Made by a program: the position numbers and the translations under genes
Part shown: piece by piece, positions 1-64,000 of the stretch
Layout: each line of letters starts with the position of its first letter
Numbering within the stretch: the stretch's first letter is position 1
NCBI RefSeq assembly: GCF_015207375.1
Contig: NZ_JADEWY010000016.1
Span: forward strand, 1 to 64,000
Direction: 5' to 3'
DNA from: Coleofasciculus sp. LEGE 07092
GTDB lineage: Bacteria > Cyanobacteriota > Cyanobacteriia > Cyanobacteriales > Coleofasciculaceae
DNA length: 64,000 nt
Notes under the pieces: generated by a model
The model's input: only the letters and a program-made list of their open reading frames with translations
Database searches by the model: none
What the model was told of the DNA's origin: nothing

Positions 1-11
1 CTCCCAAAGCT

Positions 12-446
12 CTACAGGTACTTTTGCACTACCTGCCAACCTGTAAATGAAACCCAAGCAAATCCCACAAACAGAGCAATATTCGTTCCTACATGAACGG
101 CACGCGCCCAAGGTTGGTGAGGACTAATTTGGGTGGAACTCGCTGCCGAAACTAAAACCAAAACCACAACCGAGCCACCAGCAATTAAGTGTCCTGAATG
201 TCCTAAACTGCCGTAATGACCTAGAGTTCCGACTAAACCAATAGCGAGTAAGAGCAACACTAAACCCACCATTACCCAACCAATAATGTAGTGTAACGGT
301 CGCAACCACTGAGGTCGCGGATGCTGAGACAGGCGTTTGGAGAAAAGGACACTACCAGTAATGCCTAGCAAGGCATAAGCCAAAATCGACAAACCCATTG
401 ACCAAGCGGCTGCTCTCCAGAGCCAGAGAAAATCAGGCAGATTCAC
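12..446 (-). CDS. DUF4079 family membrane protein
   Basis: A 144-residue protein with about four hydrophobic segments (near residues 13-33, 52-74, 85-103 and 118-136), beginning at a GTG codon. The spacing and the conserved His/Gly patches (GHYGSLGHSGH, PHQPWARAVHVG) are what I know from the cyanobacterial DUF4079 family, which resembles small cytochrome b561-like four-helix membrane proteins. Function is not established. The histidines on neighbouring helices could in principle bind haem, but that is inference. It is transcribed out of the window with no visible partner. Confidence 0.8.
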   Translation of the reverse strand: MNLPDFLWLWRAAAWSMGLSILAYALLGITGSVLFSKRLSQHPRPQWLRPLHYIIGWVMVGLVLLLLAIGLVGTLGHYGSLGHSGHLIAGGSVVVLVLVSAASSTQISPHQPWARAVHVGTNIALFVGFAWVSFTGWQVVQKYL

Positions 447-547
447 GAGTTATTAAGAATACTTAGCGTTCCCTTGTCATCATACAAAGCAAGGGGGCTG
501 CCGATGTGGGCAACCCCTTTAATTTTCATTCAACTGGCTTTTCTTAA

Positions 548-934
548 TTAGCTGAGAGACGCCAGCGCTAAAGGCTCTGACGTTACCTGGCTTTTATGAT
601 TAACAGTTTCTACAGTTTGCTTGTTATTGGTAGCGTCTTGGCTGGGTTGTGGAGCAGATTTATCAGGGGGACTGCTGTTTTCGCTTACAACCAGGCGAGT
701 ACAAGGAATTGTATCTGACAAAATCGCGCTTGCCATCATTCCAGAGTGGATTTCTACTAAAGCCTCTGGTAGGGCTTCAAATACCAAGCGCTGCCCAGGA
801 AAAACAACCCGCTCAAAATACCAGTTGGGAATGTTTGAAATGCGAGCAATTTGGATCTGGCTGGTAGCATTCACATAGCAACAGAGAATGCCCTTTGGGT
901 CATCTGAAGGAAGGGAGTCTAGAATTTGAGCCAT
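548..934 (-). CDS. DUF1830 domain-containing protein
   Basis: Small soluble cyanobacterial protein of unknown function. The first about 75 residues carry the DUF1830 pattern (LCCYVNATSQIQIARI, then WYFERVVFPGQRLVFEA). The C-terminal 50 residues are a low-complexity Ser/Thr/Gln tail, probably disordered. I chose the ATG giving MAQILDS; an in-frame TTG six codons upstream would add residues that do not look conserved. No operon partner is visible. Confidence 0.8.
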   Translation of the reverse strand: MAQILDSLPSDDPKGILCCYVNATSQIQIARISNIPNWYFERVVFPGQRLVFEALPEALVEIHSGMMASAILSDTIPCTRLVVSENSSPPDKSAPQPSQDATNNKQTVETVNHKSQVTSEPLALASLS

Positions 935-952
935 AACTGCCGAGGTAATCAA

Positions 953-1244
953 CGAATCTAGCTGCTTATTACACTCCCCAAGTTAGCACCTGTGATCCCC
1001 AGTTGCTGTAAACCCGACTACCAATCACTACTTATCTCTGTCGCTAGCCAGGTAAGCGTCAGAGCTTATTGAGATAATTTCTTTTATTCTCTGCTGTTTA
1101 TGGCTAAATTCGGCAATTTCCCTTAAAAATGCTCAGTTTTTTCAGCTCCGGTTCATCCCTCATTGCCAGTACTCATCAAGAATTGGGGTTGGAGCTGGCA
1201 CGCACCCCAAGGTAGGAACTTTAACTTATCGCCGGGAAGTCCCC
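953..1244. other. intergenic stretch before the TnpB remnant
   Basis: No supportable gene. An open frame runs into the TnpB remnant, but before about position 1245 its translation does not resemble TnpB, so the 5' part of the insertion element has been lost or replaced here. Confidence 0.5.
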
Positions 1245-1640
1245 CACTATATTAATGTCAAAGGCATGGTACGCAATCACAGTTTAGCTAAAGCAATATC
1301 TGATGCTGGTTGGGGAACCTTTGTTAATTTCTTGGCATATAAGCTAGAGAAAAAAGGTGGAAAGTTAGTAGAAATTGACAGATGGTTTCCCAGTTCTAAG
1401 CTCTGTTCTAATTGTTATTACCAGATTGATAAGTTGCCACTTGACGTTAGAGAGTGGACTTGCCCTCATTGTGGCACTCGTCACGACCGCGATGGTAATG
1501 CATCAACAAACATTAGAGCAGAAGGCATCAGAATACTACAGACGGATGGAACAGCCGTCTCTGCTGAAGGAGGGGAAGTAAGACCAAAGTTGGGACGCAA
1601 GTCCGTTCTGAGGCATTCCCCCATGAGTTCAGAAGCCTAG
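1245..1640 (+). pseudogene. tnpB: 5'-truncated TnpB (IS200/IS605 family) remnant
   Basis: Only the C-terminal third of TnpB, the RNA-guided nuclease of IS200/IS605 elements, is left. Visible are NVKGMVRNHSLAKAISDAGW, the zinc ribbon with CSNC and CPHC pairs, and the last RuvC motif DRDGNASTNIRAEG. RuvC-I and RuvC-II and the whole N-terminal recognition lobe are absent (about 130 residues against the usual 370-450), so nuclease activity is not expected. The frame is open to a normal stop and is followed by a plausible element right end. An ATG at 1266 could start a short zinc-ribbon protein, but nothing shows that it is made. Confidence 0.85.
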
Positions 1641-1770
1641 ACTATAGTCGTTTCGACTTAGTGTAGGTAGTTCACCTCTTACCCGTTAACGTAGACCAAG
1701 TAAGTCTTAAGTTGGTCAGGTTTAGGCTTTTTCAAGCCCCCGGCTTATAGCCGTGGGGTTCCTGACGCAT
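1641..1770 (+). mobile_element. probable IS200/IS605 right end with hairpin
   Basis: Directly after the tnpB remnant lies a non-coding stretch ending in a strong hairpin, CCCCCGGCT-tat-AGCCGTGGGG, at about 1736-1758, followed by GTTCCTGAC. IS200/IS605 elements have subterminal hairpins at their ends, and the guide (omega) RNA of TnpB is processed from this 3' region. Homology to a specific element was not tested and the exact boundary is a guess. Confidence 0.6.
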
Positions 1771-1990
1771 TTGAGGAGACTCTACACCTCAAAAAAAATA
1801 CCATATTCTTAAGACGGTTGAGGTCGATCGCCAATCTTGTTAAAGTTAAGTTATATAAACAAAATTTTTCAACATTCTTCTGAACGCTAGGTGAGAACGG
1901 CATCCCGATCCTCAAAAAGGCTAAACGCTTCTAAGGGTTAGGATTGCTAGGACATCTAAGCCAACTCAGTTAAGGCTGATTAACCCGGAG
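1771..1990. other. intergenic stretch upstream of radical SAM gene
   Basis: AT-rich sequence with no convincing gene. It should hold the promoter of the radical SAM gene. A GGAG sits directly against a GTG at 1991, too close to be a normal ribosome site for that GTG. Confidence 0.4.
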
Positions 1991-2044
1991 GTGCAGCATC
2001 AACAACCATTAATAAAGAACACAATCCTTAACAGAAAATCCCCA

Positions 2045-3625
2045 ATGTTACAGAAAATTCTCTACGTCCGCCTTCCCTGCAACCCCATCTTTCCGATTGG
2101 TGTCGTCTACTTAGCCGATCACGTTCACAAACAGTTCCCAGAGGTTGAACAGCGTATTTTTGACCTAGGAACCGTACCCCCCCTAGATTTTACCCGTGAT
2201 CTCAATAGCTGTATCGACGAGTTTCAACCCACACTCCTCGTTTTTTCCTGGCGTGATATTCAAATTTACGCACCTGTAGGCGGTAGGGGTGGCAATCCGC
2301 TGCAAAATGCCTTCGAGTTCTACTACGCGCAGAATCCCTTGGTGAAGTTACGCGGTGCGATAGGAGGATTGCGTCTAGCGGCTTCTTACTATACCGAACT
2401 TTGGCGTAATATGGGTTTGATTCGGCGCGGACTAAAACGCGCCCGTCGTTACCATCAAAACGTGCGTGCCGTTGTCGGGGGGGGAGCGGTGAGCGTTTTC
2501 TACGAGCAACTAGAAAATCAACTGCCCCAAGGCACGATTGTTTCTGTGGGAGAAGGAGAAAATCTCCTAGAAAAAATTCTTCGGGGTGAAAGTGTTCAGG
2601 ACGAGCGTTGCTATATCGTGGGTGAAACCACGCCGCGCGATCGCCTGATTCACGAACGCCCTACTCCCCTTGAAAAAACAGCGTGTAACTACGACTACAT
2701 CGAACGCATCTGGCACAGCTTTGACTATTACTTACAAGGGAGCGACTTCTACATCGGCGTCCAAACCAAGCGGGGTTGTCCTCACAATTGCTGCTACTGC
2801 ATTTACACCGTTGTAGAAGGCAAGCAAGTGCGGATTAACCCAGCCGATGAAGTAGTGGCTGAGATGCGCCAGCTTTACAATCGAGGGGTTCGCAACTTCT
2901 GGTTTACCGATGCCCAATTCATTCCGGCGCGGAAGTTTATTGATGACGCAGCAGAGCTGTTGCAGAAAATTCTCGATTCCGGCATGACGGATATCCACTG
3001 GGCGGCATACATTCGGGCAGATAACCTGACGCCTGAGTTATGCGACTTGATGGTGAAAACGGGAATGAATTACTTTGAAATTGGCATCACCAGTGGTTCT
3101 CAGGAACTCGTGCGGAAGATGCGGATGGGGTACAACTTACGCACAGTGCTACAAAACTGCCGGGATTTGAAAGCGGCTGGCTTTAATGACTTGGTTTCGG
3201 TCAACTACTCCTTTAATGTAATAGATGAGCGACCTGAAACTATTCGCCAGACTATTGCCTATCATCGGGAGCTAGAACGAATTTTCGGTGCAGATAAGGT
3301 TGAACCCGCGATTTTCTTCATTGGCTTACAACCCCATACTCATTTAGAAGAGTATGCCTTTGAGCACAATATCATCACGCGGGATTACAATCCCATGAGC
3401 CTGATGCCTTGGACAGCGAAGAAACTTCTCTGGAATCCCGAACCCCTAGGTTCTTTTTTCGGTGAGGTTTGCCTGCAAGCTTGGCAGCAAAATCCTAATG
3501 ATTTTGGTCGTGAAGTGATGAAAATTTTGGAGGAAAGACTCGGTTGTGCTGACTTGGAGGAAGCACTAGTTGCCCCGATTGAAACCAAGCCAAAACAAGA
3601 GAAACAATTAATCGCTGCTCATTAG
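2045..3625 (+). CDS. B12-binding-like radical SAM protein (PSII high-light acclimation type)
   Basis: Radical SAM enzyme of about 526 residues. The N-terminal part (about 1-190) resembles a cobalamin-binding Rossmann region (PIGVVYLADHV; LVFSWRDIQIY; VGGGAVSVF; VGEGE). The radical SAM core follows, with the cluster motif C245-x3-C249-x2-C252 (GCPHNCCYC). I recognise the sequence as the cyanobacterial family annotated as photosystem II high-light acclimation radical SAM protein; its reaction is unknown to me. I use ATG 2045, giving MLQKILYVRLPCNP. An upstream GTG at 1991 extends the frame by 18 residues. The next gene follows about 100 bases later and could be cotranscribed. Confidence 0.85.
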   Translation: MLQKILYVRLPCNPIFPIGVVYLADHVHKQFPEVEQRIFDLGTVPPLDFTRDLNSCIDEFQPTLLVFSWRDIQIYAPVGGRGGNPLQNAFEFYYAQNPLVKLRGAIGGLRLAASYYTELWRNMGLIRRGLKRARRYHQNVRAVVGGGAVSVFYEQLENQLPQGTIVSVGEGENLLEKILRGESVQDERCYIVGETTPRDRLIHERPTPLEKTACNYDYIERIWHSFDYYLQGSDFYIGVQTKRGCPHNCCYCIYTVVEGKQVRINPADEVVAEMRQLYNRGVRNFWFTDAQFIPARKFIDDAAELLQKILDSGMTDIHWAAYIRADNLTPELCDLMVKTGMNYFEIGITSGSQELVRKMRMGYNLRTVLQNCRDLKAAGFNDLVSVNYSFNVIDERPETIRQTIAYHRELERIFGADKVEPAIFFIGLQPHTHLEEYAFEHNIITRDYNPMSLMPWTAKKLLWNPEPLGSFFGEVCLQAWQQNPNDFGREVMKILEERLGCADLEEALVAPIETKPKQEKQLIAAH

Positions 3626-3724
3626 TGGGTAGCCCCAGGGGAAAGGTGCTTGATGATCGGTGATTAAACGAATGGGGTTAAGCCTATCCGTTAGATCCGC
3701 TGCAAAATCCGTTGCGAATAAATC

Positions 3725-5086
3725 ATGCTGCAAGGTTCGATTTTACAAAAGCTAGAAACAGCCCATCGACACAGTAAAAGACCGCTAAATTTTGGAGTGT
3801 ATTACAAAAACACTCTGGTTTCCCTGTGCCATGCTTTGGAAGATTTCATTTTAGAGTCTGGGGGAAAACCCTTAACAATCGCGGCATTCCAACGGGGGAA
3901 GTGGTATCTGCAAGAGGCAGAACGCTACTCACAGTTAGCTGAGAAATCTTCCCAAGTGGCGATTATGGCGGCACCCGATACGGGCTTTGCTGAACATTCC
4001 ACCAGTCAACTCAAGAATGTGTCACTTGTGTCTCTGGACCCGGCTGATCCAGTGGCTCAAGAGTGGCACTTAATCATTATGTCGGAAACTTACACGGCAA
4101 TGGTTTTGTGTCAAGAGCTATCGGAATCAGATTATGGGGTTAAAGGAGTACCAGAAAGTGACCGAGATCGCAAATTTTATGGGTTCTGGACCTTTGAGCC
4201 GGAGTTGGTTCGGGAAACGATAGATTTGGCGATCGCTCACATTGGTAATTACAATCGCGACTTACAACAAACCTTAGGGGAACAAGCGCAGCAGATTACG
4301 GCTGCCTTTGGCACCACAGAACGGGATGACATTGGGATTGTGGTGTCTCGCGTAGTCGATTACCTGCAAAGTTCTCAACACAATTTATACCAAACAGGGG
4401 AAGATCAACTGCATACCTTGCCCATCGAAGACAAGGTGTTGGATGATAACCTCCTTTCCAATGAGATGCAGGCATTCTTACGGATGGCGCAGCTTATCGA
4501 TCAAGCTGATGCCACCAACCCCATGGCAGCATCAGAGGTAGCGGCGCTGTGCGAAGCAATGGGGCAGTTGCTAGATTTACCCGCATGGCAACTCAAACGT
4601 TTGCGTCTGGCGGGTTTGCTGCACCGTCTTATCCCGATGCAAGGGGTCGAAGATGTTTTGGACGCGCCTAAGTCACCGGTTCAGAAAGAGGTGGTAGGCC
4701 AAAAAGAATCACTGCCGAAGGCATCGGTTTTGCGAATCATGCCTCAGTTGCAGGCGATCGCTCACATTGTCACTCACCAAACTGAACATTGGCAGGGTTC
4801 GGGGAAACCTGATGGGTTAGCTTACGATGCCATTCCTTTAGAATCAAGGATTCTGGCGTTAATCGCCGACTTTCAGCAGCGGGTGGCGACTTACCAATCC
4901 CAGGACAATTCTCTGGCAAGGGCGCTCAGTGATTGTCGGGCGAAAGCTGGCACAGTATTCGACCCCAAACTGGTTGAGGCTCTAGAACTGTTGACGATTG
5001 GGATGCAACAGGGTATGAGTTTGCAGGTAAATCAACCTAAAATAGCAGCAGGGATGTGGTTGATCGATTCCCACTCCAGTGAGTGA
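3725..5086 (+). CDS. DICT sensor domain fused to a degenerate HD-GYP-like domain
   Basis: 453 residues. Residues about 1-180 match the DICT sensory domain (NFGVYYKNTLVSLCHALEDFI; WHLIIMSETYTAMVLCQEL; RKFYGFWTFEPELV), which in cyanobacteria sits on diguanylate cyclases, phosphodiesterases and kinases and is suspected to sense light-related signals. Residues about 265-440 follow the HD-GYP phosphodiesterase plan, but the metal-site residues are altered: LLHRL (298-302) replaces the HD doublet, and HQTEHWQGSGKPDG (351-364) replaces HHExxDGxGYPxG. RILALIADFQQ matches the conserved RILxVADxFD stretch. It is probably a catalytically dead c-di-GMP phosphodiesterase relative acting as a binding or signalling partner (inference). 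Confidence 0.75.
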   Translation: MLQGSILQKLETAHRHSKRPLNFGVYYKNTLVSLCHALEDFILESGGKPLTIAAFQRGKWYLQEAERYSQLAEKSSQVAIMAAPDTGFAEHSTSQLKNVSLVSLDPADPVAQEWHLIIMSETYTAMVLCQELSESDYGVKGVPESDRDRKFYGFWTFEPELVRETIDLAIAHIGNYNRDLQQTLGEQAQQITAAFGTTERDDIGIVVSRVVDYLQSSQHNLYQTGEDQLHTLPIEDKVLDDNLLSNEMQAFLRMAQLIDQADATNPMAASEVAALCEAMGQLLDLPAWQLKRLRLAGLLHRLIPMQGVEDVLDAPKSPVQKEVVGQKESLPKASVLRIMPQLQAIAHIVTHQTEHWQGSGKPDGLAYDAIPLESRILALIADFQQRVATYQSQDNSLARALSDCRAKAGTVFDPKLVEALELLTIGMQQGMSLQVNQPKIAAGMWLIDSHSSE

Positions 5087-5137
5087 AGAAGCGCCATTGG
5101 ATGCTTCCTCTAGAAAGGCATGATTTAGCAAGGAAGA

Positions 5138-5779
5138 TTGATGGAGATAGAGGCAATTCAAGCGGGAAAAATCAAACAGCTATCGGGAGCGGCGTTAGAC
5201 GACGAGGACTTGTCGGGTAGCCAACTTGAGCAAATTAATTTAGCAGGTGCTAGTCTGGTGGGAACGAATTTTTCGGAAGCCAATCTCAACGGTGCTCGCC
5301 TTGATGGTGCAAAACTTATCTGCGCTCGATTGGTGTCAGCAGACTTGCGGGCAAATTTGCTAGGTGCCAACCTGATGCAGGCAGATTTGACGGGGGCTGA
5401 CTTGCGGGGCAGCAATCTTCGAGGTGCGAATTTGATGGGAGCAACCCTTTTTCAGGCATCTTTGGCGGGTGCCTTTTTGAGTGGTGCGACTCTCACCGGA
5501 GTGAACTTGCAGGGCGTGGATTTTCGAGGGGCAGACTTGCGGGGTGCAAATCTCAATAGCGCTAATCTTAAGGGGGCAGACCTTTCACAAGCTAATTTGC
5601 AGGGAGCGAGTTTGAACCAAGCCAATCTGGAAGAAGCCGATTTGCGAGGGGCTAATCTTGCCGGTGCCACCCTCACCGACGCGAATTTGCTTTGTGCTGA
5701 GTTAGCAGAGGCAAACTTGGAAGGGGTCGATTGGGAGGGAGCTTGTCTCGTAGGCACCTTTCTGGCAAAGGACTCTTAG
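5138..5779 (+). CDS. pentapeptide repeat protein
   Basis: 213 residues, almost wholly A(D/N)Lxx pentapeptide repeats from about residue 35 to the C terminus (ADLRGANLNSANLKGADLSQ is typical). Such proteins fold as a right-handed quadrilateral beta helix, likely cytoplasmic here because no signal peptide is seen. It starts at ATGATGGAGATAG 51 bases after the DICT gene on the same strand, so cotranscription is plausible. The substrate or partner is unknown. The repeat bias produces long false reading frames on the other strand. Confidence 0.9.
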   Translation: MMEIEAIQAGKIKQLSGAALDDEDLSGSQLEQINLAGASLVGTNFSEANLNGARLDGAKLICARLVSADLRANLLGANLMQADLTGADLRGSNLRGANLMGATLFQASLAGAFLSGATLTGVNLQGVDFRGADLRGANLNSANLKGADLSQANLQGASLNQANLEEADLRGANLAGATLTDANLLCAELAEANLEGVDWEGACLVGTFLAKDS

Positions 5780-6924
5780 CTAGGATTGAGCATAATCCCC
5801 TAAAATTTGGATTGAATACCTACCCAAAACTCTTTGATCTGTGTTATAATTCGCAAATGCCAGTAGGTTCTTGGGTAAAGTATAACTCTGCGCTAATACC
5901 ACTGAGTGATCAATTGCCTTAAGCAAGAAAATCCAAAAACTTTATTGTCCCAGCTCACAACGCCAACTCCTGTCCAGTAACAGGAGATAGGCTGGCTTGG
6001 TAGGGTAAACATCATTTTTAGTTTTTCTCCCGAATGGCTGTTTCTTAACCGAAAACAAGCAATCGGCGTCTTGCTCTTATTCGGGAAAGGGGAGCTTTAA
6101 ACTGATAAGATCGAACATTTGCAAGAGGTTTAATCGCCAATGAACCTCAGAAAAAGAGGGAACAAGGAAAGACAGGACTAGCGCAATAGTTGCCTAAAAA
6201 GTTAGGTTTTCGAGTAAAATAAGCGTCTGTCTTAAAGTCAAGGGAGATAGGACGTTAATAAAGAATCAATGCGCTAGGGGGTAGAAGGAATACCACGGTT
6301 GGAAAGCTCTAAGCCTGTGGGTTCCTGGTTTTCTATGCCCTTTCCAGTTTAGAAAGTCAAGGGTTCCAAACATCTGCTCGCCCTAGTCGCTGTAGCATGG
6401 TAGGATATCAATCCACGAATCAGTTCGGTTATCTCCATTGGGGTTGCCTATTCGTTCCCAGTGTATTGGGAGATGATAGTAACTAGGGAGCGATGCCAAT
6501 CCCCCAGTCCTATTCGGTGTCAGGAGGAGGATTCTATCGATGCGACACCACCGTCAGGTTAGAGAAATGTTGAACCTTTGCCTCTTTACCAACGTCTAAA
6601 CTTGTAATACTATTGAGTAAAAGCAAACTCATACTGACTTCGATTTTACTCTCGGTTCTCAGCCACGAGCAGCCAAACTGGGAAACGCAGTAAAAGTACC
6701 GAAGAGAGAATTTTCTCGAGTAACTGGCTTTAACTCAAATTTACGGTTAGATCTCCTGCCCAATATAGAACAGGTGGGCGGTCTATACATCTTTTAGTAG
6801 ATGTAGGTCACCAATTCGCGCCAATATCCTCAGGGTGAGAGACTAGTCCATCGCTATTGCTTTTGCTTTTGAGGTCCTAATCCGCGACAGACTTATTGCT
6901 CGTTTACGGAGTCACCACTCACAG
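5780..6924 (+). promoter_or_regulatory. long structured intergenic region upstream of the sigma factor gene
   Basis: 1,145 bases with no conventional gene. Inverted repeats seen: CTCCTGT/ACAGGAG near 5970-5990; TCCCGAAT/ATTCGGGA flanking about 50 bases near 6030-6090; a weak CCTAA-aaag-TTAGG followed by TTTT near 6192-6212, possibly a terminator; GGTGTC/GACACC around a strong ribosome site near 6517-6550; GCCCA/TGGGC near 6760-6780; and TACATC/GATGTA near 6785-6805. A 19-codon mini-ORF lies at 6540-6599. I did not recognise RnpB, tmRNA, 6S or a known riboswitch. It may be a long 5' leader, or house one or more small RNAs. Confidence 0.5.
6540..6599 (+). CDS. candidate 19-residue leader peptide with strong ribosome site
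   Basis: ATG at 6540 opens a short frame, MRHHRQVREMLNLCLFTNV, ending at TAA 6597-6599. It is preceded by AGGAGGAGG about 8-9 bases upstream, one of the strongest Shine-Dalgarno sequences in the window. That ribosome site lies between GGTGTC and GACACC inverted repeats. It sits 325 bases before the sigma factor. Whether it is translated is not shown; the spacing and strength of the site are the only evidence. Confidence 0.35.
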   Translation: MRHHRQVREMLNLCLFTNV

Positions 6925-7917
6925 ATGCCCACTGTTAACACTAACACCAAACAAAAGACAACCAAGCCCACGTTCTCGGCAGATATGGTGCGTACCTACC
7001 TGCACGAGATCGGTCGCGTACCGCTACTGACCCATGAGCAAGAAATTGTCTATGGAAAGCAAGTGCAGCAGATGATGCAACTTGTAGAGGCGAAAGAAGC
7101 CCTAGAGGAAACCTTGCAGCGCGAACCGACCCTGAAAGAGTGGGCTGCTGACATCAAGCTTGATGAATCTGCCCTCAAGAAAATTATAAGCCAGGGAACG
7201 CGGGCTAAACGCAAGATGATCGAAGCGAACCTGCGTTTAGTTGTAGCGATCGCGAAAAAGTATCAAAAGCGTAACATGGAATTTCTGGACTTGATCCAGG
7301 AAGGAACCCTCGGCTTAGAGCGAGGTGTAGAGAAATTTGACCCGACACGGGGCTATAAGTTTTCCACCTACGCCTACTGGTGGATTCGTCAGGCAATTAC
7401 CCGTGCGATCGCGCAGCAAGCGCGTGCGATTCGGCTGCCCATTCACATTACCGAAAAACTCAACAAAATCAAGAAAGTTCAGCGAGAACTCTCCCAAAAG
7501 TTGGGGCGCAACCCTACACCGGCTGAGATCGGTGAGGAGTTGGAATTAGAACCCGCCCAGATTCGGGAGTACTTGAGCATTGCCCGTCAACCCGTTTCTT
7601 TAGATGTGCGGGTAGGGGATAACCAAGATACGGAACTGTCTGACCTGCTAGAAGACAGAGGTCCAACGCCCGTACATTACACAACCCAAGAGTCCCTGCG
7701 CCAAGATCTCGATAACCTGCTGGCAGAACTCACCCCCCAACAACGGGAAGTGCTGGCGCTGCGCTTTGGGCTAGAAGACGGTCACGAACTGTCTTTGGCG
7801 AAAGTTGGTCAGCGCCTCAACCTGAGCCGGGAACGGGTGCGTCAGTTAGAACACCAAGCCCTAGCACAGCTACGCCGTCGTCATGGGAATGTCCGAGAGT
7901 ACATCGTCGCTAGTTAA
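6925..7917 (+). CDS. group 2 RNA polymerase sigma-70 factor
   Basis: 330-residue sigma-70 of the RpoD/SigA-related type that lacks a long region 1.1. Region 1.2 is at about 18-50 ([19 protein letters not shown]). Region 2 is at about 90-165, with core binding and -10 recognition ([36 protein letters not shown]). Region 3 follows, and the region 4 helix-turn-helix is at about 290-320 ([20 protein letters not shown]). The length and the opening [27 protein letters not shown] look most like the SigB-type group 2 factors of cyanobacteria, which respond to heat, dark and nutrient stress; assignment among SigB-E is uncertain. It has a very long upstream leader and its own terminator. Confidence 0.93.
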
Positions 7918-7940
7918 TGGCTAATCCGGGCATTTGCGGA

Positions 7941-7972
7941 AGTGGTAGCAGAGGTTGTTACCACTTTTTTTT
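7941..7972 (+). terminator. Rho-independent terminator after the sigma factor gene
   Basis: A 10-bp stem AGTGGTAGCA / TGTTACCACT (one G-U pair), loop GAGGT, then eight T. It begins 24 bases after the sigma factor stop codon. Confidence 0.9.
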
Positions 7973-8438
7973 CGCTAAAGAATTGTAACGTTATACGAAA
8001 TCCTATCCCTTGCTACTGAAGTTAGTAGTGAGGGGTTTTATTTATGGGATGTAGGGGGTAGGTGAAGAGACAAGGAGACATGAAAACCCTTGAGGTGTTA
8101 CTCCACTCCCCCCATTGGGGTGAGACGATTTTCACTCCTTTGAGGGAAGTTTTATACCGTGTTTCTGAGTTATCTTTTTTACATAGGATGGCTTTTTTTA
8201 CAAGGGATTATACGGAAAAAATATGTATTCAGATGTGACGGTTGAGAAACCGGTTGGAGGAGGCGCAAACAACGCCAGGGTTCAGGTTTAGATAGATAAA
8301 CAAGGAGACGGCTTAAAAGTATCGATTTTTAGGGCAAATGCAAGGTTCTCCTAGGCTTTTGGCTTGCTGCCGACTGTGCCTTAACATGACGGCATTTTTC
8401 CAGGGTGTTTCGAGGTTTTATCAAAGGAGGTAACCACC
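7973..8438. other. intergenic region upstream of exported protein gene
   Basis: 466 bases without a gene. It contains a CTC-C-CCCC-att-GGGG-T-GAG hairpin near 8104-8124 and an AT-rich part at 8160-8230 that may include the promoter of the next gene. No known RNA was recognised. Confidence 0.4.
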
Positions 8439-9041
8439 GTGATTAACCAATTAATGGGGTTCGTTTCGTCACAACATCAGCGACTTGCTTTTTGGCAATT
8501 ACCGCTCACTGGGTTACTCCTCACAGTAGGATTGATAGGGAATACCTCTATCGGGGAGAAAGCAGCCGCTCAAGAACAAGCAGAAACCGTTGATACTACT
8601 GCCGTTGCGATCGCACAAGCACAAACCTCAACTGCCTCTATTGCTGATGGTGTCTACCTTTACGGTCAATCTTCAGAACCGGAACAAATTGGTACAGAAT
8701 ATATCGTCTTTGAAGCCGATCACGGTAAGTTGCTCGGTGCTCTCTACCTACCCAATTCGGAGTTTAGCTGTTTTTACGGCACCTTAGATTCAAACCAAAT
8801 GAATCTAACAGTAGTCAATCCCTACGACCAAACCGCTTTGTCTCACACCATTGCTCGCGCCCAACCCCAGTCTATTGCAGCAGCTAGAAGTCAGCCTAAT
8901 TTAGGAAATACCTACGAATCCCTAACCTATCCCCATACCGTCTCCCTCGAAGGCTATCAACCCGTTGGCAAACTCAGTGATAACGATAAACGTATCTTGA
9001 GTACCTGTCGAGAGAGTTATCAAGAACGGGTTGGGAATTAG
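8439..9041 (+). CDS. hypothetical exported protein
   Basis: 200 residues starting at GTG, chosen because AAAGGAGG lies about 10 bases upstream. A hydrophobic stretch at about 20-38 followed by AAAQEQ looks like a Sec signal peptide with cleavage near AAAQ. The mature part has a YLYGQSSEPEQIGTEYIVFE core seen in other cyanobacterial hypothetical proteins, plus a single Cys near each end that could form a disulfide. I do not recognise a functional family. It stands alone on this strand. Confidence 0.7.
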   Translation: MINQLMGFVSSQHQRLAFWQLPLTGLLLTVGLIGNTSIGEKAAAQEQAETVDTTAVAIAQAQTSTASIADGVYLYGQSSEPEQIGTEYIVFEADHGKLLGALYLPNSEFSCFYGTLDSNQMNLTVVNPYDQTALSHTIARAQPQSIAAARSQPNLGNTYESLTYPHTVSLEGYQPVGKLSDNDKRILSTCRESYQERVGN

Positions 9042-9047
9042 AACGTC

Positions 9048-9230
9048 TCAACACCCCATATCAAACCCTTCGGGGGGCAGTATGTCCATCGCTTGCATCT
9101 GGATTAGTGTTGGGGCAGTAGTCAACTGTTCAATTTGAGTCAGTAAGGTTTTAGCTTCAAGATCGCCATTGTCAGCTCGGTGTTTGAGGTAGAGTTTGAG
9201 TTGGTTGACTAGGGTATCGGGGACGTTCAT
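9048..9230 (-). CDS. small hypothetical protein
   Basis: About 60 residues from the ATG giving MNVPDTLVNQLKLYLKHRA; an in-frame TTG upstream adds six. It is mostly amphipathic helix and acidic, with no membrane segment. The regular coding pattern and compact helical character suggest a real gene, but I recognise no family. It may share a transcript with the AAA-WD40 gene upstream on the same strand. Confidence 0.45.
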   Translation of the reverse strand: MNVPDTLVNQLKLYLKHRADNGDLEAKTLLTQIEQLTTAPTLIQMQAMDILPPEGFDMGC

Positions 9231-9268
9231 GTTTACAGGGGTTTTCAAGTGAATAGACTACATTTTGA

Positions 9269-9296
9269 CCCCCCTAGCTCCCCTTATCAAGGGGGG
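9269..9296. repeat. C-run/G-run hairpin repeat
   Basis: CCCCCCTAGCTCCCCTT and AAGGGGGG form a hairpin between two minus-strand genes. Sequences of this kind recur in cyanobacterial intergenic DNA, and a related one lies near 58650-58690. It could act as a transcript end. Confidence 0.55.
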
Positions 9297-9365
9297 ACTG
9301 TGCCAGACTAACTCGCAAAGTGCTGTAAATAAAAGTTCTATCTCAGATATTGCACCATTTCCAAA

Positions 9366-12300
9366 TTAGTGAGTGTTAAGGTACTGTGTGTTTCGCCGCA
9401 GCGCTTTGCGATCGCACAAATGTCTGTCACTCTCTTCCACCTCGATATTCGTCTGCAAATAATCCTGCACCCAATTGCAACCATAGGATAACACTTGCTC
9501 AAGCTTGACTACCTGATCTAAATCCCACAAAATAATCGTTTTGTCTACACTAGCTGAAGCAATGGTTCTGCCATCTGGACTGAAAGCAACGTCGTAAACG
9601 CGATCGCTATGCTTTTCGAGAGTGGTGATAAACGTACCGTCACGCCTCCAGAGTTTGATCGTATTGTCCCAAGAAGTCGAGGCAATTATTTTATTATCAG
9701 GACTAAAGGCAAGACCATCAACGCGATCGCCATGTCCTGCTAGAGTAGCGAGAAAGGTGCCATCACGCTTCCAGAGTTTGACGGTATTATCCCAACTTGC
9801 AGAGACAAGACGCTGACTATCCGGGCTAAACGCTACTGCCCGAATTACGTCCTTATGCCCACTCAGCGTTCTTAGCAACGTGCCGTCAGGCTTCCAGAGT
9901 TTAATGGTCTTATCTCCACTCGCTGATGCCAAAAGCTGACCGTCCCGACTAAAAGCGACTCCATGAACTGGTGCGCTATGTCCTTGAAGAGTTTTTACCA
10001 ACGTGCCGTCAGGCTTCCAGAGTTTAATGGTCTTATCTCCACTGACTGATGCTAAAAGCTGACCGTCAGGGCTAAACGCTACTTTATAAATTGTATCACT
10101 ATGACCCTGGAGAGTCTGAAGTAAAAGACCCTCCTTGCTCCAGAGTTTAACCGTCTTATCCCGACTTGCCGAAGCAATCGTTTCACCATTGGGACTAAAA
10201 GCAACGTCGAGAACTGCATCCTGATGTCCATACAAGGTTTTCAACAAGGTGCCGTCTATTTTCCAGAGCTTGATAGTACTATCCCAACTGGCAGATACTA
10301 AGGTTTTACCGTCGGGGCTGAATGCCACTCCCCAAACAGCATCCCTATGTCCAGGAAGGACTCTCAACAAGGTATTTTCAAGGGTCCAAAGTTTGATTGT
10401 TTTGTCCCAACTGGCAGATGCTAGGGTTTTACCGTCGGGACTGAACGCAACTCCCCAAATAGCATTGGTATGCCCTTTGAAGGTAGTCAGTTGGGTGCCA
10501 TCGATTTTCCAGAGTCTGATAGTTCTATCCCAACTCCCGGAGGCTAAAATTTGACCGTCGGGACTAAAGGCAACACCGTAAACCCCATCACTATGTCCTT
10601 CTAGAGTTCTTAGCAGAGTTCCGTCATCCCTCCAGAGTTTCACTGTTCCATCAAAACAGGTTGATGCCAGGGTTTGACTGTTGGGGCTAAATGCCACACC
10701 GTTAATCCCGTCATTATGACCCCTAAGAGTTTTCAGTAACGTGCCGTCAGGCTGCCAGAGTTTGATAGTACTATCCCAACTTGCTGATGCCAGCATCTGA
10801 TTATTTGGGCTAAATGCCACGCCTCGAACTTCGTCAGTATGTCCTGTTAAGGTAGTCAGCAAAGTGCCGTCTATTTTCCAGAGTTTTACAGTTCTATCGG
10901 CACTTCCAGAAGCAATAATTTCACCATCTCGACTGAATGCCACGCTATTGACGCCATCACTATGTCCGTTTATTGTTCTCAGCAGAGTCCCGTCACGCTT
11001 CCAGAGTTTAACCGTCTTATCTCCACTGGCTGAAGCGATAAGCTGACTGTCGGGGCTAATTGCTACTCCTCTGATCTTATCGCTATGCCCTTTGAGTGTA
11101 ATCAGTAAGGTGCCATCCGGTTGCCAAAGTTTAACGGTTGTGTCCTCACTGGCGGAGGCAATTAGAGAACCATCAAGACTGAAAGCGACGGTATAAACGC
11201 CCTGACGATGACTCGATAAGCGGTTATGTTCTTTAACTCCATACACGGTTCGGCGCAATACCTGTTCAACTTGGTTCTCCGTCTCGGTGTCTGTCCTCCC
11301 TAGGGTTTGTAGTTTTTGTTTGGCTTTAATGGCGGCTATTAGGGCATCCAATCGTTTATCGACAGCAAATAAAGCCTCAGATGAGGTGGCGATTGCTTTA
11401 ATTTCACTAATCGCTAATCGGTGGTTTTGAATCAGCATTGCCCCTGCGAGTCCACTCGCCACGAGAAAGGCGATACAAAAGGTCGCTAGTAACAATCGCT
11501 GTTTTTTGGCAACCTCTTGTTCGGCTTTGAGCCGGGCTTCAATTTCTTTGATGCGTTCGGCTTCCAACCGTTGTTGAACATCTTTTCGATCTAATTCTTC
11601 GCTGGCGGCTAAAAATTGATAATCGAGATCGCTCAAACTTTTGTCCCGCGCCCAAGCTTGCGCCTCTTTGAGAGCTTGTCCCCGCAATAATCGTGATTCA
11701 TCCTGTTGTTTGGAGGCTATCCAGGTATCGAAATTTTGAGAATAGGGACGAAGAGAGGTTAACTGTTTTTCGACCCATTCGAGGTTGAATACCTCTTGAT
11801 AAATTCGGTTTTTAAGTTTCAGATATCCTTGCTGTTTGACGACTAAGCCTGATAGCAGCAGTTCAATTTGCTCTGGAGAGTCATCGGTTTCGATTCCCCC
11901 GGCATCACTTAAATCAAATTGTAAGAGTTGCTGATAGATACCCAATAATCTGCCAGCCCGTTGCTCGTTTTTTAAGATGCGATCGCGGATTGTTCTTAAA
12001 TGCTCTGGTTCATCAGCAGATTCCCATTTGTAGATAATGTGCTTGTGTATTATTGATTCCACCCAAAAGGCTTCGGTTCCCGGTGGAATTTGCCAAACTT
12101 CACTCCCGGCATCAGAGGCAATATATCGCGTTTCTACAAGATTTTGTAGCAGTTGACACAGCTTTTGGGTCAGAAAGGGTTGTCCGCTTGTCCAGGCTAA
12201 TATCTGTTTGAGAATGGCTTGGGGATTTGAGAACTTCTCCTTTAATCCTTTAGCTAAGGGTTGAGCTTCCTCTAGAGTAAAGCCTTGCAAATCTATGGCT

Positions 12301-12908
12301 TTACCAATATTAAAGGGTGTGCGATTTCGGTCAGCAATTAAATCTGAAGGTGTTGCTACTCCGAAGATGGCAAAGGTGATGCGGTTATAGTCGGGATTGA
12401 TGGCTCTCTGGTTATAGCAAAACCGGATAAGGGCAAAAAAATCATCAATGGGGAAGTCTAAGCTGAGAATACTATCAATTTCATCAATAAAAATAAAAAT
12501 TTTTTCGTTGGGGAATTTAACTAAGAGGATATCTTCGATAAAATGACTCAAACTCTGAAGAATTGAGATATCTTCTTCGTGTTGCCACCAGGTTTTGAGA
12601 TTCACTTTTCCCAGCAGTTTGAACCCTCGCCACAACTCCGAAACCACACCTTTGTACCACTGAGTCGGGGTGATAGTTTCACTGCCGATACGAGTCATAT
12701 CTAGGGTTGTACATTTAAACCCGTCCTGTTGCAATTGATTGCGGGTGCGGACTAAGAGGGAAGATTTGCCCATCTGCCGGCAGTTGAGAATGTAACAAAA
12801 CTCCCCCTGTTTTAGTGCCTCATAAAGTTCGCTGTCTGCTTGTCGTTCTACATAGCTAGGATGATTGGTTGCGAGACTTCCACCAACTTGATAGTCGTAA
12901 TTCGTCAT
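9366..12908 (-). CDS. AAA-like ATPase (AAA_35) with two WD40 propellers
   Basis: About 1,180 residues. The N-terminal AAA_35-type P-loop ATPase (about 1-330) opens [20 protein letters not shown] and has a Walker A-like [11 protein letters not shown] near residue 46 and an acidic Walker B stretch [10 protein letters not shown]. Then come a helical linker with coiled coil, one membrane helix near residue 475 ([20 protein letters not shown]), and 14 WD40 repeats (about 565-1150, each ending in KLW or close), enough for two seven-bladed propellers. I used the ATG giving MTNYDY; a TTG 18 bases upstream is also in frame. It overlaps the upstream gene by about 50 bases, so the pair is translationally coupled. 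Likely a membrane-tethered signalling scaffold (inference). Confidence 0.88.
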
Positions 12909-14838
12909 TCCCCATTCCCTGTTCAAATCTAAAATTTAAACTTGAACAAAGGGTAACGCGATCGCGTCCCCATCGTTTTGACTCATACAGCGCATTGTCA
13001 GCCGCATCTATAATCGTTGTTAGATCATCATCTGGTTTGGGAATAGTGCTAGCGACTCCTAAACTGATGGTGATAATTGGTAAAAAACCGCCAATTCGAC
13101 TCTCATCATGGGCAATCCCCAGTGCTTTTACCTGCTCTCGGATTTCTTCAGCCAGTTGTAAAGCACTATTGGCATCGCTATAGAGCATAATCACCGCAAA
13201 TTCTTCCCCCCCAAAACGCGCCACGAAAGCAGCCCGACTATCTGCGCAATCACCGATAGCTTTAGCAACTTTCTGTAAACACCCATCCCCAGCTAGATGA
13301 CCAAATGTATCATTGTAAATCTTGAAAAAGTCGATATCGGCTAAAATTATTGAAAGGGGAGCTTCTGCCTGCACCAACTGCTGCCATTCTTGTTCGAGGT
13401 ATTCGTCAAAGCTACGCCGATTCGGGAGTCGGGTTAGGTTATCTAAGCTACACAAGCGCTGTAATTGCTGGTTTTCTTCTTCCAACTGCTCAAGGCGATT
13501 TTCCAAGGGGGGTTCTTCAAAGAGTTGCTCTCCAAAATACAAGCGATACAACTCACAACCGATTATCGCCTCATTTCCCTCCAGCTTCACCAGCCCCATA
13601 CTCTCTAATTTATATGCTGCGATCGCGTCTAAGCGCACCCTATCCGATGCAGTAACCACTTGTTTCAAAACATCTGCCAATTCCGGACGCTTTTGCAGAG
13701 TTGCTAGCTGACTCCGTAAGTGATGGCTATAAATCCCGGCTGCTGTGGGTGCGTTTTGCAATAGCGGCTCTAAGGTTAAATCAGAACAACAGAGGTGATA
13801 AAGAGCCAATCGCAGTAAATAAGGATGTCCTCCTACCATTCCCATTAGTTTTTCAGCTTCATAGCCATCTGTCCAATCAAGTCCGTGACGCACTGCCAAA
13901 TCCTGCAACTGCTCCAGGGTAAACTCTGGTAAGGTAATCGGCAGTCCGATATTAAAAGGGGATTGGTTGAGTGTTAAGGATACATAAACTTCTGTAGAGT
14001 GAACCACCACCAGCCGTAGTTTTTGTAGGCTCTCATCCTGTTGAGCTTCTTCATGCCATGATCGCAGTAAGGGCAGAAACTCTCTAGCAATCTTGGGATA
14101 CTCGAAAATTCGATTCACTTCATTGAATGCCAAGACTACAGGAGAGTCGATTTGCTCCAACAGATATCCCTGAAAATAGATCGTGCAGCTTACTTTACTG
14201 CCAATCTCTTCATCCCAATACTCATCAATGTAAGATTCGAGCTTTAACTGCCGAGTGGCATTGGCACACAACCAACGCAAAAATTTATCAAGGGAGGCAA
14301 AAACTGCCTCATCCGCTTGCTGAAAATCTATACTAACAATTTGGTACTCCTGAGCAGCAGCCTGAGCGATAAGCCGCAGCAGCAGAGAACTTTTTCCCAT
14401 CTTCCGAGGCGCTTTGATGCGAACAACGCTACCAGGTTTTCTAATCTCACTGTAGGCACGTTCTTCAAGGGGAGAACGCTCGATGTAAAATGCTGAGTTG
14501 AGTGGTACAGGACTACCCGGAAATTCGATACACTCTTCAGTTGCTTCTGGCTCAGAGTCTAACTGGGTGTAGTCATCTGGTTTCAGAGTTAGGTTAAAAG
14601 CACTGAAGTAGCACTCTAAACTTTGTCGATCAACACCCACTTGACGGTGATGAATTTTGGTGAGAGTATTGGGGCTTAAACTCGTTCGTTCGTTTAACTC
14701 TTCAAGGGTATAAGCTTTGTTAGAGTTTTCTTGTGCTTCTAATGCCTGCCTTGTTGCTTGTAGGCGGTGCCAACCCGGAAGCGTAAGGACAACACCTCGT
14801 TTGCGCTTTGGGGGCATATTTCTCAGTGGCATTTGCAT
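12856..14838 (-). CDS. HTH-AAA_35-GGDEF diguanylate cyclase
   Basis: 660 residues. An N-terminal helix-turn-helix-like region (about 40-80, [20 protein letters not shown]) precedes an AAA_35 ATPase (about 105-400, P-loop [11 protein letters not shown] near residue 144). A coiled coil ([15 protein letters not shown]) leads into a GGDEF domain (about 475-640) with the active-site FGGEEF near residue 543 and [16 protein letters not shown]. This predicts GTP to c-di-GMP synthesis gated by ATPase state. The inhibitory I-site RxxD is missing (SxxA at that place), so product feedback is probably absent. It overlaps and precedes the AAA-WD40 gene on the same strand; the two share the same ATPase type. 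Confidence 0.87.
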
Positions 14839-15163
14839 AACTGGTTCAATTGCCAGGAGACTATTTCGGTTAATTATTGCACTTCCCTAAAGGTAAAGCG
14901 AGGAAAACAGTTTTTTTTAACCTTGTCAAATTTTTCTCCCCATCAAACTTTTTTTAAACTCATCCTGCCAGGGGTAGAACTCCCCTAATTTTTCTTAAGT
15001 TGCGTCATTAACTTGCGATCTTCAGTTGTAGGGCTCTGAGAGCAGAAGCAAACTAAAGGTGCGGCTGAGGTGAGTGCATACTTTTTAAGGAATGTAAATG
15101 CTCTAGCTCTAGTGTTCTCAACCGCCTCAAGCAACTATCGGGGAGCATCTAAAGGGGTAACGT
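14839..15163. other. divergent intergenic region
   Basis: 325 bases between the minus-strand AAA-GGDEF gene and the plus-strand PATAN gene. AT-rich, with T-runs near 14910-14920 and 14948-14955. It must hold two promoters, but I see no clear operator or RNA. Confidence 0.4.
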
Positions 15164-15943
15164 ATGTGTATTGCAGGTTCTGTAACAGACTGTTCCATCG
15201 CTGAAATTTTTCAGTTCATCGAGAAAACCAAAAAAACTGGCTTACTTACGATTCGTTCTTTTCCAGACTCCAAAGCCACACCGTCTAATGTTCATTACAT
15301 CTGGGTCTGCAATGGTAAGATTGTGGCAGCCGCAAACCGATTAGACGAGCAAGGTTTGAGTTCGCTGATTAGTCGATGTAAGTGGGTGAGCGATCGCGTC
15401 CTCACCAAATTACTTCAGTGGTGCTGTCCGACTAATCAACCCTTGGGTGTGTGGCTCAAAAACAATCGAGTCTTAGAATCCCAAAATCTAGAACAGCTAT
15501 TTCAGATTCAATTATTACAACAAGTCTACCCCTTGTTTCAACTCAAGGAGGCTCAGTTTCAATTCGACTCGAAAGCATTCTTACCAGCGCGAGAAATGAC
15601 GGGTTTAAACATACCCGCAACAGAAGCCACATTAATGGGGTTGCGAGTGCTGCAAAATCAGGGCATTCTCACCGAAGGCTTGCCCGATCCCCAAAAAGCA
15701 TTAATCAGTATTATTAGCAATCAACCCCTCTGTCGGCTAGATGCCCTAGAGTGGCAAGTTTGGGAGTTTACCAACGGGACGGTATCTCTGAGTGCGATCG
15801 CGCAGCAGCTAAGATTACCTGTCAAAACTATACAGCAAACTGCATTAAGGTTAATAAGTGTGGGTCTAGTGCAAGAAGTGCCATTGCTGGTTAATCCCTT
15901 ATCAAAACCAGCATTCCACTTCGTACCTCTCTATCCCCTGTAG
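15164..15943 (+). CDS. PATAN/DUF4388 domain protein
   Basis: 259 residues. The N-terminal part (about 1-115) fits the DUF4388/PATAN pattern (SVTDCSIAEIFQFIEKTKKTGLLTIR; IWVCNGKIVAAANRLDEQGL). A helical extension (about 185-240) resembles a winged helix. In cyanobacteria PATAN domains are found on regulators of phototaxis and pili. The ribosome site is GGGG about 6 bases before ATG. A receiver protein follows after 14 bases, so the two probably form a two-component output pair in one operon. Confidence 0.8.
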   Translation: MCIAGSVTDCSIAEIFQFIEKTKKTGLLTIRSFPDSKATPSNVHYIWVCNGKIVAAANRLDEQGLSSLISRCKWVSDRVLTKLLQWCCPTNQPLGVWLKNNRVLESQNLEQLFQIQLLQQVYPLFQLKEAQFQFDSKAFLPAREMTGLNIPATEATLMGLRVLQNQGILTEGLPDPQKALISIISNQPLCRLDALEWQVWEFTNGTVSLSAIAQQLRLPVKTIQQTALRLISVGLVQEVPLLVNPLSKPAFHFVPLYPL

Positions 15944-15957
15944 CCCACCCCTCGAAA

Positions 15958-16341
15958 ATGAAAATTCTATTACTAGTGAAGGATGCGTCCTTTAGTGAAA
16001 CTTTAACAGAAGCTCTCACTGATCAAGGTTATACAGTCTATGCCGTCTGCAACAGCAAAGCTGCTTGGAACCAACTAAGAGACACCCACTACGATTTGAT
16101 GCTGTTGGATATCCTATTTCCCAAGCTAGATGGTGTCAACTTTTGCCGAAACCTGCGTTCTCACGGCTACTGCCTGCCCATATTCTTGATGACTGAACCA
16201 GATATTGGCGTTAATAAAATGATCGGTTGGGGTGCTGGTGCCGACGAATATTTCCTAAAACCCTTTGATTTACAGTCGTTAAATGCCCGAATCAGAGCCT
16301 ACTGGAGAAACCAAGTTCCGTTAAGCCCATTCCCTGCATAG
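15958..16341 (+). CDS. stand-alone response regulator receiver domain
   Basis: 127 residues, one receiver domain and no output domain. The phosphoacceptor is D51 (LMLLDILFPKLDG), with T79 (FLMTE) and K101 (FLKPF) in the expected places. The usual pair of acidic residues near the N terminus is K8-D9, so one Mg-binding acid is replaced by Lys, which may weaken phosphorylation. It lies 14 bases after the PATAN gene. Such CheY-like proteins usually act by binding a partner; the PATAN protein is the obvious candidate. Confidence 0.88.
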   Translation: MKILLLVKDASFSETLTEALTDQGYTVYAVCNSKAAWNQLRDTHYDLMLLDILFPKLDGVNFCRNLRSHGYCLPIFLMTEPDIGVNKMIGWGAGADEYFLKPFDLQSLNARIRAYWRNQVPLSPFPA

Positions 16342-16362
16342 TTAAAAGGGGAGTGGGGAGTA

Positions 16363-16399
16363 GGGAGTCATTACTCATTACTCATTACTCATTACTCCC
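16363..16399. repeat. TCATTAC tandem repeat inside an inverted repeat
   Basis: Four head-to-tail copies of TCATTAC (16368-16395) flanked by GGGAGT and ACTCCC. This is a short tandemly repeated sequence of the kind common in filamentous cyanobacteria; it lies between convergent genes. A related TCATTAG series occurs near 51000. Confidence 0.85.
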
Positions 16400-16402
16400 T
16401 AA

Positions 16403-16816
16403 TTACCGCTCACAAACCCATTTCCACAACGGATGACTCGCTCCCTGCTGACAAATACGGTGTACTTTATGTTCCAAACGTTTTTGTTCAGCGGGATGTA
16501 TTCCCAGTAAAATATTACGACTCTGCCATACCAAAACAGAAGCCGTCATGCCAATGCAGATAGAAAAACCTAAAACAGGCAGACGGTTGTAAACGATACC
16601 ATATCGCACGGCTGCCCAGGTAAAATGCGATCGCAACAGAGAAAGTTCATAGCGCCAACCCCACAAGCTCAACGGAGCCAGACTAATCCACAAGAAACCC
16701 ACCAGTAACCACCGCCCATAGACGGTAAGCTGATGTAACCGTTGAACTTTAATATGGAAGGTTGAGTCGAGGTTATGGGGGGTTGTCTGAGACGTTTGAG
16801 CGTCGGGCTGCTCCAT
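16403..16816 (-). CDS. hypothetical membrane protein downstream of secF
   Basis: 137 residues from ATG (MEQPDAQTSQTT); an in-frame TTG 33 bases upstream would leave only 7 bases after secF. Two membrane helices are visible (about 35-55 and 80-98: WLLVGFLWISLAPLSLWGW and GFSICIGMTASVLVW). The gene follows pdhB-secD-secF on the same strand, so it is likely the last gene of that operon. I do not recognise a function. A role beside the Sec accessory complex is only suggested by position. Confidence 0.7.
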   Translation of the reverse strand: MEQPDAQTSQTTPHNLDSTFHIKVQRLHQLTVYGRWLLVGFLWISLAPLSLWGWRYELSLLRSHFTWAAVRYGIVYNRLPVLGFSICIGMTASVLVWQSRNILLGIHPAEQKRLEHKVHRICQQGASHPLWKWVCER

Positions 16817-16856
16817 AGTTAGTGAATCGTTTAGGGTAGGAAATCGCAACAGCCAG

Positions 16857-17822
16857 CTAACCTTCGTCGGATATTTTAGCCTCTGTTGCTGGCATCATTT
16901 GAGCCTTGCCAGTACGTTCTCGCCACCACGCTAACATCGTACTGGCAACAAAAATACTTGAATAGGCACCCGCAATAAAGCCGACGATTAAGGCTAAAGC
17001 AAAGTATTTGAGAGTTTCCCCCCCAAATAGAAAGATAGATACTAATGCTAGTAACGTTGTAAACGTGGTGTTGATTGATCGTGTCAGTGTTTGATTGACA
17101 GCATCTTCTACCACTTGGTTAATATGTCGCTCTGGATGCAGGGCGATAACCTCCCGCACACGATCATAAATGACTACAGTGTCGTTAACAGAAAAACCAA
17201 TAATTGTCAAGAGAGCCACTACAAACAGGCTATCAACTTCCAGTCCCTGAACTAAACCTAAAATAGAAAAAATCCCCAGAGTCACTAATACGTCGTGAAA
17301 TAGAGCAATGAAAGCGAAGAAGGCATAGTCAAATTGGAAGCGGAAGGAGAGGTAGATGAGAATACCTGCAAAGGAGACGAGCAATGCCAGCAAGCCCGAA
17401 ACAAATAGCTGTCGTCCCAGGGTTGGACCAACTGTATCAATCTGAGTCGCTTGCGGATCAAACGCTCCAATCTTTTCGCTCAACGCCTGTTGCAATTGAG
17501 TGCGGGGTTCTACATCCAAGGTTTTGGTGCGAATAGTCAGAGCGTGTTGCTGTTCCCCCAGACGTTGAATACTGCTGCCTCCCAGTTCCTGTTCTGCCAA
17601 AACCTCTCGCACGGTTTCCAGCTCAATTGGTTTTTCACAGTTCCCCGGCACAGAGCAATCGAGTTCAAATTGCAGCCGTGTACCCCCTACAAAATCTAAA
17701 CCCAGGCGTAACGGTGCCCCAAACTGGCTAACAGAGATCGCCATAGCAACGATACCCGCTAGGATCACGGTAGCCGAGATTGTCCACCAAAGCGATCGCT
17801 GTTTAATTACATTGAATGTCAT
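16857..17822 (-). CDS. secF: protein translocase subunit SecF
   Basis: 321 residues, the usual size. The first membrane helix is followed by [13 protein letters not shown] (the conserved FxGG region). A periplasmic P1-like domain comes next, then five more helices with [13 protein letters not shown] and [15 protein letters not shown], the hallmark SecF motifs. With SecD it forms the proton-driven accessory complex that helps pull exported proteins through SecYEG in plasma or thylakoid membranes. It starts 18 bases after secD. Confidence 0.97.
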
Positions 17823-17840
17823 TTCAAATTTCCCTTTCCC

Positions 17841-19244
17841 CTACGATTTTACTGAAGCCGGGAGATTGGGACAAAACAGTTCCGGCTTCTGGCGCACCCC
17901 AGGAAATCCCAAGACGAGTAGCAGCATCAAGGTACGACTACAGGTAATAGCGGTAAACATACTCATGGCTACTCCGATGGCAAGGGTGAGGGCAAAACCC
18001 TTCACCAAGCCAGAACCCAGCCAAAACAGCGCCGCACAAGCAATTAACGTGGTGACGTTGGCATCTAGAATACTCGAAAACGCTCGATAAAACCCTGATT
18101 CTACTGACCGATAAAGGGTTTTTCCCTCTCGCAATTCTTCTCGCGTCCGCTCAAAAATCAGCACATTGGCATCCACCGCCATGCCAATACTGAGAATAAA
18201 TCCAGCGATTCCCGGTAGGGTTAAGGTGACACCCAGTAAGACAAAGGCGGCTAGGGTGAACAGGGAATAAACGCTCAGGGCAGCATCAGCAATCAAACCG
18301 GGTAGCCGGTAGTAAACCCCCATAAATATCAAAACTAAAATTAGACCGCCAACCGCTGCATAAACACTGCTTTGGATACTGTCTCGCCCCAAGGTGGCTC
18401 CCACAGTCCGATTTTCCACAATTTCCACAGGCAGGGGTAAGGCTCCACCCCGTAGCTGAACCGCCAATTCGCTAGCCGTTTCGACAGTAAAGTTGCCAGT
18501 AATCACAGCCCCCCCACCCGCGATACCTGTTTCGGCATATTCAGGTCCGACGGTTGGGGAGCTGAGTAAGGCATTATCCAGAAAAATACCAATACTGCGA
18601 CCCGTGCCCGCTAAATCTTTTGTGAGTTGAGCAAATTTTTCACCGCCCCCAGCGTCAAAGCGAATCGACACTTCCCACAGCTCCCCAAATTGAGTGGGTT
18701 GAGCGCGGGCATCTTGAAGATTTTTACCCGTGAGATTGATGCTTTCAAAGAGTTTGGCGATCGCTTCGTTACTCCGATCTAATGTATCTTGAACTTCCGT
18801 CAGTTCTTCTTCATTCCCACTTTTCTGGAGTACGTCTCGCTGCTCCAACAATTGCTGGCGTACCTGCTGCTCGATTTGCAACTGCGCCTCCGTACCCGGT
18901 CGTTGCATCCGAAATTCTAGCTGTGCCGTCCCTCCCAGCACCCGTTCTGCCTGTTGCGGGTCATTCACCCCTGGCAACTGCACCAAAATTTGGTCAGAGC
19001 CAACGCTTTGTACCACCGATTCTGAAACTCCTAGGGCATTAACTCGGCGCTCAATAACACTTTGAACTGCTTCTAGTTGTTCGGCTGTAATTTCTTGGAT
19101 TTCTTCTGTAGGGTTAACCTGAATGGTCAGTTGCGCCCCGCCCCGCAAATCTAGTCCTAGTTGGATGGGAATCTTGATCAACACAACAATTGCCAGAACC
19201 ACCAGGACTAGAATTAAGGCTAATAACGAACGCTGTCTCTGCAT
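17841..19244 (-). CDS. secD: protein translocase subunit SecD
   Basis: About 467 residues from ATG ([11 protein letters not shown]); an in-frame TTG adds seven. The first helix is followed by [14 protein letters not shown], then the large periplasmic domain (about 60-300) and the C-terminal membrane domain with [20 protein letters not shown], the proton-relay region. It is shorter than E. coli SecD, as usual for cyanobacteria. It partners SecF, encoded directly downstream, and lies 113 bases after pdhB. Confidence 0.97.
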
Positions 19245-19357
19245 AACTACGACCCGCCGCAACAAATGCTATGATAATCCCTTTTGAGGGTCATGAGTTC
19301 AACGGCGATGCTTTCCTTGAAGTTCTAATTGCTGTAAAGACGCTAAATATTGCACCT

Positions 19358-20341
19358 CTACACCTGTAACATAATCATCTTCTTCACGGCTTCAACAATT
19401 TGCTGGGGTTGGACAATCGTCAGGCTCTCCAGAGTGCCGTTGTAAGGGGTAGGGATATCTTGAGACGATAGCCGTAGGACGGGGGCGTCTAGTTCATCAA
19501 ATAACCGCTCATTAATCGATGCCGTCACTTCCGCTGCGATACCCCCTGTCTTCATGCATTCTTCCACCACAATGACTCGGTGGGTTTTGCGAATCGAGGC
19601 ACTAATCGTTTCAAAATCTAGGGGTTTTAGGGAAATCAGGTCAATGATCTCTGGGTCAAATCCTTCTTTCTCAAGGGGCTTCACCGCTTGCAGCACATGG
19701 TGACGCATTCGAGAATAGGTCAGGATAGTAACATCGCTACCCTTACGAACCACTTCGGCTTTATCAAGGGGCAGCAGGTATTCCGCTTCTGGCAGGTCTT
19801 CTTTTAAGTTGTAGAGTAGGACGTGTTCAAAGAATAAAACCGGATTGTCATCACGGATTGCTGATTTCAGCAGTCCCTTGCCATTGTAAGGAGTTGAACA
19901 GGCAACAATTTTCAGACCGGGAACTGCCTGAAAATAAGCTTCTAATCGCTGGGAATGTTCAGCACCAAGTTGACGACCTACCCCACCGGGTCCTCGAATC
20001 ACCATGGGAATTTTGAAGTTACCGCCGGAGGTATAGCGCAGCATCCCTGCATTATTGGCAATTTGGTTAAATGCCAGGAGCAAAAAACCCATATTCATGC
20101 CTTCAATGATGGGGCGCAAACCCGTCATTGCGGCACCCACTGCCAGTCCGGTGAAGCTATTTTCAGCGATGGGAGTATCAAGAACTCGCAGTTCCCCGTA
20201 TTTTTTGTATAAATCCTTCGTGACTTTGTAGGAACCTCCGTAGTGACCAACATCCTCACCGAGAACAAAAACCGTTTTATCCCGAGCCATTTCTTCATCA
20301 ATGGCTGCGCGCAATGCATTGAAAAAAAGTGTTTCTGCCAT
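19358..20341 (-). CDS. pdhB: pyruvate dehydrogenase E1 component, beta subunit
   Basis: 327 residues from ATG ([18 protein letters not shown]); a TTG directly before it is also in frame. It has the transketolase-like pyrimidine-binding domain ([51 protein letters not shown]) and the C-terminal domain. With the alpha subunit, encoded elsewhere, it decarboxylates pyruvate and passes the acetyl group to the E2 lipoyl domain. The order pdhB-secD-secF recurs in cyanobacteria. Confidence 0.96.
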
Positions 20342-20521
20342 CAATACCTCACCAAATTCGGCAAATGAGATCCTAGCATTGCCCAGCTTACCTTAGGCTG
20401 CACGAGGGATATATTTTGTCGTTTTCGATTCCCTTGTCTTCACTCAATCAAAAACAAGCTGTAAACTTTGTTTTTTAGAGGGATCGCTCCCCAGATGGAT
20501 CTATTGATCCCAAAGATAGGT

Positions 20522-20546
20522 ATACTGTAACTTTTGTATACAGTAT
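20522..20546. promoter_or_regulatory. inverted repeat upstream of the RlpA-like gene
   Basis: ATACTGTA-N9-TACAGTAT is a perfect 8-bp inverted repeat about 50 bases before the start codon. It could be an operator or part of a promoter. It is not a proper NtcA site because the GTA and TAC are nine bases apart, not eight. Confidence 0.4.
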
Positions 20547-20592
20547 TACGGCTAATTGCCAAAGTGCATCCTAACTCACATTATCATCGCTC

Positions 20593-21840
20593 ATGCCATT
20601 TTTCGGACTTATTTGGGTAACTGCCTGGGTTAGCTGTTTGGTTTCCGCCAGTCAGAATCGATTAAAAGTACCGGAGTACATCACAAACACGTTTCCTGCT
20701 CGGACGTTCGCGGTAGTCAGCAGTCCTATCGAACTGCCAACTTCTCGGCTTTTGCCAATGCAACTTCCCTCAGGAGTCCGGTCTTCTAACTCGTCGGTAG
20801 GAACAGCCCAACACCTGGCATTTCAGACCGGTACGGGCAGCTCCTGGTTTCGAGTCCAGCCGACCTCAACGATTGAGAAGATTTCCATTCAAAGGAATGC
20901 GGGAGTTGGTGCATTCTGTCCTGTACCCGCAGCCACCTCTGCTCCCAACTCGTCAAAAAAGACGCTGCCAGAAAAAATTTTCCAGGTTATGCAGAACTTA
21001 CTCCCCTGGCGTCAGCATTCTGGCTTGGAAGATAAGGCAGTTGCTGATTCTATCAGCATTGTCAGCACTCACCAGGGAGAGGGTATTGGCGAGAAACCCA
21101 GCAGTGAAGGACGGCGTTTGAAGCGAGGATTTTGGCGGTACTCGCAAATGCTCAAGAGCCAAGCTGTTGAGAGTTCATCCTCTACGAATGGGGAGCAGTT
21201 TCAAGTGCGGATGAGGGGACAAGTTATCGCCCAATTTCCGACCAAACAGCAAGCCGAGCGGATGGCACATCAGTTGAAGCAATTCTTCTGTCAGCCCTTA
21301 GACTCCTACAGGCACGAGTCATCTGTAGAACCAGCATTCTCTCATGGACAACCCGCTGTAAAGGTTGGTACTCGCCTGTTTCTAAAAGTTGACGACAAGC
21401 TGGCAAACAATTTGGGGAAGAATCGACAACTGCTAGCCATAAAATGGGCAAATAATCTGCGCGTTGCCTTGGGACAAGGGGCTTTGACGCTCACAGAAGC
21501 CCAAGAACGTATGCATAATTTAGTGGAAACCTCGAGCACGATTGAGGGCATTGCCTCCTGGTACGGACCTTATTTTCACGGACGAGTCACTGCCACAGGC
21601 GAAACTTACAACGAAAACGAACTAACGGCAGCTCATCCCTCCTTGCCCTTTGACACCTATCTCAAGGTCAGAAATCTAGAAAATGGTAACAGCGTGATTG
21701 TCCGAATTAACGATCGCGGACCCTATATTCCGGGTAGAACCCTGGATTTATCCCGTCAGGCAGCACGTTCGATTAAAAGTGAAAAGGCAGGAATCATACC
21801 CTTTGAAGCGATTATTATGCAGCCATCTTCAGCTCGATAA
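20593..21840 (+). CDS. rlpA: RlpA-like double-psi beta-barrel protein
   Basis: 415 residues. A hydrophobic N terminus (FFGLIWVTAWVSCLVSA) looks like a signal peptide. A long Ser/Thr-rich middle follows. The C-terminal about 95 residues form the RlpA double-psi beta barrel: GIASWYGPYFHGRVTATGE, LPFDTYLKVRNLENGNSV and VRINDRGPYIPGRTLDLS. Homologues are septal lytic transglycosylases or peptidoglycan-binding proteins in the periplasm. The middle residues (about 205-290) may be a second, cyanobacterial-specific domain. It is monocistronic by layout, between divergent and convergent neighbours. Confidence 0.88.
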   Translation: MPFFGLIWVTAWVSCLVSASQNRLKVPEYITNTFPARTFAVVSSPIELPTSRLLPMQLPSGVRSSNSSVGTAQHLAFQTGTGSSWFRVQPTSTIEKISIQRNAGVGAFCPVPAATSAPNSSKKTLPEKIFQVMQNLLPWRQHSGLEDKAVADSISIVSTHQGEGIGEKPSSEGRRLKRGFWRYSQMLKSQAVESSSSTNGEQFQVRMRGQVIAQFPTKQQAERMAHQLKQFFCQPLDSYRHESSVEPAFSHGQPAVKVGTRLFLKVDDKLANNLGKNRQLLAIKWANNLRVALGQGALTLTEAQERMHNLVETSSTIEGIASWYGPYFHGRVTATGETYNENELTAAHPSLPFDTYLKVRNLENGNSVIVRINDRGPYIPGRTLDLSRQAARSIKSEKAGIIPFEAIIMQPSSAR

Positions 21841-21966
21841 GCCTGCTTAAAAGAGTGGTGCGTTGACTGTTAACGGCTTGGATTTGAGAGTTTCTGAGTT
21901 TAAGGATAAGGAAACAATGTAGGACAAATCACACACGACAGAGGCGATAGGGAGCCTCCGCATTAG

Positions 21967-23904
21967 TCAGGAGTTAACCACTAGGGATGGATACGGTTCA
22001 CTTTTCACCGCCATCGGTAGATTGTAGGATCGAGTTCTTAGTTGCCGGATCGGTAGGGCAATTGAGAATTCAGAACCCTTACCCGGTTCGGACTGATAGG
22101 TCAGTTGACCGTTATGGTTTTCTACAATGATTTGATAACTAATTGACAAACCTAAACCCGTCCCTTTGCCCACAAGTTTTGTTGTAAAAAAGGGTTCAAA
22201 CAGCCGACGACAAACCTCCTGACTCATCCCCGGGCCATTATCAGCAATCCGAATCACAACGTGGGGGATTTTCTGAGAACGATTAACTTTAGCGGATTCC
22301 GTAGCCAGTTCCTGAACTTCAGTGCTAATTTTTAGGTGGAAGGACGTCCTCCGCTTTGAAGCTGATGCTTGCAAAACATCAATGGCATTTGAAATGAGAT
22401 TCATAAAGACTTGGTTTATCTGTCCGGCGTAACAATTGACGAGAGGGAGATTTCCGTACTCTTTGCTCAACGTAATTTCAGGATGTTCAACCGTTGCTTG
22501 CAGGCGGTGCTGTAAAATCAAGAGAGTGCTATCAATGCCTTCATGAAGATCGGCGGGCTTCATTTCCGCTTGCTCAGTTTTTAAAAACTTCTGTAAGGAT
22601 AAAACAACCTGGCGAATACGACTTGCTCCCACCTTCATTGAGGTTAGAAGTTTAGGGATGTCCGTCATGAGAAAATCGAGGTCAATGGCTGCGATTTGAG
22701 CTTGAATTTCGGCAGCAGGCTGAGGATAGTGCGTGCCATAGAGTTTCACGAGGTTGACCAAATCTTGAAGGTAGCAAATGGCATAATCAATGTTGCCGTA
22801 AATAAAGCTGACGGGGTTATTGATTTCATGAGCAACACCTGCCACAAGTTGCCCCAAACTCGACATTTTTTCGGTATGAATGAGCTTGGTTTGGGTTTGC
22901 TGAAGTTTTCGCAATAAAGTGGTAACGTGCTGTGTTTCTGCCTCTAATGCCACCTCCGTTCGCTTGTGCTGGGCAATCTCCTGTTTAAGTCGCTCATTAA
23001 TTTTTGTCAGTTCAGCCGTTCGTTCTGCGACTCGTCTTTCCAACTCGCCATTCGATTTTTGCAACGCTTCCCGAGCGAACTGGCGTTCTGTGATATCCCG
23101 CGTTACCCTAGCAAAACCCCGTAGCTGCCCATCTTCTGTTTGCAAGGCAGTCGTCACAACATTGGCAAAGAATTGGGAGCCATCTTTACGCACTCGCCAA
23201 CCTTCTTCTTCAAAACGTTCCTGACGTGCAGCAATTTGTAATCCTTCCTCGGGTTTGCTGAGTTTAACATCTTCAGGAGTATAAAAACACGAAAGGTGCT
23301 GACCGATAATTTCAGTAGCCCGATACTGTTGAATTCGTTCAGCTCCCGTACTCCAGCTAACAACATAACCGAGGGGATCGAGCATTATAATGGCGTAGTC
23401 CTTGACCCCTTCTACCAACAAGCGGAAACGTTCTTCGCTTTCTTGATGGGCGGCTTCTGCCTGCTTGCATTCAGTATTATCACGAGCCAACGCATAAACC
23501 AACTGCTGTTTGGGGCATAGGGTTGCATTCCACACCAACCATTTATAGGAACCATCTTTGCAGCGGTAGCGATTTTCAAAAGATATCGTATCCGTACAGG
23601 CAGATAGCTGTTGCCACTGCTTGAGGGTCAATTGCCGATCGTCTGGATGCACCCATTCAATCCACGGTTGTGCTAAGAATTCCTCAGTGGTAAATCCGAG
23701 AATTTTCTCGCACATCGGGTTTATTTGTGTCCAATAGCCGTCGGCACTGGCAACAAAAAACATATCCAGCGTGAGCGTAAAAAATTTGTCATGATTGCTA
23801 CAAACTGAAGGGTGACGAGTACTTTTCTCTCTTTTGCAATGGGAGTTTTGGCTTTCTGACACTTGGGTTGCCATTCGATTACTTACCTGATTGGTTAGAT
23901 TCAC
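21967..23904 (-). CDS. PAS-PAS sensor histidine kinase
   Basis: 645 residues, no membrane helix, so probably cytoplasmic. PAS 1 is at about 38-150 and PAS 2 with its PAC motif at about 155-275 (DGSQFFANVVTTALQ; GFARVTRDITERQ). A coiled coil at about 275-345 leads to HisKA with His359 (GVAHEINNPVSFIYGN). HATPase_c has the N box (QVFMNLISNAIDVL), G1 (DNGPGM) and G2 (GKGTGLGLSI). It should autophosphorylate at His359 and pass the phosphate to an unlinked regulator; none is adjacent. The start is GTG; an ATG ten codons later is an alternative. Confidence 0.92.
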   Translation of the reverse strand: MNLTNQVSNRMATQVSESQNSHCKREKSTRHPSVCSNHDKFFTLTLDMFFVASADGYWTQINPMCEKILGFTTEEFLAQPWIEWVHPDDRQLTLKQWQQLSACTDTISFENRYRCKDGSYKWLVWNATLCPKQQLVYALARDNTECKQAEAAHQESEERFRLLVEGVKDYAIIMLDPLGYVVSWSTGAERIQQYRATEIIGQHLSCFYTPEDVKLSKPEEGLQIAARQERFEEEGWRVRKDGSQFFANVVTTALQTEDGQLRGFARVTRDITERQFAREALQKSNGELERRVAERTAELTKINERLKQEIAQHKRTEVALEAETQHVTTLLRKLQQTQTKLIHTEKMSSLGQLVAGVAHEINNPVSFIYGNIDYAICYLQDLVNLVKLYGTHYPQPAAEIQAQIAAIDLDFLMTDIPKLLTSMKVGASRIRQVVLSLQKFLKTEQAEMKPADLHEGIDSTLLILQHRLQATVEHPEITLSKEYGNLPLVNCYAGQINQVFMNLISNAIDVLQASASKRRTSFHLKISTEVQELATESAKVNRSQKIPHVVIRIADNGPGMSQEVCRRLFEPFFTTKLVGKGTGLGLSISYQIIVENHNGQLTYQSEPGKGSEFSIALPIRQLRTRSYNLPMAVKSEPYPSLVVNS

Positions 23905-24182
23905 TTCCTCATACCAAGAGCAATTAGAATGCTAGAATGTTTCAGCACTAGACTGAGCCTGAGTTTGCTGAGTCAGCATCTGAATTGAAAAAAGCCCTAA
24001 AAACAGCTTCGCTATATTCAGCTCTATATCGGCAAAAGCTGTTGGTATTAGGCAAGCAGACACACCCTAAAATATAATAAAGCCTTTCGATATTTAAAGC
24101 TAGTTTCAGTCTATACCCTGTGTCTATATGTTGCTTTCTTGACATAAATACTTCGGTGAGAACCACTAGAGTTATCAATCCC

Positions 24183-25490
24183 TCAGGCAATTAGCCAGGG
24201 GAGCCAAACTGCCAAACTTAATAAACTTAAAAATAGAACGGGTAGAGTCAGGATCGAACTCAAGCGAACATAGTGACTCCAGCGAATCGGCAATCCTTTA
24301 CCCGCCAAAGCATTCAACCAGAGTAAGGTGGAGAGACTGCCTAGAGGCATCAGTTTTGCTCCCATATTGCAACCAATGATAGTGGCGTAAACCATTGCCT
24401 CTTGACTTATTGGTTCAGTTATGATTGCATCTTGGAGAGCCAGGGCATTAAGCAAAACCCCTGGTAAGTTATTCATTGCACCCGATAGGGACAGGGCAAG
24501 AACACCAGTCCCCGTAGCGGTAAGCGTCAGTCCCCAGTGTGAGAGCTCCTCCAATCCCTGCTTGAGCAGTAAGGTTAAACCAGCGTTGCCTAACCCCACG
24601 ACCACAAAATACATTCCTAAACTAAACCCGATCGCTTGCCAAGGGACTCGATGCCACACCTTACCCAAAGAAATCACCGGAGTGGTCTTTGCATCAAACC
24701 ATCGTCCTGCTAGTGCCAGCAGACACAAAGCAGCAATTAGGGCGATCGCACTAACGGGGACAGACAGCACTTGAGCAAACCCATAACCAACGAAGAGCAA
24801 CCCGAAGATGGCAAAACCCCACTGGCAAAGTAGGGGGTCGCGAATAGCACTACGCGGTGGCGGTAGGCGTTGCAGCTCGTAAGTCGGTGGAATGTAACGG
24901 TCGAAGTAGAACCAGAGGACACCAAAACTAGAAGCGATCGCCACAAACGTGACTGGCACCATTACCATAAGATAACGCAAACCAGCGATATCAAAATAGT
25001 CAGTGGCAATGATATTCACAGGACTACTTGTGGGTAAGACCATGCTAGCAGCATCAGCGATAAAACCAATTGCAAAGACGAAAGCGACAGAAGCCCTAGC
25101 ACTAAAACGAAGTACCAGCAGCATTTCTATCACCGCAGGTGTCCAAATTAATGCCGTGCCGACATTCGTCAGCACCCATGTCGCCAAGACTGCCAGCAAT
25201 ACCACTAACGCAAAAAGCAACCGCCCCCGACCCATTCCCCAGCCCACCACTTGCAGCGCCAACCACCGCCAAAACCCAGCTTCATCCAAAAGCAGGCTAA
25301 TTAGAATCAGAGCAATTAGGGTAAGGGTAGTATTCCAAACGGCACTGCCAATCGTGAGGATATCTAATAAGGATACTCTACCGCTAACAACGGTAAGTAG
25401 CGCTCCTATCAAGGCACTACAGCCGATACCTAGTCCTCGCGGCTGCCAAATAACTAGAGCGATCGTCACCAGAAAAATTGCTATTGCCAC
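24183..25490 (-). CDS. ArsB/ion-transporter superfamily permease
   Basis: 435 residues with about 11 membrane helices and a GTG start. The pattern is that of the ArsB/NhaD part of the ion transporter superfamily: LLDEAGFWRWLALQVV, NVGTALIWTPAVIEML, ADAASMVLPTSSPVNII and the second-half AMNNLPGVLLNALA. The best guess is arsenite efflux. No arsenic regulator or reductase lies nearby, so the substrate is uncertain. Confidence 0.75.
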   Translation of the reverse strand: MAIAIFLVTIALVIWQPRGLGIGCSALIGALLTVVSGRVSLLDILTIGSAVWNTTLTLIALILISLLLDEAGFWRWLALQVVGWGMGRGRLLFALVVLLAVLATWVLTNVGTALIWTPAVIEMLLVLRFSARASVAFVFAIGFIADAASMVLPTSSPVNIIATDYFDIAGLRYLMVMVPVTFVAIASSFGVLWFYFDRYIPPTYELQRLPPPRSAIRDPLLCQWGFAIFGLLFVGYGFAQVLSVPVSAIALIAALCLLALAGRWFDAKTTPVISLGKVWHRVPWQAIGFSLGMYFVVVGLGNAGLTLLLKQGLEELSHWGLTLTATGTGVLALSLSGAMNNLPGVLLNALALQDAIITEPISQEAMVYATIIGCNMGAKLMPLGSLSTLLWLNALAGKGLPIRWSHYVRLSSILTLPVLFLSLLSLAVWLPWLIA

Positions 25491-25566
25491 TGAGGAAGGT
25501 TGTAGGGTTGAGCTGAACCGTGAAAACGACTGTATTTTATATTGTATGTAGCCTTTAACTGCTTCG

Positions 25567-26076
25567 ATGTATATACGTGATGCTACTGAAGCCGATCTAC
25601 CAACGATTGTCGAAATTTACAATGCTGCCGTTCCCAGCCGAATAGCAACTGCTGATATTAAGCCTATTTCTGTTGAGAGCCGTTTGAGATGGTATCACGA
25701 GCATATACCCACTAGCCGCCCCCTGTGGGTAATGGATGTAGAGATAAAGCATAGCTCTACTTGTGCGATCGCAGGTTGGCTCAGTTTTCAGTCGTTTTAC
25801 GGACGCCCAGCCTATCATGCAACCGCAGAGCTGAGTATCTACATAGCTCCAAACTATCATCGCCAAGGCATAGGGCAGCAACTTCTCGAACGAGCCATAT
25901 GCCAAAGCCCAACGGTAGGATTAAAAACCTTGATCGGCTTTATCTTTGCCCACAACCAGCCCAGCTTACAATTATTTCAAAAAAACGGCTTCCAACGCTG
26001 GGGTTACTTGCCTAGAGTGGCGGATCTTGACGGCGTTGATCGAGATTTGGTGATTCTGGGGCGTCGAGTGGGTTAA
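25567..26076 (+). CDS. GNAT N-acetyltransferase, phosphinothricin acetyltransferase-like
   Basis: 169 residues covering one GNAT fold. It opens IRDATEADLPTIVEIYN. The acetyl-CoA loop is YHRQGIGQQLLERAI, followed by AHNQPSLQLFQKNGFQRWGY. The overall pattern is that of the Pat/Bar-type family, whose members acetylate small amines such as methionine sulfoximine, phosphinothricin or other amino acid analogues. The substrate here is unknown. It diverges from the ArsB-like gene and converges on the LuxR-vWA gene. Confidence 0.88.
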   Translation: MYIRDATEADLPTIVEIYNAAVPSRIATADIKPISVESRLRWYHEHIPTSRPLWVMDVEIKHSSTCAIAGWLSFQSFYGRPAYHATAELSIYIAPNYHRQGIGQQLLERAICQSPTVGLKTLIGFIFAHNQPSLQLFQKNGFQRWGYLPRVADLDGVDRDLVILGRRVG

Positions 26077-26101
26077 TGCAGAGATGTTGCCTAAAACGTC
26101 T

Positions 26102-27220
26102 TTACAGCGTTTCATTAGCGTTGAGTACCTTCTCCACCAACTCAGGATGGCGCACTCTAACCCAATCGGGAAACGCCAAGTGTGGCTCCTCTGTTAGCTG
26201 CCGCGACAAAAGCTCAATGATGTCATCAACTTCATTGACCAAATCAAATACAAAAATATTAAATGGCATGATTTGATTGACATTAAAATCCAAAGCTAAG
26301 AAATGCTCGATATCAATGTCTTTGCCTAATCCCAGTACAAAGAACTTAACATTTTTGGGGTCGTTAATTTTGGTACAAACTGAAGCAATGCAGTTGATAA
26401 ACTCTTCTTCATCATCAAACTGACCATCGGTATAGATGATAAAAAATGCTCCCTGCCCTTTAGGTTTTCCTGCTGTTAGCCAAGTATTGATGCAGTGGTG
26501 TAGGGTAGAGCAAACAAAGGTTTTGGTTTTAGGTTGATTTTCGACAAACAGCTTCCAGACGTGGGACGCATCTTGAATGACAATCGGATGGGGAGCAGTT
26601 CTTGCGCGGCTGAAAAAGTAAACGAAAACGCGATCGCAAATCTTTGCACCCGATTGGTTTTTAGCTTCAGAACCCGCTGATAAAATTGCGGCGATATGTC
26701 CTTCAACCACTTCTGCCAAGTACTCGTAACGGGTTTGATTGCGCGTGTCTGAGTCCTTTCTTACCATTGAACCACTCTGATCGATCAGGATAAAGACATC
26801 GCGGTTATAGAGAGGAGAAATTGGCAAATCTGTTGGTTGAATATCTGAGATTCGTTTCTCCGTATCATCCGAGTCAGTGTTCATCAGCAGTTTGATCGAT
26901 AAATCCCTCTCACTAATCGTCTCAGACACCATCCCTGACTGAGAAAATGCTGGCGAAGCGTTAATATTTACCCATTCCGGCTGGTGTTTGGCGAACAGAG
27001 CAATTAACTCACCTCGTTTGGAGCGACGTTCGTCAGGAAAGTCATTTTTTAAGCCAAATGCCAAACAAATATTCTCAACGTGCTTTCGAACCGTTGATGC
27101 TTCGATATGCAAGGATTGAGCGATATCGCGATCGGAAGCGCCAGCTAACAGCAGTTTCAGGACTTGCCTGCGTCTTGGTGTCAGCTCCTCAAAAGCTGCG
27201 GTAAACTTCCAGGGGTTCAT
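26102..27220 (-). CDS. LuxR-type HTH fused to a von Willebrand A domain
   Basis: 372 residues. Residues about 12-60 form a LuxR/GerE helix-turn-helix (LTPRRRQVLKLLLAGASDRD; IEASTVRKHVEN). After a linker of about 75 residues, residues about 140-350 are a vWA domain with an intact metal site: D147-x-S149-x-S151 (IDQSGSM), CSTLHHC for the threonine, and YTDGQFDDEE for the aspartate. No signal peptide or membrane helix. vWA domains bind partners through the metal site, so this looks like a DNA-binding regulator or an adaptor in an NTP-dependent conflict or chaperone-type system (inference). No such partner is adjacent. Confidence 0.82.
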   Translation of the reverse strand: MNPWKFTAAFEELTPRRRQVLKLLLAGASDRDIAQSLHIEASTVRKHVENICLAFGLKNDFPDERRSKRGELIALFAKHQPEWVNINASPAFSQSGMVSETISERDLSIKLLMNTDSDDTEKRISDIQPTDLPISPLYNRDVFILIDQSGSMVRKDSDTRNQTRYEYLAEVVEGHIAAILSAGSEAKNQSGAKICDRVFVYFFSRARTAPHPIVIQDASHVWKLFVENQPKTKTFVCSTLHHCINTWLTAGKPKGQGAFFIIYTDGQFDDEEEFINCIASVCTKINDPKNVKFFVLGLGKDIDIEHFLALDFNVNQIMPFNIFVFDLVNEVDDIIELLSRQLTEEPHLAFPDWVRVRHPELVEKVLNANETL

Positions 27221-27667
27221 GCTCTCTACTCATCCTGTGTAGATGGGGATACACACCTGATGGTTTAACCCATAGGGTGTCAGTCTTTTTTTATCCTATC
27301 TAGCTTAGAAAGCATCGTTAATGCTGGGTTTCGTCAATCGCTATGCCATCGTGTCTGATTGACTGACAGAACTCTCCAACTTCTTGCCTAGTCAGCTTTC
27401 TATAAGACTTCTATTGTAAACCCAAAGCCTTTCTATGGCTAAGTTTCAGGGAACTATCAGGAGTGTAGTCTCGAACAAATGATTGAAAAGTGGGACGGAA
27501 TCTTGCCCGTTTATCAAGGCGGTTCGGCACCGTTTCCGGCATTCGATCCGAATGCAGGTCGAGCAGCTCAGACTCAACCCAGTAAATAGGTTGAGGGAGA
27601 TGGGGAAGATGGGGGATAATTTTGCTAATCCCAAATTCCCAAATCCCCAGTCCCCAATTCCCCAGAA
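27221..27667. other. intergenic region
   Basis: 447 bases. An unproven 36-codon frame (27479-27589) is present. The part at 27600-27665 is a purine/C-run repeat of the CCCAAATCCCCAGTCCCC type common between cyanobacterial genes. No RNA was recognised. Confidence 0.4.
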
Positions 27668-29452
27668 TTAGAAGGTAAACGTAGTTCTGAGTGTACCGAT
27701 AAATACGTCGTCGTTGTCTGAATTTTGGTTGGGAGAGGTTAGCCAGATGACACCTGGAGTAATGGAGATATTATCAGTGACCTGATATTTGTAGAACCCT
27801 TCAACGTGATAGGCAAAATCTCGATCAAAGTTTTGTGTACCTCCTGGAACATCAAGTCCTCTGAGAGTTGGTTCTGCACCCGCAACAATAGCAGCGATAT
27901 TACCGGGTTTACCCAGATCTGGGAAGACTAGACCTAGGGCAAAATTCCAAATGTCAGCATCGCCCAAACCAATTAAACGGGCATCGGTTTTACCCACCCA
28001 GCCATTGACGAGAAAGTTAGGACTAAATTTCAATGAGGCTTCTAGCCCGTAGGAATTGCTGACTACGGGAGTACTTAAAGCAGCGGCTGACAGGTTGGTA
28101 ACTTGTGCCAGTTGAGCGGGGTTGAGGTTGGCATACGCTGTGCCAGTCCCTCCTAGCAGAAAGCGCCTTGCGCTATCCCCGCCATCATCATAGGCGTGAA
28201 TGTATGTCAATCCAATCTTAAACCGACTCCCATAAACAACCTGTGCAATTCCTGAATAGTTGCCGTTGAACAAACCATTATCTTCTCCAGGGTTGCTGGC
28301 TGTATTGGAGATATAACCTAGGTCTACTCTCAGATTATTGCTCGGTTGAATCGCGATCGCGGCACCTGCACCAAACGGACCAATCCGATAAATTGGGTTA
28401 CGTTCGGCAAAACGGGAAATAGCATTAGAGCCTCCCGCAAAGCCTTCTAAAAAGGGGTTAACGGTATCGGCATAGTAGTGGTGCAGGGCATTATTTGCCA
28501 AAATCTGCACCGTCATGTTGTCACCTACGGGGAAGCGATAGCGCAGGATGTCGATGGAAACGTCGTTATTAGCGCCCCCATCGTAGGTGAAGCGCCCTTC
28601 TTGAGTGAAACCTGAGCCATCTTGAAATGTTACGCCCGATCTTGCCAGCAGTGGGGTTGCATTACCCGCTTGTAGGCGAGTTTGCAATAAGTCTTTGCCT
28701 GTGAAGCTGGTAAGGAAGTTGAGGCGCACTCGATCGTGAAAGACGGTATTGACATCATCATTTACCTCGTCGCCGAAGGCATCAGCAAGACCGAAGATGA
28801 CTTCTCCTGCCAGTTTAGTCGTTGTTGAAAACTGATGGTCTTCTAAAAATGCTACTCGCCCTTCTAAGTTATCAACCTGTGCCCCTAAGGTGGCGAGTTC
28901 GGCTTCAAACTCCTGAATTAGCCGCCGCAGGGTTGTCAAATTTGCACCCCCGTCAGCACCGGTAACAATGAGACGTTCAATCTGCTGCAAACAAGCGTTC
29001 AAACCCGCTGCAAATTCGTAGCGAGTCATGGCGCGATTGCCCCGGAAGGTGCCATCGGGATAACCAGCAATACAGCCATAACGTTCAACCAGCGATCGCA
29101 ACGCTTCGTAAGCCCAGTCTCCGGGAGAAACATCTCGAAGTTGGGAGACGTTGGTGACTTGCTCCATTGAGTCGCTTTCTAGGGTACTCAGTTCCAGTGG
29201 CACTTCTGGCAGAGTGGCATCAACCCCAGGCAATTCTGGAGCAATTGGAGTTTCAGCAACTTCAATGTCGGGTATGGCTGCTGGGCTGGGTTGTTCTGCT
29301 GTCACCGTCACGTCAGTGACACCGACAGGGGAAACGACATCTTCCGATAATGTATTTTCTGTGGCAACAGCAGAGGAAGCCAGCCAGAATGCGGCTCCTA
29401 AAATTACTGGAAAATTGAGCAGCGCCATCCAGGAAAACTTTACTCTCTTCAA
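27668..29452 (-). CDS. iron uptake porin (SLH domain + OprB-type barrel)
   Basis: 594 residues. The signal peptide ends near SSAVATEN, and an acidic/Pro linker follows. One SLH domain lies at about 105-165 (DVSPGDWAYEALRSLVERYGC; YPDGTFRGNRAMTRYEFAAG). A coiled coil (EFEAELATLGAQVDNLEGRV) precedes a beta-barrel ending in Phe (TTFTF), as outer-membrane porins do. In cyanobacteria this family anchors the outer membrane to peptidoglycan through SLH and passes small solutes including inorganic iron. The start is TTG, supported by GAGG seven bases upstream; an ATG eight codons later is possible. Confidence 0.92.
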   Translation of the reverse strand: MKRVKFSWMALLNFPVILGAAFWLASSAVATENTLSEDVVSPVGVTDVTVTAEQPSPAAIPDIEVAETPIAPELPGVDATLPEVPLELSTLESDSMEQVTNVSQLRDVSPGDWAYEALRSLVERYGCIAGYPDGTFRGNRAMTRYEFAAGLNACLQQIERLIVTGADGGANLTTLRRLIQEFEAELATLGAQVDNLEGRVAFLEDHQFSTTTKLAGEVIFGLADAFGDEVNDDVNTVFHDRVRLNFLTSFTGKDLLQTRLQAGNATPLLARSGVTFQDGSGFTQEGRFTYDGGANNDVSIDILRYRFPVGDNMTVQILANNALHHYYADTVNPFLEGFAGGSNAISRFAERNPIYRIGPFGAGAAIAIQPSNNLRVDLGYISNTASNPGEDNGLFNGNYSGIAQVVYGSRFKIGLTYIHAYDDGGDSARRFLLGGTGTAYANLNPAQLAQVTNLSAAALSTPVVSNSYGLEASLKFSPNFLVNGWVGKTDARLIGLGDADIWNFALGLVFPDLGKPGNIAAIVAGAEPTLRGLDVPGGTQNFDRDFAYHVEGFYKYQVTDNISITPGVIWLTSPNQNSDNDDVFIGTLRTTFTF

Positions 29453-29933
29453 CGCTTTTCCTCACACCTCATCAAGGTTTTGCTAAGGTCACATCCGAAG
29501 GCAAAGTCCGTGACTGTTTTCTATCTCAACGGTTTTCCTTCAATTAACCTCACGTTAACCCTACGTTGCTTATCCAGTTTTTTTGTAATTTTTGATGCAA
29601 AATGTATTATTCCCATGTAAGTTATGAATAAAAATTATTCATTTTTTGCAAAAGCTAAATTTAAAGATTGCGAGTAAGACAGGAATTAAGATGCCTGTCG
29701 AAGGTTGCCAGAGAAAACCAGCTAACGAAATAATGGGGAATACAGCCTCCAACAGAGAAGAAAAGCTCAATCCCCCCAGTCTCCAGAAAAAAACTGCTAG
29801 GAGTATTGCTAAAGAGTGTTATAATAGTATGTAGGGATTATATTCGGCTGCATAGTTTGTTTTGGATTTACGGACAGGCATTTCTCCGAATCATAAGTCT
29901 CTACACCCTTTGATTCTGGAGACAGTTTCTTTT
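29453..29933. promoter_or_regulatory. divergent regulatory region of porin and RRM genes
   Basis: 481 bases, very AT-rich at 29570-29650, serving two divergent genes. The RRM-protein side includes a leader of perhaps 100 bases or more; long cold-regulated leaders are known for cyanobacterial rbp genes. A frame at 29646-29834 is not convincing as a protein. Confidence 0.5.
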
Positions 29934-30245
29934 ATGTCAATTTACATCGGCAACCTCTCGTATCAAGTTACAGAGGAAGACGTTACCAGCATTTTTGCTG
30001 AGTATGGAACGGTGAAACGGGTTCAGTTGCCTACCGATCGGGAAACGGGTCGGATGCGTGGCTTTGGCTTTGTGGAAATGGAATCAGAAGCCGAAGAAAC
30101 TGCCGCAATAGAGGCTCTGGATGGTGCTGAATGGATGGGTCGGGACTTGAAAGTAAATAAAGCCAAGCCTCGCGAGAGTCGAGGTAACAGTGGCGGTGGC
30201 GGTCGGCGCAGCGGCAACCGGGATGGATTTTCTCGACGCTACTAA
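29934..30245 (+). CDS. RRM-type RNA-binding protein
   Basis: 103 residues. A single RNA recognition motif (about 1-80) has RNP2 IYIGNL and RNP1 RGFGFVEM, followed by a Gly/Arg-rich tail (GGGGRRSGNRDG). Cyanobacterial Rbp proteins of this design are cold-induced and bind single-stranded RNA; some direct mRNAs to membranes. I start at ATG 29934 (MSIYIGNLSYQ) because the upstream in-frame extension is not conserved in character. rpsU follows 188 bases later, the typical cyanobacterial arrangement. Confidence 0.93.
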   Translation: MSIYIGNLSYQVTEEDVTSIFAEYGTVKRVQLPTDRETGRMRGFGFVEMESEAEETAAIEALDGAEWMGRDLKVNKAKPRESRGNSGGGGRRSGNRDGFSRRY

Positions 30246-30433
30246 GCTTTGAGCGTGCAGATAGGAGAAGCCAAGTGATTGCGACGTTTCTTATAACTGC
30301 TCGGAACGGTTGAAGGTTAGGCTTTGCAGCAAGTCAAGTGAGGTGGCTTTTTGGGCTACCTCTACTTGATTAGGATTTTATACTGGGTGGTCGCAAACAC
30401 CCAGTAATCAATCTAAAGCTTAGAGGAAATCGA

Positions 30434-30637
30434 ATGGCACAGGTGACTGTCGGTGAACATGAAGGGATCGAGTCAGCCCTCCGTCGGTTTAAGCAAGCTG
30501 TTTCCAAGGCAGGAATTTTTCCCGACATTAAGAAGAATCGTCACTTTGAAACGCCTATTCAAAAACGCAAACGCAAAGCCATTGCCAGACACAAACAGAT
30601 TCGCAGGCTCTCGCGCTATCGCCGAAAACCGTATTAG
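30434..30637 (+). CDS. rpsU: 30S ribosomal protein S21
   Basis: 67 residues, basic, with the S21 pattern [20 protein letters not shown] and [20 protein letters not shown]. It sits on the 30S subunit near the anti-Shine-Dalgarno site. GAGG lies 8 bases before ATG. Its position after an RRM gene matches other cyanobacteria, where the two can be read together. Confidence 0.96.
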
Positions 30638-30798
30638 CGTAATTCACGAGAAGCCCCACCGCTCAACCCAATAGGGTTACTTTAGCATGAATCGCGGGGC
30701 AAGGTAGTTAAACTTTTAATCTGACTGCGTAAATCTTGCTGTTTGTATAAACTTAAAAGGGATTAAGAAATGTATACAGTTATTCCCTAAAACACGGC

Positions 30799-32007
30799 AT
30801 GGATACAAAAGCCTTCAAACGCTCACTCCACAGTTCAGAAAACTACCATCGTAAGGGATTCGGTCACGAAGCCGAAGTTGCGACTCAGTTGCAGTCAGCC
30901 TATCAAAGTAATCTAATTCAAGAAATTCGCAATAACAACTATCGGCTGGAACGAGGAGAAGTCACAATCCATCTGGCAGAAGCCTTTGGCTTTTGCTGGG
31001 GTGTAGAGCGAGCCGTCGCTATGGCTTATGAAACCCGCCAGCATTTTCCCACGGAGCAGATTTGGGTGACGAATGAAATCATTCACAACCCTTCAGTCAA
31101 CCAACGCTTGCAACAGATGCAAGTAGGATTTATACCGGTTGAGCAAGGCGATAAAGACTTTTCTGTCGTCGAGCAGGGTGATGTGGTGATTTTACCCGCC
31201 TTTGGTGCCAGCGTTCAGGAAATGCAACTGTTGAACGACAAGCAGTGCAAGATAGTCGATACTACCTGTCCTTGGGTTTCCAAAGTGTGGAACACGGTAG
31301 AAAAGCACAAGAAAAAGCAATATACCTCCATCATTCACGGCAAGTACAAGCATGAAGAAACGATTGCCACCAGTTCCTTTGCAGGCAAATACCTGGTAGT
31401 GTTGAATCTAAAAGAAGCTGAGTACGTTGCCGATTACATTCTCAATGGTGGTAATCAAGAGGAGTTTATGGCAAAATTCAGCCGTGCCTGTTCCCCTGGT
31501 TTTGACCCAGAACGGGATTTAGAACGTATCGGCATTGCCAATCAAACCACCATGCTCAAGAGTGAAACCGAGCAAATTGGCAAGCTGTTTGAGCGTACTA
31601 TGATGAAAAAGTACAGTCCTGCTGAGTTAAATGACCATTTCCAAAGCTTCAACACCATCTGCGATGCTACCCAAGAGCGGCAGGATGCCATGTTGGGGCT
31701 AGTCGCAGAAAAACTAGACTTGATGCTGGTAATTGGTGGCTTCAACTCATCGAATACCACCCAATTGCAACAAATCGCCATTGAGCGCAATATTCCATCC
31801 TATCACATTGACATTGCCGAGCGGATTCTGCCAGGGAATAAGCTAGAACACAAGCCACTGCACCATGATTTAGTCGTGACCGAAAATTGGCTGCCCTCTG
31901 GTGAGATTGTTGTTGGGGTAACTTCGGGAGCTTCGACACCGGATAAAGTAGTGGAGGATGCGATCAAGAAGATTTTTGAGTTGAAGGGAGCCGTTGCAGT
32001 GGTTTAA
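30799..32007 (+). CDS. ispH: 4-hydroxy-3-methylbut-2-enyl diphosphate reductase
   Basis: 402 residues, the cyanobacteria/plant size class. The last step of the methylerythritol phosphate pathway: HMBPP to IPP and DMAPP using a [4Fe-4S] cluster. Cluster ligands are Cys66 (GFCWGVERA), Cys157 ([11 protein letters not shown]) and Cys288 ([13 protein letters not shown]). [11 protein letters not shown] and GGFNSSNT are also typical. It has an N-terminal extension of about 50 residues compared with E. coli IspH, as in other cyanobacteria. It stands alone. Confidence 0.96.
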
Positions 32008-32036
32008 CGGTTGCTGATGGGGTGGACGGCTCTGCT

Positions 32037-32059
32037 CCCTTCTCCTTTGGCGAGAAGGG
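32037..32059. terminator. hairpin after ispH
   Basis: CCCTTCTC-ctttggc-GAGAAGGG, perfect 8-bp stem 29 bases after the ispH stop, between convergent genes. No T-run follows. This motif is also a common cyanobacterial intergenic repeat, so terminator function is likely but not certain. Confidence 0.5.
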
Positions 32060-32118
32060 TTGGGGGTTAGGTTATTCTGAATCTACTTCATGCAACTGAG
32101 AACTGCTATAAAGTCCAA

Positions 32119-32991
32119 TTATTCGTGATTAGCACCATCAGGCATGATAGCTCCCTTTAAGTCCGCACCCCGCAGATTAACCTGATTCAAATTCGCATCA
32201 ATCAAAACCGCTTCCACCAAAATTGCCTCAGTCAAATTAGACCAACAAAGGTTCGCTCGATATAAATTTGCCTTGGTTAAATTCGCCCCTCGTAAGGTTG
32301 TCCAACTCACGCTAGCACCTCGCAATTTAGCTCCCACGAGGATAGCACTTGCCATATTCGTGCCACTTACTTTTGCCCGACTCAAGTCTGCCTGAGTCAA
32401 GTTTGCCCCAGTTAGGTTCGCTCCATTTAAAAGGACTTTACACAGACTTGCCCCTTTGAGGTTGGCTTCAATCAGAATTGCATTCGTCAAGTTAGCCTCA
32501 TCCAAGTTGGCTCCCATTAAAATAGCATTGGAAAGATTGGTGCGGCTCATTGATGTTCCAAGCAGTTTGGCTCGACTCAAATTGGCATCCCGGAGAACGG
32601 ACTCGCTCAGAATTGCTTCAGTAAAGTTAGCTCCACTTAAATTTGCACCAGTCAGATTGGACGCTCGCAGACTCGCATCTGTCAAGTTGGCTTCACTGAA
32701 ATTGGCTTGGATCAGGTTACAAGCAATAAGATTTACTTCTTGCAAATCGGCACCCCGCAGGGTGGCTTTACTAAGATTAGCTTCCCGCAGGTTGACGAGT
32801 TTGAGAGATGCGCCCGTGAGATTACTTTCACTCAGATTCGCTCCGCGCAGATTAGATTGACTCAGGTCAACTCCAATTAAAGACGCACCCCGCAGATCCA
32901 CATCTCGAAAGTCCCGTTCACCTGCCGCATAGCGTTCCAGCAGTTCACCGGCATCCATGACTATTGCCTCGTCTTTTACTTTTAAATTCAT
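32119..32991 (-). CDS. pentapeptide repeat protein
   Basis: 290 residues. After about 25 residues nearly the entire protein is A(N/D)LxxA-type pentapeptide repeats (LRGANLSESNLTGASLKLVN is typical), about 50 repeats, which would build a long beta helix. No signal peptide or other domain. It is longer than the copy at 5138 and has more Asn than Asp. Function unknown. Confidence 0.9.
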   Translation of the reverse strand: MNLKVKDEAIVMDAGELLERYAAGERDFRDVDLRGASLIGVDLSQSNLRGANLSESNLTGASLKLVNLREANLSKATLRGADLQEVNLIACNLIQANFSEANLTDASLRASNLTGANLSGANFTEAILSESVLRDANLSRAKLLGTSMSRTNLSNAILMGANLDEANLTNAILIEANLKGASLCKVLLNGANLTGANLTQADLSRAKVSGTNMASAILVGAKLRGASVSWTTLRGANLTKANLYRANLCWSNLTEAILVEAVLIDANLNQVNLRGADLKGAIMPDGANHE

Positions 32992-33355
32992 TTGTACATA
33001 GAAAAACCCTCGACTCCTTTACCCAAATCCAATCAGCAGGGGAGCGGGGTAGATAGCTAACGGGTCGGTTATTTGTGCCATGCTGCACTAGTAAACGTCT
33101 AGCAATTTCCGTTTTTGCGCCTTGCCTCTTGTGGTTTCACGATTTACTCCAAAGCTAGCTTAATTCCAACATTGGGGGTCACTCACGCCGTTGCAAAGAA
33201 TCGAAAGAAAAGAAAAGCGAACCGTTGCTGCACCAAAAAATCTGCGACAATCATGATGTTGCAGTCAGCCGTCAGCTCTTCGAGCGTCTGAGGCAATTCC
33301 TCCACTGCCGTGCATCTGACTGCTGATAGCGAATAGCTAAGGAAAGAATAGAGCA
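32992..33355. other. divergent intergenic region upstream of ilvD
   Basis: 364 bases with promoters for the pentapeptide gene and for ilvD. I see no recognisable riboswitch, leader peptide or operator. Confidence 0.4.
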
Positions 33356-35038
33356 ATGCCGGACAACGTTAGAAGCAAAATCGTAACTCAGGGCGTTCAG
33401 CGATCGCCTAACCGTGCCATGCTACGGGCAGTTGGTTTCACCGATGAAGATTTCACCAAACCAATAGTCGGCTTGGCAAATGGATATAGTACTATCACCC
33501 CCTGCAATATGGGGTTAAACGACCTCGCCAAACGCGCCGAAGCCGGACTCAAACAGGCAGGTGCCATGGCTCAAATGTTCGGCACGATTACGATTAGCGA
33601 CGGCATCTCCATGGGAACCGAAGGGATGAAATATTCCCTGGTGTCGCGGGAAGTGATTGCCGACTCCATCGAAACTGTCTGCAACGGTCAAAGTATGGAT
33701 GGGGTGCTAGCTATTGGCGGCTGCGATAAGAATATGCCTGGGGCAATGATTGCGATCGCACGCCTGAATATCCCAGCCATTTTCGTCTACGGTGGCACCA
33801 TCAAACCCGGATCTCACAACGGCTGTGACTTAACTGTTGTCAGTGCCTTTGAAGCCGTGGGACAATACAGCGCTGGCAAACTGCCAGAATCCGAACTGCT
33901 GGAAGTGGAACGTAAAGCCTGCCCCGGTGCGGGTTCCTGCGGTGGGATGTTTACCGCTAACACCATGTCTTCCGCATTTGAAGCCATGGGCATGAGCCTG
34001 CCTTATTCTTCCACTATGGCGGCTGAAGATGCCGAAAAAGCCGATAGTGCCGAAAAATCCGGCTTCGTGTTAGTTGATGCCATTCGCCAGCAACGGTTGC
34101 CCAAGCAGATTTTAACCCGCAAAGCCTTTGAGAATGCAATTGCTGTAATTATGGCAGTCGGCGGTTCCACCAATGCTGTCTTGCATTTATTAGCGATCGC
34201 CCAAGCCATTGGGGTTGAATTATCCCTAGATGACTTTGAAACCATTCGCGCCAAAGTCCCCGTTTTGTGCGACCTCAAACCCAGTGGCAAATATGTGGCA
34301 ACCGACTTGCACCGAGTGGGCGGCATTCCCCAAGTCATGAAAATGCTGCTAGTCCACAACCTTCTGCACGGTGATGCCCTGACGATTACAGGTCAAACGA
34401 TTGCCGAAGTTTTGGCAGATGTCTCCGATGAACCCCCGTCGGATCAAGATATTATTCGTCCTTGGGATAAGCCGATGTATGCACAAGGACACCTGGCAAT
34501 CTTGAGAGGCAATCTGGCAACCGAAGGTGCGGTAGCGAAGATTACTGGGGTGAAAAATCCGCAAATTACAGGTCCGGCGCGGGTGTTTGAGTCTGAAGAA
34601 GCCTGCCTGGATGCAATTTTGGCAGGTAAGATTAATCCCGGTGACGTAATTATTGTCCGTTACGAGGGACCCAAAGGGGGTCCGGGAATGCGGGAAATGC
34701 TAGCACCTACCTCCGCTCTTATCGGCGCGGGTTTGGGAGATTCAGTTGGATTGATTACCGATGGTCGCTTCTCCGGTGGTACTTATGGCATGGTAGTCGG
34801 TCACGTTGCCCCAGAAGCTGCCGTTGGCGGTGCGATCGCGTTAGTGCAAGAGGGCGACTCGATTACCATTGATGCCCCAGCACGATTGTTGCAAATCAAC
34901 ATATCCGACGAAGAACTGGCGCAGCGGAGTGCTAATTGGCAATCCCCGAAATCCCGCTATACAACAGGAGTACTGGCGAAGTATGCCAAATTAGTCTCTT
35001 CTAGCAGTGTTGGTGCCGTAACCGATTTGAATTTATGA
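33356..35038 (+). CDS. ilvD: dihydroxy-acid dehydratase
   Basis: 560 residues. It removes water from 2,3-dihydroxyisovalerate or its homologue to give the keto acid precursors of valine and isoleucine. Hallmarks: cluster cysteines in GGCDKNMPG and [16 protein letters not shown], the [12 protein letters not shown] stretch, and [11 protein letters not shown]. The length and motifs fit the short [2Fe-2S]-type IlvD of cyanobacteria and plants. No other ilv genes are in view. Confidence 0.97.
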
Positions 35039-35057
35039 ATTAAGGCAACTCCCCGTA

Positions 35058-35078
35058 GGACAGGCATCTTGCCTGTCC
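35058..35078. terminator. hairpin after ilvD
   Basis: GGACAGGCA-tct-TGCCTGTCC, a perfect 9-bp stem 20 bases after ilvD. The sequence is also a widespread cyanobacterial palindromic repeat, so it may be a repeat used as terminator. Confidence 0.55.
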
Positions 35079-35194
35079 TCTATCCTCACCATCTCCTGCC
35101 CAGTTAATTGCTTCATTTTCTTTAGAATTGTTAAAATAATCGTAACCTTTGTTTAGCGATTATTACGTTGAACGTTATTTAGGAGTCAAAAAAC

Positions 35195-35368
35195 ATGGCA
35201 GATAGAACGACAACCAAGACCAAAAACACCAATACTGAGACTCAACAATTATTGCCGCCAATGGATCAAACCACCGCAACCCTAAACTTGAGTCCTTTAC
35301 CCAACAATCGTCCCATTTCTAAGAATGTTACTGAAGATACTGACGCACTTATGGGTTATCTGGACTAA
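35195..35368 (+). CDS. 57-residue protein with NRPI motif
   Basis: Short gene with AGGAG nine bases upstream of ATG. The product is polar, with an N-terminal Thr/Lys-rich part, then LPNNRPIS and a C-terminal ending DALMGYLD. From memory, longer cyanobacterial proteins carry several (G/N)NRP(I/V) units and end in the same LMGY(I/L)D; this would be a one-unit version. Function unknown. It lies 156 bases after ilvD and is read in the same direction. Confidence 0.7.
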   Translation: MADRTTTKTKNTNTETQQLLPPMDQTTATLNLSPLPNNRPISKNVTEDTDALMGYLD

Positions 35369-35492
35369 GTTAACGCTTTCTTGCGTAAGGAATTATCCCG
35401 ATTTCTGGGTTAGAAGTTGGGGTTTTTCCTAGTTACATCTATTGACAAAATCACTAGATTCTGTATACCTAGATTGAGGTATTTCTAGCCCT

Positions 35493-35693
35493 TCACAAAC
35501 CTGGAAATACACGATTGAGCTCAAGCAATAAGTCTAAAAAACCAGGAAGTTTAACCGTTTCATTCCGTAATGCAATCCGTCTGATACGATAGTCAAAATT
35601 CCCTTGAGTATCTTGATAGGGTTGACTGTAGCGTTATTCAATCAGACGATGATACTCAGCTAAGGAAAAGCGCTTCGTTGTCACCTGGAGCAT
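35493..35693 (-). pseudogene. Uma2-family gene remnant, internally deleted
   Basis: The start reads MLQVTTKRFSLAEYHRLIE and then meets TAA. The same frame continues with a C-terminal-looking piece (RYSQPYQDTQGNFDYRI and VKLPGFLDLLLE) to a TGA. The opening is the typical N terminus of Uma2 (PD-(D/E)xK-like) proteins of about 190 residues. The middle, with all catalytic residues, is gone and the join is closed by a stop. It is a decayed gene lying against the DUF4336 gene end. Confidence 0.7.
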
Positions 35694-35696
35694 AAG

Positions 35697-36926
35697 TTAT
35701 ATTTTTTCCTTCCGTGGGGGTACGATACCTCGCTTGGTAAGACGTTCATCAATTTCTCTGAGGAATCCAAAGTCTTTTTCCAGGAGGGGCTGACTTCCAT
35801 TGGCGAGTACGCCCTCCGGAGATGAGAACTTAATCTCAAGGAAGGCAAACGCCTGCCGAAACTGGCGCGGACTTGCCTCAATGGGCGAATCTAAGTGGCA
35901 GGGAACAATCCGCTCAAAATTCCAACTCGCCACTTTATCAGCCCAGTCAATCGTTGCCTGAGGTGCTCGATTGAGAATGAGAGTTTGTAGAATCGGTGCT
36001 ACAAACAACCGTCCACCCCCTCCCAAGGTATTAAATGACTGCTTCCAGTTATCCTGCCATCGAAAGGGAAACAACCCGAAATACCCTTTCCTTGACCGAT
36101 TAGGCGCTTTGAGGGCATTACGGAATACTTGTCCCCATCCAATTGTTTCTAGGGCACTCGGTTGGAAGTAAAATGCAAACAGCGAGATGCGCTGCCATCC
36201 CTTACGGCGGTTTTCTGGATTGTCCTCTACACTATCAAAGGCACTATCCTTGGCATGGAACAGCAAGGGATAGGGGTCAAGTTGAACAATCTCCGGCGGT
36301 TCATCGGGTACGGAAACCACCAAATCAGTGACAAGTAGAGTACGCGATCGCTTATCGAAAAAGGCTACTTCTGCAAACCGCCCCGGTCCAAGTTCGAGGG
36401 GACCGAGTATCCCGTAGTCAAATTGGTCGGCAAAGGGGGCTTTGCTGCTATCGGTTGGAAGAACAGATGTGCGTTTGGCAGGACAACCAAGCCAACTCAA
36501 GGGAAGGTTTACAGGAAAACTCCACTGCTTCGGAGCTACAAAGACTTGCGACTTTGGAAAGCGTCTGGCGAAGGGACCGACAAAGACTTTATGCTCTAAG
36601 CCAGAGATGGTGGGTAAGATGATGTACTTAACATCGCCATGCTCTGCTACTAATTCTTTGACCAGTCGGATACATTCTCGGGTTGGCGCAACGGGTGCAT
36701 AGATAAGCAAACCGCCTGTATCGAGTTTCACAACAGTCATGCGAATTGGCACGACGACGTAGAGAATACCCTGCAACTGGTCGAACGTCCAAATTTTGTC
36801 CTTAACCACTTCTTTGCGAATGGTCTGCCGCCTACCATAGGGGTAAAGTGGCATGGCGGGCCAGAAGAGCCAAGATAAGTCTCTTGGGTGGATGCTTTGT
36901 TGTGCCTGCGTTTCTTGCGCGTTCAT
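35697..36926 (-). CDS. DUF4336 domain-containing protein
   Basis: About 409 residues from ATG (MNAQETQAQQ); a GTG five codons upstream is in frame. The pattern PYGRRQTIRKEVVKDKIWTF, then VVPIRMTVVKLDTGGLLIYAPV and PTISGLEHKVFVGPFAR, matches DUF4336, a metallo-beta-lactamase-like fold common in photosynthetic organisms. The classical HxHxDH metal motif is not visible, so hydrolase activity is doubtful. No signal peptide. Function unknown. Confidence 0.85.
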   Translation of the reverse strand: MNAQETQAQQSIHPRDLSWLFWPAMPLYPYGRRQTIRKEVVKDKIWTFDQLQGILYVVVPIRMTVVKLDTGGLLIYAPVAPTRECIRLVKELVAEHGDVKYIILPTISGLEHKVFVGPFARRFPKSQVFVAPKQWSFPVNLPLSWLGCPAKRTSVLPTDSSKAPFADQFDYGILGPLELGPGRFAEVAFFDKRSRTLLVTDLVVSVPDEPPEIVQLDPYPLLFHAKDSAFDSVEDNPENRRKGWQRISLFAFYFQPSALETIGWGQVFRNALKAPNRSRKGYFGLFPFRWQDNWKQSFNTLGGGGRLFVAPILQTLILNRAPQATIDWADKVASWNFERIVPCHLDSPIEASPRQFRQAFAFLEIKFSSPEGVLANGSQPLLEKDFGFLREIDERLTKRGIVPPRKEKI

Positions 36927-37233
36927 CGTGGTTCTATCCACGCCACGACCCCCTCTTTAAATTCCCAACCCTCAAAATGGTTGTGTCTATTCCCCACTCT
37001 AGTTTCTCATGACCCGGGGAATTGAATGATGTCAGTCGTGATGTAGTTTACAAGGTAGAGGCTGAAATAGCAGCGCTGCGGTATTAGGCTACGAGCTTGC
37101 AACCCTAATTTTACGATTTGCGATCGCCCCTAACACTTTTCACCCCTTAGTGACGTGTTACTTTGTCAAGGCTGCGCTACGCTAGTAGTGTTGGCTAAGT
37201 TATCTATTGAGTTATCGAGTTTAAGAGGAAACG

Positions 37234-37722
37234 ATTATCGCTAAGAAACAACTAATCAACCATCACATCAAGTCTCCTCAGGTTCTTTTAATTGACCATG
37301 AGAACAATAATCGCGGTTTGACGGATACCCGCGAGGCGTTGCAACTAGCTGAGAGTGTGGGACTTGACCTTGTCGTAGTCTCTGAAAGCAAGGATGCTCC
37401 AGTGGCTAAGATTTTGGACTATGGTAAACATCAATACCAACAGAAAAAACGTCAACGCCAAAGCGCTAAACCAACGATGAAGGAAGTTAAACTCCGTCCA
37501 AACGTTGGTGAGTCGGATTACAGCTTACGCATTGATAGAGCCGTCGAGTGGTTGGGTAAGGGTGATTCAGTTAAATTTCAGATTCGTTTACGGGGTCGGG
37601 AACACCAACATCGCGATCGCGCCGCAGAACTATTAGACCGCATTGTCAATGACCTAGGTGAAGCTGGGAAAGTCCAGTCTTTGGATAAACGGGCACTGAT
37701 TGTTCAGGTTACTCCCGGCTAG
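37234..37722 (+). CDS. infC: translation initiation factor IF-3-like protein, AUU start
   Basis: 162 residues when begun at ATT 37234. The frame has an in-frame TAA at 37222 and no ATG, GTG or TTG before TTG 37318, which lies inside the conserved N domain. AAGAGG sits five bases before the ATT. The N domain reads QLINHHIKSPQVLLIDHENN, then TDTREALQLAESVGLDLVVV, as in IF-3. A lysine/arginine linker (YQQKKRQRQSAK) joins the C domain (KEVKLRPNVGESDYSLRIDR; FQIRLRGREHQH). E. coli infC also starts at AUU, by which IF-3 represses itself. The protein is diverged and may be a second IF-3 beside a canonical one elsewhere. Confidence 0.88.
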   Translation: MIAKKQLINHHIKSPQVLLIDHENNNRGLTDTREALQLAESVGLDLVVVSESKDAPVAKILDYGKHQYQQKKRQRQSAKPTMKEVKLRPNVGESDYSLRIDRAVEWLGKGDSVKFQIRLRGREHQHRDRAAELLDRIVNDLGEAGKVQSLDKRALIVQVTPG

Positions 37723-37832
37723 AGTAACTTTTCTGGAAGTTCCGAGAAAATCGCTCGCATCAGCGTAACAGAAATAAGTAAGCCGCTATTGCTCTCCCTT
37801 GTTCTCCTTTATCTAGAAGAAGGGAAATATCA

Positions 37833-37868
37833 CTTTATGCCGTCTTGTACTATTGCAGGGCGGCATAA
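37833..37868. repeat. 9-bp inverted repeat TTTATGCCG/CGGCATAAA
   Basis: Perfect inverted repeat with an 18-base loop, about 110 bases after the IF-3-like gene. It could be a terminator or a remnant palindromic element. Confidence 0.4.
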
Positions 37869-37951
37869 ATAACTGGCGACTTCCAGTCGAGCAAACCCTC
37901 AAATCAACATCTATAACTTTGAGATTAAAACAGTGATAGGAGAAGAATACC

Positions 37952-38398
37952 ATGTCCAAAACGCGATATGAAACCGACTATCATCGATGGCTCGAAGAAA
38001 CGGTCAACCAATTACGAGAACGGAATTTTAATGAGGTTGATTGGGATAATTTGATAGAAGAGTTAGAAAGTATGGGAAAAAGTGATAGACGGGCTGTATT
38101 AAGTCTTTTAACCCGTTTATTAGAACATCTACTGAAATTATCCTATTGGGAAGCCGAAAAAGAGCATTCAGGCAATCATTGGGCTGCGGAAATTGTCAAC
38201 TTTCGCGCTCAGATTCAACATCGTTTAGAAGATAGTCCCAGTTTAAAACCTGAACTTGAAGCAATGTATGCTAAAGCATATCCTGTAGCGGTTAAGTCTG
38301 TCTCTAAGCTGTTTTCACTGCCGGAAGATGCTCATATTTCTCTAGAACAAGCCTTAGATGAAGATTGGTTTATTGTAGATAAATCTGAAGATTTTTGA
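37952..38398 (+). CDS. DUF29 domain-containing protein
   Basis: 148 residues, all-helical, with the DUF29 pattern: YETDYHRWLEETVNQLRERN, then VDWDNLIEELESMGKSDRRA and LLEHLLKLSYWEAE. GGAGAAG lies upstream of ATG. DUF29 proteins are very abundant in cyanobacteria, often near toxin-antitoxin or mobile DNA; a function is not established. It marks the left edge of the accessory region reaching to 43.9 kb. Confidence 0.9.
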   Translation: MSKTRYETDYHRWLEETVNQLRERNFNEVDWDNLIEELESMGKSDRRAVLSLLTRLLEHLLKLSYWEAEKEHSGNHWAAEIVNFRAQIQHRLEDSPSLKPELEAMYAKAYPVAVKSVSKLFSLPEDAHISLEQALDEDWFIVDKSEDF

Positions 38399-38439
38399 GT
38401 GAAGTGTCGCTAAGTGAATAGGCGAAGAGAAGTCCCTCG

Positions 38440-38496
38440 GATAATGACGTGCAAACAGAACTGATTTTTGACTGGGAACGGGATCATTATCAGTAG
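38440..38496 (+). pseudogene. XisI-family remnant
   Basis: The frame SDNDVQTELIFDWERDHYQ ending in TAG matches the region DVEVQxIFDxERDHYQ of XisI, a small protein named for control of fdxN element excision and usually paired with XisH. Only about 19 residues remain. The rest of the gene (normally about 110 residues) is missing on both sides. Confidence 0.55.
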
Positions 38497-38690
38497 GCGG
38501 AAGGCGATCGCCCGAACAGCAATTACACTTCTCAGATTGAGGTGTGGCAAGCGATGCTGGGAAAGTTGGGAGGGAATGAATGAGCGATAAGCTTTCTTCG
38601 GTATGCAACGCTTGCGCCCCCTCCTTTCCGTCCGATACTTTCGCCTACAATGAGGCTACAGCTCGCGTTGCTAATTAAACTAACTGCTCT

Positions 38691-38900
38691 ATGCCAGAAA
38701 TCGTAGAGATTCCTATCGAACTAACCCGATTCCAGCTTCCCCAAGCGGTTCACGCACGCTTACAATTTTTGTTGGATCGTCAGGACGAGGGCTATACACT
38801 GTCTCAGGCAGAACGACAGGAAGCAGAAGGACTTGTGGAACTGGTGGAATTTTTATCTCTACTGCGTTTGCGATCGACACGGGTGATGAAGCAAGCATAG
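38691..38900 (+). CDS. small protein paired with an HNH gene
   Basis: 69 residues (MPEIVEIPIELTRFQLPQAV), helical and acidic, with ERQEAEGLVELVEFLSLLRL. I know this type as a conserved cyanobacterial small protein encoded directly before an HNH endonuclease gene. Here its stop codon is followed without a gap by the ATG of the decayed HNH gene, so the pair was an operon. Its role may be regulation or inhibition of the nuclease (inference). Confidence 0.7.
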   Translation: MPEIVEIPIELTRFQLPQAVHARLQFLLDRQDEGYTLSQAERQEAEGLVELVEFLSLLRLRSTRVMKQA

Positions 38901-39103
38901 ATGGCAACGATTCCAGCTTCCCTGCGTCGATTAGTCATTCAAAGAGCAGATAATGGAAAGAACACTTTGATTGAAACGGTGTGCAAGTTGCCGGGTTGAC
39001 AGCTACAGGTAGAGCAACGGTGCAAGCACTTGATTTGAATCGAGCAACAATGTTGGCGATTAGGGCAGAAGAGGAATTGCTAGGTCGTCATCCACCACCC
39101 TAA
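38901..39103 (+). pseudogene. HNH endonuclease gene with the catalytic core deleted
   Basis: It begins MATIPASLRRLVIQRA, the normal N terminus of cyanobacterial HNH proteins, and ends with GLTATGRATVQALDLN and LAIRAEEELLGRHPPP, their normal C terminus. The about 75 residues between, with the CxxC and HNH motifs, are missing. A frame change at about 38995 follows, since the first frame stops at 38999. This is an internally deleted, frameshifted pseudogene, still directly joined to its small upstream partner. Confidence 0.8.
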
Positions 39104-39177
39104 ACTTGCCTTGACTGAAGTTGCTGTTCTAACGTTGGCAGGCAATGAATGAGCGATCGCTTTTCCTCATCGTCCTA

Positions 39178-39242
39178 GGTGCGATAGCGAAGCGCTGCTG
39201 CGTTCGCCCTTGGCGTTGCCGAAGGCTAGCGCAGATCGCACC
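39178..39242. repeat. palindromic intergenic repeat
   Basis: GGTGCGAT and ATCGCACC flank a GC-rich core with GCGAAGCGCTGCTGCG and GGCTAGCGCAG. GCGAAGC/GCTAGCG-type modules recur across cyanobacterial genomes; a related one interrupts the Cas12k remnant at 43384-43440. Confidence 0.65.
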
Positions 39243-39253
39243 ACTAGTCGTAT

Positions 39254-39580
39254 TCATTCGTCTTCCTGTTGTTCTAAAATCGCCTCAATATCCCGTGCGG
39301 CGTGGAGAATTCGCACGATTTCAATGTAATCATCAAAAGATAAATAAAAAATCAGGTGCTTCTCAAATCCCTTAACTGACCACTTCCGCAAACCTTCTAA
39401 ACGGGGATTAGTTACTGGATAAGGGCGACCCATCCCTGACATTTGGGCTAATTTAGCACAGGTTTGACGTACTGCATCAAAAAATCGCAAGGCTGTATCC
39501 GAGTTATTCTGGGCGATGTAAGCAAAGTGTTCGTCTATATCTTGGCTTGCCCTTGGCGTGATGACAATGCGTTTGGTCAT
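39254..39580 (-). CDS. ParE/RelE-type toxin
   Basis: 108 residues from the ATG giving MTKRIVITPRASQDIDEHF; the frame is open further upstream but that part overlaps the antitoxin. The pattern ASQDIDEHFAYIAQNN, then GRPYPVTNPRLEGLRKWSVK and IEIVRILHAARDIEAIL is that of the ParE/RelE fold; ParE members poison gyrase. The ATG overlaps the antitoxin stop by 4 bases (ATGA), typical of type II toxin-antitoxin operons. Confidence 0.9.
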   Translation of the reverse strand: MTKRIVITPRASQDIDEHFAYIAQNNSDTALRFFDAVRQTCAKLAQMSGMGRPYPVTNPRLEGLRKWSVKGFEKHLIFYLSFDDYIEIVRILHAARDIEAILEQQEDE

Positions 39581-39828
39581 TCCTGAGTTTGTTGAAGTCC
39601 TTGCATTAACTGAGTGCGTTTTTGCTCCCACCAATCATCTGTCACTTCTATGGGTTCGCCACTATCCAAACCTTCCAGTAATAATGCCTCAACTCGTGCA
39701 GCTTCGGCTTGTTCTTGGAGAATCAGGTGCAGGATGTATTCCGACGCATTGCTATAACCTCCCTTAGCGACTTGTTGCTCGACAAACGATTGAATGCTCT
39801 CAGGAAGCGAAATATTCAGCGGGGTCAT
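39577..39828 (-). CDS. ParD-type antitoxin
   Basis: 83 residues. The N-terminal ribbon-helix-helix region is LNISLPESIQSFVEQQVAKG, then YSNASEYILHLILQEQ, which binds DNA and represses the operon in this family. The acidic C-terminal tail would wrap the ParE toxin encoded directly downstream. Confidence 0.9.
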   Translation of the reverse strand: MTPLNISLPESIQSFVEQQVAKGGYSNASEYILHLILQEQAEAARVEALLLEGLDSGEPIEVTDDWWEQKRTQLMQGLQQTQE

Positions 39829-39943
39829 AACTCTTTTACTGATTCCGGTTGTCTTTAGTCAAGTTGTTTAACTTTTAGCTTACTCTTTGTAGCTTGTTGG
39901 ATGAGGTTATCCTGTCGGGCGCGATCGCATCTCGGAGGATGAA

Positions 39944-39961
39944 TGGATGCGATCGCATCCA
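39944..39961. repeat. 18-bp perfect palindrome centred on HIP1
   Basis: TGGATGCGATCGCATCCA, a fully self-complementary extension of the HIP1 octamer, 21 bases beyond the glycosyltransferase stop. It may serve as a transcript end; HIP1 itself is a genome-wide cyanobacterial repeat. Confidence 0.7.
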
Positions 39962-39981
39962 GCACTTATTGAAGTTGCTCA

Positions 39982-41865
39982 CTATCTTTGTTTTCTCATT
40001 AGCTTCAGGTATTCTGTACGAACGTATGAATCATCTGGATGTTTTTGGAACCAAATATCAGCCTGATTAATGGCTGTTTGCTGCTGTTGTACTCTTCCTT
40101 CTTGGTTAATTAATTTGAGATATTCCCAAAAAACGTAGGAATCACAATTAGTTTCAGGCTCTTCCAACCATAAAGCCATTTTAGAAATTACCTCTTGAGA
40201 GTGTTCTGGCTTCCCTTTTTCCCTTACTAATGCAAGGTATTGCCTGAGAACATATGATTCATCTGGATGTTCTGATAGCCAAGTAGAAGACTGAACAATT
40301 GCCTCATGACATTGCTCTTTCGGTATTCCTGAGCTTCTAATCAGCTTTAGATACTCCGTAAAAACGTAGGGATCACAGTTTTCTAGATTCTCTTGTAGCC
40401 AAAGGGACATTTTTGCAATTGCTCTCTGCTGTTGTTCTAGTGAGCCTTTTTCTCTTACCAGAGCAAGGTATTTTGAACGAATATATGGTTCATCTGGATG
40501 CTTTTCCAACCAAATATCAGTCTCGTAAATTGCCTGACGGCAGGCATCAGGATTTCCTTGTTGTTTAATATCTTGGAGATTCTCTCGAATCGTTCTTGAA
40601 TCCATTTCAAATATCTCTGCTATGTCAGAGCTAGGTGTGGATTTTAATATATCTTCAAGCTCTGTAAGAACTTGGCGAGCTGCGTTTTCCCATGTCCAAA
40701 GTTTAGACAGCTTTTCTTTGAGTTTCTTAGCATTTCTCTTCGCTTTCTCTCTATCATTGGCTATTCTATAGAGGCAATCTACAACTTTTTGAATATCTGC
40801 ATCTTGAAAGGGTTTCTCACCAAATGAACCTGAGATATCAACATGATACAAACAGCCAGTTCCTTCTCCCTCAAGAGTTTGGTCTATAGCATTATACAAA
40901 CCGGTATTCTTTGAAATGATAAGCGGAACTTCAGCACTTATTGCCTCTAGACCAACAAGACCAAAACCCTCGTGAAGAGAAAGCATCATGCAAACAGTCT
41001 TTCCTCTAAGCTCATTGAACAGTTCTTCTCGATTTTCGTTATATGTCCAACCGTAAATCGATACGGCTCTTTTCGCATAATTTTCCCCTAACAATTTGAG
41101 TGACTGATTCCCCTCGTCTATCTCCTCATTAGACAATCCAATCACTACGAGTCCAGGATCTTGTCCAAGTGGGTCTGCCTTATTTTGTACGGCTTCCCCA
41201 AAACTAGCTACAGCTAAATCGGTCTGTTTAAGTAAGCCATTTTCTTTATCCAGCCGTCCAAAAGTTATCGTTGAAAAGCGGGATGGCATTTCTACTGGCT
41301 TTATCTCTGCTAAGCCTGGTTGAACTTTTATGACACGGACTTCTTTTTCCCCTCCACGAATCTTGTCTATTGCCGACTCTTCCAATTTCGGACCAATAGC
41401 GAATACAGTATCAGCTTTCTTCAGGATATTCTCTTGACGCGAAATCAGATTCTTATCGTTTTTACCTTGAAAGGGCTTGTATGCCCTGTAATCCATGTGA
41501 TGAAATACGGCGACTGGAACGTTAATATGCTCTGATAATTTAATGGCTCTCAGCCCAGTATGTACGTCATGCCCCAACACATATACAGGCTTTATTTCGC
41601 AGCCTTTAAGTTGGCTACTAACACTATTTATGTCGAGGGTAGGCTCAGCTTGGTGCGGAATAACAATAAGTTCTACGCCAAGCGACTTAGCCTCTTCGAC
41701 CTCAGCGTATTTTCCTTCATTGACAATGCAAACGACCTTTAAGTTGGGATGACCCGGTTCAGCCAAAAGTTTAGCCAAAGCTTCACAGAGGTCATAGTTA
41801 AAAGAATTGATCCCTCCGTGACGCGACCCCCAAGCGGTCGCAAAAAATACGAGGCATTCATTCAT
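39982..41865 (-). CDS. GT4-type glycosyltransferase with C-terminal helical repeats
   Basis: About 627 residues from the ATG giving MNECLVFFATAWGSRHGG; the longer frame would run into the upstream gene. Residues about 1-400 form a GT-B fold. The N-terminal GGINSFNYDLCEALAKLL is typical, as are GRLDKENGLLKQTDLAVASF and the donor site SLHEGFGLVGLEAISAEVPL. Residues about 420-627 carry repeated units near 37 residues with (Y/C)DPYVFTEYLKLI and HPDESYVLRQYLALVREKG, likely TPR-like. A membrane-anchored gene ends 14 bases upstream on the same strand, so they form a pair. The sugar and acceptor are unknown. Confidence 0.82.
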   Translation of the reverse strand: MNECLVFFATAWGSRHGGINSFNYDLCEALAKLLAEPGHPNLKVVCIVNEGKYAEVEEAKSLGVELIVIPHQAEPTLDINSVSSQLKGCEIKPVYVLGHDVHTGLRAIKLSEHINVPVAVFHHMDYRAYKPFQGKNDKNLISRQENILKKADTVFAIGPKLEESAIDKIRGGEKEVRVIKVQPGLAEIKPVEMPSRFSTITFGRLDKENGLLKQTDLAVASFGEAVQNKADPLGQDPGLVVIGLSNEEIDEGNQSLKLLGENYAKRAVSIYGWTYNENREELFNELRGKTVCMMLSLHEGFGLVGLEAISAEVPLIISKNTGLYNAIDQTLEGEGTGCLYHVDISGSFGEKPFQDADIQKVVDCLYRIANDREKAKRNAKKLKEKLSKLWTWENAARQVLTELEDILKSTPSSDIAEIFEMDSRTIRENLQDIKQQGNPDACRQAIYETDIWLEKHPDEPYIRSKYLALVREKGSLEQQQRAIAKMSLWLQENLENCDPYVFTEYLKLIRSSGIPKEQCHEAIVQSSTWLSEHPDESYVLRQYLALVREKGKPEHSQEVISKMALWLEEPETNCDSYVFWEYLKLINQEGRVQQQQTAINQADIWFQKHPDDSYVRTEYLKLMRKQR

Positions 41866-41879
41866 AGCTGTAAAATTTA

Positions 41880-42602
41880 CTAGGAGAATGGAATAAACGC
41901 TGTGTCTGCCAAATCTTTCTCTAGTCTTGCAGATTTGTATCCATATGTTAAAGGTGATTGTAATGTAATGATTAGGCAAAACTGTTTTTTATTTCCAAAT
42001 TTCTTTCTCAATAAATTATCGTAGTTTTGGATTAAATAGTGAATAGCTCCCTGATTACTTCTTGCTGTCTGTCCACAAATTAGAATCACAGGATGAGAAG
42101 TTGAACTAGGATATAGTCTTGCCAAAACAGCGTGTTCGCTCTTGTTTTTCTCATATCTAAATTTCTCGTCTTTAGTAACAATCGCGATATTATCGGGGTC
42201 ACCCGGCGCGTAAGGTTTCAGATGAATCCCCTTGAGAAAATTTTCTAAATGTACTCTGGTTCTTTGATTGGAGTCCGGACCACCTATACAAAATTCTGTC
42301 GTGCCTCCAGCAGGTTCCAGTATTTCATCGAAGGGAGCAATAATTAATTTAGAGCCAATTTCATCTACAAGCCTAACAACTTCAATCAACGTCTGTACGT
42401 CTGAATGAGACATTGTATTCGGGATTTTAGGATTATGATTCATCACTGCAAGGCATCTTTCTTTTGGTAAAAGACCAAAAAAGGCAGCCCTCCGATTTAT
42501 GATTCTGGATTTGCGTAGCTTTTCCCATAGCCAAACAGCAAGGGCTGTTACAATACTTGTTACAATACCAACTACAAAGTTTTCAATAACTGATGGAGAC
42601 AT
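41880..42602 (-). CDS. membrane-anchored protein of unknown function, partner of the glycosyltransferase
   Basis: 240 residues from ATG (MSPSVIENF); a TTG five codons upstream is in frame. One N-terminal membrane helix (VVGIVTSIVTALAVWLWEKL). The soluble domain has LAVMNHNP, then IEVVRLVDEIGSKLIIAPFDE, FCIGGPDSNQRT, EHAVLARLYPSS and VILICGQTARSNQGAIHYLI, an alternating strand-helix plan with a GGPxSN loop near the middle. It reminds me of uncharacterised bacterial proteins with GGPxxN and a late GxxxxG(T/A) motif, but I cannot name a family. It lies directly before the glycosyltransferase, so a joint function is likely. Confidence 0.6.
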   Translation of the reverse strand: MSPSVIENFVVGIVTSIVTALAVWLWEKLRKSRIINRRAAFFGLLPKERCLAVMNHNPKIPNTMSHSDVQTLIEVVRLVDEIGSKLIIAPFDEILEPAGGTTEFCIGGPDSNQRTRVHLENFLKGIHLKPYAPGDPDNIAIVTKDEKFRYEKNKSEHAVLARLYPSSTSHPVILICGQTARSNQGAIHYLIQNYDNLLRKKFGNKKQFCLIITLQSPLTYGYKSARLEKDLADTAFIPFS

Positions 42603-42820
42603 TGATCCTGAAGCCAATAGGGTTGTAGTAGAATTCAGTGCAGTCGTCTGGCGATTTCGCTCACTCGTACAGAATTAATGCCAACAACATCATAATCTAG
42701 TAAATGAATTGTCAGACTGACTCATCTACCTCTTAAAGCTTCTGAGGTTTTCTCGCAAGCGTTGATGAATGCGATCGCCTTTTCCAAATCAAACTCTACT
42801 AGGAAAGAGCGATCGCTCTC

Positions 42821-43030
42821 TCAACAAGTTTCGACATATTCACATAGAGTAGTTGGTTCGGGAATGGGTAAACCCTCTTCTCGCAAACCATCCCAATGAA
42901 AAGCGATCGCTTCTTTTATCTGCTGTTCCATCTCTTCAAGAGTTGCACCTGTTGCCACACATCCAGGTAAATCTGGAACATAAGCTGAATAATTACTCTC
43001 CAGCTTTTCAATCACAATCGCATAGCGCAT
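42821..43030 (-). CDS. hicB: HicB-type antitoxin
   Basis: 69 residues beginning MRYAIVIEKLESNYSAYVPD, then LPGCVATGATLEEMEQQIKE, AIAFHWDGLREEGLPIPEP. This is the partial RNase H-like fold of HicB, which neutralises HicA. Its ATG overlaps the original hicA stop (TAATG). Because hicA has shifted frame, hicB is now also the C-terminal part of one continuous frame reaching 43264. Confidence 0.88.
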   Translation of the reverse strand: MRYAIVIEKLESNYSAYVPDLPGCVATGATLEEMEQQIKEAIAFHWDGLREEGLPIPEPTTLCEYVETC

Positions 43031-43243
43031 TACTCTTCTTCTCCTGCGTCCTTGTGTTCCTTGAGTTGAGCTTGCGTCATTATGCTGTTTAAGGTGCCAG
43101 GTACTCGCATCATCAGATGGTTTACCTGCAATTGTGACTAAACCGGACTTGGTTGGATGCTTGAACTGACGATGACTGCCCCTAGTTCTTGCTAGATACC
43201 AACCATCCTCTTCTATTAGCTTAATCACTTCCCTAACTTTCAT
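43030..43243 (-). pseudogene. hicA: frameshifted HicA toxin gene
   Basis: The N-terminal part is normal HicA: MKVREVIKLIEEDGWYLART, then GSHRQFKHPTKSGLVTIAGK with the catalytic His. After GKPSDD the normal continuation (VPGTLNSIMTQAQLKEHKDA, then GEEE and stop) is found in another frame. A small indel near 43105-43110 has therefore moved the reading frame; the shifted frame runs through without a stop into hicB. The toxin's last helix is lost, so activity is doubtful. Confidence 0.82.
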
Positions 43244-43284
43244 GCTGTAGAAATTTTCATCCATAACCTCTCATGATACTAAAC

Positions 43285-43567
43285 GAGGTAAAGCTCAAAG
43301 CAGGTATCGTCAAGCAACTGTGTCAACCACTCAAAACTGACCCTCGCTTCAGCACTCAACCAGGGCGGTTTTATACGAGTGCGTGAAGCGTTAGCGAAGC
43401 GGTAGCGAGGAACGAGCGTCAGCTAGCGCGTAGCGGCTCGCATTAGTCGAATACATCTACAAATCCTGGTTCAAAGTCCAACAACGGTTGCAGCGCAAGT
43501 TACAGGGACAGACACGCTGGCTAGAAATGCTCAGAGGGATCAGTCAAAAGTTCAAAACCCTTATCTA
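43285..43567 (+). pseudogene. cas12k: Cas12k (type V-K CAST effector) N-terminal remnant
   Basis: Two pieces in the plus direction. 43285-43383 reads KLKAGIVKQLCQPLKTDPRF, then STQPGRFYTSA. 43440-43567 reads ALVEYIYKSWFKVQQRLQRK, then LQGQTRWLEMLRG before diverging and stopping. These match consecutive parts of the N-terminal region of Cas12k as I remember it from Scytonema hofmanni (QLCQPLKTDPRF; YIYKSW; TRWLEML). Cas12k is the nuclease-dead RNA-guided protein of CRISPR-associated Tn7-like transposons. About 70 of some 640 residues remain, split by a repeat element at 43384-43440. No tnsB, tnsC or tniQ is seen. Confidence 0.82.
43384..43440. repeat. GCGTTAGCGAAGC-type repeat inserted in the Cas12k remnant
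   Basis: About 57 bases of GCGTTAGCGAAGCGGTAGCG, then GCTAGCGCGTAGCGGCTC, separate two adjacent parts of the Cas12k sequence. The modules AGCGAAGCGG and GCTAGCGCG are characteristic cyanobacterial dispersed repeats. Its position inside recognisable coding sequence shows insertion rather than chance. Confidence 0.7.
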
Positions 43568-43692
43568 ATCTTGACTTCAGGAATTTCGACAGCGATTAAT
43601 CTTCTATTTTTTCAGGAGATTGAGCAGGAATTTTCGGCAGCCGTCAGTCATGATTCTGAAAGGGCAGCGTAGGCAAGGGTCTAGGTGGGAAG

Positions 43693-43712
43693 AGTTTCAA
43701 CGACCATCCCAG
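43693..43712 (+). CRISPR. half of a CRISPR-type direct repeat
   Basis: GTTTCAACGACCATCCCAGC closely resembles the first half of the 37-base repeats of type V-K and related cyanobacterial arrays (GTTTCAAC-A-ACCATCCC form). Only one copy is present, the second half is missing, and the upstream CTAGGTGGGAAGAG could be a worn second-half remnant. There is no array. It lies between the Cas12k remnant and the ffs 3' end. Confidence 0.5.
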
Positions 43713-43726
43713 CTGTACTACTAAAA

Positions 43727-43820
43727 GACCCGGAGTTCACGCCTATTCCAAGCATCTCGTATTGCTGCTACCTTCCGGTTCTGGCAAGGTTTGAGCGTTG
43801 GAATCGCATGAATCCGAGTC
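43727..43820 (-). ncRNA. ffs: signal recognition particle RNA (4.5S type)
   Basis: On the minus strand the apical signature AACCGGAAGGTAGCAGCAA has the GGAA tetraloop closed by CC/GG and the AGCAGC side of the internal loop bound by Ffh. Outer pairing is extensive: GACTCGGA with TCCGGGTC, TTCATGC with GCGTGAA, and GATTCCAA with TTGGAAT. A T-run follows the 3' end. Length near 94 fits the small bacterial SRP RNA. It works with Ffh in membrane targeting of nascent proteins. Ends are set by the base pairing. Confidence 0.93.
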
Positions 43821-43885
43821 AATTACTAGAATAACATCATCTCTTGAGAATTAACAGATTTTCTACCCAAAAATCAGATCAAAGT

Positions 43886-43908
43886 CCCTCTCCCAAAGCG
43901 GGAGAGGG
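43886..43908. terminator. hairpin between ffs and the nucleotidyltransferase gene
   Basis: CCCTCTCCC-aaagc-GGGAGAGGG, perfect 9-bp stem, downstream of the minus-strand nucleotidyltransferase. It is also a common cyanobacterial intergenic repeat; no long T-run. Confidence 0.5.
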
Positions 43909-43997
43909 ATTTAGGGTGAGGGCAAATGACTTTTGTCAGTCAATCAGATACCAGGCTCAACTGTAATACGTCCTTAGCAATCCATGTCCCAACAGCT

Positions 43998-45173
43998 CTA
44001 ATTCGCGCCGATACCGAAGAGTTCTTCAATCTCTGCACGTGTTGTCGAGTCTGCCAGTTCAGCCGATGACGGACTCCGACGAGTATCGGTAATCAGCCAA
44101 TCGAGTGCTGCTGCCTGAACATCAATGGTGGCACCGGTTTTGTCAACGCAGTAGCGTCCAAAGACCAACTTATCCACCACACTTACTCCGGCTCCCAAAC
44201 GGGAATATTCAAAGATAACGCTATTATCAACGATTGCCCCCTTACAGATCCGGCAATTCGCTCCAATCACGGTCGGACCGATAATCTTTGCGCCATCTTC
44301 GATATGAGTCATAGCACCAATGTAAACCGGACCTTGGATATCCACTTTGTCCCAATTGACCGCCACATTCAAACCCGTGTAGATGCCGGGAGCCACTTCC
44401 TTGCCGGGAATCGGCACATTCTTAATCTCTCCAGTCAAAACATTCCGCACCGCGTGCCAATAGTCTGGCACTTTGCCAATGTCCACCCATTCAAAATCCA
44501 TTGGCACCGCATAAAACGGAGCATTCATATTTACCAGCTTGGGAAAAAGTTCGCCGCCGATGTCAAATTCCTGACCCGATGGAATATGGTCTAAGACTTC
44601 CGGCTCAAATATATAGATACCCGTGTTGATATTGGTGCTCAAGGCTTCCTCAACGGTCGGTTTTTCCTGAAAGGCAGTAATGCGCCCCGTTTCATCCGTA
44701 ACCACAACACCGTAGCTAGAAACCCGCTCTTGCGGAACGGGTTTGGTAACAATGGTAGCAATAGCGCCCTTCTCTTTATGCCACTTCACGGCTGCCGACA
44801 AGTCCAGATCAATCAAGGCATCGCCGCACAGGACAACAAAGGTATCGTCGAAAAAAGGATAAAAGTCTTGGATTTTCCGCATCCCACCCGCAGAACCCAA
44901 GGCTTCTCCCACGAGTTGACCATCGACAATGCGACCTTCAAAGGAATAGGCAATTTCAACGCCAAAGCCCTGTCCGTCGCGGAAATAACTTTCAATCTCA
45001 TTTGCCAGATGAGAAACGTTGACAACAACTTGGTCGAAGCCATGCTGTTTCAAGAGTTCGAGCAAAAACTCCATTACAGGTTTTTGCAGGATGGGAATCA
45101 AGGGTTTGGGAATCGTATAGGTAATGGGGCGAACCCGTGTCCCCTTTCCAGCCGCCAGAATCATGGCTTTCAT
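43998..45173 (-). CDS. sugar-phosphate nucleotidyltransferase (NDP-sugar pyrophosphorylase)
   Basis: 391 residues from ATG, with GAGGAG seven bases upstream. The N-terminal nucleotidyltransferase domain (about 1-235) has the signature MILAAGKGTRVRPITYTIPK, then PLIPILQKPVMEFLLELL, metal-binding CGDALIDLD and FQEKP. A left-handed beta helix (about 260-350: IEDGAKIIGPTVIGANC) follows, as in GDP-mannose and glucose-1-phosphate pyrophosphorylases. It feeds cell-wall or exopolysaccharide synthesis; the exact sugar is uncertain. Confidence 0.9.
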   Translation of the reverse strand: MKAMILAAGKGTRVRPITYTIPKPLIPILQKPVMEFLLELLKQHGFDQVVVNVSHLANEIESYFRDGQGFGVEIAYSFEGRIVDGQLVGEALGSAGGMRKIQDFYPFFDDTFVVLCGDALIDLDLSAAVKWHKEKGAIATIVTKPVPQERVSSYGVVVTDETGRITAFQEKPTVEEALSTNINTGIYIFEPEVLDHIPSGQEFDIGGELFPKLVNMNAPFYAVPMDFEWVDIGKVPDYWHAVRNVLTGEIKNVPIPGKEVAPGIYTGLNVAVNWDKVDIQGPVYIGAMTHIEDGAKIIGPTVIGANCRICKGAIVDNSVIFEYSRLGAGVSVVDKLVFGRYCVDKTGATIDVQAAALDWLITDTRRSPSSAELADSTTRAEIEELFGIGAN

Positions 45174-45498
45174 GAATTTTCTCCTCAAGCTACTTTTATG
45201 ACTCGATATTCAAGCTCTCAATTGTGAGCTATTTTTACTAGATGCATTGACAACAGCCCACTGCCACCATAGAAAATTTATGAAGAAAATGCGAACCGTA
45301 TTTTTACTTATTTTTAATCAAATGAGTTGCCTTTTTGTATAGAAGAGATTAACTCTGATTGTTTATTAAAAATGATTCATTTATTTTTTCGTCAAAGTAA
45401 ATTTAAAACTGCAATATCCTATAGTTAGAGAGACAAAATGAGACCTCTCTATGCTTTCCATAGAGACTCAAGATAATACAAATGATCATATTCATTTA
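45174..45498. other. intergenic region
   Basis: 325 bases, very AT-rich (45300-45420), upstream of the nucleotidyltransferase gene and leading into the SulP remnant. No gene or RNA was recognised. Confidence 0.4.
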
Positions 45499-45672
45499 AG
45501 ATTTATGGTGATCGCTTACACCGTGATTTCCGGCTTCATGTCTGGGATTAGCGTTATTCTGGTCATCCTGCAAATCGCACCCTTTCTCGGACAGCCTAGT
45601 CCTAAAGGTGGCGTAGTCGGTACTATTCAAAATCTGCCCCAGCTTTTGACAAATATTAACCCTGCCGAAACC
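45499..45672 (+). pseudogene. SulP-family anion transporter remnant
   Basis: LRFMVIAYTVISGFMSGISV, then ILVILQIAPFLGQPSPKGGV and IQNLPQLLTNINPAET corresponds to an internal segment of SulP/BicA-type transporters (PYTVISGFMSGIG and the following helix and loop). The preceding about 110 residues and everything downstream are missing; the frame runs on through a repeat. Normal length is over 500 residues, so this is a fragment. Confidence 0.75.
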
Positions 45673-45695
45673 GCTGAAGGTCGGGTTTTGAAGGG

Positions 45696-45714
45696 TAGGC
45701 AATGCCCACCCTAT
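45696..45714. repeat. GGGTAGGCAATGCCCACCC hairpin
   Basis: Self-complementary repeat between the SulP remnant and the convergent gene. Of a type commonly found in cyanobacterial intergenic DNA; it may act as a bidirectional transcript end. Confidence 0.6.
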
Positions 45715-45718
45715 TCTA

Positions 45719-46603
45719 TTAAATTTCCGCCGCTGCGCGTTCAATTAAGCGATGAGCCACTGTTTGAGTTCCAGTATGTTCGTAGTAGTTTGTTGTCGTA
45801 TCCAAGAATGCTGCCAAATAGTCCAGCTTATCGTCGGCAATTTCAACGAATCCTTGCAAGTGGCTGACTACTTTCTCCGGCGTCAAACCCTTGGCTGCAA
45901 CTACCCCACCCATCCAACCTTTAACAGAGTCAAAACTTTCACCGATAAAGTTGAGCTTACCTTGAGAACTGTTGCCTGGAATTAGACTGCTGATTTGTTT
46001 GAACGTGGGATTTTGTTCTAACCGGGAGGGACTCAGCCCAGCTAAGGTTGATTGGGCTAATTGGATAAAATCAGGACCAAGGGGAATCAAACCATCCAGG
46101 CAAATGAGGGCTGCCATGCGCATGATAGACTCACCACTGTAGTCGGACAGAGCATTGACAAAATCTCCGATGCTGTCTCCAGGAATACCGTTAATTTGGC
46201 AGAATGCCACCAACTCGACTACAACTTTCAGACACAAATCGATGGTTTGAGCTGTATCAGCTTTGGGAGTAAGCCGATTTAAGAAACCTAGAAAAGAAAT
46301 TTTCTCGCCAATTTTGTTGGCTAGTGCCGCTGTACCGAGTGCGAAATCAGCACTATCAACAGTTTGAAATAACCAGCTCGCTCGCTGGTATCCCTCTGAC
46401 TTGTCATTGTACAGCCACAGAGCGCGTTCGCTAATGGCTTGAATTAAAGCTGGGTCATCTTCGCCAGTCACTTCACAGACTGTATTTTTAAACCCCACCA
46501 CATTTTTCCACTCACCAGGCACGACAAAATCTAGCGATCGCAGCACGGAAACGGTCATTCCGCCTGTGGGTAAGTTATCGACTAATTCAATAATTGATTT
46601 GCT
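45719..46603 (-). CDS. conserved cyanobacterial hypothetical protein
   Basis: 294 residues from ATG (MSKSIIELVDNLPTGGMTVS); a TTG twelve codons upstream is in frame. Mainly helical, acidic, no signal peptide or membrane helix. Features include VVPGEWKNVVGFKNTVCEVT near the start and a helical middle (LCLKVVVELVAFCQINGIPG). It looks like a complete conserved protein, but I recognise no named domain. A lipoprotein gene lies 46 bases beyond its start codon (or 10 bases before the alternative TTG) on the same strand. Confidence 0.65.
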   Translation of the reverse strand, partial: SKSIIELVDNLPTGGMTVSVLRSLDFVVPGEWKNVVGFKNTVCEVTGEDDPALIQAISERALWLYNDKSEGYQRASWLFQTVDSADFALGTAALANKIGEKISFLGFLNRLTPKADTAQTIDLCLKVVVELVAFCQINGIPGDSIGDFVNALSDYSGESIMRMAALICLDGLIPLGPDFIQLAQSTLAGLSPSRLEQNPTFKQISSLIPGNSSQGKLNFIGESFDSVKGWMGGVVAAKGLTPEKVVSHLQGFVEIADDKLDYLAAFLDTTTNYYEHTGTQTVAHRLIERAAAEI

Positions 46604-46649
46604 CATCTCAAGTTCTGGTTGTCGTTTACTAATAACCAATGGCTAATTA

Positions 46650-47177
46650 TTATTTGAGTTGGGATAAACGGCTGAGGTTGAACTTTTGCAGCCAAGCGTC
46701 CCGATCGCTAGGGGTAAACGAATCATCACGGGATTGGACTTTGACTTGAAAGCGATCGCCCACTAAAATAGCCGTTTGAGTCTTCCCCACATCAACGGCT
46801 GGATAACCTGCAATTTTTCTAGTCGGGGTCTGGAATTTCTTAGCGGCACTGGGGTTATTTGCCAAATCATTGATAGAGAGAACTGCTACATCTTTACCCC
46901 CCGCTTTCAATTTTGCTTCGGCAAATCCTGTTTTCTCCTGGGCAAATACTCGCTTGTAATCACCGCTAGGGTTTGGAAAGAATTTATTAAATTTCCCCCC
47001 CGCTAAAGGTTCCCCTATAGGAGCCTTGATGGGTTGGGTGTCGGTCGGCTGTTGAGAACTAATGGGCGGGGCTTGAGTCGAAGTTGGGGGAGCTGTGGAC
47101 GGTCCAGCGCAAGCCGTTACGAATAACAACACCGATACCAATAAAGTAGCCAGAATTTTACCTGCTCTAAAAATCAT
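46650..47177 (-). CDS. hypothetical lipoprotein
   Basis: 175 residues from ATG (MIFRAGKILATLLVSVLLFV). The signal peptide ends in the lipobox LFVTAC, so the protein should be lipid-anchored. A Pro/Thr/Ser/Gln-rich spacer of about 35 residues precedes a compact domain (FNKFFPNPSGDYKRVFAQEK; GFAEAKLKAGGKDVAVLSIN). Proteins of this pattern are common in cyanobacteria without known function. It precedes the hypothetical gene at 45719 on the same strand. Confidence 0.75.
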   Translation of the reverse strand: MIFRAGKILATLLVSVLLFVTACAGPSTAPPTSTQAPPISSQQPTDTQPIKAPIGEPLAGGKFNKFFPNPSGDYKRVFAQEKTGFAEAKLKAGGKDVAVLSINDLANNPSAAKKFQTPTRKIAGYPAVDVGKTQTAILVGDRFQVKVQSRDDSFTPSDRDAWLQKFNLSRLSQLK

Positions 47178-47412
47178 ACTTGTCTTTCTAATCGCTTGTT
47201 CCAAGACCTTCCCATTTTGGCACGCGGATTAGAGCCGCAAGCAGTGATTCGTGACTAGTGACTAGTATTGATTTAAGCCCTGAAGTGAGAGCATCCCATT
47301 TTTGGGGTCATTAAATTTTGTTACGATAAACTCGGATAGAGAGCAAGCTGCGACCCTAAAGCGTCTAGTAGCTCAACCGCCCTGCTGAAATCTGCTTGAG
47401 ACATTACAAAAA

Positions 47413-49119
47413 ATGCTGCGACTTGAACATATCAGTAAAATTTACCCCACTGGCGAAGTTCTCAAGGATATCAACTGGGAAGTTAAGCCAGGAGATCGCA
47501 TCGGTTTGGTTGGTGTCAACGGTGCGGGTAAATCGACTCAACTTAAAATTATTGCTGGGGAGATCGAACCCACCGCTGGCGAAATCATCCGTCCTGCCAG
47601 TTTTCACATTGCCTACCTCACTCAAGAATTTGAAGTAGACCCCAGCCGTACTGTCCGAGAAGAATTTTGGACGGTATTTGAGGAAGCCAACCAAATGCAG
47701 CACGAGATAGCGCAGGTGACTCGGGCGATGGAAACGGCTGACCCCGAGGAACTGGATCGACTGATTCACAAGCTCGATCGGTTGCAGCGTAAGTTTGAAG
47801 CCCTCGATGGTTACGGGTTAGAAGCTCAAATTGAGAAAATTTTACCGGAGATGGGGTTTGAACCGGAAGATGGCGATCGCTTAGTGAGTGCCTTCAGTGG
47901 TGGCTGGCAGATGCGCATGAGTTTAGGTAAAATCTTGCTGCAAAGCCCTGACCTATTGCTGCTGGACGAACCAACGAACCACATCGATTTAGAAACGATT
48001 GAATGGTTAGAAAATTACCTAAAAGGACTTAAAACTCCAATGGTAATTGTCTCCCATGACCGGGAGTTTCTTGATCGACTCTGCACCCAGATTGTCGAAA
48101 CCGAGCGGGGTGTTTCCACAACCTACTTGGGTAACTATTCTGCGTACCTGCAACAGAAAGTGGAAATGCAGGAAGCGCAGATGAGTGCCTACGAACGTCA
48201 GCAAAAGGAACTGGAAAAACAGCAAGCCTTTGTTGAACGTTTCCGTGCCAGTGCAACTCGTTCGACCCAAGCGAAAAGCAGGGAGAAACAACTGGACAAA
48301 ATTGAGCGGGTTGAAGTGCCAACCGCTAGCTTAAAAACCCTGCACTTTCGTTTCCCTCCCTCTCCTCGCAGCGGACGGGAAGTTGTAAAAATCAAGGATT
48401 TGGTGCATACCTACGATGATAAAATCCTCTTTTTGGGAGCTGACTTACTAATCGAACGGGGCGATCGCATTGCCTTCCTCGGTCCTAATGGAGCGGGGAA
48501 ATCTACCCTACTGCGTCTGGTAATGGGCATGGAAAGCCCCACGGAAGGAACAGTTGAACTGGGCAATCACAATGTCATTCCTGGTTACTTTGAGCAGAAT
48601 CAGGCAGAAGTTCTAGATCTGTCGAAAACTGTCATGGAAACCATTCACGATGAGGTGCCAGATTGGAAGAATGAAGAAGTCCGTACCTTATTGGGACGAT
48701 TCTTATTTAGTGGAGAGACTGTCTTTAAAAAGATTGAGTCTCTCAGTGGGGGCGAAAAAGCGCGTGTGGCGTTGGCAAAAATGCTCCTGCGTCCCGCTAA
48801 CTTGCTAATCTTGGATGAGCCGACCAATCACCTGGATATTCCGGCTAAAGAAATGCTGGAAGAGGCAATCCAAAACTATGATGGAACAGTAATTGTTGTC
48901 TCCCACGACCGCTATTTTATTTCCCAAGTGGCAAACAAAATTGTGGAAATCCGAGAGGGGGAGTTCCTTAGCTATCTGGGGGATTATCATTATTTTCTGG
49001 ATAAAATTGCTGAAGAAAAAGAACAGGTAAGGTTAGCCGCGAGCGCCGCAGAAAAAGCCGCGAAGAAAGCGGCGAAGGAGGCGAAGAAAAAAGCAGCAGC
49101 TAAAAAAGGGAGTAAGTGA
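47413..49119 (+). CDS. ABC-F family ATP-binding protein
   Basis: 568 residues with two ABC domains and no membrane segment. Domain 1: Walker A GVNGAGKSTQ, signature SAFSGGWQMRMSLGK, Walker B LLLLDEPTNH. Domain 2: GPNGAGKSTL, SLSGGEKARVALAK, LLILDEPTNH. The linker between them (about 240-310) is Gln/Glu/Lys-rich helix as in the ABC-F P-site tRNA interaction motif. The C-terminal tail is Lys/Ala-rich. ABC-F proteins act on the ribosome (EttA, Uup, ribosome protection); which role applies here is uncertain. Confidence 0.93.
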   Translation: MLRLEHISKIYPTGEVLKDINWEVKPGDRIGLVGVNGAGKSTQLKIIAGEIEPTAGEIIRPASFHIAYLTQEFEVDPSRTVREEFWTVFEEANQMQHEIAQVTRAMETADPEELDRLIHKLDRLQRKFEALDGYGLEAQIEKILPEMGFEPEDGDRLVSAFSGGWQMRMSLGKILLQSPDLLLLDEPTNHIDLETIEWLENYLKGLKTPMVIVSHDREFLDRLCTQIVETERGVSTTYLGNYSAYLQQKVEMQEAQMSAYERQQKELEKQQAFVERFRASATRSTQAKSREKQLDKIERVEVPTASLKTLHFRFPPSPRSGREVVKIKDLVHTYDDKILFLGADLLIERGDRIAFLGPNGAGKSTLLRLVMGMESPTEGTVELGNHNVIPGYFEQNQAEVLDLSKTVMETIHDEVPDWKNEEVRTLLGRFLFSGETVFKKIESLSGGEKARVALAKMLLRPANLLILDEPTNHLDIPAKEMLEEAIQNYDGTVIVVSHDRYFISQVANKIVEIREGEFLSYLGDYHYFLDKIAEEKEQVRLAASAAEKAAKKAAKEAKKKAAAKKGSK

Positions 49120-49396
49120 TTATGCTTATTTTTTCTCGAAAATACAATTAGAACATTAAAGCATCAACTAAGTGATTCGGCTTTCAGTCATATTCCTTTT
49201 CCTTGAGAAGGATATTAATCATCAAGGGATCTGGATAAAGCTGTAGCGGTTGTTGAAGTTCAAATAGACCAGTAAATTTAGAATTATCCTTACGCTGAAA
49301 ACCCAAACCTAAAAAGAAAATGCAAAATTAGCAACAAATTCAATCGGCAATGATATCATTGCGGTGAAATTAATGTAGGAACAAAGAGCGATACTT

Positions 49397-50995
49397 ATGA
49401 TGCAAGCACCTGTATCTCCTGTGGTGCTAGTCATCTTGGACGGCTGGGGTTGCCGCGAGGTAACGGATGGAAACGCCATTGCCGCTGCTCGCACCCCTGT
49501 AATGGATAGCCTTTGGGCTGCCTACCCCAGTACAACAATTCGGACTTCTGGAAAAGATGTAGGTCTGCCAGAGGGTCAAATGGGTAACTCCGAAGTGGGA
49601 CACCTCAATATTGGCGCTGGGCGCGTAGTACCCCAAGAATTGGTTCGCATCTCTGATGCCGTTGAAGATGGCTCTATAAACGAGAACGCAGCGCTACTCA
49701 AAGTCAGTCAAGCTGTTAAGAGTCGAGGCAGTAAGCTTCACTTGATCGGTTTGTGCTCTGAAGGTGGAGTACATTCTCATTTAGATCACCTGATCGGATT
49801 GCTGAAATTTGCGAAATCTGAAGGCTTATCAGATGTTTGCGTTCACGCAATTACCGATGGTCGCGATACCAAACCCGTAGAAGGCGTGAACGTGATTCAA
49901 GCCCTTCAGGATAGTATTGATGAAATTGGCGTTGGACGCATTGTCACCCTTAGCGGTCGCTACTACACCATGGATCGAGACCACCGCTGGGATCGCATCC
50001 AAAAAGCCTATGAGATCATGACCCAGGATGGCACTGGGGATGGTCGCAGTGCCATTGAGGTTTTAAAAGCCTCCTACGATGCTGATATCACCGATGAGTT
50101 CGTTCTACCCACCCGCATTGCTCCCGGTGCGATAGAAGCAGGTGATGGTATTATTTTCTTTAACTTCCGTCCGGATCGGGCGCGGCAGCTAACCCAAGTC
50201 TTGGTCGATCCAGAATTTAAGGGATTTCAGCGGGAGCAAATTCAACCTCTAGCGTTTGTCACCTTTACCCAGTACGATCCAGCATTCCCTGTCTTAGTGG
50301 CGTTTGAACCTCAGAACTTGAATAATATTCTGGGGGACGTTATTGCCCAGAATGGTTTGCAGCAATTCCGTACTGCTGAAACTGAAAAATACGCCCATGT
50401 CACTTACTTTTTCAATGGCGGTTTAGAACTGCCCTTTGAAGGGGAGGATCGGGAGTTGATTCCCAGTCCGATGGTGGCAACTTACGATCGCGCACCCACT
50501 ATGTCAGCGGTGGAAGTAACCGATGTGGCAGCAAATGCGATCGCAAAAGGCATTTACTCCTTAGTTGTAATCAACTACGCCAACCCCGATATGGTCGGGC
50601 ATACGGGTAATATAGAAGCCTGTGTCCAAGCCATTGAAACCGTCGATAGCTGCCTCGGACGCCTGATAGAAAGCATCAACAGAGCAGGTGGCACAGCGAT
50701 TATTATTGCTGACCACGGCAACGCTGAATGTATGCGAGACGAGCAAGGCAATCCCTGGACAGCTCACACAACCAACCCCGTACCCTTTATTCTGATAGAA
50801 GGGGAAAAATTAAAGATCCCTGGATACGGCACCGAAGTTGCCTTGCGCAACGATGGGCGTCTGGCGGATATAGCCCCGACCATTCTGGAAATCTTGCAAC
50901 TACCGCAACCGCCGGAAATGACTGGGCGCTCTATGTTCGTGCCTCTTGAATTTGAAGTTCGAGCCAATCGGACACCCGTGCGAGTTGCTCTGTAG
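49397..50995 (+). CDS. gpmI: 2,3-bisphosphoglycerate-independent phosphoglycerate mutase
   Basis: 532 residues, standard size. It interconverts 3- and 2-phosphoglycerate using two Mn ions. Landmarks: VVLVILDGWGCRE, the phosphoserine loop GNSEVGHLNIGAGRV, DGRDTKP, GRYYTMDRDHRWDR, NFRPDRARQL, YANPDMVGHTG and ADHGNAECM. It starts at the first of two adjacent ATG codons. secG follows 87 bases later on the same strand, an arrangement shared by other cyanobacteria, so they may be cotranscribed. Confidence 0.97.
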   Translation: MMQAPVSPVVLVILDGWGCREVTDGNAIAAARTPVMDSLWAAYPSTTIRTSGKDVGLPEGQMGNSEVGHLNIGAGRVVPQELVRISDAVEDGSINENAALLKVSQAVKSRGSKLHLIGLCSEGGVHSHLDHLIGLLKFAKSEGLSDVCVHAITDGRDTKPVEGVNVIQALQDSIDEIGVGRIVTLSGRYYTMDRDHRWDRIQKAYEIMTQDGTGDGRSAIEVLKASYDADITDEFVLPTRIAPGAIEAGDGIIFFNFRPDRARQLTQVLVDPEFKGFQREQIQPLAFVTFTQYDPAFPVLVAFEPQNLNNILGDVIAQNGLQQFRTAETEKYAHVTYFFNGGLELPFEGEDRELIPSPMVATYDRAPTMSAVEVTDVAANAIAKGIYSLVVINYANPDMVGHTGNIEACVQAIETVDSCLGRLIESINRAGGTAIIIADHGNAECMRDEQGNPWTAHTTNPVPFILIEGEKLKIPGYGTEVALRNDGRLADIAPTILEILQLPQPPEMTGRSMFVPLEFEVRANRTPVRVAL

Positions 50996-50998
50996 TCA

Positions 50999-51080
50999 TT
51001 AGTCATTGGTCATTAGTCATTGGGTTTTCAAAAAAAAAGGACGAATGACAAAGGACAAACAACAAAGGACAAACAACCAA
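50999..51080. repeat. short tandem repeats between gpmI and secG
   Basis: Copies of GTCATTAGTCATTG followed by ACAAAGGACAAAC units. These heptamer-type direct repeats are typical of filamentous cyanobacteria and relate to the TCATTAC repeat at 16368. Confidence 0.75.
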
Positions 51081-51082
51081 TC

Positions 51083-51316
51083 ATGGCAATCGATCAAATC
51101 CTGCAAATTATCTGGGCAATATCAGCCCTTGGTCTGATTATTTTGGTTCTGCTACACAGTCCCAAAGGGGACGGTATTGGCGGAATCGGCGGTCAAGCCC
51201 AACTATTTACCAGTGCCAAGAGTGCAGAGACAGCTCTGAATCGAGTGACTTGGGTACTCGCTGTTCTTTTTATCGGCTTGACTGTGATTTTGAGTGCAGG
51301 TTGGTTGAATCAGTAG
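51083..51316 (+). CDS. secG: preprotein translocase subunit SecG
   Basis: 77 residues from ATG (MAIDQILQIIWAISALGLII); the longer frame begins in the repeat. It has two membrane helices with a Gly-rich loop between (SPKGDGIGGIGGQAQLFTSA), the standard SecG layout. It belongs to the SecYEG channel, so the window encodes three Sec components at two loci. Confidence 0.95.
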   Translation: MAIDQILQIIWAISALGLIILVLLHSPKGDGIGGIGGQAQLFTSAKSAETALNRVTWVLAVLFIGLTVILSAGWLNQ

Positions 51317-51384
51317 ACACTTTGAGTCGCAACTCCTAACGAGACAGTTGTGACTAAAGGACTGTACAGGGCAACCGCTTGAGG

Positions 51385-52248
51385 ATGAAAAAAACCACCG
51401 TTCACTGGCTGAGGCGTCTCTGGAAAACTAACGGGAGACGCCTTATTTGGCTGGGAGTGGTTTTGATTTCAACTCTAGTCGTTCTGTTGACTTCCTTAGA
51501 GCAGGTGGATGCTCACAGAGATTCCCTTTCAGGAAACACCGTGCAAGGAATTTCCACTGCTCCCCCTGCTTCCCCTTCTCTACCCATGCCTCAAGTTCAT
51601 CCCTTACCGCCAACTTTGGCACACTGGCAGGACTCTACCCATGCTGGTGATTACTTTTCCGAAATCAAGCTGACCCCAGTAAACTATCTGGTTTGGTCGC
51701 AGTTTCCTGTTAAGGTTTACGTGGAGCGACCTAAAGAACCTGTTGAATCCTCTGCCAGCGCTCAACGGTTTCAAAATTGGATGGATGCGGTATTGCAAGC
51801 GGTAGGGGAATGGAATGCTTACTTGCCCCTAGAGGTCGTTTCTCAGTCAGAGGGAGCTGATATTGCAATTTTGCGATCGCGTCCTCCCCTGCAAGCCTCC
51901 TTAAACCGTGAAACGGGAAAGTTTGACTCTATTCGCGCTCGTACTGCCGAAACTCGCTATGAATTTTACCTGCGGCAATCAGAAAATGAAAAAAGATTTG
52001 ATATTATAGCACAGAAGTTTACCATTCAGCTCAGTCCCGACCAAAGTGTAGACTTCACGATTGCCACTGCTCGTCACGAGTTGGGTCACGCTTTGGGAAT
52101 TTGGGGTCATTCTCCTGTAGAAACCGATGCCCTTTACTTTTCCCAAGTGCGCAACCCGCCAGGAATTTCTGCCAGAGATATCAATACGCTGAAACGGATT
52201 TACCAACAGCCAACCCGCTTGGGATGGACTTTGGAGGGTCAAGGGTAG
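51385..52248 (+). CDS. membrane-anchored or exported zinc metalloprotease
   Basis: 287 residues from ATG (MKKTTVHWLRRLWKTNGRRL). One N-terminal hydrophobic helix (IWLGVVLISTLVVLLTSL), a Pro-rich stretch, then a catalytic domain with HELGHALGIWGH, the HExxHxxGxxH zinc motif of metzincins. The downstream turn reads TDALYFSQ where a Met-turn methionine would be expected. Likely a matrixin-like protease at the cell surface or periplasm; the substrate is unknown. Confidence 0.82.
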   Translation: MKKTTVHWLRRLWKTNGRRLIWLGVVLISTLVVLLTSLEQVDAHRDSLSGNTVQGISTAPPASPSLPMPQVHPLPPTLAHWQDSTHAGDYFSEIKLTPVNYLVWSQFPVKVYVERPKEPVESSASAQRFQNWMDAVLQAVGEWNAYLPLEVVSQSEGADIAILRSRPPLQASLNRETGKFDSIRARTAETRYEFYLRQSENEKRFDIIAQKFTIQLSPDQSVDFTIATARHELGHALGIWGHSPVETDALYFSQVRNPPGISARDINTLKRIYQQPTRLGWTLEGQG

Positions 52249-52257
52249 AGGTTGCGC

Positions 52258-52440
52258 TTACCCAAATTTAATAATAACGGCTTGCACAAGCTTAACGATT
52301 TCAAACGCTACGAAGATACCCAGAATAGCTGTAACTAAACTATTCAGGATCGAGTTGTTGCCATAGCCAAAAAAGGAGGCAGCAAACTTGAGCAACACCG
52401 CTGAAAGGCAGATAATCACGAAAATTTGTAGGGGAGTCAT
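52258..52440 (-). CDS. small two-helix membrane protein
   Basis: 60 residues with two hydrophobic helices (LQIFVIICLSAVLLKFAASF and SLVTAILGIFVAFEIVKLVQ). Composition and a clean start/stop suggest a real small membrane protein. No family recognised. It sits between the metalloprotease and the subtilase, in the subtilase's direction. Confidence 0.55.
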   Translation of the reverse strand: MTPLQIFVIICLSAVLLKFAASFFGYGNNSILNSLVTAILGIFVAFEIVKLVQAVIIKFG

Positions 52441-52533
52441 AGATTCTGGTCAAGCTAGGTACTGTTGCTGATTTGACTATATCACCCCCAGTAGAGACGT
52501 TACATAAAACGTCTCTACATCAGGACAGGAACT

Positions 52534-54681
52534 TTAACGCTTAACTTCCTGAATGGCTGCCTGGGCGTTCACCAGCCCGCTGCCGAAGAAATACTGCTCC
52601 GGTGAGACGGGTTGGGGTATCGAGAAAATACCGGGTAGGCGCACAATGGAAAAACCAGTACCAAAACCAACGGCTGCCTGCAAGCGGTATTGATTCTCAT
52701 CCCCCTTGGAAATCGTTAGTCCATCGTAACTAGAGGTTTCTTTGAGAATAGTCACTAAGCGATCGCGGCTCAAGCGGCGATTGGGGTCTTCCCCTTTCAT
52801 CAGCGCCATCACACCCGCTACTGTGGGGGCTGAGAAGGACGTACCCTCGACCTGCACGTACTTGCCTTGCGGATCTAAGGCAACTCCCCAAGAATAGTCG
52901 GGAACAGACAGTCCCTTCCAGAAACCATCGACCCAAGTGCCGCCTGTGGTGAGAATGCCGCCATTCATGTTTAATTCGGTGTCCCCTCCAGGGGCAACGA
53001 CATCCAGCCTGCCGCCATAGTTGCTGTAAACCGTGCGATTACCGGTCATATTGGTTGCCCCCACCGAAACCACGCCGGGAATTGCGGCGGGGAAAGCCAC
53101 CCCATCTACGCTGTCATTTCCGGCAGAAGCGATAATAACCAGGTTGGGATTGGTATCAAGGACTTCAAAAATTTGATCGGTTAATTCCCGATCCGGCATC
53201 ATACCACCCAAGCTCATATTAATAACATCCACTCCCCGTGCTGCGGCATAGCCTACGGCTTCAATCAAGGCGGCGGAATCAATTTGACCCCCCAAGCCAA
53301 AGACGCGGACGGGCAGAATTTTGGCATTTGGGGCAACACCGATAACTCCCATCTCTTCAGCAGGACGGGCAGCAATCACCCCAGCCGACCAAGTACCGTG
53401 AAACTCGGCGGCGACTTGATTGCGAAGGTAATTCCGCAACCAGGTGATTAACTGCGCCTGGGATGCATCGGGGTAGCGATACTCAAATTCATACACCAGC
53501 CCTTCGTATTGTTGGAGTAATTCCGCGTTTGAAAGTTCAAAGGACTGTTTAAAGTAAGGTTGTACGATTTCCAGTTCCTCTGGGCTGATCCGGGTATCAG
53601 GATCGCCCTCTCCCTCTCCCGAAAAGTCCCAGCCGTGAACTTCTCCGGGTAACTTGTCTTCTACTTCATCACCAATGCTGTAGACATTGTTGACCAAATC
53701 GGGGTGATCCCACTGAATCAAACTATCAATGACGGCAACAACGACGCCCTCACCCTTATTGGTATTTTTCCAAGCTTCTGTTGCTCGCACGTCGGTTCTC
53801 GGTAGGAGTTGACCGCGTTTGGAGGTGCTGTCGAGGTGCCATTGCAGGGGCAGCATAGCAGACGGAACAGGAGAGTTTGTTGATTTGGGCAGGCGATTTA
53901 GCAGTCGTTGCAGTCCCTCTACTGCCTGGGGCGTTTCGGTGAGGGAGGTTGTGTGGGTACTCTGTTCCTGAACTCTGGAGGTGAGAGACTGAATGAAATT
54001 AGGGGTAGCAGACTGCACGCCTGTCACGCCATTGAGTTGATTGGCTACATTCAGAACGGCGGTTCCTGATGTGGATTTGGAGCTTACCACATAGCGATTG
54101 TTAGTGAAGCGCAGAGGTCGAACAATCTCCAGGTTGTGGCGGGATAGGAGTAACTGCTTTTGAAGATTTGAGAGGTTGGGTTCCAAACTCAGGACAATTT
54201 CATTGGGGAGGACGACAACTTCCTCGCTGTTCTCTTCTGTGTTGCGGGTGAGTACGGGTAGGGTACTTTCAACATAGGATTGCTGTTGAATGCGTTCGGC
54301 GACAGCGGTGGGGGTAGCGGTACTGGCGGCTAGTTTGATGAGAGCATAGCGATCGCCTAAAGGATTCACTTCAACGTTTAACGGTTCGCTGGGAGTAGTA
54401 ATGCTACGGCTATTAGAGCCACCCCCTTCCAAGGCTTGCTGGAGTTGCACGTAGGCAGGTTGAATGCCGATGCCCCGCGTACCCGCTTTCTGAGGTTTGA
54501 ACGCGACAGCAATCATATCAGAACGCTCAGTTAGGGGAATTTGCTGACCGTAAAAGGTATAAAACAGGTCGCTCGGTGCTGGTGTTTGGGCGGTGGCGGC
54601 GAGAGGTTGCAGGAAAACGATGGGATTGGCTGCTCCCCAAAGGCAGCTAGTGAGCAGCAGGCTGGAGACAAGACGTTTCAT
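52534..54681 (-). CDS. S8 family subtilisin-like serine protease
   Basis: 715 residues. A signal peptide (about 1-32, ending ATAQT), a long N-terminal pro-region (about 35-290), then the catalytic domain with Asp319 (VVVAVIDSLIQWDHPDL), His428 (AEFHGTWSAGVIAA), oxyanion Asn522 (IASAGND) and Ser615 (VEGTSFSAPTVAGVMAL). An insertion of about 65 residues between Asp and His is acidic and Tyr-rich. Predicted secreted or periplasmic protease. Confidence 0.93.
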   Translation of the reverse strand: MKRLVSSLLLTSCLWGAANPIVFLQPLAATAQTPAPSDLFYTFYGQQIPLTERSDMIAVAFKPQKAGTRGIGIQPAYVQLQQALEGGGSNSRSITTPSEPLNVEVNPLGDRYALIKLAASTATPTAVAERIQQQSYVESTLPVLTRNTEENSEEVVVLPNEIVLSLEPNLSNLQKQLLLSRHNLEIVRPLRFTNNRYVVSSKSTSGTAVLNVANQLNGVTGVQSATPNFIQSLTSRVQEQSTHTTSLTETPQAVEGLQRLLNRLPKSTNSPVPSAMLPLQWHLDSTSKRGQLLPRTDVRATEAWKNTNKGEGVVVAVIDSLIQWDHPDLVNNVYSIGDEVEDKLPGEVHGWDFSGEGEGDPDTRISPEELEIVQPYFKQSFELSNAELLQQYEGLVYEFEYRYPDASQAQLITWLRNYLRNQVAAEFHGTWSAGVIAARPAEEMGVIGVAPNAKILPVRVFGLGGQIDSAALIEAVGYAAARGVDVINMSLGGMMPDRELTDQIFEVLDTNPNLVIIASAGNDSVDGVAFPAAIPGVVSVGATNMTGNRTVYSNYGGRLDVVAPGGDTELNMNGGILTTGGTWVDGFWKGLSVPDYSWGVALDPQGKYVQVEGTSFSAPTVAGVMALMKGEDPNRRLSRDRLVTILKETSSYDGLTISKGDENQYRLQAAVGFGTGFSIVRLPGIFSIPQPVSPEQYFFGSGLVNAQAAIQEVKR

Positions 54682-54976
54682 AAGTTATTGCTTCCGATAG
54701 GGTGGTGTTATCAACCGATATCTCTGAGGGGTTGAGGGTTATGCAAGATTTAACGGTGGGATTTTGGGTAGGAAATCTCAGCTCTGACCCAAAGGAGGTT
54801 GACAAATTATTTTGAATGTGAATGATTATCGCACAATGTAGGAGTTAGATAGTAGCAGTTGTTGTTGATTAATGCAAAAGTTCCCGGATGAGCAATTTGT
54901 ACAGCAAGTTGCTGCCTAAATTCCTTGGTTTTATAGGTAATCTAATCGTGATTATTTTGAGAACTGGAGCATTATT

Positions 54977-55300
54977 GTGCGGAAAGAGTATAACAAGCTG
55001 GTTCGGGATGGCATTCCTGAACTGATTCGCCAGGATAACCATGAGTATGAAGTCGTGGTGATGGGGGAGGAGGAGTATCGTGAAGCGTTGCGTCAGAAGC
55101 TAGTTGAGGAGGCGGGGGAGGTAGCTGCCGCAGATCATCAAAGGCTGGTGAGTGAGTTGGCGGATTTGTATGAGGTGATTGATGCGGTGATGGCTGCTTA
55201 TGGGATTGAGCGGGAATTGGTGTTGGTGGAACAGGTGAGGCGGCGAGTTGATCGAGGGGGGTTTTTGAAGCGGTTGAAGTTGTTGTGGACGAGGGGGTAA
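54977..55300 (+). CDS. MazG-like nucleotide pyrophosphohydrolase
   Basis: 107 residues beginning at GTG. It opens EYNKLVRDGIPELIRQDNHE and has the all-alpha NTP-PPase metal motif KLVEEAGEVAAAD followed by SELADLYEVIDAVM (ExxE plus ExxD pattern). Members hydrolyse NTPs or dNTPs or act like phosphoribosyl-ATP pyrophosphatase; this short form is often found near accessory and defence genes. The 3' end reaches 200 bases from the DUF262 gene. Confidence 0.85.
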   Translation: MRKEYNKLVRDGIPELIRQDNHEYEVVVMGEEEYREALRQKLVEEAGEVAAADHQRLVSELADLYEVIDAVMAAYGIERELVLVEQVRRRVDRGGFLKRLKLLWTRG

Positions 55301-55499
55301 TTGGGGGTAATGATGGAGGAGCGATCGCGTTTTCATGTTCAGCTATCATCGTATCTTCTGTCTCTAGCTAACAATCCCATTGCAAGCCAGAATGGTTGGA
55401 TGTCATTTAAGCCCTGCTTAGTGAGAACACTATGTAAGGGGTCTACAATCTATCCTTTCTACAGAACTTTCTACAGAACATGACATTTAAGGTTAAAGT

Positions 55500-56576
55500 A
55501 TGCCACCGAAGCAAGAAATTACAGATGAGCTGAGAGAAGCCGCAGAAGCCGAAATCTGGGAAAAGCAGAAGCCTGTCGATTACGATACAAAAGAGTATCC
55601 AGTGGAAATACTTGTTCAGAAGTACATCGACGGTAGAGATGACGACACTAACGAGTTGTTTATACCTGATTACCAAAGAGAGATGGCTTGGGATGAGACA
55701 AGACAGTCAAAATTTATAGAGTCGGTACTTTTAGGATTGCCAATACCATACATCTTTGTTGCCGATATCTACGATGAGGTAAATGATCTAGGGCGTTTAG
55801 AGATAGTAGACGGTACACAACGCATCCGTACCCTAGCTAGATTCCTCAACAATGAACTAACGCTGAAAAAATTGGAGAAGCTTGGGAAGTTAAATGATTT
55901 CACCTTCGCTGACTTACCACTTGCTCGACAGAGGCGCTTTAAACGGAGTACTCTTCGGATGATCCAATTGACCGAGAAGGCAGATGAAGAAGTACGAAGG
56001 GATATGTTTGAACGAATCAACACAGGCAGTGTTGACTTGACCGATATGGAAAAGCGCCGGGGTATATCACCAGGCCCATTTCTCGATCTGATTGAAGAAC
56101 TCTCTGAAAATTCAAAGTTCCGCAATCTATGCCCATTTTCCGAGGCTTCTATTCGCCGACGTGAACCCCAAGAATTTGTATTGCGTTTCTTCGCCTACTT
56201 AAACAATTATGAGAACTTTGAACGCCGAGTCAATGAGTTTCTTAATGACTATTTAAAAGAAAACAATCGCGAAGGGCTTGATCGTCAAGGAATGAAATAT
56301 GAATTTCAGTCAATGCTGAATTTTGTAGAAGCTCATTTTCTTAATGGATTTAGTAAAGCCAAAGGATACACAAGGACTCCTCGTATCCGCTTTGAAGCAA
56401 TTTCTGTAGGTGTTGCACTTGCCTTAAGAGAAAAGAGCAATCTGGAGCCAAAGTCAATGAAGTGGCTCAACTCTGACGAATTTAAAGAATACACTACATC
56501 CGATGCTAGCAACTCTAGACCTAAAGTAATTCGGCGGATAGAATATGTGCGAGATCAACTGTTAAGAAAATCATGA
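55500..56576 (+). CDS. DUF262 domain protein (ParB/Srx-like NTPase-nuclease family)
   Basis: 358 residues. The N-terminal DUF262 domain has FIPDYQREMAWDETRQSKFI, then ESVLLGLPIPYIFV and VDGTQRIRTLARFLN, the DGxQR site; the helical remainder includes MFERINTGSVDLTDMEKRRG. DUF262 proteins appear in restriction-type systems (for instance GmrSD). It overlaps the HEPN gene by 4 bases (ATGA), so the two are coupled. Codon use and AT content are higher than in the core genes around, suggesting transfer. Confidence 0.88.
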   Translation: MPPKQEITDELREAAEAEIWEKQKPVDYDTKEYPVEILVQKYIDGRDDDTNELFIPDYQREMAWDETRQSKFIESVLLGLPIPYIFVADIYDEVNDLGRLEIVDGTQRIRTLARFLNNELTLKKLEKLGKLNDFTFADLPLARQRRFKRSTLRMIQLTEKADEEVRRDMFERINTGSVDLTDMEKRRGISPGPFLDLIEELSENSKFRNLCPFSEASIRRREPQEFVLRFFAYLNNYENFERRVNEFLNDYLKENNREGLDRQGMKYEFQSMLNFVEAHFLNGFSKAKGYTRTPRIRFEAISVGVALALREKSNLEPKSMKWLNSDEFKEYTTSDASNSRPKVIRRIEYVRDQLLRKS

Positions 56577-57268
56577 CCAGCACATTATTTCAAGATTTCA
56601 ATGAACGCTCTAAAGAAGTAAAAAAATATTTTATTTTCCTGAAAAGTTTAGAACAGGGAACAACTAAGTTAATTATGGAAGGGAAGAATGGAGTAGCTAA
56701 AATCCGAAAGATTGACCCGGAGTTGGAGAAAACTCTCAAAGCTAGTGGATTCTTATTGCTATACAATCTGGTCGAAGCCACTATGCGTAATGCAATCGAA
56801 GCAATATTTGAGGAACTTCGTAGTAAAGGAGTTTCGTTTGACAAGATTAGACCTGAACTCAGGAAAGTTGTCCTCAAGAATGTTGCAAAACGCAATCCTG
56901 ATAAAGTCCTTTTGCAAATAACAGCTATTTCTCTTGACATTATCACGGCTGGATTCGATAAAGAAGATCTCTTTTCTGGCAACATTGATGGAAGAGAAAT
57001 TAGAAAAACAGGGGATATGTATGGGTTCTCATGTGCTACCGATTATGCTAAAACAGCGAATGGATCTGATCTATTGACCGTTAAGATAAACAGGAATGAT
57101 TTAGCACATGGTATCAAGTCCTTTGCAGAAGTAGGACGAGATCAAACTATGGGAGATCTCTTTAAGATTAAAAATAAGGTAGTCAAATACTTAAAACAAA
57201 TATTACAAAATATTGAAACCTATTTGGCGAATGAGGAATATTTGGACTCCTCGACAGGCACTTTTTAA
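56573..57268 (+). CDS. HEPN-domain protein, MAE_28990/MAE_18760 type
   Basis: 231 residues, helical. LLLYNLVEATMRNAIEAIFE is the conserved first helix and NRNDLAHGIKSFAEVG contains the Rx4-6H ribonuclease signature of HEPN domains. I recognise the pattern of the cyanobacterial MAE_28990/MAE_18760 HEPN families. It probably cleaves RNA when activated, with DUF262 as the likely control or target-recognition partner (inference). Its last four bases overlap the end of the convergent methyltransferase gene. Confidence 0.82.
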   Translation: MTSTLFQDFNERSKEVKKYFIFLKSLEQGTTKLIMEGKNGVAKIRKIDPELEKTLKASGFLLLYNLVEATMRNAIEAIFEELRSKGVSFDKIRPELRKVVLKNVAKRNPDKVLLQITAISLDIITAGFDKEDLFSGNIDGREIRKTGDMYGFSCATDYAKTANGSDLLTVKINRNDLAHGIKSFAEVGRDQTMGDLFKIKNKVVKYLKQILQNIETYLANEEYLDSSTGTF

Positions 57269-58305
57269 CTTTTATTCTTGATATGGTTCAGAATACTTTG
57301 CGCGACTACTTGACCTAATTTGACGGGGACAGCATTTCCAATCAAGCGTCCTACACGGCTAAAACCAACAGGTTCATCAGGAGCTACAAACTCATAGTTA
57401 ACCGGGAAAGTTTGCAACACTGCTGCTTCTCTGAGAGATATTGCTCTATCCTGCTCAGGATGCCCAAACCGACCGTTTCCGAAACCAAAGCACTGCGTTG
57501 TGATAGTCGGACTTGGACGATCCCATTCCATCCGACCGTAAACTGCTGGATAGGTCTTCCCACTGCGTTTAATATGGCATTCTGCAATCAGTTCCTCTGA
57601 CCAATCTCGCCAAGTTCCACCAGGCTTTGAAGCACGAATACGACGAAGATTGAGTTTTGAAAGCTTGCTGCACCGATGAAGTCGGTCAGTTTTAGAGCCT
57701 TGACCTGCTGCAAGAGGTTCCATATCACTGATAGTACTTCGTACCGTTTCAAAGCTCATCTTATCGTGGGTTGGGAGAATCAAATTAATGTTGCCGAACT
57801 TTGAGGCAAAAAAGACCAACCGCTTGCGTGTTTGAGGAATACCATAGTACAAGCAGTCAACCTTATAGGAAGTCACAAAGTAGCCTAACTGTTTCAATTC
57901 ACTAGTGAATTCATGAAAAACTTTATGCTGTTCTAACTGAGGTACATTTTCCATTGAAACAATCTCTGGAACGCATTCCCGCACAATACGAATGAAATCC
58001 TTCAAAAGCTCCCACTTTTCTGCTTGTTTGTTACCGTACCGCCTTGAATAGGTTGAAAACGGTTGACATGGAGCACATCCTGCTAACACCTTAATATCAC
58101 CCACAGGGAAATGTTGTATTAACTCAGCACCAGTAACTTCTTCAACACTTTTCAGTATGAATCTTGCTTTATTGTTGTACTCATACGGAAATTCGCACGC
58201 TGGGTCAATGTCATAGCCGACATTTACAGGAAGACCTGCCTGCTGAAAGCCGTGGGTCAGTCCCCCAGCACCGCAAAACAAATCTACTGCGGAGATGCCG
58301 ATCAT
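57265..58305 (-). CDS. DNA (cytosine-5) methyltransferase
   Basis: 346 residues. Motif I DLFCGAGGLTHGFQQAG, motif IV with catalytic Cys80 (GCAPCQPFSTY), motif VI MENV at 118-121, motif VIII QTRKRLVFFAS, and motifs IX-X near the end (SLREAAVLQTFP; GRLIGNAVPVKLGQ). The target recognition region (about 190-265) is short. It faces the DUF262-HEPN pair and shares their end, so it likely belongs to the same modification/defence locus. Sequence specificity cannot be read from the protein. Confidence 0.95.
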   Translation of the reverse strand: MIGISAVDLFCGAGGLTHGFQQAGLPVNVGYDIDPACEFPYEYNNKARFILKSVEEVTGAELIQHFPVGDIKVLAGCAPCQPFSTYSRRYGNKQAEKWELLKDFIRIVRECVPEIVSMENVPQLEQHKVFHEFTSELKQLGYFVTSYKVDCLYYGIPQTRKRLVFFASKFGNINLILPTHDKMSFETVRSTISDMEPLAAGQGSKTDRLHRCSKLSKLNLRRIRASKPGGTWRDWSEELIAECHIKRSGKTYPAVYGRMEWDRPSPTITTQCFGFGNGRFGHPEQDRAISLREAAVLQTFPVNYEFVAPDEPVGFSRVGRLIGNAVPVKLGQVVAQSILNHIKNKS

Positions 58306-58727
58306 TAGTCACTTCTATAAGGTATGTCTAAGCTAGGAAGCTATCATAACTCATCTAGTTACTATACTCCTATTGCTTTGTCTCATTTTTCACTTTAGTC
58401 AACGATGCCACAGAACGACTGCTCGCTTTACTCTTTCAGAAGACTTTACTCGTGAAGTTGCCGCACAGAGCGGGCTAATTATCCAAACTTCCGCTAATTT
58501 TATCAAAGACATTCGAGAACTAATAGAAAGAGAGTTATAACTTACTCTTCACTGTTCTCAAACTTAATCCCTTTATAAAATGTAAATCAACTGAATTTGA
58601 AATGTTATCCTCTGTAGGGGCGCATAGCTATGCGTCCCTACCCTGTTTAATCCCCCTTACCCTTCTTAGGGGGCTGGGGGGTTAGGTTTTCCAAATTCGC
58701 CCAAGGAAGGAATTATTCCCCTAACCC
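58306..58727. other. intergenic region with a possible gene remnant and repeats
   Basis: 422 bases. An open frame at about 58390-58541 (ARFTLSEDFTREVAAQSGLI, ending in a Glu/Arg-rich helix and TAA) looks like the C-terminal end of a lost gene, perhaps a restriction-type nuclease. GTAGGGGCGCATAGCTATGC and its complement form a palindrome at 58614-58641. A C-run/G-run repeat follows at 58651-58690. Confidence 0.45.
58614..58641. repeat. 28-bp palindrome (GTAGGGG...CCCTAC)
   Basis: GTAGGGGCGCATAG/CTATGCGTCCCTAC, almost perfectly self-complementary with no loop. This is a familiar cyanobacterial intergenic repeat type. Confidence 0.75.
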
Positions 58728-59690
58728 CTAACCAGAAATCAACGCTTCAAACCCCTCATTCCCCCGCAAATTATCAAAATCAGAATCAGTTCTAGCCAGC
58801 ACGCGATTTTCACCGGAATCGAGCCGAATTGCTTCTTGCAAACTAATAATAGCCGCCTCAGCATTACCCAGTAACGCATAACAGCAAGCTTGATTGTACC
58901 AAGCATAGTCGTCCTCTGGGTCACTTGCGATCGCTTCTGAGTAGCTATCAACAGCTTCAGTATACCGACCCAATTGCCGCAGAATCTCACCCCGCTTGTA
59001 CCAACTCCAAGGATCTGTCGATATGGCATCTAACGCTTGATCGTAGCTATCTAAGGCTTCTTCAAGGTGTCCCCAGTGGCGCAAGGCATCTCCACGCCTA
59101 TACCAAGCCCAGTAATCATCGGGGCGTCGATCTAGCGCTCGATCATAACAGGCGATCGCTTCCTCATAACGCCCCAACTGCCGTAAGGCATCCCCCTTAC
59201 GATACCAACTCCAGTAATCCCTCGGTCGGTCTTTTAGGGCTTTCTCAAACGAAGCGATCGCGTCTTCATACCTGTCCAAATCTTCCAGCGCCACGTAACC
59301 CCGGTTATACCAAGCCCAGTAATCACGAGGTCTGGTTTCAATAGCTTCATCATAGCTAGCGATCGCTTCCTCATAATACCCCAACTCCCCCAGTACCCTA
59401 GCCTTCTGACACCAAGCCCAATAGTCAGTAGGTTCCTTTTCTAAAGCTTTGTTATAACTTTCCAGGGCTTCTTCAAGGCGTTCCAAGCTTTCTAGAACAT
59501 CCCCCCGCCAGTACCAAGCCCAATAATCGCGGGGCTTATACTCCAACGCTTTTTCATAGCTAAAGAGGGCTTCTTGATAGCGCCCTTCATCTCGCAACCC
59601 ATGCCCCTGATGCAACCAATCCTGATAACTGTCGGGTCGGCACTCCAAAGTTCTGTAAACTGTGTGGAGTGCAGGCATTACTATACTCAT
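58728..59690 (-). CDS. tetratricopeptide repeat protein
   Basis: 320 residues composed of about eight to nine 34-residue TPR units with a strikingly uniform consensus (RGDALRHWGHLEEALDSYDQ; most repeats join through PxDYWAWY). No signal peptide, membrane helix or catalytic domain. A protein-protein interaction scaffold; the partner is unknown. The repeats are so similar that internal duplication must be recent. It is divergent from the DUF790 gene. Confidence 0.92.
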   Translation of the reverse strand: MSIVMPALHTVYRTLECRPDSYQDWLHQGHGLRDEGRYQEALFSYEKALEYKPRDYWAWYWRGDVLESLERLEEALESYNKALEKEPTDYWAWCQKARVLGELGYYEEAIASYDEAIETRPRDYWAWYNRGYVALEDLDRYEDAIASFEKALKDRPRDYWSWYRKGDALRQLGRYEEAIACYDRALDRRPDDYWAWYRRGDALRHWGHLEEALDSYDQALDAISTDPWSWYKRGEILRQLGRYTEAVDSYSEAIASDPEDDYAWYNQACCYALLGNAEAAIISLQEAIRLDSGENRVLARTDSDFDNLRGNEGFEALISG

Positions 59691-59795
59691 CTCAAATCCC
59701 CTCCTTTTTTTGATGTCGGTATGGCAAAATCCGGCTGCACAATCAACAGTACCACTGCTGAATTTCAGTGCAATAATACTGTCTCCTAACTCCCT

Positions 59796-61010
59796 ATGCT
59801 ACCCAGCGATCTATTAATCAACCGCCAAAATGGGGAAGAGATTATCCCCAAACGGTTGCCGATTAATGACACAATTGGTGCGATCGCTACTGAATTGATC
59901 GCCTGCTTTCAAGGGGCGGTTGGGGGTACTCAGGGAGAACTTGATCGCAAACTCTCAGAACTCGAAGGCGATAGTCCTGATTATCGCCTCAAACGGGGTT
60001 TAGCACACATTCTCAAAAGCAACTTCAGCACCTTTGAAATTGTTAGTCCCCTAGAACCCAAGGAACTGAGACAGCGGGTATTTACCCTATCCGCCAAATC
60101 CCTTCCCTGTCACGCCGCTACCGAAGCTACACTGGAAACCCTCAGCAGCCTTCTGAGTCAGGAGTTAAATCAAGAGGTGTTACCCTCCCAAATTCGAGCG
60201 GGACTTTACGCAGATTTGCACGAAAACCGCATCCTCACTCAATTTGACGATCCAGCACCAGAAGCGCTACTCCATCGCTACAACTTGTCTCAAGTCCAAG
60301 GTATCTTCTATAAGGCATCTCACCTAATACTGAACGCTCACCGAAACGTGCCGGGAGAATACAAGCTATTATTCCGGTACTTAAAGCTGTTCGGGTTGAT
60401 GACCTATATTGAGGGAGACGCCGATCATGGATTTACCGTGACAATCGACGGTCCTGTGAGTTTGTTTAAGCCTAGTACCCGCTATGGGTTAGCGATCGCA
60501 AAACTGATCCCCGCTCTCTTGCACGTCACCCGTTGGAGCCTTAAAGCCACCTTACAAATGCGTGACCCTTACACAGGAGCTTGGAAGTCAGGACGTTTTA
60601 GCCTCAATGACGATTGTGGGCTAGTAACGCACTATCCCCCCGGCAAACCCTATGATAGTATGCTGGAAGCCTCCTTTGCAAATCGCTGGGACTCCCTAAA
60701 AACCGAGTGGATACTAGAGCGAGAAGTTGACCTAATTCCTATTCCAGGCAGCGTCATGATCCCCGATTTTCGCCTCGTGCATCCCGATGGGCGGGAATTC
60801 TTGTTAGAAATTGTAGGGTATTGGCGTCCGGAATACTTACAAAAGAAATTTGCCCAGGTGCGGCGATCGGAATGTGACAATTTGATTCTGGCAATTTCCG
60901 AGCGACTGAATTTGGATAAGGCGGGGATCAAGATAGAGAATGTGCCTGCCAAGATTGTTTGGTTTAAGGATAAGCTTTCGCCAAAAGCGGTGCTTGAGGT
61001 GTTGGAGTAG
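59796..61010 (+). CDS. DUF790 family (Bax1-like) nuclease
   Basis: 404 residues. The match to DUF790 is clear: MLPSDLLINRQNGEEIIPKR at the start, then FRYLKLFGLMTYI, VTIDGPVSLFKPSTRYGLAI, AKLIPALL. The C-terminal part holds the PD-(D/E)xK-like site IPDFRLVHPDGREFLLEIVG (Asp and Glu separated by 12). In archaea the homologue Bax1 is a nuclease working with the XPB helicase in DNA repair. No XPB-like helicase is in this window. Confidence 0.85.
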   Translation: MLPSDLLINRQNGEEIIPKRLPINDTIGAIATELIACFQGAVGGTQGELDRKLSELEGDSPDYRLKRGLAHILKSNFSTFEIVSPLEPKELRQRVFTLSAKSLPCHAATEATLETLSSLLSQELNQEVLPSQIRAGLYADLHENRILTQFDDPAPEALLHRYNLSQVQGIFYKASHLILNAHRNVPGEYKLLFRYLKLFGLMTYIEGDADHGFTVTIDGPVSLFKPSTRYGLAIAKLIPALLHVTRWSLKATLQMRDPYTGAWKSGRFSLNDDCGLVTHYPPGKPYDSMLEASFANRWDSLKTEWILEREVDLIPIPGSVMIPDFRLVHPDGREFLLEIVGYWRPEYLQKKFAQVRRSECDNLILAISERLNLDKAGIKIENVPAKIVWFKDKLSPKAVLEVLE

Positions 61011-61155
61011 AGATGTTATATGCAACGTCTCTACTCAGCCTACGGAATTTTGGCTGATTTCATTATCATTTTTTCGTTTAAAAGTCAATATCACTACGCT
61101 AGTAAAGTTAGGGTGGAAACTGTTGGTAAAGATTGAATATTCATGAGGTGAACTT

Positions 61156-61764
61156 ATGCAACCGCAAACAAATACGGTTCAAATCAAAACGGTTAAGCCT
61201 TATTACACTCCGGAGGAATATTTAGAACTGGAAGAAAAGGCAGATTACAAAAATGAATATCGCGATGGGGCAATTGTAGCGATGACGGGTGGGACGACTA
61301 ATCATAATAAAATTGCTTTGAATTTTGCCGCTAACTTGAAGTTTGGTTTAAGAGGGCAAGAGTACGATATCTATATCGGTGATGTGCGGTTATGGATACC
61401 TCGTTATCGTCAGTACACTTATCCCGATGTGATGGTGATTACAGGAGAACCAATTTATACAGGAACGGGGACAACTACAGTGATGAATCCGTTTTTGATT
61501 ATTGAAGTATTATCCAAATCAACGAAGAATTATGACTTAGGGGATAAGTTTATTTACTATCGCTCAATCCCTGATTTTAAAGAATATATTTTGATTGATC
61601 AAACTAAATATCATGTGATGCAATATGCTAAAAATACTGATAATAAATGGTTATTAAGTGAACAAGAATCGACAGGTGCGGAGCTTAAATTAAGTTCAAT
61701 CGAATTTCAAATTAATTTGAGAGATATTTACGAGAAAGTCGATTTTGCGGATAGTGAGGAGTAG
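61156..61764 (+). CDS. Uma2 family putative endonuclease
   Basis: 202 residues with GAGG eight bases before ATG. The PD-(D/E)xK-like core is intact: YTPEEYLELEEKADYKNEYR, then DGAIVAMTGGT (first acid), YPDVMVITGEP (Asp) and FLIIEVLSKST (Glu). Uma2 proteins are very numerous in cyanobacteria; their biological role is not established. A decayed relative lies at 35493-35693. The local AT content is higher than in flanking core genes. Confidence 0.9.
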   Translation: MQPQTNTVQIKTVKPYYTPEEYLELEEKADYKNEYRDGAIVAMTGGTTNHNKIALNFAANLKFGLRGQEYDIYIGDVRLWIPRYRQYTYPDVMVITGEPIYTGTGTTTVMNPFLIIEVLSKSTKNYDLGDKFIYYRSIPDFKEYILIDQTKYHVMQYAKNTDNKWLLSEQESTGAELKLSSIEFQINLRDIYEKVDFADSEE

Positions 61765-62109
61765 CTGACTGCCTGACAGAAGTAACTAAGTCGGCGCAAT
61801 TAAACTTAAGTGGAATACAAGAGCTTTAAGAAGTGCGATCGCTCTGGTATGAGTGTTAGGACTTACGCAAATTGACCGTTTAGACTCTACTCATAGTGGT
61901 AGTGTGGGCAATGCCGCCCTACCTATAAGCCATGTGCGTAAGTCCTGAGTGTAACAAACAAGGGAGCGATCGCTTGTGAGGCAGTGGGGATTCTCTAATC
62001 GGTTGATAAGAAAGCTAGAAACTAACCTTGTCTGTAATCTGCGATAGGAATTGTTCAGGAAAAAGGCAAAAGGTACAAGCAACTAATCCTTTCCCAACTC
62101 CCCTACTTC
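61765..62109. other. intergenic region containing a MITE-like element
   Basis: 345 bases between convergent genes. It contains two HIP1 octamers or near-octamers and the inverted-repeat element at 61857-61946. Nothing else recognised. Confidence 0.5.
61857..61946. mobile_element. MITE-like element with AGGACTTACGCA terminal inverted repeats
   Basis: Perfect 12-bp inverted repeats, AGGACTTACGCA at 61858-61869 and TGCGTAAGTCCT at 61935-61946, bound a 90-bp non-coding unit. GAGTGT occurs just outside each end (61851-61856 and 61947-61952), which fits a target duplication. The core includes GGGCAATGCCGCCC, another palindrome. AGGACTTACGCA ends are frequent in cyanobacterial genomes in my memory. 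Confidence 0.65.
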
Positions 62110-63231
62110 CTACCCCAACCCCTCAACAACCGGATGGAAGTAAAACGCCAACCCTAAAACCACATAAGCAGCTAACAGCAAAATTCCTTCCAACCAATTT
62201 GACTTACCATCCGAACTGATGGAATTAGCAATCAACACCGCCACTGCCACTGCCACCAGTTCAAACGGATTAAAGTCCAAATCCATTGGCTGTCCTAAGA
62301 ACCATCCAGCAATGACTAACACAGGTGCAACAAAAAGAGCAATTTGCAAACTCGAACCCACTGCCACAGAAACCGAAAGATCCATTTTGTTCTTCATTGC
62401 CACCGTCACGGCTGTGGCGTGCTCTGCCGCATTACCAATGATTGGCAGCAAAATTACACCCGTAAACAGTGCCGTTAGTCCTAACTCAGAGGTTGCTTTT
62501 TCCAAGCTTTCCACCAGCAGTTCTGACTCGAGCGCCACAAATAAGGTGACAACCAGCAACACCCCAACCCACAACCACAGATTTACCTCGTGTTCGGGTT
62601 CTTCAATGGCGGGTTTGGTTTCCCCTGTTTCATCTGACTCAACAATCTCTGCTATCCCCACATCAAACAGATAGCTGTGGGTTTTCATGGAAAACAGTAA
62701 CGTTAGAGCATAGACCAAAATTAATACAACAGCAACAGCGACTGAAAGCCTCTGCAATGTGGTTGCATCGATACCGGGAGTCGTAGCATCCATCGCTGTC
62801 GGCAGAAGCATCGCAATCACTGCCAGGTTCATAGAAGAGGCATTCACCCGCGCCACGACGGGTTGAAAATCTTGCTCTTTATAGCGCAAGCCTCCCAGCA
62901 GCATCGACAACCCCATCACCAACAGCAAGTTACCAATAATTGATCCCGTAATTGTAGCTTTGACCACATTGACCAATCCGGCATTCAGGGCTATCAGGGC
63001 TATAATTAGCTCCGTAGCATTGCCAAAGGTGGCATTGAGCAACCCTCCTAAGGTAGGACCGACAACCACGGCAATTTCTTCCGTTGCCGCACCCATCCAG
63101 GATGCAAGGGGAATAATCGCCAAGCAGGAGGTAATAAAGACTGTTGCCGCTCCCCATTCCAAAAAGTGACCGGCAATGGACAGGGGGACAAACAGTAGCA
63201 AAATGGACAAAATCGTGTTTTTGTTTAGCAT
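62110..63231 (-). CDS. cax: calcium/proton exchanger (CaCA family)
   Basis: 373 residues with 11 hydrophobic segments. The two c-motif repeats GNATELIIALIALNAG and GNAAEHATAVTVAMKN carry the ion-binding acids. An acidic cytoplasmic loop (ESDETGETKPAIEEPEHE) divides the halves. It exports Ca2+ using the proton gradient, likely in the plasma membrane. The gene is monocistronic by layout. Confidence 0.94.
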   Translation of the reverse strand: MLNKNTILSILLLFVPLSIAGHFLEWGAATVFITSCLAIIPLASWMGAATEEIAVVVGPTLGGLLNATFGNATELIIALIALNAGLVNVVKATITGSIIGNLLLVMGLSMLLGGLRYKEQDFQPVVARVNASSMNLAVIAMLLPTAMDATTPGIDATTLQRLSVAVAVVLILVYALTLLFSMKTHSYLFDVGIAEIVESDETGETKPAIEEPEHEVNLWLWVGVLLVVTLFVALESELLVESLEKATSELGLTALFTGVILLPIIGNAAEHATAVTVAMKNKMDLSVSVAVGSSLQIALFVAPVLVIAGWFLGQPMDLDFNPFELVAVAVAVLIANSISSDGKSNWLEGILLLAAYVVLGLAFYFHPVVEGLG

Positions 63232-63649
63232 CTAAGATTTGAAAGTACTTAGCAAGCAGCACATTGACAGGATTCTAGGATACTCGCTCCGTTGCCAGTC
63301 ATCAAAAAGTTCGCTAAGGTAGGTGCAACAGTCATGGTAAATTGTTATATTGCCATTAAGTTCCATGAATTTCCCGCAAGATCTATGAAGATTTACTCAA
63401 ACCATCTAAATATTGCGGTTGAATAAAAATAGAGTGAACGATTCCAAAGCTTTTACCCCTGAAAGCCAGTTGAATGACTGGTACGATTGTTTCTGGCTAA
63501 TGCCTATTGGCGTTTCCGAATTAGATTGCTAGCTCTACATCAGAGATTAGCTAGAGCGATCGTCACACAATCCCTACCGAAGGATGAGATGGGAGATGAG
63601 TAGGGAGGGAAGAGTTGTTTGATTAGTTTTTTAGAATTTGGTGATCCCG
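63232..63649. other. divergent intergenic region
   Basis: 418 bases upstream of the cax gene and the GH57-like gene. It contains AGCCAGT/ACTGGCT-like complementary segments near 63462-63500 but no recognised RNA, operator or gene. Confidence 0.35.
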
Positions 63650-64000
63650 ATGACTTCTGCTGCTGAACTTCCAGCTACACAAGCTGCGGCAACGAGCGCC
63701 ATTACATCGTTAGAGAGCGCTGGGATCGTTTCCGATCCCCTACACACAGCCACGGGCGTTTATGTAACGGTTCATGGTCATTTCTATCAACCGCCCCGCG
63801 AAAATCCTTATCTTGACACCGTAGAGCGTCAGCCTTCTGCCTCACCATTCCACGACTGGAACGAGCGTATTCACCACGAATGCTATCGTCCCAATGCCTT
63901 TGCCCGAGTACTAAACGGGTTTGGCGAAGTGGTGGAAATTGTCAATAACTTTGAATATTTGAGCTTTAACATCGGTCCGACGCTCATGTCGTGGCTGGAA
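63650..64000 (+). CDS. GH57-like/DUF3536 glycoside hydrolase, 5' end only
   Basis: First 117 residues of a gene that continues past the window. After a low-complexity start, VYVTVHGHFYQPPRENPYLD, then WNERIHHECYRPNAFARVLN and NFEYLSFNIGPTLMSWLE match the opening of cyanobacterial GH57-type proteins with DUF3536; HGHFYQPPRENP is the conserved first strand and His motif of the (beta/alpha)7 barrel. Likely acts on alpha-glucans. The start is ATG 63650; a GTG three codons upstream is in frame. Confidence 0.9.
   Translation, partial: MTSAAELPATQAAATSAITSLESAGIVSDPLHTATGVYVTVHGHFYQPPRENPYLDTVERQPSASPFHDWNERIHHECYRPNAFARVLNGFGEVVEIVNNFEYLSFNIGPTLMSWLE

Follow-up and report, generated by a model that had tools for sequence, protein, structure and literature searches.

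A diverged IF-3 paralogue of filamentous cyanobacteria with an apparently conserved AUH start codon

Start codons other than AUG, GUG and UUG are almost never annotated, and one such codon appears to be kept across a broad clade at an infC-like gene of filamentous cyanobacteria. The gene lies in a stretch of 64,000 nucleotides from Coleofasciculus sp. LEGE 07092 (contig NZ_JADEWY010000016.1, positions 1 to 64,000; hereafter the window), in which an earlier note, made from the sequence alone, had proposed an IF-3-like frame beginning at ATT 37234. The locus raises the questions of where translation of this frame begins, whether the gene is the only infC of its genome, and what a start of this kind would mean for its control. 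In E. coli, autocontrol of infC was reportedly abolished when the AUU start was changed to AUG, a result ascribed to Butler et al. 1987 (cited in PMC9845219).

Identity of the gene product

The protein encoded by the window frame matched the Pfam domain IF3_N (PF05198, E = 1.2e−23, 83.5 bits vs. a cut-off of 26.9) followed by IF3_C (PF00707, E = 1.9e−19, 69.8 bits vs. a cut-off of 34.8), and reached 143.9 bits with the NCBIfam infC model TIGR00168, whose curated cut-off is 60. With both domains in this order and above their curated cut-offs it belongs to the IF-3 family, which bears out the first proposal of the earlier note (Table 1). An AlphaFold2 model was built from 21 orthologues (mean pLDDT 86.5) and compared with solved IF-3 domains using Foldseek; the N domain aligned with 1tif at a TM of 0.93 and the C domain with 1tig at a TM of 0.80 (both by target), and both are predicted to have the IF-3 fold. 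The whole-chain TM was low (about 0.5), as is expected for two domains joined by a flexible linker.

Among the E. coli IF3 positions that we take to be the ribosome-binding or functional residues of the C domain, the equivalents of Y70, Y75, R99, Y107, R129, R131, R133, H137, R147, and R168 are kept, K110 is replaced by R, and R112 and R116 are replaced by D and E. The linker and the last C-terminal hairpin are each about four residues shorter than in canonical IF-3, and the basic C-terminal tail is missing; given the shorter linker and hairpin and the changes at R112 and R116, the protein's own start discrimination may be weaker. An Rfam search gave no match at the gene, and no relative was found in the viral contigs searched. 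To judge from its sequence, one gene occupies the locus, an infC paralogue that belongs to filamentous cyanobacteria and encodes a full-length, diverged IF-3.

Table 1 Features at and around the infC paralogue (positions in the window)
Feature	Position	Strand	Basis
infC-like paralogue, 161 codons plus stop; start ATC 37237–37239	37237..37722	+	Pfam and NCBIfam matches; start from 118 orthologous sequences
IF3_N domain	37258..37464	+	PF05198, residues 8–76 reported for the frame read from 37234
IF3_C domain	37477..37683	+	PF00707
Predicted AUC start codon; AUH in all orthologues	37237..37239	+	ATC 91, ATT 22, ATA 5 of 118
Shine-Dalgarno AAGAGGA; last G (37228) 8 nt before ATC; overlaps the in-frame TAA 37222–37224	37223..37229	+	Orthologue columns
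ATT, start proposed by the earlier note; non-conserved leader triplet	37234..37236	+	Ten different triplets there in orthologues
TTG, first common start codon; apparently wrong start, removing 27 residues	37318..37320	+	Codons 2–28 under purifying selection
Possible promoter-like element TGCGCTACGCTAGTAGTG	37174..37191	+	Similar stretches in relatives; putative role

Position and conservation of the start codon

The frame that ends at the stop 37720–37722 is preceded by the in-frame TAA 37222–37224, after which it reads GAG GAA ACG ATT ATC GCT AAG AAA, with ATT at 37234 and ATC at 37237. Scanned from the upstream stop onward, it contains no ATG, GTG or TTG before TTG 37318, and AAGAGG (37223–37228) lies exactly five bases before ATT 37234, both as described in the earlier note. 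In the orthologues, 122 loci were entered after six duplicates had been removed; L071 and L083 did not fit the anchor pattern and stand outside the final set (both ATC by eye), L051 comprises two copies, and the resulting 121 rows hold 118 distinct sequences. Also outside the 118 are L146 (start ATC, gene broken by IS630) and the second copy of genome G354 (ATC). An alternative anchor, the longest Shine-Dalgarno consensus match, proved ambiguous and was rejected, as it often picked TAAG inside the coding sequence.

When these homologues were compared in search of ATT, ATC or ATA starts, AUH stood at the position of ATC 37237, equally spaced from a Shine-Dalgarno core, in 118/118 distinct orthologues, a tally whose rule sought AUH codons near the core and so leans towards AUH (the raw codons were also printed), and in which many sequences are close relatives with shared ancestry. 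The Shine-Dalgarno columns −12 to −8 carry G in 113, A in 112, G in 116, G in 99, and A in 107 of the sequences, and the start codon is directly preceded by T in 113 of them and by C in five. The triplet before it is far more variable, with ATT 57, CTT 25, GTT 16, ACT 10, GCT 3, CCT 2, GTC 2, and one each of GCC, ATC and CTC. An in-frame stop lies at most six codons upstream of the start in 73/118 orthologues, and in 86/118 the stretch that runs from the upstream stop (or over 130 nt) to the LID motif is free of in-frame ATG, GTG and TTG. The other 32 have some common start codon further up- or downstream before that motif, accompanied by a Shine-Dalgarno core in two of them (L009 and L043, upstream); in L137 an in-frame GTG lies inside the gene's own Shine-Dalgarno. 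As an internal isoleucine codon is also AUH, codon identity alone is not sufficient proof of a start, and the stops and the Shine-Dalgarno are needed beside it.

Further downstream, pN/pS was 0.164 (356 pairs) and 0.131 (1290 pairs) for codons 2–28 in two length classes, and 0.166 and 0.213 for codons 29–60 in the same classes. This purifying selection on codons 2–28 indicates that the N-terminus is translated and that a start at TTG 37318 is wrong. In a phylogeny from which the first residue was left out, at least five switches of the start codon were counted, all within AUH; that these codons interchange while AUG, one base away, is absent is what would be predicted for a regulatory start codon. 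Mean z for RNA structure around the start was +0.48 over the 118 sequences (mononucleotide shuffles), which speaks against a hairpin there.

Conservation thus places the translation start at ATC 37237, one codon after the ATT that had been proposed, while the broader claim of a non-canonical start in the class discriminated by IF3 holds in 118/118. With its AUH codon and Shine-Dalgarno the paralogue resembles those infC genes whose start would be discriminated by IF3. That translation begins at ATT 37234 itself is quite improbable: the triplet is in frame, five nucleotides from AAGAGG, and ATT is the commonest one at that place (57/118, with one further ATC, giving two AUH codons in tandem), yet it is not AUH in 60/118 orthologues whereas the next codon always is, and it is to 37237 that the Shine-Dalgarno spacing is conserved. 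With its triplet varying so freely among orthologues, ATT 37234 does not qualify as a conserved start.

A protein beginning at TTG 37318 or a later common start, without the first part of the N domain, is very improbable. Standard, mechanical ORF callers do choose TTG 37318, as the earlier note expected, although the loss amounts to 27 residues when counted from ATC and to the 28 given there only when counted from ATT; a late start is also annotated in two of the three intact Nostoc plasmid copies. Against it, codons 2–28 are constrained as much as later codons, the first downstream common start differs from orthologue to orthologue, and the Shine-Dalgarno position is fixed relative to the AUH codon and not to any downstream codon. 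No support was found for an equally improbable start upstream or in another frame that would reach the IF-3 frame by frameshift or readthrough. Against it, the 60 nt upstream share no ATG or GTG position among the 118 orthologues (the commonest candidates being GTG at −57 in 19/118 and TTG at −24 in 42/118), a stop (TAA, TGA or TAG) often immediately precedes the Shine-Dalgarno, and the latter stands at a normal distance from the AUH.

Distribution and contrast with canonical infC

Close orthologues were present in 21/195 genomes of the order (at least 69% identity and at least 234.8 bits, with the next match at 126.2 bits) and in 25/386 genomes across the phylum (at least 258.1 bits vs. at most 151.8 for other matches), and GTDB contigs gave 80 named paralogue loci. 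Culturable carriers of the gene include Nodosilinea nodulosa PCC 7104, Fischerella thermalis PCC 7521 and Chlorogloeopsis fritschii PCC 6912. A tree was built of 67 IF-3 sequences, 35 of them paralogues; these formed one clade (100/100) apart from the canonical cyanobacterial infC, on a long branch of 1.03 changes per column. The clade grouped weakly beside a non-photosynthetic lineage of the phylum (91/83), a placement that may be long-branch attraction. Conserved features across these genomes, namely the start position, the restriction to AUH, the Shine-Dalgarno, the N-terminal constraint, the single clade, and the contrast with the canonical gene, point to a second, diverged, AUH-started and never AUG-started IF-3 in many filamentous cyanobacteria. 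In the part of the literature covered, no description of a second cyanobacterial IF-3 or of its start codon was found; an excerpt of PMC4971617 contains a gene-count table with two infC copies in 2/4 cyanobacteria and no comment on their starts.

Paralogues also occur on Nostoc plasmids (L143–L146), where three copies are intact. In NZ_CP046705 and AP018320 the annotated start lies 51 nt downstream of the conserved ATC and in AP018319 27 nt upstream of it, while the copy of Nostoc cf. commune SO-36 (L146) is interrupted by an IS630 transposase gene. Truncated or extended proteins of this kind reveal a systematic annotation error in a housekeeping family. A third IF-3-like type (L184–L187, in genomes G125, G139, G147, and G065) is 64–65% identical to the canonical protein, apparently ATG-started, and sits in genomes that also carry the AUC paralogue.

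The earlier note had supposed that the gene was diverged and probably secondary, and the genome of the window does hold a canonical infC, the one other IF-3 there, on contig C134 (G000:C134:8632-9156), whose product is 39% identical to the window protein. The two genes share family and genomes, but differ in their initiation signals and architecture, the canonical one having a GTG or ATG start without Shine-Dalgarno, a longer linker and a basic C-terminal tail. In 24/24 canonical loci from the same genomes (a count that includes L172, L173, and L181), the IN-I-R motif is preceded, at a distance of 11 to 17 codons, by an ATG, GTG or TTG, with an additional GTG or ATG within 12 codons in two of them, and 0/24 of these starts have a normally spaced Shine-Dalgarno core. 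Several canonical genes (among loci L158–L175) read ACG-CCT-GTG where relatives have ATG-CCT-GTG; the former ATG start seems to have shifted to GTG, or ACG is used.

In other lineages AUH starts are annotated for the E. coli-type infC (ATT, L188), Legionella (ATT) and Falsirhodobacter (ATA), and by position the infC of Nonomuraea looks ATC-started and those of two non-photosynthetic members of the phylum ATA-started. As AUH is common elsewhere, it is the paralogue, and not the canonical cyanobacterial gene, that bears the initiation signal usual for infC. Compared with E. coli infC, the paralogue has the same family, domain order, AUH-class start and upstream Shine-Dalgarno (GGAGG in L188), but the E. 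coli codon is AUU, that of most paralogues is AUC, and identity is about 36%; moreover, the thrS-infC-rpmI-rplT context of E. coli is absent at the paralogue, and E. coli has the AUH start on its only infC, whereas here it is on a paralogue beside a canonical gene with ATG or GTG and no Shine-Dalgarno. The infC of S. aureus, for which an excerpt of PMC13009471 gives an AUA start mapped by Ribo-Ret ribosome profiling, likewise combines an AUH start with a strong Shine-Dalgarno on an IF-3 gene, but it uses AUA and is the single infC of a Firmicute and not a paralogue. The genes of the non-photosynthetic sister lineages (L141 and L142) share an apparent AUA after AGGAG and form the weakly nearest tree branch, but are single in their genomes in the phylum search and have a longer tail with a GRN motif. 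The infC of the other lineages sampled (L188–L192, L141 and L142) are sole copies that look AUH-started; that of E. faecalis (L189) is annotated from ATG; an ATA two codons further down, with GGAGG 9 nt upstream of it, may be its real start.

Proposed regulation, and genomes in which the paralogue is apparently the only IF-3

Initiation factor IF3 acts against start triplets whose 3′ base is other than G (PMC4611024, in excerpt). By analogy with E. coli, IF3 on the 30S subunit would disfavour initiation at AUC; plentiful free IF-3, whether canonical or the paralogue's own, would then lower synthesis of the paralogue, and a shortage of IF-3 relative to 30S subunits would raise it, while the strong Shine-Dalgarno would offset the weak AUC codon. 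Such IF3-dependent repression is proposed for the paralogue on the model of E. coli. We consider it fairly probable that the gene, a full IF-3 paralogue started at AUC 37237 with GAGG 8 nt upstream, is a feedback-limited second IF-3 that could stand in for the canonical one. With two IF-3 genes bearing opposite initiation signals in one genome, these cyanobacteria would offer a natural two-gene test of IF-3 feedback.

A division of tasks is also conceivable, albeit tentatively, in which the canonical gene would have lost its IF3-sensing start (it now has GTG or ATG and no Shine-Dalgarno) and be expressed steadily. The paralogue, with AUH and a strong Shine-Dalgarno retained, would then be a reserve for IF-3 shortage that is turned on as free IF-3 declines, its shortened linker would alter start-codon stringency, and in at least one lineage it would have replaced the canonical factor. 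It is rather unlikely, on the other hand, that the AUC start is only a constant brake, that the paralogue cannot discriminate AUH and that any control is cross-control by canonical IF-3. The shorter linker and C-terminal hairpin, the lack of a basic tail and the changes at E. coli 112 and 116 are in favour of such a brake, and a shortened IF3 linker has been reported to impair start-site decoding (PMC8266586, in excerpt). However, the equivalents of all ten retained E. coli residues listed above, from Y70 to R168, are in place, and the AUH start persists in G122 (ATC) as well as in the two copies of G354 (ATA and ATC), two genomes in which a canonical IF-3 was looked for and not found.

Of these two genomes, G122 (three contigs, 100% complete) carries the paralogue with an ATC start, and a search with three queries found no canonical infC in it. 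In the family member G105 the canonical infC lies between a hydrolase gene and a translocase-like gene; in G122 (L207, G122:C1:5111500-5113600) these two genes adjoin, with about 120 bases and no infC between them. Two paralogues, starting with ATA and ATC, were present in the draft genome G354 (99% complete, 120 contigs), in which no canonical infC was found either. The paralogue is the only IF-3 found in G122, and probably in G354 too; G122, a near-closed genome, seems to have no IF-3 but the diverged copy. If IF-3 is essential in these organisms as it is in E. coli, the lack of a canonical gene suggests a paralogue able to act as the sole IF-3, and the persistence of the AUH start without a canonical partner favours self-repression.

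Upstream of the gene, many relatives share a promoter-like element resembling TG(T/C)G(T/C)TA-NNN-TAGTATT, about 40–60 nt ahead of their AUH codon. GTGTTA occurs upstream in 51/118 sequences vs. 3.4 expected from base composition and AGTATT in 43/118 vs. 4.6, both counts being inflated by shared ancestry; a sigma-70 scan returned no promoter-like site at 37174–37191. Elsewhere in the window, the reverse strand carries a pair of genes for a ParE-type toxin and a ParD-type antitoxin whose reading frames overlap (39254–39828) and a bacterial small SRP RNA (43724–43820, 59.9 bits in Rfam).

Follow-up and report, generated by a model that had tools for sequence, protein, structure and literature searches.

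This locus raises the question of why half of a CRISPR repeat lies against the 3' side of ffs, the small SRP RNA gene. The original prediction took the half repeat for a remnant of a type V-K CAST and offered two explanations, namely that ffs had served as an unusual attachment site or that a deletion had carried the end of the array to it. Here, the window is the whole stretch of DNA that was analysed (64,000 nucleotides). The motif GTTTCAACGACCATCCCAGC is located at 43694–43713 on the plus strand and occurs once in the window, where shuffled sequences give an expectation of 0. As a 17-mer with up to two mismatches allowed, it occurs once in the 6.7 Mb genome. A 17-mer scan of public genomes recovered true cyanobacterial V-K arrays among many chance matches; the 17-mer alone gave 31 matches, unrelated genomes included, and most of these look like ordinary DNA. 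Because the 17-mer also matches unrelated genomes, GTTTCAACGACCATCCCAGC alone is weak evidence. The features of the locus are listed below, where L027 is the V-K CAST of Cyanobacteria bacterium UBA11372 and G002 and G008 are two genomes from the same family as the window.

43291–43383, plus strand: Cas12k N-terminal fragment KLKAGIVKQLCQPLKTDPRFSTQPGRFYTSA, 68–76% to L161, L109 and L027
43384–43436, no strand: insert of about 50 bp, dispersed-repeat type, with a stop codon (from translation frames; boundaries approximate)
43437–43538, plus strand: Cas12k N-terminal fragment ALVEYIYKSWFKVQQRLQRKLQGQTRWLEMLRG, 53–75% to L027, L161 and L109
43539–43542, no strand: internal deletion junction between Cas12k (about residue 118) and the leader of the array, with about 1.9 kb lost relative to L027
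43543–43693, plus strand: V-K array leader, 82–84% to four V-K elements
43677–43714, plus strand: end of the leader and start of the repeat, a 38-nt stretch identical to the L027 V-K CAST
43694–43714, plus strand: V-K CRISPR repeat 1, nt 1–21 of 37, with the 3' part AGGGGTGGGTTGAAAG absent
43714–43723, no strand: right deletion junction from repeat 1 to the 3' flank of ffs, 54 nt past the GTA PAM
43724–43820, minus strand: intact ffs (small SRP RNA gene), complete match to Rfam RF00169 (model 1–97, 59.9 bits)
43751–43768, minus strand: ffs site equivalent to the anchor protospacer of G002 and G008, GCAGCAATACGAGATGCT, one mismatch to GCAGCAATACGGGATGCT
43769–43771, minus strand: GTA, a GTN-type PAM of the GCAGCAATACGAGATGCT site (from the sequence and the GTN rule, PMC9938897)

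Alignment to the 37-base V-K repeats extended the match to 43714 (T), one base past GTTTCAACGACCATCCCAGC. The predicted half repeat beside ffs was borne out both by the 38 nt shared with the intact L027 array and by homology of the leader, where 43543–43714 (172 nt) is 82–84% to the leaders of four V-K CASTs (E 1.6e-39 to 1.8e-48). The predicted spacing of about 15 bases to the 3' end of ffs has to be corrected to about 10 given the complete RF00169 model. The window ffs is 78–92% identical to the ffs of 20 family genomes. From the ShCAST tracrRNA, we take the leader at 43543–43693 to lie outside and downstream of the mature tracrRNA, which is missing. Upstream of the leader, the first Cas12k fragment (match from 43258) is 58% to residues 42–89 of L027 Cas12k and the second is 49% to residues 82–118, with the insert splitting the protein between TSA and ALVEY. 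Cas12k matches nowhere else in the genome, and both fragments are broken and no longer coding. The flanking leader and Cas12k fragments settle the V-K identity of the half repeat. With the repeat, the leader and Cas12k in agreement with the relic that was originally proposed, it is near certain that 43291–43714 is a genuine type V-K CAST relic.

The element has lost most of its parts. The roughly 1.9 kb absent relative to L027 corresponds to the rest of Cas12k and the mature tracrRNA, and the relic also lacks a crRNA handle, an array, an anchor unit, a target duplication and both ends of the transposon. When 124 ORFs from V-K loci were compared with the window, the matches were to Cas12k and to a single unrelated gene, a sigma factor (6868–7911), and none was to tnsB, tnsC or tniQ. 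There was no match to TnsC in the genome with a query from a distant group, and no match to V-K end motifs in the window. Because tnsB, tnsC and tniQ were not found, this is a relic and not a functional CAST; it is dead and cannot work. The present junction between repeat and ffs is a deletion product, as the second of the original explanations had it, because the array, the anchor unit and the left end are missing there.

To see how the relic sits relative to ffs, the order of parts in intact elements is useful. In intact V-K elements, the attachment gene points inward, and next to it come the left end, an anchor spacer plus truncated repeat, the array (read in the direction of the left end), the tracrRNA and cas12k (PMC9938897). 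In the window, ffs occupies the slot of the tRNA attachment gene, on the array side and pointing into the element, which is the canonical orientation. The PAM rule for V-K elements is GTN, and the distance from PAM to left end is 46–82 nt in published elements (PMC9938897). In four cousins of the relic the left end begins about 58–62 nt past the PAM. The window junction lies short of this and within the published range, so the right deletion probably removed the left end plus a few bases of host flank. We also considered TGTAC at 43714–43718 as a surviving left-end terminus, given that some V-K left ends, such as that of L115, begin TGTACA. We did not accept it; the support comes from only 4–6 bases, and its position about 50 nt from the PAM fits the published distances and not those of the cousins.

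tRNA genes are the home sites most often described for V-K CASTs. At 15 V-K loci that we sampled from the family and from cousins, the fetched stretch included a tRNA in 11 cases (Val, Phe, Pro, Cys and others), ffs in two (contig C27 of G002 and contig C695 of G008) and neither in two (L117 and L112, which are fragments only). The four closest Cas12k cousins of the relic are all at tRNA genes (Val, Phe, Val and Pro), and there are no tRNA genes in the 64 kb window. The Cas12k fragments of the relic are 48% and 43% to Cas12k of G008. The relic is thus closer to the L027/L109 group (71–76% and 53–75%) than to G008, which means that it did not arise by decay of a G002/G008-type element. Attachment sites vary even between close V-K CAST relatives (PMC11406308, Annual Reviews). 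Together with the four different tRNA genes of the cousins, this means that a switch from tRNA to ffs by the window element would be in character.

The idea that ffs can serve as an attachment site is supported by G002 and G008. In both, cas12k has the same orientation as in the window and lies about 1.1–1.3 kb from ffs (G002: cas12k 54790–56973, plus, and ffs 58054–58174, minus; G008: cas12k 7685–9859, plus, and ffs 11117–11217, minus). The order in both is the array, then a truncated repeat ending in TTGAAAG, then the spacer GCAGCAATACGGGATGCT, and this anchor spacer has an exact 18-nt match to the genome's own ffs behind the PAM GTA. Because the anchor spacers match ffs exactly behind GTA, ffs is, as judged from sequence, a genuine home site for V-K elements in the window's family. 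CASTs downstream of ffs with ffs-matching spacers, which the original prediction had suggested seeking in relatives, thus do occur. Across the order (391 genomes), the pattern TTGAAAGGCAGCAATACG, which joins the truncated repeat to the ffs anchor, was exact in only G002 and G008. A search of 390 genomes of the class that tolerated at most one mismatch gave only unrelated DNA, and these one-mismatch matches were rejected. The pattern is absent from the window's own genome, where the region expected to hold it is deleted. The G002 element carries tnsB, tnsC and tniQ. Inverted end repeats, 86% over 44 nt, lie upstream of tnsB beside what reads as the rbc operon, and a simple scan of G002 showed no 5-bp target duplication. 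Outside the family, a comparison by eye of 79 other ffs-matching genomes showed no cas12k near ffs among the cas12k places listed, which leave out weak matches; the nearest was about 59 kb away, in G370. As a side observation, the array in the V-K CAST of G001 (L109, about 5970) is a single repeat long, and directly after it comes the truncated anchor repeat with its spacer for tRNA-Val (CGAGTCCAGTTGTGTCC).

The best-surviving alternative is that the CAST was first located elsewhere, for instance behind a tRNA downstream of ffs, and that deletion or rearrangement brought the array to ffs by accident. The tRNA sites of all the closest cousins favour this idea, as do the rearranged neighbourhood of the window ffs relative to relatives and the fact that the repeat/ffs junction is itself a deletion. 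However, it requires that the attachment tRNA was lost, leaving none in 64 kb, and that the accident stopped within about 10 bp of ffs in the right orientation, at the one non-tRNA gene found here to act as a V-K home site. We therefore consider an origin elsewhere unlikely. An assembly chimera joining a CAST fragment to ffs is very improbable: the assembly is a draft (296 contigs, contamination estimate 2.2%), but the junction lies in the interior of a contig that is at least 64 kb long, Cas12k has no match in the genome beyond the two relic fragments, and the geometry agrees with that of real ffs-homed CASTs. Two further readings, that the half repeat matches by chance or that it belongs to the host's ffs as a terminator or processing element, are refuted, despite a modest hairpin that it can form with its neighbour on the minus strand and the occurrence of the 17-mer alone in many unrelated genomes, by the unambiguously V-K nature of the adjoining 150 bp and Cas12k codons, by ffs homology that stops at 43719–43731 in 19 of 20 family loci (with one weak extension, in L041), and by the absence of the half repeat from all 20. 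The case of relatives with the same sequence beside ffs and no CAST history, which would have spoken against the original prediction, was thus not seen at these loci. A type I-F3b CAST, with Cascade genes (Cas5/8, Cas7, Cas6) and TnsA, is improbable at the window ffs; Cas12k and the V-K repeat of the relic argue against it.

We conclude that the window CAST probably inserted downstream of ffs, most likely by RNA-guided homing to ffs, and then decayed. Because its own anchor guide is lost, homing of this particular element is something we infer. A truncated repeat and an anchor spacer with 17–18 nt matching ffs would have loaded Cas12k, which would have bound ffs behind a GTN PAM and brought in TniQ, TnsC and TnsB. 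The left end would then have been inserted about 60 nt downstream, leaving ffs intact. Two deletions could account for what remains. One would have fused the N-terminus of Cas12k to the array leader with loss of the tracrRNA, and another, from inside repeat 1 to the 3' edge of ffs, would have removed the array, the anchor unit and the left end. Selection for the single-copy ffs plausibly halted this second deletion.

The surroundings of ffs vary within the family. Between family members and the window (L125–L138, L107 and L108), DNA homology around ffs spans only about 120 bp, and the same holds even for G001 and G002, which belong to one genus. It seems that ffs often changes neighbourhood in this family. 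No empty site was obtained for comparison because the order of the host genes flanking ffs differs from one family member to the next. A nucleotidyltransferase gene beside ffs (43998–45188) has a second copy in the genome (G000:C69:14613–15722, 93%) and is far from ffs in relatives, which indicates that the region was rearranged. To the left of the relic, 37952–43264 encodes DUF29, a ParE-like toxin, a GT4-conflict glycosyltransferase, and HicA-HicB in one ORF. These cargo-like genes may be surviving CAST cargo; no right end was found. A 51-bp stretch near the 3' side of ffs is 92% identical between G009 (L137, 8225–8274) and the window (42767–42816) and is probably a dispersed repeat. The ORF at 1266–1640 resembles, from its translation, the C-terminal part of an IS605-type TnpB.

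With ffs as a home, guides of Cas12k also use a structured RNA gene that is not a tRNA, and the same gene is chosen by an unrelated CAST type, I-F3b. This lends support to the idea that RNA genes make preferred homes when they are short, essential and highly conserved and have a safe 3' flank. For testing that idea, GCAGCAATACGGGATGCT with its PAM GTA, located in the conserved core of SRP RNA, offers a natural guide/target pair. The window records decay of a CAST up to, and not into, the essential ffs gene. Our literature search, which did not reach the primary V-K attachment-site surveys, found no report of a V-K CAST at ffs and no paper pairing Cas12k with the signal recognition particle; Cas12k and ffs appear together in the review, which names ffs for I-F3b (PMC11406308), and in a paper on a type I-F3 effector.

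Compared with known systems, the relic resembles L027 in the identical 38 nt of leader end and repeat start, in the order and orientation of its parts, and in its Cas12k fragments (76% and 53%). It differs in that L027 is at tRNA-Pro with a tRNA-matching anchor spacer and a full cas12k, whereas the copy in the window is fragmentary and lies at ffs. The elements of G002 and G008 share with the relic the home gene, orientation and arrangement. By contrast, they belong to another Cas12k group (about 725 aa, 43–48% to the window fragments), have repeats that differ from those of the relic (GTTTCATTAACCCTCCCGCC... and GTTTCATCGACCCTCCCGCC...), and retain cas12k, array and anchor. ShCAST and AnCAST are alike in architecture, in the GTN PAM and in the truncated anchor repeat-spacer near the left end, but their attachment gene is a tRNA (PMC11406308, PMC9938897). 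Type I-F3b CASTs are likewise RNA-guided transposons that use ffs as a chromosomal attachment site (PMC11406308), but with a multi-subunit Cascade effector where the relic has Cas12k, so the choice of gene is convergent. On balance, we favour the idea that V-K CASTs in this family captured ffs, a universally conserved non-coding gene, at least twice, in two distinct Cas12k groups, in convergence with type I-F3b.
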